From NCBI RefSeq assembly GCF_042242105.1, contig NC_092022.1, positions 11,156,001 through 11,220,000 of the forward strand: a stretch of DNA of 64,000 bases. The letters run 5' to 3'. Shown piece by piece: positions 1 through 64,000 of the stretch. Source of the DNA: Pempheris klunzingeri (taxonomy: Eukaryota > Chordata > Actinopteri > Acropomatiformes > Pempheridae). The notes under the pieces were generated by a model. That model was not told the DNA's origin and made no database searches. It saw only the letters and a program-made list of their open reading frames with translations. A program made the translations under genes and the position numbers. Position 1 is the first letter of the stretch. The number at the start of each line of letters is the position of its first letter.

Positions 1-568
1 ACATATTTAGAAATAAGCATTTGATGACACCAAAATTATTGCAGAAAACTACAGTGTGGATCCGGAAAAGGAAGAGGAAATGGTTTCTGCAGAGGTCACC
101 GAGAACTCGCGGTGGCAGCCGGGACGTCGGCGGACTGTGTGCCTGCGCTGAGGAAGGGTGCGTGTCCCCAGTGTCCGCTCCGGTCGCCCGGTTAGGAATG
201 CGCCTCACGAAGCCGGTGTGTGGTGTAATAATCGATGAAACGCCAGCGGGGACTGCGGTCTGAGAAGAGTCATGATTTGGCATCGCTTGTACCATTAGTA
301 TCATTGGCGTGCAAGTTTGATTCATTGAGCTAGCTAGCTGGGGTTAGCCTGCTCCGTTGATTCATAGCACGCTAGGTCGTTAGCATAACGATATCTGCTA
401 GCCGGCTAGCTAGTTAGTAAGCTAGTTTCAGTGAGCTGCTGGCCGATCCAGTCGAACAGGAGAGAACCAGACTGACTGCTGAACCCAGCCGATATTTCGG
501 AAAGAGGAGGTGGTGGCAGGCGGGGGCCGGGAGAACGAGACGGGGTGGAAGTGAGTCAGGAGCGGCTG
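1..568 (+). promoter_or_regulatory. larp4: larp4 promoter region and 5' leader
   Basis: Sequence upstream of the larp4 start codon. It is CpG-richer than the introns, with CG-dense stretches around 100-250 and 480-680, as expected of a CpG-island promoter. From 330 to 430 it is packed with GCTAGC, GTTAGC and GCTAGT words. I cannot place the transcription start. ATGs at about 198, 234 and 271 precede the main start and would matter only if transcription begins upstream of them. The small open frame at 21-263 has no recognisable product and is probably chance. Confidence 0.6.
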
Positions 569-3500
569 ATGAGTTCAGACCAGAGCGGAGAGCCGCCGCT
601 GCTGCAGGAGGAGGCCGATCCCGGACCGAAGAACGGTGGGAAGGACGAGGCTCTGCTGGGGAGCGAGGGAGGGTCAGGCGGCATGGTGAGTGAGGCCTTC
701 AGAGAGCTAGCCTAGCCTAGCCTAGCTTAGCCTAGCCGGCTCACTGGAGACCTGTTAGCATTGTACGCCCCCCTTTGGGCGAAGATTAACAGCTAAAATT
801 AACCCAAACAACACAGACACACATAAAGATGATGAGTTTCAGCCTGGCTTCCACTTTGTGACTATTCACGTAATCACTGTTTGGCTGTGTTCAATCGCAA
901 GGTGATGTTGATCATCAAGCGAAAACGGGCTCAGACGCTGCACATATGGCAGCATTTGCACGACTAACGTTACTAACTTGCGACCAGTGCAAACAGGTAA
1001 TTTAACACACTCCTCGTTAGCTTGATCTCCGCTGCAGCCCCTTCAGTGAGCAAGCTAACGCTAGCTTAGCCTCTGTAACATCAAGCTCATTAAGTAGTTT
1101 GCTGAGTAATCATTAGCCCATAAGTTAAGTTATGACCCAGCTGAAGAGTGGCGGCAGTGCTCTTTGGCGCGGACAGGTGCCGATTGAATTGTTTTCAGTT
1201 TGTAGTTTGTTGATTGCTTCGATTGTTGAAGGATAAACGTTCATTCACTAACGTTATCTGTTAGCTAATCGCGCTGCTAGCTAACTGAGCTAGCGCAGTG
1301 ACATGCGTTGCAAATACCTGGCCTGTGCTGCGCAGCGCAGTCAGCTGACATTACTTGGCTTGCTACGGCCTGCAGCACAGGAGCATGCATTGTAACCATG
1401 TGTCAAGTTGCAATTACATGTTCATGCTGTTTTGAATGACACCGAGGCCTAACATTAACCGCTTGGCACACCCATCCCTGTCTAGGAGGTGCAGAGAAGT
1501 GTCTTGAGGCATATTGTAACAGGCAGCTGTACTTGTCAGGCCGAGTGCTTCTGCAAAAAGGGGGTGGCTCTATTAGCAGGTGGCAAGTGACAATGTCAGA
1601 AGAAGAAGCTGGTAAATTTGACAGTTACTGGCGTTTCTATGTCCGTGCACAGCTGTCATCCACTCCTCTTTTTGGATAAAAGCACAATCTACAGTTTGTT
1701 CATGTGAAGTATCTGTGTGCCTTTTAATATTTACAGTATGCGGTCTATTCCTGGCTGCAGATCTTTGTAGGGTCAGGATTTCTCCTGCCAGTCGACAGCC
1801 CTTTTGGGAGTCAGATCCAGTCTGTGAATATTGTGCTTTAAAAATGGCAGTGGAAGTTACACTAAGAGCTCTTAACAGCATGTTAGTTTGTTGTTTTATC
1901 AGCATTTATTACAACAGACAGATGGCTACTCAGAGCTTTTCTCATTCTTCTCCTCCTTGAGGTTAACAGGGTAATAGACAGACCTTTGTCGACAGGGGAA
2001 CACAGGGCCCTATGTGGCACATTTCATTGTACTTCTCTGGTTTCCAATTAGATGCCATGGCGGCTCCGTGGTATGCAGGTGTTCCTGCTGTCCTAAGATT
2101 GCACCAGGTGATTTCAGTTAGTGCCCCCCAATATAAGGTTAAAGTACTTAGAGTAATCTGCAGCTGTAGTGATGGCTGGCTGTGCCGTGCATGCTCTCAG
2201 CTTTCTCAAGGTGCTCTCATTGTTTGAGACCACGGTGCAATTCCTTGTTAAATCTACAAGGTTTTTGTTGCTGCCAGGACTTTGTATGCACGTTGATGCC
2301 TCTTGTGAAAGCGGCTGTGCCTTGATGTAATGATCACCCAAACAAAAGGTAAAATTTAATTAATGTGCCTGCAAAACTAGATGGTTACACATTTCCCAGT
2401 CAGGCTTGTTGAATGGGAATTTGCCTTGTGTTTTCTCGGGTAGCTTTTTTTTTTTTTTGGATTGCTATAGTCACATCAACCATCATCAGATTTCCACCTT
2501 GATAATCAGAGATATTTTAAGAGCCACTGGATCTTACACTTAATGGCTGTGTGGTTTATTTAATGCATTCAAGATGCTTTGTTCACTGCTCGATATTAGA
2601 TAAAAAGTAAGCCATTGTTTTTGTGTTGATAGACGGGTGGCTGGTAAAACATACTATGGGCTGAAGGGTTTTTTAAAGTGGCATAGAAAAGAATAAGCTG
2701 TGATGAGATGGCAAATCTGAGATGAATCAGCAAAAACATGAAATGCATAATACCGAGAGTGTAGTGTCAATTGCAGATGAAACGTGTCGATCATATTCAG
2801 ATCTGTTCAAATGTAAATGGACTGTTTGTCTGACTTGACAGCTTTACATGCAAACTATTGTCCAGTGTTTTTTTGTGTTTGTGTAAAATGCTTGATTTAG
2901 CTAGAAATAAAACAAATGTCTTTCTATTCTGAATGTTGATGTTAATTGAACTCACCCGATCCTGCTGTTTCTCTTTTGAAGGTCACCTCTAAGGGCGCCG
3001 GTTTGAACCCAAATGCCAAGGTGTGGCAGGAGATGCCTGTGGCCTCCAGCGAGGCGGTTACCAACAGCCCTCATTGGCCCCCCTCAGACATCAGTGAGGG
3101 TGAGATACGCTTCCATCCGCCTAATTCAGTATCAGTCAGAATACGCAGAACTGATTTTATTACAACTTACAGAACTTGAAAGTGTGAAAAACAGTATTTT
3201 TTTTTGCAGAACTGGTCATTGACATTCATTTAAAATAAATATTACCTAATATTACCATTTTTGCTAGTCAGCACTAGCTATATCACTTATATTTATGCTT
3301 AACCTAAATTTTGCCTGTTACTGTTTAAGCTTTTTTTTTTATCCTGTCTTTGACAACATCAGTACATCTAAACTTTATTAATGCACACATTAATGGTTAC
3401 TGTGCCAAACACTCTGAGACGTACGGACATTTAAAATGGATGAGGTGGAGCAGCCTTTTAAGGCTCTCTGCTGTTGGTTCTGAATGAAACTCTTTACCTT

Positions 3501-6500
3501 GTCCGCAGGTTATTCTGAGCCTTCGTCTGCTGGGTGCAAGCAGTACACTGTGGGATTCACGGCCCTGGATGACAGCGGCTCGACAGCAACAGCTGAGATA
3601 GCAGTAAATGGAATGGACCCTCCAGAGTTGGGATTTTCCCCCGCTGAGTCGACCACGGGGACTTCAGGTCAGTCACGTCACATCACATGCACTCGTCGCC
3701 ACACAGCAACTGTGACTGCAAATAAGGATTGATTCGTTTTTATAATTTAAGCGAGACACTTTGGACGGGGGTAAATTGGCTCTTGTCCTTTCCATTCACG
3801 CACACGAGGGGGCAGAATATTGAGACGCCAATTAAAATGAGTCTTACGTTTTTTTGTTTAACACCAACAGAAGCTATGACCACAATTATTAGGGCTGCCC
3901 TCTAAAAGTTGATGATCTGACTCAACTGTTGAGAAGACCCTCGGATTTTGTCATTCAAGTCATTGCACTCGTTGCACTCAGGAAGGAGGAACAGCGTTAC
4001 AAAAAAACCTCACCTCTAAATGGGTACTTGAAATTGGGAGCAGCGTTGGCTGTAACAGAGCCCAAATCACTGAGTCTTTCCGAAAGGTGCTCAATATAAA
4101 AGCATGTTCTAACTTTTCTTTCTGCTGACATTTTGATTTCGGTTCTCAGCGGATTCCAAAACTGAAGAGCAGCCGATCTCCTCTGAGAATCTACGAGAGT
4201 CTCTGAAGAAGGAGCTGGAGTTTTATTTCTCTAGGTAAGAGCAAAGAGCGCTCAAAACACCCTTTTTATACTGCAGAATTTGGCGAGGGGACTCGCTGTT
4301 TCCCTGGTTCAAGTGAATGCTGATTTACATGGATTTATCATTTGTGATTCAGAGAAAACCTCTCGAAGGATTTATACCTGATGTCCCAGATGGACAGCGA
4401 TCAGTTTGTCCCTATTTGGACCATAGCCAGCATGGAGGGCATCAAGGCCCTCACCACTGACATGGACCTCATCCTGGATGTGTTGAGATGTAAGCGTGAA
4501 GTTCAAGATGGTGTGTTAAAACAATGTGCATCCATCTGTATTGTGTCTAGATTTAAACCCCTTGAATTTCCCTCAGCCTCTCCTATGGTACAAGTGGATG
4601 AGAAGGGGGAGAAAGTGCGTCCTAATCACAAGCGGTGCATTATCATCCTGAGGGAGGTCCCTGAAACCACACCTGTTGAGGTAAAGCTAATTTGTGAATA
4701 CACTTCGCGCTAAATACTTAATGTCTTTGGAAGCGCCAATTTTAAGTGTGAGACGTTTCTTTGTGTGTGATTCGCAGGAAGTTGAGTCTCTGTTCAAAAA
4801 TGACAACTGTCCAAAGGTGATAAGTGTTGAGTTTGCGCACAACAACAACTGGTACATCACATTCCAATCAGACACAGACGCTCAGCAGGTAATGAAAGTC
4901 AAACTTTACTTTTCTTTGCTCTGTCAGGACTTATTCAATTGAAAAATGCTGCGTCAACATGAATCTGATTCTCTGTTACGCTCCCATAGGCATACAAGTA
5001 CTTGAGAGAGGAAGTGAAAACATTTCAGGGAAAACCCATCATGGTGAGTTGACGTGAAACCCGTTTATGATTTTAAAAAGGAGAGTTTCTGAAGTTGTTT
5101 TTTAGTAATTTTACTCTTTGCTCTTGATGTTGTTTTTCCCCTCCAGGCCAGGATAAAGGCCATCAACACATTCTTTGCAAAGAATGGCTACCGTAGCATG
5201 GACAGCAGCCTGTACGCCCAGCAGTCCCAGAGCCAGTCCCAGTACAGCTCTCCACTCTACATGCAGCACGTCTACCCCCAGCAGCAGTACCCGGTCTACG
5301 GCATCGTACCTCCCACCTGGACGCCTTCACCCACGCCGTACTTTGAAACCCCTTTGGTGAGACAGTCATACAATGCTACTCTGGAACTCATCCCTGACGC
5401 ACCTCGGTTGAAAACACTCTGACAGTTGGTTTTTGTTTCCATGTGTCATCGGCCTTTAATGCGTAAAATGTGATGGAAATAAGTAACCTTGAAAGCCACA
5501 AGTTGTGGGCCAAAGAACCTACACAATCTGGGGAGAAATGTATCTGGTGAATTCAAACTAATCTTTCCGTTCTGACAAAAGCACACAGATTCCTGCGTAA
5601 TGAGTTATTCCAAATATGTGGGCTGTATTTTCCTACACAGTTCCACACTTGGAGTACAAACCGCACAGCAAATAATACAGTAAATTTATTTCCATGTCCT
5701 TGTTGTAGCTACTGAATTAATAACTTAAATTGTTGAATGGAATTTGTAAATAATGTCTGTTTATCCTTGCGCAGGCACCATTTCCCAACAGTAGCTTTGT
5801 GAACGGATTTGGCTCCGCCGGACACTACAAAACTGGCTCCAACTCTCTTAATATCACTCGCCCATTCAACAGAAACCGGTAAGGACTTCTTTTTCCAGAT
5901 GCCGTTTGAGTTTCATTCTTTGTTTTTTTTTAGTTTTGACTTAGATCTAAGTTGGGTATTTGCATACACATATTCTAACTGGAATGGTTTACCACTTGTC
6001 AGTGTTTGCATGATGTTGAACCGTGAACATCAGCTCATCTGTAATTCAATTTCTAAAGATCTAATGTAATCTAAAGATAATGTTACCTGACCAGGGAAAT
6101 GTGCTTTATCCCCTGTCTTCTTACTGTCCCCACAGTGTCCCCCTCTATTCAAGAAAGAATGTAATAAATGCCTTCAGGTACCACTATTATGCTGTACAAT
6201 AAGCTTCATCGCTACCCTCATCGCTTACCATACTGCAGCAGCCAAATGACTAAATCCATAACAGGGCTCGTGCCTTCTGCCAGTCAGACTTTTATAGCCA
6301 TAATCCTTTTCATCAGTGTGATAAACCTTTGTTGCCAGGTAATGGACATCCTGGATTTCTCATGTCTTTTGATAAATGTAGACTTGCTTACTACATGGCA
6401 GCAGCTGCCAAAGCAACTGGCTTTTTCCAATAATAGCCACCTTGGCTCCCAAATATCCTCTTTGCATTGACAGTATTACATGTAACAGTTTCTATCATCA

Positions 6501-9500
6501 CAACTAACCATCCATTTTATTTCTTCATTGCCCCCCCTCCTCCTTTGTTTTACCACTGCTTTCTTCGTCAGTGATTGTATTACCATATACCATGTGGTGT
6601 TGTATGCTATAACAAAGAGATGCTGACAGCTCAGATTTGGGTGTATGTCAGCTAGCTGTCAGGCTTTAATCTGTATGCTTTAAGTCTTTCTCAAAGAGAT
6701 GACAACTTTGCAAGTTTGTTTATGCATTGGCAAAGCAGCATGACAAAGGAATACGTCACTGGACTCTTCCCAAGTCAGACCTGGTGATGAAATCAAGATG
6801 CGCATAGAGGGAAACGAGGGAGTGGAGTAACTGGCTTTGGTTCTCTCTTTCTGCTCCTCTTCCATTCTCTCTCTCTCCCCCCCTCCCCCCATCCTTTCCT
6901 TCCAAAGTCGGGTACTTCACTCACATCCCAGTGAGCGTTCAGATTATGAGATCTGAGGGTCGAAGACTGATGGGAAGATGAATCCACGTGAATCACGCTG
7001 CTGTGATTTTTGACAAACACAGTCCATTTCAAAGCCTCGTTTGTGGCGCATTACTACATCAGTAGGCTGTCTAAGTCTTACATGGGTGTTGTCAGCTCTT
7101 CTCCACGAGTTTATGATTGGTTGCCGATTGCCAAACAATACAGTATGTTGACATCAAAGTCTCCACTGTTTGAACCAATCATGAGCACAAGTGTAGTCCA
7201 AACCCCCCTGCATGTCTACACATTTACCCTGAGGGCACAGCATGCCGTCCTCTTCCTGCAGCAAACTGGTGCCGCCAGTGTTTCCTTTTGAACATATTTA
7301 ACAGTTTCAGCCCGCATATCTGCGAAATGTTGATGGACCTCCGACAAATGGCAATAGCAGTTCATTCAGGTAGACTTAGTCCTATCTGTTCCAGTTTCCA
7401 TCCTCTAACCACTGATTACAGTGCAGTTTTCTGTGTGTCGTGGCATTAATGTTCAAAAACTAGCTCCACTTTTGGGACCATACATGTGGTTTAACATGTA
7501 AATGGAATTTTTGTAATTGTCAAGCTGATATTTTTCCATTAAGACAGAGAGCCACTCACATATTTAGGCATTATTGAACAGCATTGGTAAAGTTACAACA
7601 GTGTCATGATGTCCTTTTGTGTATTTTCACTCTATTGGTGCTTGCAAATGTATTGCCACCTGACGACGACGACGACAACAAGATAACTACAAGAAAAATA
7701 TAAAGATGGCGACATGTCAGCGTTTCTAGTTTCTACAGCATTTGCTATAGTAATAACTGAAAACAGGAAATAAATCTGATAGAAGTGGAAGCATTTGCTA
7801 TGTGTAAATAGACTTTCATGTTAAAAACCAAGCAGTAAGGTCAATGTAAAACCCCCTGAAGTTCCCCCATAAGGTCCCAGTGTCAAAATTATCCCCACAA
7901 GCAAAAAGGCCCTATTGGAAACACTGGTCACCAGTATGTCTTAAGAGTATCGTTAACATAATATTGACCTAGTTAATCTTCGCTTTTTCCCCTCTGCAAA
8001 CAGAAACCACGTGAAGCCCCAGGTGAGGACGAACGAGGTGACCGCAGCGTCTATAACTCCTGTCCCCCTGGAAAGCCTGACTGGACTGCGCAGCCCGCAG
8101 CCGCCCGCTCCCACTCCTGCTGCCACCACCTCTAATGCAGTCCAGTCGGCCTCTGACCTGAGCTCAGCATTCTCGCATCTCTCCTCCTCTTCCTCGTCTT
8201 TGGACCCCAGTGATGACGGTGGCATGTCTGGACGTGGAAGGTCAGCCTGCTCTACCTCTACCTCTGGTTTGTGCCCGGCTGTAATGGCTGCTGCTGCTGT
8301 GGCTCAATATGTCGAGTGACCGCTGACAGAGGATTTATTTGCGTTTCAGGCGGAGCACGACCTACAGAGGAACACGGAGGAGGCGAGAAGAAGAAAGGAT
8401 TGCGGTAAATGGCAATTTCCATGTCGTCTTTTAACCTGAACATTGCATTCAAAGCATGAAACACCATGTGATCTTTCTGTTTGTTTGCTCCTTTTCAATT
8501 TCCTTTCTCAGAGGCCTGTACCGCTAGCAGAGGTCAAGGTGTCTCCACCCAAGTTTGACTTGGCTGCTACTAATTTTCCGCCTCTTCCTGGCTGCATAGT
8601 CAGTACACAGGGAGAGCCAGTGCTAGAAAACCGAATGTCAGATGTTGTACGTGGTTTGTACAGGGACAAGGTAAGAAGAAAATTAGACTAACCGTTTGAA
8701 ATTCTCTTGGAAAAACTGCACTATTGTTGAGAGGGAGGCGTTAGAGATGTAATGTGCATTCCTCTTTGCATTTCATAGACAGAACAAGCCAATAAGGAAG
8801 CCACTGTGAGTCCAGGTTTAGGCCAAGTCCCGGTCTCAGAGGAGGCTGTAGCAGCCTCGAGTCCTGCCCTGGCAACAGTGAAATCTGCTACACAACCACT
8901 TGGACCCTCAGCCCCAGGGTACAACTAATCACTATTGAATGCACTATATTTAGTACTTAAACTCTAACGCCTGTATTAAGCTCACAATGGTAACATGAAT
9001 GTCTGAAATTCTTGCTCTGACAGTGTCCCTCGTCAGGAGAAGAGGGCTGAACGGGCAGAGGCTCCAGCTCCTAAAGTGACTCCGCGCGCACCCGTTCAAA
9101 CTACAGCGAACGCACCCTCCTCCACACAGCCCGTGCCTAGCTCCAGGCCTCAGCCCCCTGCTGCGTCCACGCCAGCGACACCCAGCACGACGGCCCCTGC
9201 TACAGCCACTATTCCCACCCCTGGACAGGTGAGAATCTGGGTCTGCGTGGCGACGGCCGACACCTGAGCACAGTTGTCTTCCTGATGATGACATCTTTTG
9301 CGCATAGAGGGGAAGTGTGAGGTAGTGGACTGACTGGCTTTGGTTCTCTCCTTCCTCTCTGCCTCACTCTCCTTCTATATTTCTCTCTTTTCTCTCTCTC
9401 TCTCTCTCTGCCCTATCCCACCAAAAGTCCAGAATGTTCACTACTACCCCAATGAGCGTTAAGATTATGAGATCTGAGGGTTTGACGAAGGGAATCATGA

Positions 9501-9962
9501 ATATTAATGCATAAATCGTAGTCTGCGTAAGATCTTTTATACCTGTGCTCTCTCCCTGCTTTGGTTCAGGAGCCCCGCAAGCTCAGCTACGCCGAGGTGT
9601 GCCAGCGGCCACCCAAGGACCCTCCCCCTGCGGCCCCAGCCCCAGCTTCCTCGGGCACCGCGTCAGGCCAGCCATTGCGTGAGCTGCGCGTGAACAAGGC
9701 TGAGGAGCCCGGCTCCAGCAGCGGTCCTGGAGACAAGCAAGAGAAAAGCCACGACAGGGAGGGGGGATGGGAATGCAAGGAGAGCCGGCCGCCACGTGAA
9801 CGTGACTCTCAAGGCTATTATCGCAGCAATGGCCCCAGAGGCACCGGGGGCCTCAAGTTTCGGGACCAGAGGCGCCCGCCTCCGGCCCAACGCAGCTCCC
9901 CGCAGGGTGGCTACAGGCACACTGGCAAAGAGCAGAATATCCCACCAGTATCGCCAAAGTAA
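569..9962 (+). CDS. larp4: La-related protein 4 (LARP4), 16 coding exons
   Basis: Cytoplasmic RNA-binding protein that binds poly(A) and PABP and stabilises mRNAs (family knowledge). Exons: 569-685, 2982-3099, 3509-3667, 4150-4234, 4353-4489, 4577-4680, 4778-4888, 4990-5043, 5147-5356, 5775-5878, 8004-8240, 8350-8404, 8512-8670, 8779-8918, 9024-9228, 9570-9962. All junctions are GT-AG and in phase, giving 795 aa. A variant PAM2 motif, [11 protein letters not shown] (about residues 47-57), has Trp in place of the usual Phe, which is the LARP4-family PAM2w signature. The La motif (about 140-222) includes [22 protein letters not shown], written here only to mark it; the RRM follows (about 225-305). 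A Q/P-rich middle contains [20 protein letters not shown]. The C-terminal part has an RG/RR-rich stretch, [23 protein letters not shown] (about 669-677) and a PPVSPK end. The sequence around the RRM fits LARP4 better than LARP4B. The start codon has a weak context (C at -3, A at +4). Introns are short except 1 and 10. The first exon is less conserved, so the start is the least certain part. Confidence 0.95.
686..2981 (+). other. larp4: larp4 intron 1
   Basis: A 2.3 kb intron between GTGAGT at 686 and AG at 2980-2981. Its first 600 bases still look promoter-like: a TAGCC/TAGCT pentamer run at about 705-740 and many GCTAAC/GCTAGC words at 1020-1070 and 1260-1295. The rest is ordinary AT-richer intron with a poly-T run near 2445. 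Small open frames on both strands (for example 1573-1905 minus) show no family resemblance. Confidence 0.7.
705..740 (+). repeat. TAGCC/TAGCT pentamer run
   Basis: Just inside intron 1 of larp4 the sequence consists of about six imperfect tandem copies of TAGCC or TAGCT, ending in TAGCCGGCTC. It lies inside the promoter-proximal region with many other TAGC-containing words. Confidence 0.75.
5879..8003 (+). other. larp4: larp4 intron 10
   Basis: A 2.1 kb intron between the phase-2 donor at 5879 and the acceptor at 8002-8003. It contains the first copy of the box C/D-like element (6773-6968). Otherwise I see ordinary intron sequence and no convincing extra exon. Confidence 0.75.
6773..6968 (+). 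ncRNA. Candidate box C/D-like structured RNA, copy 1 (intronic)
   Basis: An element of about 196 nt in larp4 intron 10, related to 9276-9486. Seen directly: box C word GTGATGA at 6784-6790; box D word CTGA at 6953-6956; a closing stem pairing AGTC/GACC (6773-6776, 6778-6781) with GGTC/GACT (6958-6961, 6965-6968); and an internal stem GAGTGGA (6820-6826) with TTCACTC (6916-6922). The apical part is a long pyrimidine tract. The 30 nt between the internal stem and box D match copy 2 at 25 positions, ending in GATTATGAGAT. I found no clear C'/D' pair. It is long for a snoRNA, so the alternative is an old duplicated intronic repeat. Confidence 0.45.
9276..9486 (+). ncRNA. Candidate box C/D-like structured RNA, copy 2 (intronic)
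   Basis: An element of about 211 nt filling most of the 341-nt larp4 intron 15 (9229-9569). Box C word ATGATGA at 9285-9291; box D word CTGA at 9474-9477. The closing stem pairs GTC (9276-9278) and CCT with GGG and GAC (9484-9486). The internal stem TAGTGGA (9323-9329) pairs with TTCACTA (9437-9443). Relative to copy 1 the outer pair of this stem changes from G-C to U-A, a compensatory change. Shared blocks include GCGCATAGAGG, ACTGGCTTTGGTTCTCTC and GATTATGAGATCTGAGGG. The 3' end lies about 83 nt before the 3' splice site, near the distance usual for vertebrate intronic C/D snoRNAs. Confidence 0.45.
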
Positions 9963-12250
9963 AAACTTGAAATGAATAGAAAAAAGATGTATGAATATAT
10001 ACATGGATATATATAATTATATAAAAATGAATAACATAAAAGCAACAACATTATGGTAGCCACCCTCCCCCCTCTGGAACTTGTCCAAAGAAAAGCTTTT
10101 AAAATGAGGATAAGACCGGGACATCCAGGACTAATGGGCAAAATGACACCCGAAGAACTTTGAGTGATTTGAAAAGGAAACAAAAATCTTGTTTTGGCCT
10201 CCGGCGTTATGCTTAAAAGAGTTTTAAGTGCGATTTATCTGGAGGTCGTCTCATTTGTGCTCTGCTAGGGAGAGGTGGGATGCTGGGCCACGTAACTGGC
10301 CCTCTACCTTTTTTTTTTTTTTTCTTTTCTTTTTATTCTTTGATTTTAATGAATAGATGTCTGCAAGAACAATATGCACTACGAAGAAAAGAACATGCAT
10401 ATATGTCATGTACATATACAAAGATATCACTAACACGCAATGAGACATCAGTTTTTTGTTTTGTTAATTTTTCTTGTGTGCTTAGATTTGCAAGTATGAC
10501 TGAAGGGTTGACTGATGTCTGTGTATGCATTGATTGTTAAGCAAAATGATTGAAGTGCTACAGTGTGCTGTTGCACTGATGTAATGAAATGGATGATTTT
10601 TGATTTTTACATCAGAGACTCAGAACCGCTGTCCTGAAACCGGACAGTGCGGTCCTCTAATGTATATTAATGAAATGTGTTCTATGGTGGTATTTTGATC
10701 CTGGTTCATAATTGGCTTAAATTGTTTCAGTCAGATATCAGAAACTGTTGATACACGCCGTAGTCAAATGTGTGGTTTTGTTCGAAGCCGAAATCCACTT
10801 TGGGGTACTCGCCGGCCCGTTGGCCACGGTGAACCTGCTCAGCCTGGTCCAAAGTTTTTCATGTTAAGTTTTATCTCTATCTATCTGAACCGTTTTTGGG
10901 TCTGCCCGCTCTGATGGATTCAGAACTTTTTGTCACGTTGATAATCAGTCAGGTTTTCTGTTTACATGTTTGTTTGGGTAATAGGTTGGTGTTTTCCGGG
11001 AGGGGGAAAAAAAAAAACAGAGTAGGTTAACGGTAAGATTTGACTGTTCAGTGCGCCTGGTGGTTAGGTGAGGTTTGGCTTTTCTACATCATCACAGGAT
11101 ATCCAGGTTAAGCTTATATCTGTGAATTGTTCTTAACAATGGCATAGTGTCAAATAGACAGAGGAGTGCTGTTAGCTAAGGATGATAGCTACATAATATT
11201 TGGCAGCCAAGTCGTGGGTATAAAGACAATTGGAACATTTTCACGTGCTATGTGCCAGCTGCCTAAGATCATAGTGTGTGCTAGGATAAAGTTTTGATTT
11301 TTATTGACGAGGTCTGCTAAATAATGTAGTCTTGGGGAAACTTTTGGCCCAGTGAAACTGGATTTTGATGAAGCTGTAGAGGTGTAGTTGCCTTTGCTAT
11401 ATTGTAATAACCCTTCACTAGAAATGTGTGTGGGAGAATGTAATTGTTCTAGTACTGATTTTACAGAGGGAGGCTTTTGACAGCAGGTATCCACTGTTTT
11501 GTGCTTTTAGGGTGAGTTTGCTGGTTTGTTTTTGTGTTTTGTTTTGTTTTTTCTTTCCTTTTTTTTAATTTTTGGAAAAAAAAAACAAACAGGTTGACTT
11601 AGAAGTTTAAGTTTGACTCACTGTATGTATTGCTTTTTAAATTTATTTATTTTAATTCTGATGCACAACGCTTTTCTCCCAATCTTGGTAGGCTGGTTTC
11701 CCCAAAGTTGTGTGAAATCGCATTGGCAAAATAAAATCACGCATATGACATTTATATACTGTTCGAGATGTCAGCTGAGCGAAAAATACTTGATGCATTG
11801 ACTTTGGGTTTAGTAATGCAGTAAACGAGTAACCAATCACTGGGGCTGTTATTTCTTTTTCATTAATGAGTATGAGCAGCTAGTGGTTTAGTTTAATTAA
11901 ATAAATGCACTAACTTGTTTTTAAACAGAATCTTACTCATGAGTAATGTGAAATCATTTTAGAAGCATATGGTTGATGTTGACAGGCTTGCAAATACCTA
12001 CAGGAATTGCCCCCCCCTTTCCCCCTTCCTTATGTTTGGGTTATTTTCTGTTAATTTGGGTTGGGGTGGCAAAAGGAAATATAGTAATGGATCAACCAAG
12101 TGTTTGAGACACAATCCTAGAACTGTATGAAATGTCACCAAAAATAAATTATTTTGATTTGGCTTTCCAGTGTCACATTTCTTTCTGCTTTCTATACACA
12201 CACACCTGCACAAGAATGGGTTGCACCTTTTTGTACCAATTGATCTGCAG
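9963..12250 (+). other. larp4: larp4 3' UTR (approximate end)
   Basis: AT-rich sequence after the larp4 stop, without further credible coding sequence. It contains poly-T/poly-A runs near 10310, 11005 and 11575. Candidate AATAAA signals are at 11730-11735, 11900-11905 and 12143-12148. I cannot tell which is used; the last is followed by T-rich sequence. The open frames here are short and family-less. Confidence 0.55.
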
Positions 12251-13030
12251 TAAAGTCTGTTTTAAGGATTTGAAAGCATTTTAGATATGTACAGATCCGG
12301 GCCTCCTGAATTTAAAGTTGTCTTTGGCTCACCTCTCCACCCTCTCTGGGGTTTTGGTGTCTGCCTTGAACCCCGACAGGTCCGTTCAGAGGATCGTGGT
12401 TTGAAGCTTCAGAGCTCTGGATGGATTCTGATGACGTCATCACATTTATGTAGGAAATTTCTCCCTCGTGTCAAATTGCTATGTCTGCATCCATGTGCGT
12501 CATTGTGTTGCAAGATAAAGAAAAGCCAACAGACCTACAGGAAACTATGAATGTCAAAAGGTGAGAATTAGAGGGAAAAAAAATCTAGCTTCGATCTAAA
12601 AATTTGGCACTACAATTTGGGTTCAGTGAGGTATAAAATAAATATGGGCTCAGGCTGTTTTGAGGGCTTCCTGGGGGGCCATAAAATCACAATGAATATG
12701 TATTTCAATATTTCATTTCAATAATTAAATGTTAAATTTGTAGAATAAACTGATATTCAGTTTACTATCACATGAAACAAAAGCAGCAATACCTGGCAAC
12801 TGAGAGGCTGGAAGCAGGTAATATTTAGTATTTTTACATAAAAGTATCAAAATCGATGCCAACCAAAACTGACTGATGGATTAATTGACTAGTATTTTCA
12901 GCCCTCATGTCTTTGTGCTCTCAAGTGGTAAAAGAAGGTCTGAATTTGGTTTTAATTGATTACTCAGCTGACAGAAAAACAATACTCAACATATTTTGGT
13001 AATTATTTTAATAAATTATGTAAAAAAAAA
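12251..13030. other. Intergenic larp4-asb8
   Basis: AT-rich sequence between the probable larp4 3' end and the asb8 promoter. No gene, repeat of known type or strong motif is seen. Confidence 0.5.
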
Positions 13031-13446
13031 ATCACTGCTTCCAGTTTCTGCTCCTCACATGAGAGGTGTTGAAGGCCTTGCTCCCAGCAGAAACATAAAG
13101 ATGTGACCCTATAGACTCTGCCAACACCGCTGTTTGTGGTGATCTGTGCAGCCACTTGCTGGCCGTCTCTCCGCCGCAGCTCTGAACCTCAGCACGGTCA
13201 TGAGCAGGAGGAATCCGCGGCATCCGTAGCTGCCGCCGCCCGCATCTATATTGGGAAAGAAGGCCCGCCGGGTACAGACGTGGCCTCCGGTCTGGTCCAG
13301 ACACGGCGGAGGGCGGCGAGAGGTGACAGAAAAACACAGAGTTAAGTGCAGTTATCTGGAGTGAAGCAGCTCTTGGGGGTTTAAATGCGGAGGGCGTGTC
13401 TGCGTGAGGTGACGTCCAGTGTTTATGTCAAACGGAGCAGCGGACG
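13031..13446 (+). promoter_or_regulatory. asb8: asb8 CpG-rich promoter and probable non-coding exon 1
   Basis: A CG-dense stretch, especially 13140-13330, in otherwise AT-rich surroundings, and the only CpG-island-like sequence before asb8. A CRE-like TGACGTCC occurs near 13411. A good donor, GTGAGC, begins at 13447 after AGCAGCGGACG, so a 5' UTR exon could end at 13446. Open frames on both strands here reflect GC content. The TSS is not determinable by eye. Confidence 0.5.
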
Positions 13447-14616
13447 GTGAGCACGGTAACCTGTCAGACCTTCAAACCGGGGACCATAAACGGTACTTTA
13501 TCTCACCAGCGTCGGTAAACCATCGATGTTTGATGTTTGGGGCACTCCTAAGCGCCTCCACAAGCATTTAAAATGAATGTCATTGGATTTTTTCGCCTGC
13601 AAGTGTCGACTGTTCATCTCGAAGCTAACGTTAGCTTGCTAGCTAGCTAACTTGGTGCTAGCTGCCGGTGAAAATGCAGCCTTTCTTTCTCCTTATCAGC
13701 CCGTCAGCGTCTTGCCCGCAAGCCAAGCAGCCTGTCTGCATAACGATCTGTTATTTTCAAAAGCTGTCACTTTGTTTTAGACGTGCATCTCGCTGCAGAG
13801 TGTCTTTTGCTCTGGTTTTGTTGCGGAGCATGTTATTCTTATGTGAGCCGTGTCGGTGCCAGTGATTTGTGTACATTTAGTTATTTACTTTGTTGGTATT
13901 CAGCCAACTTCCATGAAGTAGGAACAGCAGAATAACGTTAGACACTTAAGATTAACAACAGTAAAAGCATGCACTAACCAGACTCCATGGTCCTAGTTAT
14001 GGTGACCTGAATTTCTTTTAACCCTGGATGATCAAAGAAGAGGGGAAATTGCTGCTTAGGTAATAAAAGTAATCATTCGTATTTGCCTTCATACATGATT
14101 GCATGAAATTTCGATTTTAAGATGAAAAAGTAAAGTTAAGTTTCTCCTGATATCACAATTCTTTGCAATGTCACATAATGTGATTTTTAAAAATGAGTCC
14201 TATTAGTAATAGATTTCCATTTTAAGGCAATTATCTTTGGACTCCCAATATTCAATATGACTCGTCTTAGCAGATCTTAACATGTACTGCTAGTGTAATT
14301 TTATACCAAATGTATATATGTTTGACAAAAATCAATGATTAAAACTCTTCCCTAAAGATATCTCCATGGGGACGTCACTAGCTTTGCAAAACCACATCAT
14401 GCAAACTGTCTCGTTGGTAAAATGTCGGCAGAATGAGTGCATTTCGATGTTTAAACAATAGACAACATCAGACAATATTTAATAATAAAATGTTTGTCAC
14501 TACCTAACAAGAGGTCTGATCATCCAAAAAAGCTAAAACCCCCATGAGGGACATTTTAAACGGCTCTGTTGTGTGTCACAGCTTTTAACTCCAACGTATT
14601 GAATAATGTGTTTCAG
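13447..14616 (+). other. asb8: asb8 5' UTR intron
   Basis: Proposed intron from GTGAGC at 13447 to TTTCAG ending at 14616. It starts with a GCTAACGTTAGC/TTGCTAGCTAGCTAAC cluster at 13624-13660 and then becomes ordinary AT-rich sequence. Confidence 0.45.
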
Positions 14617-14647
14617 TGTGTCGTGGTGTCACCCCTGCCCGGGTGCC

Positions 14648-14668
14648 ATGGTCCTCAGTCACACATGA
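14648..14668 (+). promoter_or_regulatory. asb8: Upstream ORF overlapping the asb8 start codon
   Basis: ATG at 14648 in strong context (GTGCCATGG) opens a six-codon frame, MVLSHT, whose TGA stop (14666-14668) overlaps the asb8 ATG at 14665 as ATGA. It lies downstream of the inferred acceptor at 14615-14616, so it would be in the mature 5' UTR. It is expected to limit or regulate initiation at asb8 (inference). Confidence 0.55.
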
Positions 14669-16445
14669 GCTCTACTATGTGGTACATCATGCAAAGCATT
14701 CAAAGTAAATATTCCTTGTCTGAGCGGCTCATCCGCACCATCGCAGCCATCCGCTCATTCCCGCATGACAATGTGGAGGATCTCATTCGTAAGGTAGGCA
14801 CATCTTACAGTCCGACGTAAAATAAGTAATATCTCCTAGTGTCATCAGTTGTGTTGACATCATTGTCTCCTGTATGCCCAAGGGAGCTGATGTGAACCGG
14901 ATGCATGGCACACTTAAGCCCCTGCACTGTGCCTGTATGGTTGCTGATGCTGACTGCGTGGAGCTGCTGTTGGAGAAGGGCGCAGAGGTATGTCAGAGAT
15001 GACTCCTACACACTGAACAATTTCTCACCACAAGATTTTAGATTAATTTACTACCCACCAGGCAGCTACTGTATGATATGAAAGTCAACCTGTTAAACCA
15101 GGTTTGTAATAGGTAATCCATCACACTGAACATCATGGTTGATTTTATTTTTGCCAAAGATATGCCATCTTTGTGGGGCAGTTATTAAACCTTTCCAGTA
15201 CTGGTGTTTTCAATAAAGCTTTGACATCTGAAATTAAATATTTGGTTCCCAAAAAACATTGATGTACAAATCAAACATGTAAGATACACAGTAAAGAAAT
15301 ATTGAACTGCAATTAGGAAATTATGAAAATTTGAAGGTTGCTGTTTGACACCCAACTCTCCAGCACTTAAACACACAAACAAAGAATGTTTTGAGTGTCA
15401 TACTGTGCTGGCATGAACTGGAACCAGTGGCCCTGTTACTTTAAAATAATCACAGAGCATTTTTAGCACATTTTTCTGGACTATTCATTTGGTAAAAAGT
15501 ATTTCCATTGAAAATGGAAAATTTGGATGAACAAATTGTACACTTGTCTTTTTTTGGGTGGCACTAGCAGCACTACAGCAATTTGTTATTTTTATGTTTG
15601 TCCTTGAAATTTGCATTGCCTGTGTGGTATTTTAGCACACAATTACCACACCCTCTGATCTATATTCCGATTCAACTTTTTGCACTTGCACTGCAAAACA
15701 GCAGGTGCACAGTCCATATGTCCTTTGTGCCCGCACCATTGAAATATGACCTTAGGTGTTGTTAGCTCGTTAACATGAGATAGTTAATTACATTCCATTT
15801 CCTCATCAGGTTAATGCTTTGGATGGATATAACCGCACGGCACTGCACTATGCAGCAGAGAAGGACGAGAGCTGTGTGGAGCTGCTGTTGGAGTACGGGG
15901 CCCATCCAAATGCACTTGATGGCAATAAGGACACCCCACTTCACTGGGCTGCCTTCAAAGATAACCCAGAGTGTGTGAGGGCCCTGCTGGAGAGCGGGGC
16001 CTGCCCCAATGCCCGGGACTACAACAATGACACACCTTTGAGCTGGGCAGCAATGAAAGGCAACCTAGAGAGTGTCAAAGTGCTATTAGACTACGGATCC
16101 CAGGTCCATGTGACCAACCTGAAGGGCCAGACCCCTATCTCCCGACTGGTGGCCCTGTTGGCCCGGGGTCTGGGCACTGAACAGGAAGAGGAGTGCCTAG
16201 AGCTGCTGTGTCGGGCAGCAGGGCGTTTTGAGATCCGGCGTGCTGACGGCACCCTTCCCAGGGAGCTGAGTAAGGATCCCCAGCTGCTGGCGAGGCTGAC
16301 CAACATGGTGGCTCAGGCTCCCACGCTTCGCTCTCTGGCTCGCTGTGCTGTCCGGCAGAGTCTTGGAGTGCAGTTCCTCCCCACTGCAGTAAAAGAGCTT
16401 CCTTTACCAGAGACTATCAAAGACTATCTACTGCTGAGAGACTGA
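14665..16445 (+). CDS. asb8: Ankyrin repeat and SOCS box protein 8 (ASB8)
   Basis: Substrate-recognition subunit of an Elongin B/C-Cullin-5 E3 ubiquitin ligase (family knowledge). Coding exons 14665-14793, 14883-14987 and 15810-16445 give 289 aa, against 288 in human as I recall it. The N-terminus MSSTMWYIMQSIQSKYSLSE matches mammalian ASB8 almost exactly and fixes the start. Ankyrin repeats lie at about residues 53-81 (LKPLHCACMVADADC), 86-114 (RTALHYAAEKDESC), 119-147 (DTPLHWAAFKDNPEC) and 152-180 (DTPLSWAAMKGNLES). After a linker, the SOCS box occupies about 250-289: SLARCAVRQSLG is the BC box and KELPLP the Cul5 box, ending in DYLLLRD. The product should be intracellular, as there is no signal peptide or membrane segment. 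Divergence from human is concentrated in the linker at about 195-250. Confidence 0.96.
14988..15809 (+). other. asb8: asb8 second coding intron
   Basis: An AT-rich intron of 822 nt between GTATGT at 14988 and CATCAG ending at 15809. Nothing else is recognisable. Confidence 0.8.
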
Positions 16446-18100
16446 GGTGATGGTGAAAGCGTTTGGGGGCTCGTAGACCTCACTGGATGATTATTAGACA
16501 GCTTATCACACAGCATTTACGAGCAAAGAAGTGTCTCCATTGAATCAAAGTGTACTGTCTGACAGTGGCCCTCATTTATCAAACCTTCTAGCAAATGAAT
16601 ACAGATGTGTGCACCAGGATAGATGTTCAAACTTAAAAACTCAAAATCTCTTTTTTTTTATTATCTAGTGGTTTCACTACATCTAATCGAGCAGTGTAGG
16701 TTGATGAGGTTCATCACTTAGAGCTGTCGGAAAAAAGAGCGCACCAGTTTATGCTTATGTTCTAGAAACGTGTCAAAATCATGCACTTTTCGGTAACTCA
16801 GTCTTGCTGCAGCACAGTTTTCTCAGCCCACCCTGCATGCAGTAGGAGGGACATCTATATCGGCGTTGTTGGGATTCATCATGGGAATTGACCTGCATGA
16901 TGCTAGATATGTTAAGAAGGGGCCAGTGCAACGTATGCTTATATTCATTTTTTTTGTCTGCAAAAGTCACAATGAGTATTGAAAATTACATTTTAAAACG
17001 TATCTATATTGAAATGCCGTGCTACGATTTGCCACAGAGCATTAGGAAAATCTTGAGTTTGATGGTAAAAATGTGTGTATGCTCAATGTTAGATTAGATT
17101 TAAATGGAAGATAGGTTTATGAATGAGGGGCTGTCTAACAATGCAGGCTGAAGTAGAGCTCAGGAACAAATGTAATGTAGTTTGTGTGATAGTTGGAGTG
17201 GCCATCTCTCTCTCAATGACGTCCCAGTGAACTCACAATGCAAACACTTTTGAAATAGCAAGAAAAAAACAAAAAGTTAAAAAAGAAAAAAAACACACAC
17301 ACTTTGACCCAAACAGACAAGATCTTGCCAGATAGGAACAGTTTTATTTGTTATGCAGAAGCAACAAATTAAATGATCAGTTTTATAGGCTGGCTAACAA
17401 AATTCATCAGGCACACTAACCTTGCCTCCATGTCGTCCTCTGAAAATGTTTGACGCTGGTAAAAGTGATGTCAACATGGCTACTGTCATCTGTCATTTAC
17501 TATTTATTTGGGCTTTATTTTAATGAAGGGTGCAGTTGCCAAGGAGGAGTAAACTGTTCTTTTTTTTTTTACAATTGATTGTTTTCAGTCTTAACTTGCA
17601 AGTTTTCAAAGGTGCTCCCTAGTCCAAACTTTTGCAACATATGTTTAAAACTGACTTTATTTTAAATGAAATGTTAAAATGTTTGAACCATGAAATGGCA
17701 TGATTAGTAAGTTTTTGTCCTTGAAAGTTTCACTAAATAAGCTTGCAAAATGTGTTTATGTTGGTTATGAAGTCTAAAATCTGACTTTCTGTGCTTGATT
17801 TTGTTTTCTTGTTCTGCTGCTGTAAAGAAAAAAAAATTAACTCCTTAGATCATGTCTTGTGTACTTCTGCAAAAGTGCTTTTTTTTCTCTTCGTCAATGT
17901 AATGAAAGTAAATGCCTTTATATTCCATTCATTTCTTTTTCTCTCCATTGTTCTTCTCAAAAAGTTTTAACAGACAGCTTTGATACATCTAACAGTTTAT
18001 AATTAAGTATTATTACTTCAGAGGCTCAGCTGTGGCAGGCTATTAAAACCCTATTGATACACTTGGCTGTGGACATATTCAAATTATTGGCCCGACTCAG
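16446..18100 (+). other. asb8: asb8 3' UTR and downstream sequence
   Basis: AT-rich non-coding sequence after the asb8 stop. I see no single convincing poly(A) signal, so the transcript end is open. T-rich and A-rich runs occur near 17260-17300, 17560 and 17830. No coding potential is seen. Confidence 0.45.
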
Positions 18101-18109
18101 ACTGAGTTT

Positions 18110-18245
18110 TATTTGCATAGGAGTTTTTCACAGCAGACACTTTGACTTGTGAGAGCACAGGTGTTACTGATACCATTAACAATGGATTCATTCTATTCAA
18201 GTGTTCCAGTAAGTCACAGTGATTACACATTAATTGTTAATTACA
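18110..18245. repeat. Interspersed repeat, related to 50205-50345
   Basis: Contains CACAGCAGACACTTTGAC, a GTTACTGATACCATTA block and TTCAAGTGTTCCAGTAAG. The same blocks recur in the same order and spacing near 50205-50345, so both are copies of one dispersed element. I do not recognise its class. Confidence 0.5.
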
Positions 18246-18984
18246 CATGTCCTTCTCCTGCATCTATAATGCACTGCAATTGAGTCTCCATGTTTTGATT
18301 ACCAAACCAGTTATCAATATCTTTTTACCCAAATAAACTTAAACCAAATCTTCCTGGGAACAATTTTGGCAAGAGTAAGTAACTTAAAAAAGTGTAAGTT
18401 TTTAAGAGTTTTAACACATTCAGTTCCCAAATCATCCACTGGGGGTCTCTCTAGCTTTGTGTCTGAATTCATGCTCATTAGCTGAGAAAAAGGCCTCTGA
18501 ATGAGATGTTTCGTGTGATTAGTGCATTGGAGGAAAACTGTGACATTACGTAACAATTGCTGTGACTTACATCAGCTGCTTCGTCTTTGATACCTCATGC
18601 ATTTTCAAACATACAATGAAGTGATTTAGCATAATCTCAAATTCAACCACTGCAGCCAATTTTTTGGATATTTGGGCCCATTGTTTTAGGCTATTTTAGG
18701 CTATTTATGCCACAGTAAGGACATTTACTTCCAAGGATAGAGACCAGGGGGAGAAAATCAGGAAGGAAACCAAAACAAGAGGGGAAAAGACCCCCCTTCA
18801 TTGTCAGTTGTTCATATGTTCATACAATAGTTTCATAGTTTTACTGCTTTCATTGTGGGAACTGGGACACATCATGAAACAAGCATTTTGTTAAAAAAAA
18901 AAAAAGAAAGGGAAATAGATATTATTTTAACCACTTGAAAGACACACTACAAGCACTCCACCTACTTTGCCTCGGAAATAATTT

Positions 18985-19265
18985 AGGTCAAGTAAAATAA
19001 ATGTTATTTATATGGCCTGATATCAAAAAACATTTGCCTCAAGGGGCTTTACTGTGCAGCATATGACACCCTATGATTATTAGACTCTGGGATCAGATAA
19101 GAGAAAAACTCTCCAACAACCTTCAATGTGGAAAAAAATGAAGAAACCTCAGGAAGAGCAACATTATAGAAAACTATAAATATTAAAAACAGACACGACC
19201 TGAGCCACATGACTTCCTCTCCACCATGGAGACGTTAACATTGAGGAGAAACGATATGTATCAGA
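18985..19265. repeat. Degenerate teleost interspersed repeat
   Basis: Text such as TTATTTATATGGCCTGATATC, TTTGCCTCAAGGGGCTTTAC, AACTCTCCAACAACC and GAAACCTCAGGAAGAGCAAC is the recognisable core of an abundant fish repeat family. This copy is diverged and has no coding capacity. Confidence 0.6.
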
Positions 19266-19839
19266 GGCACTATCAATCACTCGTTAAGAAATAGCCCACA
19301 GATAATATCAGATTCCAAGTGGATCCTATTGGAGATACATTGTAAAGTTTTAAATGACGACTTACACACTGATTGAGCATCATAAGAAAACGTGCATTAT
19401 CAATATATGATATCTAAATCACTGACGACAGTCAGTCAGATTCAAGCTAAATTTACAGAATTGCCCTTTTTCCAGTCTGAGAAAGAGAACTGGTGACTTT
19501 ATATATGAATGAAAGGACATTCTACTAAAAAGAAAGAAAAGTAATAACATTTAAGATGACCTATTTTCATCATGCTGTATCACATGCTTTACTTAAGAGG
19601 TTGTTACCACATATTGTACCTCTACTGTTTTAGATAGGGTCACACATTTTGGAGGGCAATTTAGACAGGTGTAGCACACGCCGTATTTTTACCCACTATC
19701 GGGGCTGACAGATGTCATATTTTCCCGTGGGTACAAACTTTGCGTTATTAAGTGAATCAAGGGACAAAGCAAACTTCTTAAAACAGCGACTTAAGTTCGG
19801 CAACGTCTCTTCTCATCGTCTGGACACGTTTGGGAAGTA

Positions 19840-19930
19840 ACGTGAAATCTCGCGATATTTCGACGTCAAGGGGAGTGTCAAATTCCAAGAGAGAGGAGAG
19901 GAGAGGGGAGCCAGAGAGAGGGGCGCAAGG
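19840..19930 (+). promoter_or_regulatory. atf7: atf7 promoter and non-coding exon 1
   Basis: A CG-containing stretch with TCTCGCGATA at 19848-19857 (close to the TCTCGCGAGA element bound by BANP) and a CRE half-site GACGTCA at 19862-19868. Next come a purine-rich GAGAGGAGAGG block and a strong donor GTGAGT at 19931. I read this as a 5' UTR exon ending at 19930. The start of transcription is inferred only. Confidence 0.55.
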
Positions 19931-22900
19931 GTGAGTTTGTAAACACTTTATTACCCTTTAAATTCACCATAGATATGTCGACTGGACCAAAGTATGACAA
20001 AGTAGCGCTCGGTGCGCCATTTGTAAGTGTTTGTTAGTGTTAAAACCACACGTCTGTTGAATTGTCAAAACTGTTGTGGCAGCTACAACGTTTCATTCGG
20101 ACCCTCTCGTCTCGCTTTGCACTCCAGTGTCAGTCCGCTAACCAACTAACTGCTAGCGTTTCTCTGATTTTTGCGACTTTGACTCTCCCTAACGCCTTTA
20201 AAACACTCCAGCTCACTTCGGATATAACAAAGTTAGCGCTAACGTGTGTTTGTTGTCATGGCTGAAGCTGGTAATAGCGCTGTTATTACTCATTTTGAAT
20301 GTGCGTTCGGCCTGTTGTTAATGCTAGCTACACCAGCTAGCCATTAGTTTTTCGTGGATACAAAAAGTTGATTTCGGGGTTTTAACCAATGAGGTTCAGC
20401 TATTCGATGATATTGACAGGGTCCTAAGCGTTGCATACGTCAGATTGTGTTGACTGACGTGCTTATAGCCAATTGCTGAAAAGAAAAGGCGGTCTTGTTA
20501 CGGGAAAAGGCAGGGCCAAGTGTGCCCGAACGTCGCCAGACGGTAATGAAGGCTAAAAAAGACAAACTTTTCCAAGCCTCGTCTGCAAGAGGGAACTAAA
20601 GTTTGCTATTATGTGGGATTTCAGCTTGACATTGACCTCTTTAACTTGCCTGAAACCCCACGGAAAATATCTGTCTTTTTTTTTTATGGCGGCAGAATCT
20701 TCTGTAAAGATAATCTGGGTCTGCTAGAAGAGCTTCCAAAGAACTCAAAGTCTCAAGTAATAATGATATCCATAGTATTGCAATCTGAGCTGTTGAACGC
20801 CCCAGGATCCGCATCCCCGTGCATGTCAACACCTTCATTAGGAATGTAGGTCATGTTTTTGGCAGAGTTGTACCTCATTCCATCACATAGAGTTACACCA
20901 GAGAAAACTGCAGTCTGTTTTGTCCAATCAAACATCTTGAGTAATGGTATACGTTTGACATTTTTTGCAATACAAATGTTCTTCGCTGCAACTTAATCAT
21001 GATCACGTTACACACATGGCGAATACATTTAATGCTGGCATAAGTATATGATGCACATGCATGCTTTAGTGTATAAATGTGTGCATTTGGCTAAGACGTC
21101 AGGGATCCAAATTTGGTTAATTTCATTATTGGTGTGTTAATTCAGTGTGTAATGCTGTAGTTCATTAAGCGTAAATGATTTAGGAAAATCTTAGTCAGCA
21201 CCAGAGACTGTGTAGAGTTCACCTTTGATGAGATGCAAAACGTCAAAACAACATGGTCTTTTTCTTTGTTTGAATTTGTTGTAATAGAACCAAAAAGTTG
21301 CCGACCGCAAATCAAATCAGAGTGTTTTTGATTTAATTTTAGAAAACTGCCTCGGGTCAATCCTGTATTGTCCTGCATTGTCTGCTCGCTCTGCATGGAT
21401 TTAGCTTTTAGGCCTTGTTAGTTATGCAGACGTGGATATAGGATTTCATTTGTTCCAGTTAGCAAATCTCGGGTTCACTCTGCTTACATAAATACATATT
21501 GGCTGTTGCACACACCCAGCTACAGCCTAGATCTCAAAGCTCATAGCACACCTTTACAGGCCCTCACCTGTGATCCAGCAAATATCCAGGATCCCGTAAT
21601 TGACCGGTCGCTGAACATGCTTTTCTTTCTTTAGCTCTTTCACCTTTTCATTCTCTCCTTCCCCCTCCTTTACTCTTTTTTTCTTTTCGTGGGGTCTCCC
21701 CTACCCCCTGGCAATTCAAGCCTCAGATTCCAGAGTCATGGCTGCCGCGCGAGCTATTAATACAGTTTGTTTAGTCAGTTTCCTAGCAGGCTGCATCAAA
21801 CACTGGATGGCTGTGGCTGATTATAGCTGGGACTCGTTCCCCTACACCTGCTGAGTTGGAGAAATCCAAGTTCACGGTGGGACTTTGGCAGCAGCTCAAT
21901 GAGAGGGACAGGAATTAGGGCGCTTTCAGTGCTTCCATTTTGCCTTGGATGAAAGGAGGTGAAAATAGGCGGAGTTGATATCCATGCCTGTAATGAATAT
22001 TAGTGATATGTATCAGGACTAATGTAACTAGCAGACTGATTTATTGTCTCACACAGAGTTGAAGTCTGCATGAAGCAGAGCATTTTACAGTGTGCAGTAA
22101 AACTTTCTGTCAGCTTGTTTATTAGTTTATCTTCAGTGAGACAGGTGGGCCATCAAAGTAGTAAATTAACGGCATAATTTCTTTCTTTACATGTGAATCA
22201 TTAGCATTACAGACAGTGGTGCAGTTTTCAAAGATGTCTGTCAAGATAGTATGTGTTATCATAAAGCCGAGCAGTAGATGCTGAAGAAAAGACCATGGCC
22301 ATCTGTTTTAATCAGGTGAAGATATTGAATGGGGCAGCTACAAAAACAAATGGTATTTTCCACCCCTGTCATCTGAAATTTATGGTGGAAATCCCACATT
22401 TCATGTTTGTGCCAGGCAGCCAAGTTAATGTCTAGCATGTCTTCAGTAAGATGTAAACTCTGAAATCTGTTCCCACTACTCACGCCAGATGTGTCCATTT
22501 CCCCACACAGTCCACACCCTCGGTATAACGAGCTAGACGGAGTATCTCGTTTGCAGACACATCTTTGCCCAAATAGACTCAGTGGATTGGAAGCACTTTG
22601 TGAGGGTCCTGGCACCAACCTGTTGCCTTTCTCCAGAGCATGGGAGGTCCGCTTCAACCGCCCTTTGATCTGCACTCAGAGGGACAGGGATTTTGCTTGC
22701 AAACACGATGCAGACCCCTTTCCTCATAAAGAAACAGAGCTGAGAGACACAACGGTTAGGCCTGTTACAGGCGTCATGGGAGAGCGTTGTGCTCCAGCGC
22801 AAGACTTCAGTAATCATGTGTTGGCTCTGGGGCAGCTGTCCTCGGCAGAGGGAGAGATGGAGGGAGGAAGGAGGAAAATATACTGACTTCAACATTGGGA

Positions 22901-24752
22901 AAACTTTCAGACATTTATGCCTCGCCAACATAATGAATAATCTGTCCCATTCAATAACGTTAGGCTACATACTCAGTCCATGTTGTAGGTACAACAGAGG
23001 TTATGTGGTCAGTGACTCGGTAGTATTACAATACTAAACCTGTTAAACTAATGTTACGTTCCAGTTTGAAGAATACGTGTTCATATCAAGTCGGATTATG
23101 CATCGGCAGATTTTTTGAAATGGTCAAACAAGGGGAAACAACATAGAAATACACAGAAGTACAAAGGTTGTCTCACCAAGTAATAGTTTATGAGGTGAAT
23201 CAGAAAAGACATCTAACACGTCCACTTTGGGGGGCTAGTATTAAATTATTAAGGCTGGATGCCATCCCTGCTCATCTCTGCTTTTTAGAGGAACCATACT
23301 GTGCATTGCAGCAGTCTGTGGCAATTGTCTATTGAAAGGTTTCCACTTGTACACACAGCATGGTCCTTGACGTATGTTGGTCGTTGCTGTTCTGTCAGTG
23401 GGACAGTGTTGTGTAATAGCTGCCAGACATCACTTTGGGCTAGATGAGAGCGCTAGAAAAATAATGTCCCTCACCCATCGCCACCCCTCCGATCCCCTGA
23501 TTTGAATTCAATGACCAAGTTATTTTTTCAAACGTCACAGTTAGTCTTTACATGGAGTGTTGTTCAGCTGTGCAGAGCAGTGCAGGGTGGGGTGGTTTTG
23601 TTGAGTTGGGGATGGGGTAGAGGCTGGGAGAGGGGGAGTTTGTGAGGAGTTACTCTTCTCTGTGGAGACAGCTGATCGAAGCAGTAAGCCTCGCACAGCT
23701 TTAGCTTATGTCACTTCAGCTTCAGGCACAACAGGAGGAGAAACCATACATCAGCTTGTGCATATTTACCTCCCAACATGGCATTACTGAGGTAGAGAAG
23801 GATGAAGTATTTAGTTTGTAGTGTTTCTAGTGCACTCAAACAGCCAACAATGTTATCCTTATGTGCGTCTTTTTTTTTTTTTTACAGCATTACCAAATAT
23901 TTATGCTATATTTATAGCTCCTAATAAATTCTTCATATTATGTACAGCATAAGACTGGACAATGAATTAATTATTGAATTGCAGACATTATGAGTATCTT
24001 GACTAACTAAACGTACTCTTGCAAATACATCAATAAAATTATTATACGATGATGTAACTCTAATTAAATTAAATAATATTTGGAAAGCAGTTACTTTGCT
24101 TGAACTTTTCCTGGACTTATTGTATGAAACTGCCTGCCCAACACTGACAGTATTCATGTGTTGAGTAAAACACGTAATATTGCATCATGTCAGTAGTATC
24201 AGTAATTTTTCGGTGGTTGTCTGCATCAATAAACTGTATTTGCATATAGAAAAAGAAAGCAAGCAGGAGTTAACCATGACAATAAAGTGGGGTACAGCAC
24301 AGTGTGGGGTCAAGATGGAGAGAAACAGTTAAATCAGAGAGAGGGGGAGAATGAATGAGGGGTACGAGAAGGTAAAAGGTTGGGAGGTGCTTGAGAGGTG
24401 AGGAGAGGGAGTGGTAAGGAGAGAAGGAGGGATTGGAAGTGAGGGAAAAGTGACACAGACGGAGAGGGAGATGTCTTTGAGTAAATGGTAGCTGTCGTTC
24501 CCTCTTGTGAGCGGCTCCTCATTGGCCAACCACAATCCCCCTTGTGTGAAGGAAGTATCACCAGGGAAACTTCGTCGCGCTGCCTCTGTGCATGTTTTCC
24601 TCCTTGCCAGGGTTATTTTTAAATACCGTTCGGCTTCCTGCTCAGACTAAAGACTACAAGCCACAGCATCCCCGTTTTGTTGTTTTCAGGATTTGCCAGT
24701 TCACAAATCAAGAAAAGCCGCAGCAATGTTCTCCTCTTCTCCTCTCCCACAG
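19931..24752 (+). other. atf7: atf7 5' UTR intron
   Basis: An intron of about 4.8 kb leading to the first coding exon. The first 450 bases keep promoter character, with GCTAAC, GCTAGC and GCGCTAAC words at 20135-20345. The remainder holds no recognised gene. A stop-poor stretch with overlapping frames on both strands at 22259-22931 has no family resemblance. A poly-T run lies near 23870. Two acceptors are possible for the next exon: AG at 24688-24689, or AG at 24751-24752, which has the better pyrimidine tract. Confidence 0.55.
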
Positions 24753-24776
24753 TTACATTGCAAGCTCTTTGCAAAA

Positions 24777-27700
24777 ATGGGGGACGACCGACCTTTTGTG
24801 TGCAATGCTCCCGGCTGTGGACAGGTAAGTCTTCTCCCTCCCTGGGTTTCAGGTGTGTGTATGCGTGTGTGGTGTGGGCTGTTTTTGCCCTTGCATAACT
24901 ACTCTCCGGCAGTTGACTGCAACTACTTATTATTGAATTTATTTTACTACTAAAAGACAATGAATTGAAAGTAAAAGAAAAAGGACACTGTACTTGAGAA
25001 GACACTTGACTTTAGTAGAGTAAAACTCATATACCTCTGGTCTGTCGTCACACTTGTTCTCATTGCCAGAATAAGCAAACTAGCTATGACTTATGCAATA
25101 CTTTTAATGATCATCACAGCGATGGTATTCTAGCTAGCATGCTGCCTTGTGAGACAACGCTGTCTCCTTTAGCAGTGACTCACTGGAAGCTCCAGTGAGT
25201 AATCAGAGCACGGTTATTGTTTCAACCTGTCACTGTTGACTTCAAGTGCCTGCAGACACGGGTTTAAGCCACGGCAGTGACTCAGCTGAGTGCCAGTAGT
25301 GCAATCACATGCCAGTAACCTGGTGTATTGTCGGGGTTTGGTCTGATATCACAGCAAATTAAAAGAAGCATGTTCAAGGACCCGTGATCATTCAATACAG
25401 GAAATATCATGTCTGATGTTGTGCTCAATTAGCTGTCTGATGCTGCGCTCAGCTGGATGTGATGTCCTAAGAGCTACTGATGGATTATCTCTCCTGTCGT
25501 CTGGAGGAAGAAAGTGTTTATGTGGCCAAAAAACATTTGTGATTCATAAGCCGTCTTCCATTCTCTGATCAGAGGCGATCTGTTGTACACTGGATTTGCG
25601 GTTTGAACAACAGGCATGTAAAGCAGTTAAACATGCGTGTGTTGCATGAATAAATAATGATTTTTTTTGGCTGTTTTCTTCTTAGAACATTATGGACACC
25701 CTGGGACCCCTTCCCTAAAGATAATGACTTTCCTTTGACATGTTTCTGTGATGTAAATACTCTGCATATTTCATTTGTTGATTTCATTATTAATTTAGTT
25801 GGCAGTTTAAGCAACAGAATCACTTTTTCACTCTGTCAATGTGAGTGATGACGATGCCGGAGTCGGTCTGTAGCTATGGCATAAACGCCATGTTGAATAT
25901 GTTGATAAACGGTTGCATGTTCACACAGAGCAACATCCTTATTCATTTGGGGTCATGTTTTGGGGCTAATATAAAGTGTAATATTCACTCTCTTTTAGCT
26001 TTTGGTCGCTGCCTGAGGGAAATGTCTGACTCTTTAACTGCTAAATTAGTCACTGAGTTTGTGTGTCTGCTGTTTGGTGCTGGGCAGGTGGCGCTCAGCG
26101 GACGGAGTGATGAGAGCAGTGGGACTGAACCAGAGCAGAAAATCTGGCGGCACAAAACAGATATGAAAACTCTGTAGAGCTGAGGGAAACTGTATGGTCA
26201 GATGGTTGTTCTTCTGGTTGTAGGTTGAGTGACCCCTTTTTCACGTTACACACAGTCCACTGGTAATGTAAAAGTATGGACAAGTTATTATTGAATAGTG
26301 CAGGTTTAAATGTTAAACACGAGCAGCCAAACAAGAAATGAATCTACTAACTAAAATACAGACAAAAAATAGACAGAATTTACGCTATTCAAAACAAAGC
26401 ATTTGATTGTAAATGTTTGGTTCTATAGTTTTCAATAATCTGCATAATGTAGACATTTTGGTTTATACCATGAAAAATACAGAGATGCAGTACCCAGTCT
26501 TGCATAGTATGCTATCTTGGGTATCATAATGTAAATTGTTTTGAAGCGTAGACCTGCGGTGCATCTATATTTATAATCTTTATTCAAATGCTGTTTTATT
26601 GCTGCTCTTTACAAGCAACAGTTGTCTACCAGGAAAATCCGAATCAGGCCCATAATAGAACGAGGATGATTGACTCTTGGCTTTGCTCAGGGTTTTCCTT
26701 TTACCAACTTAACAACAACAACAACAACAACAACCCCCCATTATAAGATGTCCAGTATTTACTGTGTGGGGAGGGGTAATCCTAGCTGCCAGTATCGCAC
26801 ACAGGGAGATTAGTCGGAGATAGTTTCCTCTGCAGGGCCCAGCCGCCTTGTTCAGAGGAAAGAGACAAATCAGACATGCAGTTGTATTGGTGATGCTGCC
26901 TGGTCGGGCTAAAAATAAGCCCTCTGACACTTGACTGTGTTTCCACTTCACTCTCTCACGACTGAACTCGCCACTGCAACGCAGCGCCCCAAAATAGGCT
27001 TCAGCGAATGGTGAATAGGCTGGTGCCAGAGCCATGATTATTCCTCCCCCGTCTCTGACTGATTCACCTCGCCACTTCTCCAAAGAAGAAGTGCCGTGTC
27101 TCAGGCGAAGGCTGACGGCGGCTGTTGGTGCTCTCTTCTGAAGGTCTGGTTCGTCCAAGTGCCAGACCTCCTGTAGCTTCCACTGTGAATGCCTGATAAC
27201 AGAAGATAGACTAATATAGAGCACCACTGAGACACAGTTTAAAGCGTCCACACGCGTTAAACGTGTTTGACAACAGTGTTTTCTTCTCTGTAAAAAGACC
27301 TTACATTTCCATTCACGGCATCTGTTTTGATGTGGCGGCTCATTCTCCTGCTTTTGATATTTATTTGTGTCAGTGGTTTTTATACTTCATCAGTCTGTTG
27401 ACATTTTCACCCATTCCCCACATTTCTGTACTGTTAAAATCATTTCAGCTCTCATCCATACAAAACCTTTTTCTATTTAATTCCAGTTTGTGTTAAGATA
27501 TTTGATCCCATGTCCTGCAGCTATAATGGGCCCATACAGGGCTTTTAACACATGAGGAATTGTACACCACAGATACAGTGTTCTTCATGGTTTTGTCACA
27601 TAAGGTTGCATGTGTTGGGCTACATATCCTAGAGATTATCTGTCTGTGGTTATTGCAATATGATATCTGGGTTAAGGTACTACAGGCTATTTCTTCAGGT

Positions 27701-30700
27701 CACCAGGACAAGTAGACAATAATAATAAGAGTATAATGCACTTATCTCTCGTTTTTTTCCTCTTGTTCATTTGTTCCAGAGGTTTACCAATGAGGACCAC
27801 TTGGCTGTACACAAACACAAGCATGAAATGACACTGAAATTTGGACCAGCCAGGACAGACTCTGTCATTATCGCAGGTATCGTTTGTGTACCAAACAAAT
27901 GAACAGCTTTACTCCTCCTCTCCCAGCATTCAGATGAGGGCTGCTTAGCATACCACAGCGTCAGTGTGTTCCAACACTATGAATACTCCAGTCTCCAATA
28001 AAACTGCTCTAAATACACTTTTATGACACATATGTCTATATTCAATGCTAAGTGTGAACTAAGTGTTAAAGCTTTACTTTGAATAATTTATCTGTTTATT
28101 CCCTTTTGCCAGACCAGACACCTACTCCCACCCGCTTCCTAAAGAACTGTGAGGAGGTTGGTCTGTTCAACGAGCTGGCCAGCTCCTTCGAACAAGATGA
28201 TGATGACAAGAGAGCAAAGAACTCTGTAAGAAAAGCTCGGGTTTGATGGCTTTGTCTGTGTTTTCATCTGTGTCTGTCTTTACACTTTACTGTGTACAGT
28301 AAAGCGATGGAATTTTTTGCAAAGACTCCCATGTAGTGAAAAATGACTCCTTACTTCCCTCTTTCTTACCTCAAGTGTTGATATAGTCAAAAATGATTGT
28401 TTGCAGAAATTCCTTCCTTGTGCACTTTGTGCGTGCATCATTATGATTAAAACTATTGCGACGGCTTGTGTGTTTTGTAAACTGATGCTGTGGTTGTTTG
28501 GTTTATGTGATAAACACCATGAATACCAGCTCCCCTTTTTAATGTACCGTAGCCTATGAGAATCTTTGATAAGTCGTGTGAGCTTACACTTTTCATCTCT
28601 CTGTCACTGCCTCTGCCCTTCTCAGCTCCCTGCACCCAACTCTGTGGCTTTGGACATGAGCCTTCAGATGCCATCAGATGTGAAGGTGAAAGAAGAGGAA
28701 CCTGTAGAGGTCGACTCCTCGCCACCAAATAGCCCCGAATCTGTCTCTGGAGAGTCAGACAGCAGCAAAGAGACTTGGGTTAAAGGAAAGGTAGGACAGA
28801 AATGCAAGGAGAGGGAATTGGATGATTGAGATGAAGGGTGAACCTTAAATGATGTAGAAGAAATATGACTCGTGATTTTCACGAGGAAGTGGATCATATT
28901 ACCTTTTTTCTTTGAGAGGTGATGCCTGGCTACTATTTTGAATAACTGATAGCTTTGTTTTAACTGTTTTTACATAACTTACCTCAATACTGTCCTCCTA
29001 GGACACACCACCCAGGAGTTCGGCCCCCACCCCGACTATTGTGCGTCCAGGTTCCCTCCCACTACACTTGGGCTTCGATGCCCTTCAGCCCACCATGCCA
29101 TCACCCACCTCTGTCATCACACAGGCACCACCTTCCAATCGTACTCTGGGGTGAGCAAAGTCAACATCCTTCTGCTGACCTCTTTTACTCTGATTGACCT
29201 CTTAAAATGTACCTTAAGTAGTTAAAAAAAAAAACACATTTTCCAGTATGACAATATCACATGTATAGCCTTTATCTTCTGGTTCCAACTCAACGTTGAA
29301 CCCATGTGATGCTTATGAGTCAACTTTTTTGTGGCTGCACAAAGTGAAATATGTACGTTGTTTTGTACATCCTTTAAAAACATATGTTTTATCTAAATCT
29401 TGTGTTTCTAACCAAAATTTCATAGAGTGCAGTTTTTTAATGCACAGCTTGGACTAGTAATGATAAATGTAAATGTGGATTTTTTTGGGTTAAAGTGGAT
29501 ATTTTTTCCTAAATGGTTTTGTTGGAGTATAAAATTGTCATATATAGAAACATGACCGAACATCCTGTTCTTATTGTCCCTCTGCTGTCTTTCTTGTTTA
29601 GTTCGCCAACCAGCCACTACCCCATGATGATGCTTCCCTCTGGTCAGGCAGTGCCTGTGCTCCCTGGTCCAGTACAGATGCCCTCTGTCATTAATGTAAG
29701 ACAGGCCAACCGTCTAGATATGTTGTATTTCAATTTTATAGCTAAGAAGTTGGTTCAATATGGTTGTTGACATGTGTGTATTTGTGTATCTTATCTGGTC
29801 TCCAGCTGGCCCGACCCATGTGCATGGTACCCAACATTCCCGGGATCCCCGGTCCTCCTCTGGGAGGCAGCAGCAGCGGCTCTAACTCCCCCTCTGGCTA
29901 CAGCATCCACTCGGAGGCCAAGATGGTCAGCGCTAGATTAGTTCTCTATTTTTATCTGTTTATCTGTTCTTTTTGTCTCCATCTTCACCCTCCAGCCTTT
30001 CTCTGCGTTTGTTCATCATATGACTTTTTACTGCAGTTATTTTTTTTTTCATTTAACCCTTACACCACAACCACACAGCTGACTGTGCAATACTGAAAAG
30101 TACACATAGAGCCCAATGTAAGGAGCCCACATTTCAACTGTATGTCTAATGATACTGTTGGTGTGCAGAATGTTCTATTTATTTATTTTCCCCAATTAAA
30201 CAAAACACTGTCAATAGTTCAAACAAAAACAACAGCAATGACAAAAAATATATGTATGTACAGGTATGTTGTACAACAAAGCAAAAATATATCTGTAAAA
30301 TATCCACCTAAACCACCTAAAGAGGATTAATCGTTAGCTAACAATGAAGCAAATGTACAGCGTTCAACTGATATGTAATAAGTTTATTCCTTAACAGTTC
30401 ATTTTCAGTTTAAACTGTAGCAAGCAGTGACGTATGCAGATAGATAATGAGTGAATGCGATCAATAGCGAGATCCCAGGTTGTATCGGGGATGGTCCCAT
30501 TAAGGTCTTGTTCCCAGGCAACTTTTGTTGTGGTCAGTGTTGGAGCAGTGATGTGTTGGATAATATCATATGGTGTGCCAAATGTTTTGTGGCCACCATC
30601 ACACACATGGGTATGAGTTCAATATGAGTTCAATTTTTAATATAGTTAACAGTTTTCTCAATAAGAAAGAGTAAATTTAGATTTTAGATACTTTTGGATC

Positions 30701-33700
30701 ATTCTGCTACATTACTGACAGGTGTAGAGTCACACAATTTTGTGAAATGTGGCTCCTTATATTATGGTATTTTTAACAGACAGTAGAGTACATACCATGG
30801 ACACTTATTCCATTGTGGAATTTTTGACAGCACAATATTTTCCATGAATTCACACTCAAATAAAATGCTAGACACTAAATATAGTGCATTATGTAATGAG
30901 TAGGGAGCAATTTTGGACAGCCATGACTCTCTTACTACCAAATAATGATTGTTGAAATGGCTGTGACCCTAAATGTGCTGTTGACCCGTTCTGTGCTGTC
31001 ACTGTTACAATCAGTCATTTAAGAATCATTACTCCCAGCTGGATAATACAACAAAGAAACACCATCTGAAAATCCAGTCCAGGAACATAGAAATTTAGTC
31101 AGCTCACATCAGCCACAAAGCCTCCAGAGCTGAACGCAGTTGAAAAGGTTTGAGATAGAACGAGATGTCACATGAATGTGCTGCGGAGAGCAAGCTGGAA
31201 CTGTGTGACACTGTTAGGTCAGCACGGGTGAAGAATTAGAGCACCTTTTGAAATGAAAGCCTTACAGAATTTTTTTTTTTTTTTTTTATGAGACAAAGGG
31301 CAGAACAACTTGTTGCTTATTTTATTATGTTATGACAACAGCAGATATCTGGCAAAAAAACAGATTTATTGAATGTAAAATATGCAAACTTTCTGTCTGC
31401 TGCAAAATACCACAACACAAACATTTGTGACCAAAAACTAACTTACTTCAGACTGTATTGAACAGTAGTAACTAAAAGTTGTTGTTGCTGATCATGTAAA
31501 TGAGTCCATTTGTGTAGCTGCATGGGATAGGGCTTGCTATGATGTTGCAATGATTAACATTAGAAACCTATAGTGCTACTGAATCTGATCAGCTGTGCCT
31601 TTCTTTTTTTCGCTTAGAGCTTTCCTCCAATGATAAAGCCTTTTCGTTTAAACTAATATTACGTTGTTTGTATTGTTGGTTTGGGCTGTTTATTTCATCA
31701 TTGTTCTGTCATTGTTCTCCTGTAGCGTCTGAAGGCTGCGCTGTCCCAGCAGAGCCCGTCAGGACACAGTATGGGGATCATGGCTATGGGCAGCAGCCCC
31801 ATGGTACCTCAGAGGGCAGAGCAGAGCCAGCTGCTTGTCCAACAGCCAGATGCTCCATCACCTGCACAACCTCAGGTACACTGTGTTGTCTGTAAGGACT
31901 GGACTGTGACAAAGTAACAAAAGTAACTGAGCTAAACCATGTTAAATGTGTGCAGGGCTCCAGACTGCGACCAAAATGGCATATGTGACCATTTTTTGTT
32001 AGCGTGCGAGTTAAAATTTCGTGTGGGTGCATGATGATCTGCCAGCACTGGGTGCCCTACACACAGCGCTTGATGCATATGTACGTAGCGCTGCACAGCA
32101 CCGAAAAAAATCCATTTAACTGTTACCATGTTCCAAAAATGAAGTGGTCTACAGCTGATTATTTTAAAAAGCAAAATGAGGAGAGAGGGACGGGAGGCTG
32201 GTGGAGTGGTTAGGGATGATGAGATGTTCGACAGAGATGGCACTTATGATCAAAGTACAGACCGACTGAGCCAGTGAAGAAGAAAAAAGACAACTTTCAA
32301 CCACAGTGGCTAACGCACAGTGTAGGAAGAAGTACACAGATCTTTTACTTAAGTAAAAGTTGTAGAATAAGTAAAAGTACAAAAGTATTAGCATCAAAAT
32401 ATACTTGAAGTACCAAAAGTAAAAGTACTCATTATGCAGCATGCTAGTTCATTTCAGAATAATGTATATTATATTGTTGGATTACAATTAATTATGCATT
32501 CATGTGTTCACACTTTGATGGGTATGTTGTGAATTCCCCCCTGGGAACCAATAAACATTATATTGATCTGAGCCTTTTAACTCAAGCTGTTAGATAAATG
32601 TAGTGAAGATGTAGATGTAGTTAAGTATAAACAGCCAAAAACAGAAATACTCAAGTAAAGTACATTTACCAGAAATTTGTTCTAAAGTCCAGTATTGTAG
32701 TAAATGTACTGCTAACACAGTAGCTCTGATTGCTGTTTTCTTTTAAGATTATATAATAGAAGATGACGTATCTGATAAACTTTACATTCAGATTGAAATA
32801 TTTAGAAAATCTCAAATCTCTGTCAGTCTTTACCTCAGTGCAAAACCAGGGTATCTAGATTAAGTCAAGTGTTCATCAGCATGTAAGGTGATTGATTAAT
32901 ACCCCGCTTTACCAAAAGAAGGGTGCGACCATTTCAGTTGCAGAGAAATGGGCCTGCACTTCTGGTATTGAGTCGACTATAATACACTCTGACTAAAATA
33001 ATGAAACTATGACTCAAACTTCCTTTTTCTCTCTCTGTCTGTCTTCCGGTCCCCTCCTGTCTGTCTGTTTCCTTCGCACCCTCTCCCCTGTTCTCCCTCC
33101 AGGTATCTCCAGCACAGCCTACAGGTGGGCGTCGGCGGCGGACGGTAGACGACGATCCAGATGAGCGAAGGCAGCGCTTCCTCGAGAGGAATCGGGCTGC
33201 GGCATCGCGCTGCAGACAGAAACGCAAACTGTGGGTCAATTCCCTAGAGAAGAAGGCTGAGGAGCTCTGCAACCTGAACGTCTCGCTGTCGGTGAGTGGG
33301 GATGGAGTGGGTGGCCGGGGCATAGGAATGTGGCCTGTGGGAGGCCTGTGTTAGTGTGTGCACAGTCACACTCACTGTGCCCAGCTGGCAGGCTTTCAAC
33401 TAGTCGTGGAAGTTTGTGAGGTGTTTTCCAGTCAGTTTCAGGTAATTTTACAAAAGAGTGAGGCTACAGGACTTGTAACCATAGAGCTCATTACAACTTG
33501 TTTCACAACTTTATTTTGTTATTGATGGTTTCAGGTTATTTTTACACCCCATCTTGACTTCTTCACTTTATCTGTACTGCAGTGGAAACCAGGCTGTTTA
33601 CCCCTTTAAAGCATTTCTTAGCTGAAAAACATTAAAAATCCATTGGGGAAAACGTTTGGATGATCTTCCTGTTTGATGATTTCTCTTCTGGGTATACTGT

Positions 33701-34354
33701 ATGGCTAACAATGATATGAATTCTCTATGAATTATTAAAAAGTGTTGCACGTTCTTTTTTTCTGATCTTTCAGAACGAAGTGTCTATGTTGAGGAACGAG
33801 GTGGCTCATTTGAAACAGCTTCTGCTGGCCCACAAAGACTGTCCTGTGACCACCCTACAGAAGAAGACTGCCTACTTAGGTGAACCTTTTTTTTTAATCA
33901 TGCCATGTTACCCACCTGTTAGCTGCTTATGTTTATTTTCTCATTCATGACAGAATCCTCATGTGGGGATACTTAGAATACTTTTAAACAAGTTCTAAAC
34001 CACAAAGATAATGTCCGTGGCTTTTTCAGTCAGGCTGGTATAATGTATTTGAGTTTAAAAGTGAAATGCTTTTACCAGTTTAGGTATAAGCCTGTGTTTG
34101 TGTCGTTTTTTTTCTGTGCAGCTGCAGAAGAGAGCATGAAAGACACCTCAGAGCCCACAGGGTCCCCTGCCCCGGTGATCCAGCACAGCTCTTTGGCGCC
34201 GAGCCCCTCCGCAGGGCAAAACGGCCTGAGCTCAAGGGCAGCAGCTGAGGCCATGGCTATGTCTGTGCTGGCAGGAATGGGCCAGCAGCAGAGGGCTGAG
34301 AGCGGACCCTCTCACATTATCATGGCTGCACAGTCTCAATCTGCTGCCAGATGA
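24777..34354 (+). CDS. atf7: Cyclic AMP-dependent transcription factor ATF-7
   Basis: Nuclear bZIP factor of the ATF2/ATF7 family that binds CRE/AP-1-type sites as homo- or heterodimers with Jun/Fos (family knowledge). Exons: 24777-24824, 27780-27876, 28113-28225, 28626-28790, 29002-29150, 29602-29695, 29806-29925, 31726-31875, 33103-33291, 33774-33879, 34122-34354; all GT-AG and in phase, 487 aa. Residues 1-35 carry MGDDRPFVCNAPGCGQRF and a C2H2 finger. The transactivation segment has the TPTPTRF kinase target (about 51-57) and CEEVGLFNELASSFE. IKEEEPVEV-like KVKEEEPVEVDSSPP follows, then a proline-rich centre. The bZIP is encoded mainly by 33103-33291 and 33774-33879: basic region RNRAAASRCRQKRK (about 336-350), then a leucine zipper to LLLAHKDCPVT. 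The VIQHSS and C-terminal SQSAAR segments match ATF7 rather than ATF2. Which teleost duplicate (a or b) this is cannot be told here. Confidence 0.95.
26708..26733 (+). repeat. AAC trinucleotide microsatellite
   Basis: About eight tandem AAC units in an atf7 intron, read directly. Confidence 0.9.
26909..26998 (+). promoter_or_regulatory. MEF2-like site and CArG box in atf7 intron
   Basis: CTAAAAATAAG at 26909-26919 fits the MEF2 consensus. CCAAAATAGG at 26989-26998 is a perfect CC(A/T)6GG serum-response element. They lie 70 bases apart in a GC-richer patch of the intron. Function is inferred from motifs only. Confidence 0.35.
29926..31725 (+). other. atf7: atf7 intron with retroelement relic
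   Basis: A 1.8 kb intron with a GTCAGC donor and CTGTAG acceptor. It contains the minus-strand LINE-like fragment at 30391-30606 and a poly-T run at about 31270-31290. Nothing else is recognised. Confidence 0.7.
30391..30606 (-). pseudogene. Fragment of a non-LTR retrotransposon ORF (L1/Tx1-like)
   Basis: The minus-strand frame encodes a peptide with WEQDLN, IPDTTWDLAIDRIHS and CIRHCLLQFK. This pattern resembles the region downstream of the reverse transcriptase in L1/Tx1-type LINEs (a WE-DL block, then a S-C-RH-L-QFK block). It is only 71 codons long and has no flanking intact frame, so it is a dead fragment. The assignment comes from remembered family pattern. Confidence 0.45.
31876..33102 (+). 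other. atf7: atf7 intron rich in transposon sequence
   Basis: A 1.2 kb intron containing the repeat at 32318-32715. At about 31955-32240 there may also be a diverged element beginning GGGCTCCAGACTGCGACC and including a KWSTADYFKKQ-like peptide, which suggests a hAT-type DNA transposon remnant (weak). Pyrimidine-rich sequence precedes the acceptor. Confidence 0.6.
32318..32715. repeat. Abundant percomorph repeat (AAGTAAAAGTAC type), non-autonomous
   Basis: The text contains AGATCTTTTACTTAAGTAAA, AAAGTATTAGCATCAAAATA, ACCAAAAGTAAAAGTACTCA, TTATGCAG and, at the other end, ACTCAAGTAAAGTACATTTA. These are hallmarks of a very common non-coding repeat of spiny-rayed fishes. In the middle, near 32530-32570, GAATTCCCCCCTGGGAACCAA and AATAAACATTATATT resemble a LINE 3' tail, which suggests a nested insertion or mosaic. 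Confidence 0.7.
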
Positions 34355-37215
34355 TGAGCGATGCCACCAAGGCCTGAAATTGGCTCACACTCGTCACCCA
34401 TGGGTAGAAAAGAGCAGCGAGGACCCCCCCTCCCCCCAGATGTCTCACCTTCCCCTTTCCCCTTAGCTGTGCTCCTCTGCTCTCTCTGACCCTCCTGTAG
34501 AGCCATCATGCTGTGGCCTGGAGCTCAGCGGCAGCCTTCTGGGAATGGACTGAGACTTTTGAGAGAGCTTCCTGTTCACTTTGCCATAGACTACAGGGGC
34601 TGGACTCCAACCTCCCATCCTCGTTTCCCCTCTGTGCTTCCCCCGCTCATCTCTCCTCACCCTCAGTCAAAACGACTCTTCACTGGACTGTAGGACTGCA
34701 TCGCTCTGAGTGTACCGCCGTAACGAACTCCCCACGTGGACACGCACCACACGTGCACAGTTTCGAACACACGGGTGTTGCATAAACATTCTCGATCAAA
34801 TCAGAAACCAAACAACACGCGGGGCTTTACACTGTTTTCAGCAGGGAATAGTGCCTTCTGCTCCTCGACGTCTTAGCCATGCACACACCCACACATGTCA
34901 TCACAGCATACGTCCCTATACATCCACATCCCTGGCTCCAAAGATGCAGAAACTGTCTAGACGTCAGTGACTCAGATCTCAGATAGTCACCCAAACCTGT
35001 TGTAAATGGTTCCACCTCGAGATGATCTTAACAAGGACCCAAAAACCTTACCTCATGTACACCCCTTTATGATAAAATTGATAAACTGTGTGTGTGATCG
35101 GCTCCGTGCGTATATTATTAATGTACATCAGAACATAGCAGTTTGCCTACTCCTGATCTGATAACGTTAATAGCTGGATTGTTAGCATGTGACTTTTTCT
35201 ATTAGGGTGTTATGTTCTTGATACATTATGTGCAGCTATATTTGTTTTAATTAATTGGCACATCCTCCCAGATTAGCCCACAGAACCTAAATACTTTGGA
35301 TCGACAGTTTGTTCTCACAAAATTAGTTGAACAGTAGCCTTTTCTGACCCGAAGGGAATTCAATGTCTCCCCTCCTCCTCACTTTCCTCTAAAACAGGCA
35401 GTTTTTGCTGTTTATTGGTTTGTAAGTGGATGCCTTTTCCATTTTATATAAACTATTCTTGTGACTGTGTTTCTCTGTGTGGGCTCTGGACTTACTGTAA
35501 CTGTTATTTTCACACTTCTCAGGATGGTTGCACATCCTTGCTGCTCGTTGGAAGTGCGATTGAACCCCTTAGTCTCTTTGCTCTTTACCAAACCTGAACT
35601 AAGCCATAATGACAACAAATCACATCTCTGAATCTCCAAAGACCCCCCGGTACTTGTACTGGGGCAGGAAGTAAAAAGACTGACTGTTATTTTGTGATTC
35701 AGAGGCCACAGTGACACAATCTACAGTATATCACTGCTCGTTACTTGCACTTGCTTGTTACACACAGTCTCGCTCGCAATGTCTGATAATCTTGCCTTAA
35801 GATCACATTTGTGCCTCTGACGTCCCCCCGCATAAAGATACGCAGATTTGCTCATGTGAAAAAACAATGGAGCCTTTGAAAAACATATTTGTCTTAATTT
35901 GTTACTGTCATCAAACGAAAAAAAACAGACGAGGAAAAGATTTACTTGCTGAAGGTTCCTCAAAGCCTTTAAAATAAATGGTTAATTTAACCCTGAGTCT
36001 CTTTTCAGTGACATAAAACACTTGTCTGTCATCTGGTGGAGAGACGAAGCAAAGACATCTTCACCGTTAAAAGCTTCAAGGGAGGAAAAAAGATAAGACG
36101 TCTTGTGACCGTATCTGAATGGCTCCAGTTCTTTAGAAATCCCACAAAGATATTAGAATATTTTTTACATAAACACCTAAACAAGCGGTTTACTTTCCCT
36201 CCTCTTCCTGTACATTTTCCCCCTCTTTCATCCGATATGATCATATATTTGCAAGATGTGATATTTCAAAAACGAGATATCTGTCCATTAACACAAGGGC
36301 GTGTCTTTATGCACTAAAATAATGCAAGTTTATTGTTGCTTTGTATTTCTGTTCATTTTTTGCAGTTCTCTTGTTCTCTGGGTCTTTTTCAGAGATTTCA
36401 GATCCTTTTTTTAAAAATGATATTTTCTCTTATCTGTACTGTATACATGAATGGGAGTTTTCTCAGAAACTTTAATACTTTTTAACCTCTGCCTGAACCT
36501 CTTGTCCTACAGTCCCAAAGGCGACCCCGGCATTTTGTTGTACTTTGGAGCTGGCGCTATATTTGGCTGGCAGTCCCTTATAGACGATTATTCATATGAA
36601 ATGAAAATTCAAACTGTATTTAGCTTTCATGTTTTCATGTAATTCATGTCATCGGCACCTTTGCTTGTCACTTCTCTTCTTTTGCTGTGTGCTATTTTCA
36701 GCACTAAACAGCCTTTGTCGTAACACTTCAGACTGTACTGATGAATATAGAAAGTACTTTCTTTAACACACAGGTTTCTTTTTTGTTTGTTTGTTTTTTC
36801 TCAACAGAAAAATGTCATTAGTCTTTTTTGTTTCAAAAGCTAGATTATATCCCTTTAGTCATATCTTTGAAGATGAATTTGAACATGTTTGACTTTTGAC
36901 TGCCCTTGTCTAACTTATTTTTTTAATTGGTCAACTAACAATCGTCATTACGGTCTTTGGCATATTAATGTTACCTAGAATTGTTGTGAAAAGAGCAATT
37001 TAATGAAAAATGCAACAATGTGAAAGTTGCACATAGTGTATTAGTGGTTTTTCACACTCCCATTGTATGACTGATGATTTCAAAAATTGTCCTTGTACTG
37101 TACATATCTGTACTATATGAATATATTTACTTTTCCATGCATGTCCAAGTGGAATACTATGAACACTTACAGTGCTGCAGTTTTAATTAAAGAAACTACA
37201 TCTTAATGAACATTT
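34355..37215 (+). other. atf7: atf7 3' UTR
   Basis: Long non-coding tail after the atf7 stop. It is moderately GC-rich up to 35000, then AT-rich with several T-rich stretches. Candidate poly(A) signals are AATAAA at 35973-35978 and ATTAAA at 37186-37191. The latter is followed within 30 nt by GT/T-rich sequence, so I place the likely end near 37.2 kb. No coding sequence is seen. Confidence 0.6.
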
Positions 37216-38825
37216 GTGAAGTTCTGTTTGTTAGTTTTCTGCTTAGATTCACAGCGACAAAAGGTTGTTTTCTGTAAATGTGCTGTATTCTTACATACCT
37301 GGAGACACGCGGCCAGTCGGTGCTTTGTAAAACGTGGTATGTTGGTCAGCGTATTTGACTAGGACAGAACAGACTGCATGTAAGACTGTGAACTGTCTGC
37401 TTTGTTCATAGTTGTCTCTACCCAGCGATCCCTCTCCCTTCAGTCAGTTGTGATGTTACCAATAACTATGGAGAGAGGAGCAAAATAACTACTTATAAGT
37501 ACTCTAGCTTCTGTGTGTGAGCATGTTTCATGTACTTTTAAGATACTAAAATTCCTCATATTTCCTCTATGCATGGATGCAGCTGCTTTAGAGGACGCTA
37601 ATCTTATGTCTTTGTGTTTTTCTAGGACTTTGAGGGCCTTAGTAGTAGTATATTATTTCATTTTAGACTGATTATAGTTTTTCTCTCCATATTTTTAAAT
37701 TTGCCTTCTTTCACTCACTAAATCAATTATTTAGTATCTAGAATTTGATTCCTAGTAATGTGGTCGAAGGCTTGGAAACTCCCTCATATTGGGAAATAAG
37801 ATTCACAGAAGATATAATTGAACGTTTATCTGAACTAAAGAATCTAACTAAATAGTTTTGAATACCCTCTGTTTAGTGCGAGGTCTGGATTTTCATTATT
37901 TCTAAAAGTCTTGCTTCAACCCAGCTTTTAAGTCGCTGTTTTTGCACTTTTGGACAGACAAAAAGTGACAGAGTAGCCTACAATTATGTTGTTATGTTAA
38001 GTTTGCTTTGAAGCTCGTTCCTTGTGAGACAATATCCATATTTCTCATAAGGAAAACATGATCGTAACTCTTTGTAAGCAGCCCTTAATTGCAAAGGGAG
38101 TGGCTGGAAGGACATGTTTATTTTTATAATGCTTACAGTCAGGATGCTATGTCGGCCCTTTGAAGGTGACCATAAGTAACTTACTCAGAGTAATGTTGTG
38201 AACTTGGACCAGAGCTGTTTTACATTAACTTACAATTTAAAATCAAGTGCTTCATCTCTTATAGGACCAGGGCCGGGGTAACCCGCTGTAGGGCCCCGGG
38301 GCACTAAAGGTTCAGCCAGCACTGTGCATCGTATATATGACATGCTGCGTTTAAGTACCCATCAGTTACTGTCAGTATTACATTACTACTGGGGCTGATT
38401 TAAGGGTTTTTATGCATAAATACTAAACATTTACTGGTCCCAGCTTCTCTGATGTGAGTATGATGCATTCCTCTGTTTTATATCACTGTAAATCATACAT
38501 CTTTATGTTTTGGAGCATTGTTTGGACAACATTAGACATCTGAAGCCATTTTCGTGAATTTGCAATAGGCATTCTTCACTATGTTCCGACCTTTTAATGC
38601 TTTAACAATGAAGAAGTATACATTCCAGTTTCATTACAGCCCCAGAAACCAACTCGCAGGCCTACTACTCCTGTGCTAACATAACAATCTGCCCCAGTTT
38701 CATTGTGTGGCAGCTTGTTTGTGCTTGTGTAAACCCAAATATGTTTAAACATGTGCAATCAAATCATAGTAGCGCACAGTGACCCTGGGACTGTTGGGGC
38801 TTCTGGGCATTTAACTAATCCACCT
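37216..38825. other. Intergenic atf7-dip2b, proximal part
   Basis: AT-rich sequence with no ORF of interest, no tRNA and no clear motif cluster. It may include longer atf7 3' ends. Confidence 0.45.
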
Positions 38826-38826
38826 T

Positions 38827-39870
38827 AAAGGTCTCATATTTTGCTCATTTTGAAATTCATACTTATATCTGAAGGTCCTACTAGTACAGGTTCACCTATT
38901 TTAATGTTCAAAAAAACATTATTTTTCTTGTACCAGACAGCCTCTTACTGAACACTTCTAAAGAAGCCGCTGCTTTGCCCTCATATTCAACATCTTCGTG
39001 TTATTGGGAGCTGGAGTTAGTGAGGAAAAAACAATGGTGGACAGCGAGATGGATTCAAGAGGTTTACAGTGGGCGAGGACCAAGCCCCCAGGAAGTGTGC
39101 CAGGCTTTGAAACCAATTTTGGATAGGGCCTGAACCATGCAATTACAACAATGGCGTCCGTCACTTGATGACACTGGGCCCAAAAAGACTTTTTCCTTAG
39201 ACTTTTATTGTGAAAGTGCTGTAAATCAGTAAATCATGAACTCCCAAGAAATTAATTATTTCATCATCAGAATTTGACCCATTTAGTCTGATAACATATT
39301 GAAAGTGTAGAGGAGCAGCAAGATTAAATTATTGTATCCCCATTTGAATTAGCAGAGGGCTAGTCGGCTCGGCACGGAACGGAGCCCCAACTCCAACGCT
39401 GTATCCAGCTCTCTATGTACGTCCATGCTTGAGCAGACCAACAGCCTCCGCCATGAATGCAAACAGAGAGCTGGATACAGAGTGAAGTAAAAACAGTTCG
39501 GCTTCCTGGGCATAAAAAGTACCTGGAGCTTCGGCATTGTTGGGCTGATGGAGAATGTGCATTAGTGTCTCGAGTCTGCTGAGTCGACTAGCCCTCCGCT
39601 ATAAAGACTGGGAATAAAGTGATTTCATCGTATGGCTCTTCTAGACTTTCCAAATGTTATCTGACTACATCTTTTTGCGTCATAGCGTCACATGACGGGC
39701 ACCACTATTCTAACTGCACTGTCTGGCCACTATGTAAAATCAGCTTCAAAACCTGGCGCACTTCCTGTGGAGGGGGGCTTGTGCTGAGGGGCTGGAGGAG
39801 GTCACATGATCACCAGCTCCCCTTGTGACATCACAAAGGGAGCTAAATGTAAACTGCCTGTTTTCGCACA
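38827..39870. mobile_element. Remnant of non-autonomous DNA transposon(s)
   Basis: The left side, AAAGGTCTCATATTTTGCTC and on through TTCAAAAAAACATTATTTTT, and the right side, CTTGTGACATCACAAAGGGA and then CTGCCTGTTTTCGCACACAC, match the ends I know from a widespread non-coding element of fish genomes. The interior includes a separate hairpin element at 39351-39600. No transposase frame survives. Confidence 0.5.
39351..39600. mobile_element. Hairpin MITE with about 24-bp terminal inverted repeats
   Basis: The left end at 39351-39374 and the reverse complement of 39577-39600 agree at 21 of 24 positions around AGAGGGCTAGTCG. Nested inside, CTGTATCCAGCTCTCT (about 39401-39416) is the inverse of AGAGAGCTGGATACAG (about 39466-39481). 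The whole 250-bp unit is palindromic in layout, as in a foldback MITE, and lies within the larger remnant at 38827-39870. Confidence 0.65.
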
Positions 39871-40077
39871 CACTTACTGACAGATGGAGCGGGAGAGAAA
39901 GAGAATGAGAAAGAGAGAGGGTGGTCTTTACTCAGAGTTTGGCGGTCTCTGAACACCCCGGGGACACGCGTGTTTGTGGGAAGGACATTTAAAAAGTGCA
40001 TTCTGCAGAAGATGGGACCTCTAAGTAAGATATGTGTGTGTTTTTGCCAGTGAGCCGCCAGAGGGAGCAACAGTGTC

Positions 40078-40121
40078 AGTGTGTGTGTGTGTGTGTGTGT
40101 CAGTGTGTGTGTGTGTGTGTG
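40078..40121 (+). repeat. TG microsatellite upstream of dip2b
   Basis: Two TG dinucleotide runs separated by one CAG interruption, about 120-80 bases before the first dip2b promoter motifs. Confidence 0.95.
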
Positions 40122-40364
40122 CTCGGATGCAGTGAATCAACCTACAGGCGAGGTAAACGCAGTCACGTGACCGCTGGCTGCCGTTGGTGAGTGTCTCCCA
40201 TCATGGCGGAGGGACCAGCCGTGCGGATGGACCGTCTCTCCCACTCCGATGCCTGTTTTGTGTCTTGAGACAGGGCGTTTAGTTTTTCTTTTGTTTTTCA
40301 CGCCGCCCCGCGACCGTCTGGTCCCCTTTTCAGCCGGACTGCTCTCGTGTTTATCGGCGAAGTC
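40122..40364 (+). promoter_or_regulatory. dip2b: dip2b promoter and 5' leader
   Basis: A CG-rich region. GTCACGTGAC at 40162-40171 is a perfect palindromic E-box of the CLEAR type bound by TFEB/TFE3/USF. ATGGCGGAG at 40203-40211 is YY1-like and is also a start codon for an upstream ORF. The main ATG follows at 40365. The TSS is not fixed by the sequence. Unlike human DIP2B, there is no CGG tract here. Confidence 0.6.
40203..40268 (+). promoter_or_regulatory. dip2b: Upstream ORF of dip2b (21 codons)
   Basis: ATG at 40203 in strong context (A at -3, G at +4) opens a 21-codon frame, MAEGPAVRMDRLSHSDACFVS, that stops at 40266-40268, about 96 nt before the dip2b ATG. It matters only if the transcript starts upstream of 40203. 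Because the ATG lies in a YY1-like element often found at transcription starts, it may be at the very 5' end or outside the mRNA. Confidence 0.4.
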
Positions 40365-40860
40365 ATGGCAGACCGCGGCATGGATTTGCCAAAAGAGGTT
40401 AGAGACCAATTGGCGGAGTTGGATCTGGAGCTGTCTGAAGGTAAAGGAGGGGAGGGCGCCGGTGGAGGGGACCAGGAGGGGGGGATGCTATGGCAGATTT
40501 TCAAGCTAGCTGTGTGTCTCAGCTGTCTGGGCTAGCCAGCATCGACTAAAGCAGCGGTTTTCCCTGCTCCTGCTCTACTTTATGATGAGCTGAATGAGAG
40601 CACGGGTCCGGTTGTGTAGCTGTGCCACCTAGTTAGCTTATTCAGTGCTAGCACAGGATGTGGACACCCGAGCTAACAGTGCATGACAAGGAGCAGCAGC
40701 AGCAGCAGCAGGAGGAGAAAGAGGAAGAGGAGAAAGGCTTTCGTCCATTTCCTCTGTCTCCTTTATCTCAGGAGGTCATTAAAAGCAAAGCATCGATTTA
40801 AGGATGTGTGTCTGTGAAAAATCTCGTTTGCTGTGTGATTGAATGTCAAAGCTATACCTC

Positions 40861-40903
<43 letters not shown>

Positions 40904-43900
40904 CTGTCTGACAGACTAGGATGGCCAGAGGCAAGGTCTGGCCATCAGGGCTTGACCCGTCTGCTGTCACCCTTGTTGTACTCCTCCATATGTTTGGGAT
41001 TTGATTCACATGTGACCACGTGGCCTCCAGTTTGACATCAGACAGGCCTTGTACTTGACATCTGTTTTCAGGTTTCAGTTGATTCAAAAAAAAAGAAAGA
41101 GAAAAAAAAAAAGATTTATTGCAGTAAAAGTGTGAGTCACCATGACTAGTGTTGAGGTGTAATGACAAAGCCTGCAGTCATCATCTGCTCCGGTGTCATA
41201 AGAAGATACAGTCTGCTATGGATGACTGTCAGTAATTACCAAATACAGCGATAAACAAGATGTGTACGCAGCCTTATACATCCGTGTAAACCTGCTATTA
41301 CAGGAATTATAGGTTTACCTGCCCGCGCTACTCATCCTGGGTTCCGCTGCCCTGTGAGGTCTGTGTCAGGTGTACACAGCTGTTTGTTCTGCTCCCGCGG
41401 ATGTTGGTGGGTGATGGCTGTGTCTATTTATTGTAGTGTGCAAGTATCTCAACCATTCATTCATCCAAAGTGTAGTGCATATCAACCCCTCCCCCAGAGC
41501 AGCTGCTAGCCCCTCTCCTGCTCCGTACACCCACTGTCACATCCCTGACAGTGTCCCCATTCCCCTGCTTCATGGCACCTGGGCTACACTATTCAAGCAT
41601 AGGTGACCGAATCCAGTCATCCATCGCATCGACCTCTCAGTGTCTACTTATCCATGGCCATTGATATTTGGTTATTTCAGTGCGTGATATGGTTTTTTGG
41701 AACTGATAACCAGTATTAGATATTTTCCCACTCATATCTGTGAATTGGACATTTTCCCCGTTGTGGGACTAATAAATGAATATCTTATCTTATCTTATAT
41801 ACAGCTGACAACAGTTTGGATCTGCATATTTGAGACTCTTCAATAAAAAATGAACATGGTGCTGTAAAAGACCTTCACAATGTAGTTCTTTTGCATTTGA
41901 TAGTTATATTAGTTGGCACAGCACAATAAAAGACCAAAATACTTATTGACAAGCTAATGACTGTTATACTGCTGATTATATTAGCGCATCCGCAGGTATT
42001 TTAAGAGCTGACTGACCTCTAAGGTTAATGTGTTCTCCAGGTGTAGATCAGCCAGTATTTAATGTTCTTTCCTGACATCTTGAAGAGTTATGTTGGTGGT
42101 TTTGGATGTTTGAGCCCATTAATTACAAAGGGTTTACACTTACACTACACACTGAGTATTTAACACTGTTATATCGTATGTGCATGTATAGATATATTTA
42201 TAGATAGATAGAGATTTGTCTGCTGTGATTCTGACATATTAATTATACATTGTTTATGCTGTGGTAACTATCCCTTTAGTGTTGCTAGGTATACTGTGGG
42301 CAATATTATGAAGCACTGATCAGAATTGTTCGCATTTTGATATGTCAGGTGTTTCATTTGTTTTATTACCCAGCAGAAGACATATATGTCTGATCATTTT
42401 ATACATGAACAAATTCTCAATTTATTTTCCATGTAACATATTCCACCACAACCTATGATATTGTAATATTGACAGAGGTTTTTATCCATGTCTCCTCACT
42501 GTTAAGTGCTTATTTCAGATTCCAGCTAGTCTTTTACTATCTACTATTGTCTTGTCCGGACTCAAAACCTGCTTGTTGTGATGGTGAAAAACATGTCATG
42601 TTAATTTCTGGTAAGTCAAATGTGACAGTGAAGTTTCAAACAGGAATTGGTCTTGTGTGTGTAGAGATGCTTGCGAGAAACGAGAGTTGGTTTCGATGAA
42701 CAAAATACATACTGATATATAAAAAAGAACAACCATCCTGGAGGCCATGTTGACTTGTGTGCGTTCCATGTATTGTGTGACAGCATAGCTGCTCATGGCA
42801 GTGTTTTTCGGATTGCAGCTCTCAAGTATTGAATGTAGAAGAATAAATGTCATCTCAACCAGCTAAAAATGTTGTGATAGCTAAAAATGTTAATGTTTGC
42901 AGTGCAAGCCAGCTAGCCCTGGGTCGTGACTGGGTACACGCGGCATGTCATCACCTTATGGGCTATTTCTCTTGAGTCCATAACAAATCCTCCTCTGAAC
43001 CAAGTGGAAATGCCTGTTCCTGCGTTGCTCGGATAAGAACACAGGCCTGCCAAATGGCCTCTTAAAAAACAACCCAGTTCTGCTAGCCCCCTGTGACCAT
43101 GGGGACACAATGAGGACCATTCAGCTGGCCTGAGCCGCAGTGGCCAGGAGCTCTGCTGCCATTTAGTCCATTCAGCTGAACCAGCCTTTGTGTGCACGTT
43201 GGAATGAGCTGCCTCCATAGGAAGAGAAGGTGGGTGGGGGGCTGGTGAGTGGTCATACTTGAGAAGATGACGTATAGTGTGTACAACTGAGGGGAGTGGT
43301 TCACCCCGCTCACCCTGCCGTCTCTCAACTGGGCCAGGGGTAAGAGGTCATGTCTGGTTCTTCCCTCACTACCTGGTTGACATCTCCCACCAACTGTCAG
43401 GCATGCTACACAGACGTCTAAAGTTGCTGACACAAGCTAAATTCCATGGAGATTAGTTGTAGCTGGGCTTCCCAGGCCTAGCTGCTGCTTTGACATTAAA
43501 ATACAACTTTAAGTGATTGGCATTTCCTCCCTGTATCTCTGGAGATGCGGTCTTGGTCTCTTGTTTGTGTTTACGATCAGTATGTGCAGACAGAGAGTCC
43601 GGATTATTGCCAGTTGCTTCCTTTCTAGGCCACTCATCCAGCTAGCATTCAGATGCAGCAGAAGCAGACTTGGCTTGTTGCTGGATTAAGAGAGAAAGCC
43701 TTCAGGAGAGGACGGCAGCACTGATATGGACCCAGTCTGTATCAGCCATCCATCCCACTGACCCTAGCAATCAGTGACAGCATTTAGAGCAAAACCTGAT
43801 GGAAGACTCCCCTCCCAACTGGAGAAGTCGTCTGTGAAAACATATCTCTTCTCTCTAGATTATTTATGAATGAGACATGCCGCAAACTGTTATTTTGTAA

Positions 43901-46900
43901 CTAGCCAGGCAAAGTGCTTACTCTGAGACAGATTACGGACACTCAACAGACATTTCCTCGAACTCAAACTCATGTGTCGCAAAGCTCTTGTTGATAAGGT
44001 GGAAAGAGGAATAAGGGCTTCTCACACTGTTGTGAAGCTGAAATCTCTACCCCAAAATTCATAATTTCACAGCTTTTGTAAACTGTTGCAACATGCTTTT
44101 TTAACAGCTTTACCAAATGCTAGTGCACTTCTCCTGGGAATAGGAGAGGGATATATGTTCAAAATATATATTGTTATGATTAAAACAGCATTATCTCTTC
44201 AATACGTTAAGACTAATAATACAGTGGGGATTTTTTGGGACGGTTGACACTGTAGAGAGACAGGAAACATGGGGAGGGAGAGAGGGGATGATGATATGCA
44301 ACAAGTGTCCCCGGCCAAAGCAAACTGGGAACAGTGCAGTCACAGACTACTCATCTACTTCCCATGAAGCTATTTACAGCTCAAAATGACATGTTTATCC
44401 ATGTTTATCCTATTTAGACCAATGGCTTTATTGTGTTTTGCTGCAACACTGTATGTTTTTAGATCTTATTCATTAGACATAGCAACAGCTGCGAACAATG
44501 TTTACTCATCACGGGGGGGTTTTGAGGCAATACGATTATGAAGATAGATGATAAGCAGTAAAATTGATTTATTGCCTAGACCTGCTCGCGAGACAACTTC
44601 AAACCTTCCACTGTAATTTCTCACCACATTTGAATTACCTTTTAAAAACGAGAGTTTCCATGTCACGTTCTAATTTTCTGCTTAGCTATTTGGGTCATAT
44701 GTGCTTCTGTTAGCGCCCAATAGGTCACAATCCAGAAAAGCAGAAATCCTCCTCCTCATAGCTTCAGAGCCAAAGCCTTAGGTCCAAGCAGATGGCTGGG
44801 CACTCTTGGCCTTGGTCCTACTTCATGTGTGTGCTTGTGTGCGTTTTCAGTATGTTTGCACATGCTTGTGTGTGTGTGCATGTGTCATAATACTGTTGTA
44901 CTGTGAATAGTTAATGATGGCAGCAGTCCCTTTTCCTCCTCCAGACCTGTTGTAGGCTGAATTATTCACATGCTCCCATTAAATACCAGGACACCCTCAC
45001 AGAGTGGTGTGGGTGTGGGTGGGTGTGTTGGTTTGTGTGGTTCGCGAGCGTGACTTCTTTATGCTTCACAGGTAGAAGTCGAGGCATGCATAGGAAAGCG
45101 AAGCCAACTGGACTCCTTTGACTTAGTGCCAGGAGATGTGTTGACATCCAACTCGTCAGCCCTCCATATCAGCACATCTCTGGTGTGTCAGAGTCACTTT
45201 AGTACGAAGAAGAAGATGCTGAACTTGTTTAGCGAGCTCACATGTGATGTCAAGTAGGGCTGGAAGATACGGCAGACATGAGCAATATTAGTAAGAGTTG
45301 TTTTTTCTTCTACTGATCACTTTTCTGTGTACATAGTACATACGTGTTACCAATTTTCCTATTTTTTTGTTATAGTTAGCTTGGAATGATATAGACAATA
45401 TAATTGTGTGAAATGATAACGTATTATGATTATACTGAATTATTACCCTGTGTCAGGACATGGAAGGTATAAAATAGAATTATAATGTGTGTAAGGGGCC
45501 GTTAAGGACCTCGGTCCCCTCTTATGTGGTAGTTTGTCACTGACATGGTGCTGCTCTGTGCTCCGACCTTCCTTTGGAGATAGAGAAGGTCCCCACAGTC
45601 TATGAATAAAAGTTCGCATTACATTAAGCATACATACATACAGAGGGTGTTTATGTATTTCACAGTTTGCAGAAATACAAGAGGCGAGGTGAGCCTGTTT
45701 CCTGCTTTTTGTGAACCTGTGAGTCACTGCAATTAGGTGTGTCCTCTTCTCCAGGGCACATCCATCCACCATAAAGTGAGAGAACCTGTTTTGGCCTCCT
45801 GGCTCACTGGGCTGTTTACTGAGTCAAGGCGTGATGCCACCCGTGACTCATCATAAGGGAAGACTGAATGGGGATTCTCTGCCCTCAGACCCTTTTCTCA
45901 CCCACCTTCATTCACCACTTAACCAACCTGTAATCTCAAGTGGGGCGAACCTGCCAGTGAAGCACCTCTCTGACGTTACATTGCGCAATCTTCCCTCTCG
46001 ACGCTTATGTGGCCTGGAGTCATTTAGTCGGGAGCCGAGGCTGTGACACACCAGACAATGTTGACTGATGTGATTTATACCTCGCAGGCTAACTGATGAA
46101 CTCAGTGGTAGGGAAACAGAAATCAAGTACGGCTGTGTTTTTATGGTGTTGGCTGACTGTGGAGCTGATGCCGAGCCCCTCCGATGTATCGCTAGGCTAT
46201 ATCCACTGCCCAGCGGGCCATGTGACTGTGCTAATGCTGAAGAATGCTCTTGTGAATATAAATAGACCTGGCTGGCAAGACAAATTCGCTTTCATGCCTG
46301 AGGAGGAGAAAACAAGCATCTCTTTGACACAAAAGCTCCTCCATTATTTGCAGTGGAGGCCACCCTCTCAAAGTCCCAAGGAGTCAGTCCTAATTGTGTG
46401 TATTTCTTTCACACTGAGGCTAATGTTCCTGGCTGGTAGACAGCAGCCAGTAGCAAACACTTCCACATCCAACCAACAGGCTAGTTGGCCGCTACATGTG
46501 GGTCACTGTTACGCCCATGGGTTGTGTGTGAAATACCACGGCCTGTTGGAAACTGCCCTTCTCAGTCCAATCAGCCTGCTGTCTGACCCATGGAGAAAGT
46601 TCCTATAGGTATGCTAATTGTTAAAGCATCATTCCACTGGTTTTAGATGTTCTTAACATGTTATCTACAAATTGTGTGCATATTTTTGCTGACCAAAAGA
46701 TGCTTAGTTTTTTTCCAACCATGCAAGCAGCCATTGGCACGTCATACCAATATACTTTGTTTGCTGTCAAAGTCGTGTTATTACTGTGTGGCGATGCAGG
46801 TGTAAGTATGAAGTGTTTCCATGCGACGACCAAATTCACATTGATCCCTTCACTTTGTACATGTTTGCTCAATCCATTGCAGACAAGTCAGTTCACTGAT

Positions 46901-47584
46901 GTCGTCTAGCAGGTTAGATGGCTAGTTAGCCGTCAGCAAAAGCAGTCAGAACAGCCCAAAAACATGCCTGTAAATGTCAAAATCTTTATTTATTTTTTTT
47001 TAGATTTGGAATGGTGAGGTCCTTTCGACACAATCTCCTGAGACTTGGAGACTAAGGGGACATTTGTGATAATAGGATCATTGTTTTCCCTCCAGTACTA
47101 AAATTATATTAATGTTGGTTAGCACTGTGGCCTCACAGCAAGAAGGTTTCAGGTTCGAATCCGTTGGCTGGCTGGCAGGTTTGTGGTTTGAACCGTGAAC
47201 GTCCCTGTGCTTGCGTGGGTTTTCTCTGGGTACTCTGGCTTCCTCCTACAGTCCAAAGACATGCCGGTTAGGTTAACTGGTTACTTGTAGATGTGAGTGT
47301 GAGCGTGAGTGGTTGTCTGTCTCTATCTGTCGGCCCTGTGATTGACTGGTGACCAGTCCAGGGCATATCCCGCCTCTCAACCAGTGTCAGCTGGGATTGG
47401 CTCCAGCCCACCAGCGACCCTTATGAATAAGCGGTATAGACAACGGATGGATAAATTTAAAAATTGACTGCAAAAAGGAATTACTTTTATAACTATAATT
47501 GAGCATTAACTGTTGAATTGACTAGCCATGTAGCCATAAACAGCAGGTTTATGGCCAGAGTATGTGGTAAATGATGTTATTAAT

Positions 47585-47633
<49 letters not shown>

Positions 47634-50600
47634 GTCACTCTGTCACTCTTCAGCTGATCATCCACAGCTGGTCACTACAGCCTTTGAACAGCATGTGGAG
47701 AACACAGGTTTTTTTTTTCTCAGCTGCTGGTCAGTTTCTATATATATGAAAGCGCAATCCTGCGTCACAGGAAGGGCTGATGGGAAACCAGAGCTCAGGG
47801 GTAAAGCAGTCCTGCTGTATATGTACAATGAAAGTTTCCAAAAGGTCAACTGCTTTCTCTGCTGGTCATTTCTCATTGGGTTGTTGTTTTTTTTTTTCTT
47901 TTGGACTCCCGCCTTGCATTTGCCAAAGGGTTATCGAAAATTCCCAGTGAGTAGAAGTCCTCAGGAAACCCCCTCAACAAGCTGATGTGTATCTTCCCTC
48001 TTTTCCCCTCAGTGCACATTGTGTAGAGTTTGGCTTTTAGTCATGGACCCCTTTAATTCAACTCCCCAGAGAAAGAGGTAAAACAAAGGCCATGAAAACA
48101 CGTCGAATGGGTGTGGTTTCAACCTCTTAATCCCTAACTGTCAATAGCACAGGCTTCCAGGCTGGAGCGGGTCCACATATTGTATGTTTAATGCCTCGAA
48201 TGGAAGCATTAAGTTATTATTTTGGCGCTCAGTAAAATCACAGCTACAACTCTGGCCATAGAAAGAGAGATTAGCTAAAATTAGTTTGCTGCCAAGCCTG
48301 ATCTGCGTTATGAGTACTGGACTAGATTTTGTAATGCTAGCATTGAATTTGACTGTGCTCAGATGATTTCTATAGCTAAAGATATGCCACATGAGTAGTG
48401 ACAGCATATGAACACAGTATTCTCACGCTCAAGCATCAGTGGGAGGCCCTCGTTTAACTGTAGGTTTGTGTCGTGCTACGCGCTCCCACAGACAGTGACG
48501 ACACGCCGATGACTGTTGTCTGTTACCAAAATCATCTGGTTGTGATTGTGAGACAGCCGCTAGAAGTTATATCCCACGATTATCCAACTGAATTTTCTCT
48601 TCAGTCTCGGACCATCACCGCAGTAGTTGGCATATACATCCGCTTTGCAGAGAGCTTCTGGAAAGATCTGTATTTGGTGGCTAAGCTCTGGCAGCGTGGT
48701 TTTCAAATGTACCTGTATTGGTGAAGATACAGGATCATACCAGTTTTCATTGTTTCACCGTCGAGTCTCTCACCTTTCCCTCTGTCACAACACTTTTCAT
48801 CGAATCCCCTACCTGCCCGTGTTGTAGTGAGAGGCTTGTTGCGAACATCGCCTCACTACCACTCTCCTGTAACCTTGCACCTTCGGTTCCACATGAAGTG
48901 AAATGTTTTCGCTGACACAATCGGTTATGTGTGTTGCAGCTTGACAGGCATTTATACAACCTTTTTTTCACCACGCTGTATTTTTTTTTATTTTCATTTT
49001 TTTACACTTCACCTCTGTGGTTGCACCTTGTTGAATGCCATCACAGATTCAGAGCTGTCATTTTCAGAGCAGCGATGGAGTCCCATCCTGATGACAGGCT
49101 GTTTAATGACTGCAATCAGCGGGCGGTGGGAGGTCAGGACCATGAGCTGTCCAGAGGGCGAACGTAAGCAATAAGGCCTGTGAGGTTTCAATGTCAGCTG
49201 TAGACTCAACACCCGGGAAGTGAGTGTTTTCTCAAAGGCCACTCATGCCTTGTTATGAGCTTATAATATTGATTTAATGCGTCAGCTGCCTGGTTAACAT
49301 TACTCCCTCTGCATTAATGTCCTCTTTTAACCCATCATCCACAAGCAATTAAGCAGAGTCCAGGAGCATCTTTTGTGCATATGTCATCTCAAGATGGAAC
49401 ATGGAGATATCGCTAATGCAGCGCTCTATTTACCTTGGAGGTGGAAAACGGGACATCACACTCGAGTTGACCGCATTATAGTACAACCAAGTCAGAAAAC
49501 CAGGTCAAGCCAGGTTAGCCCTTGTTAGATCACAGTTCATAACAAATCATGTGGTAATTTGCATGTAAAAAGACTTTAACAACGTGTCCACACATACAGG
49601 TTTGTGCAACTGATTTAATGAGACACTCAGAAATTTTAATAACCAGTATAAAACTACAGCTTTCACTACTGATGATGTGGGAAGCAGGTCTGTGTTGGTG
49701 AGGGTCTCCCAGCTTTCAGAGCCAGAAATCCAACTTTAGTCTGTGTATTTCGGACATGTGCTAAGCTCAAGTTGATTTGGCACATGCTTGGTTATATGTC
49801 GTCTTATGTACTCACTGACCACATTCGTGTGATGACTAATGACAGCAGAACTGACAGGTGATAAGTTCCGTTGATGTATAAGGCTCAGTGAACCACAGGT
49901 CAGGCCCATCTGACTCTGACCCTTCGTATCTCTTGGCTACAACACAGCCACAGTGAAAACAGACACCACTTGCTCACTTTCACTCTGGTTACCCAGCAAT
50001 GCCGAAACACCGCTCTGTCATGCAGTAAACAGGCCAGGACGCCTCTGTCTAAATAAGTCTCTGCTTTGTTTTTTTCTGTTTCTTCACAGTGGGCCGAATT
50101 AAGTCTGAGTTAACCCACTGACTTGGTTACACTGTCTTCATAGGTGAAATAAGTGAGCAAGAAGATGACAGAAGAAGTGACAAACAAACTCACATAGCTC
50201 GGTTTATGCTGTGGAATGTGCATTTTCAACAGCAGACATTTTAACTTTTTGTTTTACAACAAAGCAAGGCTTTTACTAATAGCATCAGTGGTGGCTCTGT
50301 TCTCTTCAAGTGTCCCACTAAGCTGTGACAGTTTAACAATACCAGGGGCCGGTCTCACAGAGACTGGTCTGAACTGGCAGATCAATCTTAATTTTGCTCT
50401 TAGATTAGTTTAATGCTAGTTAGATGGTTTCATAAAAATATTCACTAATAATTATATGACTCACTTTGTTATTGTGGGTATACATTTGCATAAACACTGT
50501 AAGTATAGGGAAACTACAAACCTGACTTCCTGGATTCTCTGCTAATAGCTTAGAAATCTTGTGGTAACAACAGGCCTCCAGGAAGTCATCGCACCCGGCT

Positions 50601-53600
50601 GCCGTCAGAGCTCGTAACTCCCTGTAAGACGACGACTTGTCTTTTTACATTTAGGTTCAGGTATTGATCTAACAATCAAGATGGTGCTGGTAGGCAGATT
50701 TCTCAGTTAAGCTTCCTGTTTCCCACTGCTTGCAATCTTTATGTTTAAGATAACTGCTCTCGGCTCTGGATTCATACTTCACAAACACGAGACCGGCATC
50801 GTTTTTCTCATGCAACTCGTGGCGAAAAAACTAATAAAGGCATTTCCAAAAATAATTAAGTATTCCTTAAAGTTTAAAGAATGTATGCTGAGATTTTTTG
50901 TCACAGAAACAGATATACCATCAGTAGTTTGAACTGGCTTCCTGTCAACATGTGTTGGCATCTTACAGACCTTTTTCACAGCATCATTTATCATAACAGG
51001 AATATAATAGCATGAATAATGGCTGGGTTTTATTTTAAGTGTCCCCGTGAATGTGCCAGCATCCACAATACCTGTGATTCAACCCCAAACTGGATGATGT
51101 CGCTTAAATGCACCTGTGCTTTAACTATTATGACAAGTCATAATGTCTCAACAGGGTGTTAGCGTGCTTTAGAGCAGCCTGACTGGAGAATAAACTACAT
51201 TAACCTTTGCTGCTTACTAACATGCAGCCCACTTGTTCCTGTCTGACGTCAGCTGTTCCCGTCTTACTCAGCAATGAACCATCTACAGTTGTTCGAGAGT
51301 CTTATCAGTCTGATGAAGTAACGCGCTCTGAATTTATCTAAAGAACAGCTCGTCACTGCCAGGATTGCACAACATGTCTGGCATTGTCTTCAGGGAAAAA
51401 CTTTGAGCCTTATTATTGTGTGAGAGTATATATGTAGAAGCACAGATGAGACGGGAGTGCCACATTTTCATTAAAGTCATTGTGTCAGGAATCGGTGATA
51501 TGGCTTGGCTCATGGTGGAAAAGTTTATTTCTCTGGCTTGTGGACCTAAATGTGAATGTACTCTCTTATTCAGTCAGTTTCTCAATGAGCCAAAAGTAGA
51601 AATGCTGGCCTAAGAGTGCTGTCTCTGCCAATATAAAATGCACAATGTAATATAAGTAATGGAGGGCAGTACTCCATCTGCACTCAAACAGAATGTGAAG
51701 GCTTTGAAAGCTTAGAAGGAGCATTAGTTTTATTTCTTTGGCAAAAATAACTTCAGGACGCCGCCAGTCCAGTCTGATTTCGATCTCGGGAGGACCAACA
51801 CAATTAAGCTGAAGTGTTTTTGTCCCGTACAGGAAGGTCTTGAAGAGTAGAATTAAATATTGGCCAGCATGTTTATATGTGTGTGGGCTTGTTTGTTCAA
51901 ATGTATGCATGTGTTTTACTTGGATGAATGAGTGTCTGATTTCCTCACATTCAGGGTACTAACACAGTGACTTTGATGTGTATATGTGCACTGTGAGTTG
52001 GTGTCCCACCTTGCTGTTGTCCTACTAGTGGTTTCACTTTCAGTTTTCAGTACTAGTTGCACCTTTCGTTACATCCTTTATTATCTCCACTCATTACTGC
52101 CCTTTTATTGGCAAACATGCACGCATGCTTATTCTGCTTTTTAAATTCTTTTCATTGAATTTTTCCACTAGAAGATGCCTCAGAATAGTGAAAGGATCCA
52201 TAATATGATCTGTCCTACTAACTTGGTAGTTGTAAATGGCTGCAAAGCAACTAATAAACTGAAATTAATGACCCTTAATCATTAAAGTGCCACAAAATAC
52301 AGAAGATGTTCTTCTGATATCAGCATATGTCATAGTATCTGATAAGATGGAGAGAAACAAGTAGTCTAGTTGACATTGGTGACGAACTTGAATGGTAAGT
52401 TGAAATCAGCTGGGACTGACACTGCCAGATCAGGTACTTCATCCTGGGTACAAACATTTGTTGCACTTAGCTTTGTTAACCTCCTGATCCGTAATATTGT
52501 GCCCCTTTAGAGTTTTCATGGCTAAAACTAAATATTAAATACAAAAGTTGTGTTTTTATTTTTTTGTGTATATATTTTCCTTATAATTCATCACCAGAAA
52601 CTTTAAGACCTTGACTAAAATTTCAAATAGACCTTGAGCAGTGGTGTCCTCATAGCTTGAATTTTTATTTATTGTTAAAGATTTGTGCAAAAAAAAAAAA
52701 ATCCTACATATGATGACAGTAATAAATGATAAGTAGCCATATTTTGCCCAGCCCTACTCAGTCATAATTTGACAGTTAACTTGCTGGTTTCCACCCTTAA
52801 AGCAACCAAATAGAAACCAAATCTCTGTTTCCAATGGAGATTCTGTCAGAAGACATCACACTCCCCCAGCAGATTTCTTCGGCCATCCAGAGATCACTTC
52901 ATCCTCCCTGTCTGCCTGAGAACCCCCACATGGGATAGCTGGCTCCCAGAGGAACTGTAGGCCTGCTTTTGGAGTGGAAAACATTGGTCCTAGAGGTCTT
53001 TGTAAAATGTTTCAGTCAATTTAGAGGCATGAAGAAAATACTCCCTGAGTGAGGACTGATTGTTGATGATATTCAATAGCTGTGATTCACCTGCTGACAC
53101 ACTGAGGAAAAGTACCTGCTTTGAGACTACTACACAGTCTTAAGGGTGTGGAGGTTTCTTCAGTTTTCTGGTAATTGACAAGCTCCAATACCTCAACCAA
53201 CCAAATACTGATTGGGGATTCCCATTATTTTGTAACGTACTCTCTTCTTTTAAGTGCACATTACATCTATAAATGTTTCATAAATTAAATATCCTAAAGC
53301 CCATTTCAATGTTATGTCCTTGATTGCTTAGCTAAGACTAAAACTTAAAGCTATTCAACTTACTATCACAGAAGACAAATGCAGCAAACCTTTGCAATAT
53401 CAAAGCTGCAACAAGGGAATTTTTGTATTTTCTTGAATAATTAGGCCTCACTAATTATCAGAATAGTCGCCTTTATACTTTTCTGTCAGTTAACTAATTG
53501 ATCAAAGTGTTGCAGCTATAGTTCACAGTAATAAAGTGAAAGAATACATCATGCATGGGAATGCAAGTCCTGTATGGGAATTGACTTTGTTTTTTCTCGT

Positions 53601-56600
53601 CTAACTGCTTCCATTTTAGAGCATGAACATGAAAGCATGAATAGAGATAAGATTCAAACATCTCCTTTAACTAACGACCAGGTGCCATTAAATGGCCTTG
53701 GTGTCAGACTCATTCATTTGCATTTCCTGCCGAGTGCTATTTACCCATGTTCTCAGCACAGTCCGCCCGTTGTTTTTGTGTTTCTGCTCTCTATAAATAA
53801 GATCCTGTGGGTGACGTTAGTTCCTCTCTCAGCCCTTGTGTTTATGTGTGTATTTACATGTAAATGTGCACACTGTGGCTGTTTGTGTGAGTGTTTGTCT
53901 TCGTGCTCTGTGCGTCTCCTCTCTGTCATCTTCTCACCAAAACCCCTACGGGAGAATAGCTTTCTACTATTGGTATCTATTTCTCCTGAGACTGAATTGT
54001 AACAGTGTTGTATGTTTACGTCACATTTATCACACACAGTAAGCCACTGATAAACACAGACAGCTTTGTGCACATGGAACCCTTATCGCTGGCTAGATGC
54101 CCGACCATGACCTCACAGGGTTAGAGGACAGTCCTGCACTACGGGCTTGGAGGCCAGCCTCACTTCAGACATTTTTGTCGTCTATCCTTTTAGCTCGTCC
54201 ACACAAATGTCCAGACGGCGCGATGTAATCTGTTAGGTTAGATGTAATCTCAGATTACAGATTAGGATAGAGCCAAAAATGCTAACGCTGGATGATTCTC
54301 ACAATGTCAAAGGAAGGTTTTATTTACCACTATCTGTCTAATCTAAGCAAGTGTGTGTGTCATGTTGTTGCAAGTAACCTGTAACATGTAGGTGCCTGTG
54401 TGCATGCTGGGAGAGGAACCGATACTGTGAGGCAAGAGGAAGTTGTGGGTGGCAGAAGCAGTCATGTCACTTCCTCCCAAATCTGGATGTCACCAGGCTA
54501 ATCTGCCCACAGTAATTACAGAGCTATATCAGTGGGGGGCTGAATACATGTGTGTAAGTAAGGGGGTTGCAGTGGTCTGTGTACAGTGTGGATGTGTCCT
54601 GAAACCTTAACAGAAAACAATACACAAACCATATTTGATGGGATGACATCAGTGTTGTTGCCACATCGTACACAGAGAAGTAAAAAAAACTGACTCATTG
54701 TCTGTTGTTCATTTAACATGTAAATCGGTAAAGCTTGTTCATACATGATGTTAGTGTAAGCTGGTGGTGCAGAGACTCATCAGCTGATCACTAAAGCCAT
54801 TCAGTGCCCTCACCACACATACACACAACGCAAATCTTGTACGTCTGTGCTGTACTTTACTGACTTTAATGTGATTGTTTTTGGGGAGTGGGGGGGCACG
54901 TTGGTGGATCGGCGCGTGTAAACTACAATCCAGACTCTCTGTCTGTTAGCATCCACTATTAGCTCATCGCTCTGTTTTAGAGAGGAAACATTAGTCCAAA
55001 AGTGACCTCTGACTGTTATTAAGACCCCCAAATCCTTGTTTTTATGCCTCCGTGCTGGTGACTGTTTTCAGATTGTCAATCCATCTGTCCATCCCCATAT
55101 CTCAGGGAATTTCCTCAAATTTGCCACAAACACCTGCTTGTAATCATGAATGAACTGATAAGATTTTGGTGGTCAAAGGTGAAAAGTCAAGGTCAGTTTG
55201 ACCTAATGTTTTTGACCATAACTCAAGAATTCATACATTCATTATGACAAAATTTCACACAAATGTCTAAAAGGATGAAATAATGAAGTGGTGACATTTT
55301 ATATCCACCTGTGATGCCATTGTATTAGGAAAAAACACCTTTCTGGTCATTATTCAACGCCATATCATGAATTGGTGACACTGATCTTACAGGTCGTCTG
55401 TGCTGGAAGGTTGAAGATGTGTGCGAGTCTTTTGACGTCCATATTTGAAGCACTGTGTGCTGTCACGGCTACAACTTGGTGTTCTGTCAGATTCTGCTTT
55501 ATTGGCCGAGCAGGTGAACACATACAAGGAATATGACTCCGTTTGTGTTTTGTGTTTCTCTATGAACTTACACACTAATAGACATAAAGCAGTGTTGTGA
55601 GTGCAGTCCAGTTTTTATTGATTTGACACTTGAGTCCACCCTCTTCACTTCCTCTCCCAAATATACACTTATTACCTTTTATTAAATTCCCTCAAAGTCC
55701 TCACTGCATATATAGGTTTAGACAGACAAGTAATTCTGGTTATTGCTTTGCTACACTGCAGGTTCTGCTGGAGTGTTTTCATCATCTGGTCCCTCAGTTG
55801 TTGGTAGAAACATGTCGATTTACTGCCACAATCATCATCTATAACCCAGGGTGCCTCCGCTGTACAACTAAAAGAACTTCCAAACTTGCTTTTGCAAATT
55901 GCTAGTAGGTTTTTGATTTAAGAAAATGTGCTCCGACGGAAAACGGATATAAAATGTTGGCATTTAAAAACTGCTTCACTAAGCCTCTCAGACAGAGAGG
56001 AGCATTTTCCAAAATTAAGAACCGTGTTTCACGAGCCAACTAATACCAGTTGAGAAGAAAAGGGAGCGGCACAGTGTATTAGTTGGCAGCAGGTGTTACT
56101 CTGATGGGTAGAGTAGCCGCTGAGTGCACTGGCTTTGTTATTGAAGTTTTATGTAAATGTCTGAGGCTTGTACCAAAATGCCGTTTCCTGATAGCTGCAG
56201 CTGGAATTAAATTGCTCACTTAGATTATCAAGGTAAAACACAAAAATCCTTTTACATCCTCTTCTAATTCCGATTTCACCCACTGCTAAATGACCTGGAG
56301 TCCTACTTTTGGATAGAGGTGCTTTTAGGTTTGGATTTGAAGCAGTTAATTTGTGTTTTATTGTGTACCCCCCACCCCCACCCACACACAGCGTGCTCAT
56401 ATAACTGTAGCCCTTCCTGTGACTGTGTGCTGTGCTCATACTGCTGTTCTTGACTCACCATTACTCACCATTGATGCGGTATTAGTGTTCCTCTTAAGGT
56501 TTGTTTAAGAAAGCCAAATATTCAGTCCATTGTTAATAGCAAGGTGAGAAACAACGTTTTAAGTGTATCAGCTACAGTCAGTCAGATGATTCAGCGTTTC

Positions 56601-59600
56601 AGCTGCTTGGCAACTTGACGACTTTCAAAACAAAGAATGTGCTATGGCACCTCATGTTTTTTTGGTCTCTCATTTAAGCCATAATCTGAATGTTCTGTGT
56701 TATTGGAGAATTCCTCAAGAGGGAGGGTCTCTGTCTTTGATGGACGCAAGAGGTAGAAATCTACTTTATAATCACAAGGTTTTCAGTGTTGTAGAAATGA
56801 TGGCAGAGATGTCCGTGAGAGCATTAGACTTCTTCCTGGTGTTCATGAAGCCACTTAATATCATAGATGCATCACTTTGGACACCAAACAGAGGCATCAG
56901 TCAACTTTATTCTTCTCAAAATGTTTTTAGAAGTTGGACAGTTCAGGAAATTACGCTTTTAGGCAAAGTTTAGAAGGCTAAATCACATCCTGACATGTGA
57001 ATAGCTTTATTTATACAGTTTAACCATATTTGATAGGAGATTTGCAGGAATCTGAAGATATATTTAATGGCTTCAACCAATTGCGATGTGCATGAATTGA
57101 TGCACAGCAGCGCCCAGATGAGCTGCACAAACACAAAAGGCTCTAATGTAGCGGATCAGACTGGAGAATGCCAGTGCAGATTAAAATTGAAGTGGTCACT
57201 AATGCCCGGATGCCTGACTTTTAGTGTAAAATCTATGTATTTATGCCATAATTATTGGTGTAACTGGGAATGCTGTTGATGTGTGTGTCTATCCCGTTTG
57301 TGACCCTGCGCTCCTCTCAGGTGTCAGAGGATCAGCCCTCCATATGACTCGTCCTGAGGTCAGAGGTCAACAGCAGTGGTTTAAAGGAAGAGCCACAGGG
57401 TCACTGTCATCTTGTCTCGAATGAGCTCTAAAACGGCCTCATTGGTCAGCCTGTTTACACAACCAGCCTCATAAAGGCTGACAGGAGGAAGGATTATGAT
57501 GATTGTTTACAGATATGAGATGACCTTTGTCACTGGATTTGTGCATTTAAAAGACATTTTTACACATCCTGTCAGTACCAAAACTATGGTGAACAGATCC
57601 AGCATATGCCTGGACAACAAAACACACACGGTCCTGGTTTGACACACTGACACACATCTCACAGAGACGGCCTGTAATGCCACACTGCTCCGGGCTCAGT
57701 CAGCATTCACTCCTCTATGTACTGTAGCACCCGTTAACCTGCACCAGCTGTGCATACACACATGTACACACAGACACATTCACTTCCTGCACCTCAGGGG
57801 AGTTTTTGGCCAATGAATTGGCTCTGCTGGCCAGTTGGCCCTCTCTGTTAGTACGGTGTTCTCCAATCAGCACATTCCTCTTTCTCTAGACAGACGCAGG
57901 GAGACGGTTTTGGCAGCGCACACACAGGGTGGGGTAACGCTCACATCCTGTCCCCTGACCTCAGATTACACACTCACGCACACAGTCACTGTACTGTTTT
58001 GCTCATGCTCGCACACAAAACGCCACATTCTTGCTCTCCAAACCTACAGCTTTTCCTCTGTTTTGAAGCAGCTGTCACAGTCAGTCTTTCACCCCAGAGC
58101 CCTCAGTGTCTCTGTGCCCACTGCCAGCTATAGAGCCAGTGTGGTTGTGCCAGTCAACGCCTGTTGTTATGCCCCACACCAATACAGACTCTCCTCTGTC
58201 TGTGTTAATGACGCCCACCCCCCTCCCTCCCCATCTTTCCATCCCTCCCTTCCTCCCTCCGGGCACCACTCGGGCACCAGCACCAGGCTTGACAGAGCCC
58301 TGTCTCCAACAACAATGATGCTCCAGTCCACTACAATCAATTTGCTGCTGATTGCTGCGCTTGCATGTCTGTCTGAGTGTTGTCCTCTACATAAACATGT
58401 CTGTAGCGTGCTTAAGAGTAGGAGAAACAATGAAAAAGGGACTGTGACGCGCATTTGCCACTGTGCCATTGTCGATTTCAGGCCAGTGTGTGAACCCAGG
58501 CATGAAGTCGGAGCTGAATGGTGGCCACCCCATTTTGAGCTTTTTTTTCTGCAGAGAATGACAAAGCACTCAGCGCTCAATCACACATTCCCTCTCTCTA
58601 AAACTGCCTCTGTTTTGCTTCTTCTCCTCTCTACAAATGTGGCCCACTCCCTATACTCCCTCCCTCCTCCCCTGTTTCTCATGATTTCACGGTGTTGTGA
58701 AACTTCAAGAGCTTTCTGCAGATAGGATCAGAAATAAAACTCAAATTAGAAGAACTTCCTTTGTGATTCTGTTGTTTTTCCAGGCAAATATCACACACTG
58801 TGACCAAGGGTGTGAGAAAGTTTTAAGACACAACATACAGAATCACACATGGGACTCCCCACCCAGTGCCGGCTTATCCAGCCCACCACCCTCCGATCTG
58901 CTGTTGAACTTTGCCCCCCCCCCCCTCTCTTCTCATTTTCTTTCCATTGTTGATTCATACACACGCCACACTGCTCTTCCCTCTCTCTTCTGCCAGTGAC
59001 TCTCACCATGCATTTTTCACCTCACCCCCCACAAACCTCTCCTCTCGGTTATCTTTGAGTTTCTCCTGCTCCCTCTAGGTGACTTGTTGTCACCACTTTA
59101 GAGTGTGGAGGAGGTGTTGGGATTGAGGCTAAGCAGTCCTTTGGCACACTGCACTTGACATAGTATACGCCATTATCATTGGACACTGGAAGGGGAATAA
59201 CTGGGAGAGTTTGCAGTCATGGGATTGTTTGTGTGTACAAGAGGAGTGTGTATATATGTTAGTTAACTAGATAGGGTGTGTCTAGCATGCATATTTGCTG
59301 CACAAACAGATTGTGTGTTTTGGGGTCCCGGTTAAGTTGACTTTGTCTTGCCCCTGTTGCTCTCCAACAAACTCTGGTAGCGGTGGGAGTCCTGCCAGTC
59401 CAAGGCCGAGTGAGGAAGGGAAGGGGTGGGGCTGGGTGTACAGTGGGAAAAAGGGGAGGGAGGTGGGGGAAATAAATCGTTGAGTCCCATGTGAAACTGG
59501 CTCACATGGCTTCCTTCTTGCTCTGCTTTCTATCCCAACTGTTACCAATAGCCTTCAGTTTTGCCATTGTTCTCTGCCTGGTTTGATTATCTGCAAGTTG

Positions 59601-62600
59601 CTGTAATCATATTTGGGTTTCGTAGCCCAGAGGACGTTTTTGTGCACTCATCATGTTTGTTCACCGGGGCTAATGTAAGGCCAAACAATGGTGTTATCTC
59701 CTTGCCTAGTTGTAAATGGCCTGAGCCGTCAACATGTGGAGTTCAGTAGATTTGGTTTAAAGAGGATTATTATTATGACTCAACCCCTGCAAATGTATTA
59801 GCTAAAGCAGAGGCCGTGTGTTTGTGTGTGTAGCAGTGTCGCCTGTATTTAATCTGGTTTACGTGTGTGTTTGCGTGCACATTTGACTGGTGTTTGTGTG
59901 ATAATTATGACCAACATAACGGTGTGGTGTCGCTGTCTTCTCTCCTAGGTGACATCACGCAGAAGGGCTATGAGAAGAAGAAAGCCAAGCTGCTGGCCTC
60001 CTACATCTCCCATTTGCCGAGTAAGACCAATTCCTCTTCTGCTCTTTGCTTTTCACCATTTCACCTCTAAGCCCTTCTCCGTTCTCTCTTTCCTGCGCAA
60101 GTTTCACCTCATCCTGGTGGTGCCAGTCACTCTGAAATGCGGAAACTTACCGTAATTACATCAAAGGAACTCATCAAACCATGATTTCATTATGTTGGTA
60201 ATTACGTCTCAGCTGATGGTACCTCCCCATCTGTATAGAGAAATAAATATGAAAAACAACAATATTAATGTGTGTTTTTTTTTTAGCCCCAGCTTAATAT
60301 AAAAAGTAACTGTCCACTGTGTCTGTGTTTCCCTTTGTCCAGGCGAATTTGTGGCATTCTGTGGCACTCTAGTGGCCAAAATGGGAACTGCACACATGAT
60401 TATCAAACACAGTAACATTTAACAACTTCTTTAATAACTCCACCACTGTAGCAAATCCTCAAAATAACAAAACCGCTTTGTACGTCAGAGCTTGTGCAGT
60501 CAAGTGTGAACTTTTGAACACAATTTCTGTAAACCACTGTCGGTTTACAAGCAGTGACAGAAGTAGGGAAGTACCAGAGTTTCACTGTACTATTATGAGC
60601 CAGTCACTTCTGTCCTTGTTGGTAAGCTGATCTCAGTTCTTCTCAGTCAGCTGACTCGCATGAGGGTGTGGTGTTTCCTCTGGAAAAATTGCACCACATT
60701 AGCAAGACAAAATCCCACTTAATGTGTCACTGTAAGCTGATTTAATAAGTAGAATACTTCACTGCCTTCCCTGCTTGTTTAACCTTGGCCTGATTTTGAC
60801 TCAAGCACACAGGGAGTTGAAATGGACTGCCAAAAACCTATTTCCACAATTTCATATTTGTTATCTGAATTAAATTAAACTCAGTTATCGGTAGTGGGTT
60901 TTGCTATCTGTCGAGTTACGGGCAGCTTGCCCTGAACGTAAAAAGCAGGTATTGGGAAGCCTAAGGCCACTTTCTGCCCCTGCAGCTGTCGCCTCATATC
61001 TCCTTATCCCACTGAACCATCATCTCCACAGGGACTCTGCTGGCCAGGCCCTCTGGGAGGAGAGGACAGTTGACTAAAAATATATTTGCTCAAATCTAGC
61101 CCAGTTTCATGAATTGCATCAGTCAAGTACATGTCCTTATTTTACTTCATGTTCAGAGGCTCTGTAGTGAGGCTAAATTTAGAGAGCTTCTCTGAGTATC
61201 ATATAATATTAATGCCTACATGTAGCTGTAATGGCATTATGTAAGCAAAACTGTGCAACTTTCCAGCAGTGTCTGTTTGTTTGTTGTTTATCACAGTTGT
61301 CCTACATGCATTTTTGGCTGACTTTGCACATACCTGCTTCTGTGCTGTAGATGCGGATCTGTCTCTGCCAGATGTACAGCTTTCCCCGGGCCACAGTGCC
61401 GACCCCAGCCCGAGTCCTGAGGCCCCGGGCCCCTCCACATCTTCAGCCTCCAGACACCACCGTGCACACCGCAGTGGAGGGGCCAGGGACGAGCGCTATA
61501 GATCGGGTATGCAGCATACATACAGCATACATTAAAAAAACATAAACTGTAACGAACACATTAAATAGATGTGGTTCAGCATGTGACCTTGCTTTTTTAA
61601 TACATTTTTTGTAAATGCTTGCTGTCTGTTTATCTCATGTTTCTCTCGCTCTGTTTGTTCTTACCGTTTATCTAGACATCCACACTGAGGCTGTGCAGGC
61701 AGCACTGGCCAAACACAAAGAAGAGAAGATGGCGCTGCCCATGCCAACCAAGAGACGCTCAGCCTTTGTCCAGTCTCCCATAGATACCTGTACGCCTCCA
61801 GGTAAAGTAGATTTCTCAGAACTCAGTGGAAAACTGGTCAGTGATCTGCTTTTCATTCAGTAACCTTCAGTCTCTGCTAAATTAAGTGTTCACGTTACTG
61901 AGGTGTCACACAGTGTCCCAGACAGCTGTAGGAATGCCACTCTGTAGGTGACTCTTCCTTTTGGTGCAAGGGCAAGCAAAATTCACACTAATTCTGAACC
62001 TGTCCTTTGGTTCTAAAAAAAAAAAAACCCATCTTAATAGTCAGGATTTTCTCTTTCCACCAGACACATCTTCTGCATCAGAGGATGAGGGCTCACTGCG
62101 CAGAAAGGCAGCTCTCAGTGCAGTGCTAGCCCAGAACCTGCAGAGCCCCGATTACTGGATCAACCGTTCCGTCCAAAGCTCCTCCACGTCCTCATCTGCC
62201 TCCTCCACCCTCTCCCATGGAGAGCCCAAGACCCAGCCCCAGCTCCAACCTGCTGCTTCCTTGTTGGCCGATGTACTGGCCCACACACGCATCGGTAAAC
62301 TTCACTAACAAATAGCTCCAACATTAACAAATACATAATAATGATGGTTGACTGTGTGTGACGTTCACTTTCCTTCCCCTCCAGACAACAGTATCCCCCC
62401 AGATGTGACGTCCTCCACTCCCCAGGAGAGAGGCTCCAGGGTGGACCTGCCTCCAGCAGTCAGGGGGATGAGCCGTGGACAGAGCCGCTCCAGCATGCTG
62501 GATACTGCTGACGGTACACTCACACAAGCCAAGACATTTAGAAATGTCTGTTGGTGGTATGAATGTTAATGTGGGGAGAAAAAAAATCACATCATTTTCT

Positions 62601-64000
62601 ATTTCCTGAAACCTGCTCACTGTCAACTGGTTGCTCATCTTCTTCTCCAGATTACATTCTAATCATGGCAGTTTTTTTGTGTTTGTTTTGCATTGACCGT
62701 GCGACGAAGTGACGGCACTGATTGGAGTGTGTTCAAATCAATAATTGATCTGCTCATGTTCACCCAGAATCATCTTCAACATCATCCTCATTTCACTTTG
62801 CGGTGAATGCTGCTAATGACAGAATTTTTGTGTTCTTTCTTTTGGGTCCATTAATCCTGTCCGTGTCTTGCCTTTCATTTAAAAAAGGAAAAAGAAAAGG
62901 TAATATAAATCGAAAACCGGAGGGAAGGGGAGGGATGCTGAAGAGGCCCAAATCAGCTTGCTTTCCAGCCTGATGTCCGTCTATCTTTCTTCATGTCTGT
63001 CTTGTGTCATAGGTTTAGACGTAGAGAACCTCGTATTTGTTTTCCTAAAGGTCGTTCAATCTGTCAATCTTTCCTCAAGTACCAATTTCCTTTTTGAATC
63101 CTTCATGCTGCTGACCCTGAATCAGACTGTGTGCTTGTGCGTATGGATCTGCCTGTGTGAGAGTGTGTGATACAGTAGAGATTTGTGTTAGAGTAGAACT
63201 GCATGTGTGGGTGTGCATGTGTTCTTTTGGCTGTTTACTTGCACGTGTTTGTGACGGTGGCTGTTTCTCGCTGTTTGTCCAGGCGTGCCTGTCAACAGCA
63301 GGGTGTCCACTAAGATCCAGCAGCTGTTAAACACACTCAAACGGCCCAAGAGACCACCACTCAGCGAGTTCTTCGTTGATGACTCTGAGGAAATTGTAGA
63401 GGGTGAGACACACAGAGTGCATATGCATGTTCTGCATTCCTTTTTGTTAGGAAAAATGGGAAAAGTTGAACAAATAATCACAGGTATAAATCCTCACTTA
63501 TTTACTTGAGCATGTTTATCATGACATGAAATTCACACACCCATACAGTCTGTTAAACAGTATCTCACAGTTTATTGGGTTTCTTCTGTCAGACTGATTG
63601 TAGGTGGTACTTTTTGCTGATTTAATATCACCTTTTGTTATGTTAGATTTCTTTTTATTACACATACAGCCATTAACTTCGCTAACATAACTGGAAAAAT
63701 ACTATTTTTGTATAATTAATGGAAGCACAACAGAAAAAAATCTGCCCAGTTTTGATTTATCAACAATTTTGTACTATAACTATTATTTTAAACTAAACCA
63801 CACTGGTCATGTATTAATGTTGCATGGAAATTCTCAACTTTCATGTTGTGTGACATATCAATTGTGTTGCCCTCTGTGTTACTGCAGCGTTTACACTCTT
63901 ATTCATAGCTTCTCCTAATCATCCACTGCCCATCCTCCTATCTGTACCTCTGTTGTTGTCCAGTGCCCCAGCCGGACCCCAACACCCCTAAACCAGAGGG
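40365..64000 (+). CDS. dip2b: Disco-interacting protein 2 homolog B (DIP2B), 5' part
   Basis: N-terminal portion of a large protein with an N-terminal DMAP1-binding domain and two adenylate-forming (AMP-binding) domains that lie beyond this window (family knowledge). Visible exons: 40365-40440, 59949-60020, 61351-61506, 61676-61801, 62064-62294, 62385-62513, 63283-63402 and 63964-64000 (continuing off the edge). All junctions are GT-AG and phase 1. The DMAP-binding segment starts PKEVRDQLAELDLELSEG and continues DITQKGYEKKKAKLL (about residues 10-40). It is followed by SGGARDERYRSDIHTEAVQ, ALAKHKEEKMALPMPTKRRS, CTPPDTSSASEDEGSLRRKA, SSTSSSASSTLSHGE and STKIQQLLNTLKRPKRPPL. These match DIP2B better than DIP2A/C. 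The N-terminus begins MADRGMDLPKEV, lacking the short Pro/Ala insert I recall in human. Introns after the first are all under 1.4 kb. A candidate microexon lies at 62888-62899. Confidence 0.94.
40865..40901 (+). repeat. TG microsatellite in dip2b intron 1
   Basis: An uninterrupted TG dinucleotide run of about 18 units, read directly. Confidence 0.95.
41745..41805 (+). repeat. LINE 3'-tail-like sequence with ATCTT satellite
   Basis: GGACATTTTCCCCGTTGTGG, then GACTAATAAATGAATATCTT and tandem ATCTT/ATCTTAT units. This is the usual look of the 3' end of teleost LINEs: a CCCC..GGG hairpin, AATAAA-like word and short tandem tail. No reverse transcriptase sequence precedes it. Confidence 0.5.
44235..44335. 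repeat. Fragment of a common fish repeat
   Basis: AGAGACAGGAAACATGGGGA, GGGAGAGAGGGGATGATGA and ATGCAACAAGTGTCCCCGGC resemble a frequently seen dispersed repeat of teleost introns. It is short and diverged. Confidence 0.35.
47111..47456 (+). mobile_element. tRNA-derived SINE
   Basis: Full-length-looking SINE. The pol III A-box region TGGTTAGCACTGTGG is near 47115, and the B box GGTTCGAATCC is at 47152-47162. The body contains TGCGTGGGTTTTCTCTGGGT, TCCAAAGACATGCCGGTTAG, TGTCTGTCTCTATCTGTCGG and CAGCTGGGATTGGCTCCAGC. The 3' end carries an ATGGATAAA tail. This is the abundant teleost family whose consensus ends in ATGGATGG. Confidence 0.8.
47586..47625 (+). repeat. TC microsatellite
   Basis: About 20 tandem TC units followed by imperfect TCTGTC units to about 47650, in dip2b intron 1. 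Confidence 0.95.
50205..50345. repeat. Interspersed repeat, related to 18110-18245
   Basis: Carries CAGCAGACATTTTAAC, TTACTAATAGCATCAGT and TTCAAGTGTCCCACTAAG in the same order as the copy between asb8 and atf7. The family is not identified. Confidence 0.45.
54226..54264 (+). promoter_or_regulatory. Cluster of TAATC/GATTA words
   Basis: TAATC at 54226-54230 and 54245-54249, and GATTA at 54253-54257 and 54260-54264: four bicoid/OTX-class homeodomain core words in 39 bases. TGTAATCT and AGATTACA (54243-54259) form a palindrome around one base. Function is inferred only. Confidence 0.3.
55040..55385. repeat. Dispersed fish repeat, probably DNA-transposon derived
   Basis: TTTATGCCTCCGTGCTGGTG, CATATCTCAGGGAATTTCCT, GATTTTGGTGGTCAAAGGTG, CATAACTCAAGAATTCATAC and GACAAAATTTCACACAAATG are landmarks of a common non-coding teleost repeat. 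No coding capacity. Confidence 0.65.
60021..61350 (+). other. dip2b: dip2b intron 2
   Basis: A 1.3 kb intron, GTAAGA to CTGTAG. Only ordinary intron sequence is seen. Confidence 0.85.
62514..63282 (+). other. dip2b: dip2b intron 6 with candidate microexon
   Basis: Intron of 769 nt from GTACAC to GTCCAG. The middle contains the candidate 12-nt microexon at 62888-62899, followed by a purine-rich stretch (AACCGGAGGGAAGGGG). Confidence 0.8.
62888..62899 (+). CDS. dip2b: Candidate 12-nt microexon of dip2b
   Basis: GAAAAAGAAAAG is preceded by AG (62886-62887) and followed by GTAATA (62900 on). The flanking exons join in phase 1, so inclusion would keep frame and insert four residues, turning ..ADG-VPV.. 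into ..ADGKRKGVPV... A TGC word lies about 15-20 nt upstream and a CCATTAATCC branch-point-like word further up, as in SRRM4-dependent neural microexons. The A-rich bases just before the AG make a poor ordinary acceptor, also typical of that class. Unproven without RNA. Confidence 0.4.
63403..63963 (+). other. dip2b: dip2b intron 7
   Basis: AT-rich intron of 561 nt, GTGAGA to GTCCAG, with nothing further recognised. The next exon is cut by the window end. Confidence 0.85.

Follow-up and report, generated by a model that had tools for sequence, protein, structure and literature searches.

Two predicted SCARNA97 guide RNA genes in introns 10 and 15 of larp4 of the fish Pempheris klunzingeri

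The DNA analyzed here, referred to below as the window, is a 64-kb stretch of the Pempheris klunzingeri genome. It contains a larp4 reading frame of 16 exons on the + strand (569..9962), whose exon boundaries were set by eye:

569-685, 2982-3099, 3509-3667, 4150-4234, 4353-4489, 4577-4680, 4778-4888, 4990-5043, + strand: larp4 coding exons 1-8
5147-5356, 5775-5878, 8004-8240, 8350-8404, 8512-8670, 8779-8918, 9024-9228, 9570-9962, + strand: larp4 coding exons 9-16

The spliced frame was open to the stop codon (795 amino acids), and AG and GT were present at 15 of the 15 introns. Residues 1-411 contained a La domain (Pfam), and their top PDB match was La-related protein 4 (6i9b, E = 1.7e-98). 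Exons are numbered from the one that contains the start codon, and an untranslated first exon would shift the numbering of the introns. Intron 10 (5879-8003) contains the first of the two elements described below, copy 1, and intron 15 (9229-9569, 341 nt) contains the second, copy 2. Upstream of copy 1 in intron 10, a 42-nt segment at 6136-6177 (+ strand) has AG on its 5' side and GT on its 3' side, as judged by eye, and is possibly a small alternative exon.

The neighborhood of larp4 was also inspected. Downstream of the gene, an exon at 15774-16442 (+ strand) encodes ankyrin repeats and a SOCS box and looks like an ASB-family gene, for which we take ASB8 to be the candidate name. Exons at 28560-34470 (+ strand) resemble an ATF-type bZIP factor, presumably ATF1/ATF7; the Pfam bZIP match lies at 33013-33351, and no Pfam match was found at 28560-28826. 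Exons resembling DIP2 were found at 61615-63350 (+ strand), with a DMAP1-binding domain at 61615-61860 and no Pfam match at 61952-62305. As human DIP2B presumably adjoins LARP4, the DIP2-like exons near larp4 would favor orthology with LARP4 over LARP4B.

The two intronic elements have the following box C/D features:

6784..6956, + strand: copy 1, box C to box D, 173 nt, in larp4 intron 10
6784-6790, + strand: box C of copy 1 (GTGATGA)
6841..6903, + strand: pyrimidine tract of copy 1, 63 nt, 95% C+T
6953-6956, + strand: box D of copy 1 (CTGA)
9285..9477, + strand: copy 2, box C to box D, 193 nt, in larp4 intron 15
9285-9291, + strand: box C of copy 2 (ATGATGA)
9344..9419, + strand: pyrimidine tract of copy 2, 76 nt, 92% C+T
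9474-9477, + strand: box D of copy 2 (CTGA)

Three words are common to the copies: GCGCATAGAGG at 6800 and 9300, GGCTTTGGTTCTCTC at 6833 and 9336, and GATTATGAGATCTGA at 6942 and 9463, which fixes the positions of box D. The boxes and common words were located where an earlier reading of the same DNA, made from the sequence alone, had placed them. The two copies align from box C to beyond box D with a local score of 141, while 300 dinucleotide shuffles gave a mean of 21.8, a standard deviation of 3.0 and a maximum of 39. The similarity of the copies is thus well above the chance level.

We then analyzed the sequence upstream of box D. When compared with the sequence of vertebrate elongator tRNA-Met, AGATTATGAGAT, which precedes box D in both copies, was complementary to the anticodon arm, as follows:

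6938..6952, + strand: antisense element of copy 1, 15 contiguous pairs (one G-U) with positions 30-44 of tRNA-Met(CAU)
9462..9473, + strand: antisense element of copy 2, 12 contiguous pairs (one G-U) with positions 30-41 of tRNA-Met(CAU)

In both copies the fifth nucleotide upstream of box D opposes C34 of tRNA-Met, the first anticodon base of methionine tRNA. The guide rule for box C/D RNAs, as stated in one study (PMC6601510), takes as the target the base that faces the fifth nucleotide from box D. The antisense word GATTATGAGAT has two exact occurrences in 64 kb; when one mismatch was allowed, a single extra match appeared at 32215, which is within chance for the 64-kb window.

The region that separates box C from the antisense element is predicted to form a long hairpin in each copy, built from these segments:

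6800..6812, + strand: hairpin base of copy 1 (GCGC, TA, GGGA), pairing with 6926-6938
6820..6840, + strand: internal helix of copy 1, 5' strand, pairing with 6902-6922
6902..6922, + strand: internal helix of copy 1, 3' strand
9300..9312, + strand: hairpin base of copy 2 (GCGC, TA, GGGG), pairing with 9447-9459
9323..9343, + strand: internal helix of copy 2, 5' strand, pairing with 9421-9443
9421..9443, + strand: internal helix of copy 2, 3' strand

The internal helix of copy 1 consists of 10 pairs, one mismatch and another 10 pairs (-30.2 kcal/mol), and none of 1000 base shuffles of its strands was as good. That of copy 2 is similar, although two bulges and an internal loop interrupt it (-24.1 kcal/mol), and 0.2% of 1000 such shuffles were as good. 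Box D begins 31 nt past the internal stem in both copies (the stem ends at 6922 and 9443), in agreement with the earlier measurement. When the two sequences were folded together, with the pyrimidine tract swapped for a spacer and one of three gap settings used, the consensus added basal pairs (GCGC/GCGT, two more, and GGGA/TCCC, which is GGGG/CCCC in copy 2) and came to 33 pairs, 7 in the terminal stem or boxes and 26 in the hairpin.

In the alignment used, 22 of the 26 hairpin pairs were unchanged between the copies, 1 was changed on one side, 3 were changed on both sides (A-U to G-C, G-C to U-A and G-C to C-G), and none was broken. The sequence-only reading had reported a single compensatory pair in the internal stem. 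That pair is present, together with two further ones, in this one alignment; with the two other gap settings the outermost base of the stem, where it lies, falls against a gap. The count comes from two sequences, which are too few for a proper covariation statistic or a covariance model. Copy 2 alone favors a different fold by 1.8 kcal/mol, in which the pyrimidine tract is base-paired to a purine stretch, and the ensemble probability of the conserved internal helix was about 0.005 in copy 2 and about 0.4 in copy 1. The hairpin, if formed, would display the pyrimidine tract as a loop.

The sequences outside the boxes were also investigated. In copy 1 they form a predicted closing helix:

6765..6782, + strand: closing helix of copy 1, 5' strand, 17 pairs with 6957-6978
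6957..6978, + strand: closing helix of copy 1, 3' strand

None of 1000 base shuffles was as good as this helix of 17 pairs (-28.5 kcal/mol). The closing stem of copy 2 reached -10.9 kcal/mol, and 64% of 1000 shuffles were as good, which is the chance level. A few closing pairs adjacent to the boxes are common to the two copies. The earlier proposal that both copies are closed by helices is borne out for copy 1, where the helix is strong, but not for copy 2. The two copies also differ in their positions: 1047 nt separate copy 1 from exon 11 and its 3' splice site, and box D of copy 2 lies 92 nt upstream of exon 16. For a box C/D RNA, copy 1 is thus poorly and copy 2 favorably placed relative to the 3' splice site. 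Hirose, Shu and Steitz reportedly found in 2003 that a closing stem can substitute for intron position. Since copy 1 is far from the splice site with a closing helix and copy 2 is near it without one above chance level, the contrast is suggestive, in this one gene, of splicing-independent and splicing-dependent modes of C/D RNA assembly. Judged from these positions, copy 1 would mature mainly via its closing helix, and copy 2 mainly via its distance to that site.

A human RNA with this organization has been described. Human SCARNA97 (SNORD133) is a 216-nt RNA encoded in the sense orientation in LARP4 intron 10, the intron that separates exons 10 and 11. Its centre is pyrimidine-rich over 93 nt, and an RNA without this region shifts from Cajal bodies to the nucleolus (PMC6601510). 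SCARNA97 and its sister RNA SNORD97 guide 2'-O-methylation of C34 in elongator tRNA-Met(CAT), and their homologues were present in every vertebrate genome examined there (PMC6601510). Both human RNAs were also recovered in hybrids with tRNA-Met-CAT in a later survey (PMC12645875).

The fish elements share with human SCARNA97 the host gene, the sense orientation, the antisense word with box D and the pyrimidine-rich centre. Both lie in larp4 introns in the sense orientation, copy 1 alone in an intron whose number (10) is that of the human one. Box C conforms to RUGAUGA and box D to CUGA in both copies, and in both the antisense element at box D, complementary to tRNA-Met(CAU), places its fifth nucleotide at C34. 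From box C through box D the copies span 173 and 193 nt, similar to the length of the human RNA, whereas the fish tracts are shorter (63 and 76 nt versus 93) and the fish has a second copy, in intron 15. The human sequence was compared through the published 26-nt SCARNA97 probe only (PMC6601510), which was reverse-complemented and matched by eye: AAGATTATGAGATCTGA, contained in its reverse complement, matched copy 2 at 17 of 17 letters and copy 1 at 16 of 17, while the other nine letters of the probe, its 5' part, were partly different from both copies.

Rfam was searched with the entire 64-kb window, and no match was found at the gathering thresholds. At a lax threshold, copy 1 scored 23.5 bits in an end-to-end alignment with SNORD97 (RF01291), whose gathering score is 45; the E value was 0.82 in a search of 4.5 kb and 0.04 when 219 bases were searched alone. 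The alignment spans both boxes and the antisense element, and no other snoRNA family exceeded 20 bits with copy 1. Copy 2 had no match to SNORD97 up to E = 10. Matches to the microRNA precursors MIR528 (22.2 bits versus a gathering score of 62) and MIR2118 (21.6 versus 85) were rejected and taken as purine/pyrimidine pairing, and other families matched at the lax threshold were rejected as far under their thresholds. The SNORD97 score of copy 1 is comparable to these microRNA-family matches and by itself is no evidence; it served as a lead.

SNORD97 is the known sister RNA of SCARNA97 (PMC6601510), and in human it is a nucleolar RNA from intron 13 of EIF4G2; a chicken SNORD97 is listed in another study (PMC3349704). 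The fish copies share with it the antisense element, the GGG after box D and the word TGAGCG, and copy 1 also shares the words AAGAnGCG and AGAGG. In contrast, the fish copies lie in larp4 and not in EIF4G2, neither reaches the 45-bit gathering threshold, and their box D is CTGA where the 142-nt SNORD97 model has the consensus ATGA.

Taken together, these results indicate that both elements are very probably fish SCARNA97 genes, that is, genes for box C/D guide RNAs encoded within larp4 introns. The assignment is based on sequence, gene position, boxes, complementarity, the predicted helix and covariation between the two copies. Its support comes from the host gene and, for copy 1, the intron number shared with human; from the fifth-nucleotide rule, which gives C34 in both copies; from the pyrimidine tracts (63 nt at 95%, 76 nt at 92%); from the covarying internal hairpin of 26 pairs with 0 broken; from the probe-derived AAGATTATGAGATCTGA kept in both copies; from SNORD97 being the sole snoRNA family to exceed 20 bits with copy 1; and from the position of the copy 2 box D 92 nt from exon 16. 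The sequence-only reading had seen in larp4 two intronic copies of a long box C/D RNA whose stem covaries, and as a predicted RNA this interpretation was correct. It had added that no named snoRNA of this length and layout was known in LARP4 and that the RNA might be new. SCARNA97/SNORD133 is that RNA, and its family is already known (PMC6601510).

It could be proposed that only copy 1 is a working SCARNA97 and that copy 2 is a decaying or unexpressed duplicate. The chance-level closing helix of copy 2, its contiguous antisense pairing shorter by three pairs, the conserved helix that hardly forms in its ensemble and the lack of a SNORD97 match would fit such decay. However, copy 2 retains boxes C and D and 12 core antisense positions, its internal helix is kept with compensatory changes, and its box D lies 92 nt from the 3' splice site, and we consider the decay of copy 2 unlikely. 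A further proposal would be that copy 2 derives not from SCARNA97 but from a nucleolar SNORD97 that moved into larp4. Its lack of a SNORD97 match up to E = 10, its long pyrimidine tract, its box D CTGA in place of the SNORD97 consensus ATGA and its good alignment with copy 1 along the entire length argue against this origin, although TGAGCG before the antisense element is common to both copies and the SNORD97 consensus, and the human SCARNA97 probe stretch reads otherwise at that site. Such a transfer appears very improbable. That the elements are an intronic interspersed repeat which resembles a C/D RNA by chance is scarcely credible, as the antisense word occurs exactly twice and nowhere else in the 64-kb window, the tRNA complementarity is in the correct register, and the host gene and intron number are as in human.

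As SCARNA97 genes, both copies would encode RNAs whose box C and box D bind C/D proteins and in which the 12-15 nt upstream of box D anneal to the anticodon arm of elongator tRNA-Met(CAU), setting up C34 for methylation by fibrillarin; the long internal hairpin would carry the pyrimidine tract as its loop. By analogy with the human RNA, the fish copies would be expressed, would direct the methylation and would reside in Cajal bodies. Marnef et al. are said to have described in 2014 box C/D scaRNAs in which G.U/U.G wobble stems act as the Cajal body signal. SCARNA97 is likewise of the box C/D type and carries a Cajal body signal, but its signal is the pyrimidine-rich region (PMC6601510). The covarying hairpin provides a concrete structure for probing Cajal body targeting.

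A two-arm grip on the tRNA was also considered. Here the first arm would be the D-box element, bound to tRNA positions 30-44. The second would be the word that follows box C, which reads GACGCG in the SNORD97 consensus and GATGCGC in copy 1; it would bind positions 22-28, one base away from the first on the tRNA, and would compete with the basal pairs of the hairpin (GCGC/GCGT). The SNORD97 consensus word paired over 11 nt with tRNA positions 18-28, and shuffles as good numbered 0 of 3000 for tRNA positions 1-29 and 7 of 3000 for the whole tRNA. In this register copy 1 had 7 pairs and copy 2 had 5; their best matches lay elsewhere in the tRNA, with 111 and 788 of 3000 shuffles as good, respectively, which weakens the second-arm reading. 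The combined proposal, that SCARNA97 and SNORD97 grip the tRNA by two arms and that the fish keeps two copies released from the intron differently, is unlikely.

Outside relatives were searched in two collections that contain no fish genomes. In viral_contigs, GATTATGAGATCTGAGGG had no match and AAGATTATGAGATCTGA had six, among which L003-L005 are nearly identical to each other; TAAGATTATGAGATCTGA had one match in genome_contigs, with a 17-nt pyrimidine run in the 260 nt upstream. An exact RTGATGA was present in the 260 nt upstream of 0 of these 7 matches, and all were taken as chance. In the titles and main-text passages searched, no listed title named a fish SCARNA97, and neither a second copy in intron 15 nor the covarying hairpin was met; the passages of PMC7671301 and PMC3349704 in this set gave no fish data. 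The supplement of PMC6601510 may already show two larp4 copies.

The RNA family, the host gene, the target and the pyrimidine signal are known already; what may be new is the second copy, together with some of the structural detail. The locus thus ceases to be a candidate for a new RNA class, and a known tRNA-modifying guide is extended to a fish with two copies in a single host gene, both of which the Rfam thresholds overlook. Since methylation by SCARNA97 and SNORD97 shields tRNA-Met from angiogenin cleavage in human cells (PMC6601510), the duplicated locus of this fish would serve as a model for guide dosage and for presentation of the pyrimidine tract. The local alignment of the two copies extends about 25 nt beyond box D (6957-6983 and 9478-9502, + strand), and the duplicated unit may therefore have included some 3' flank.
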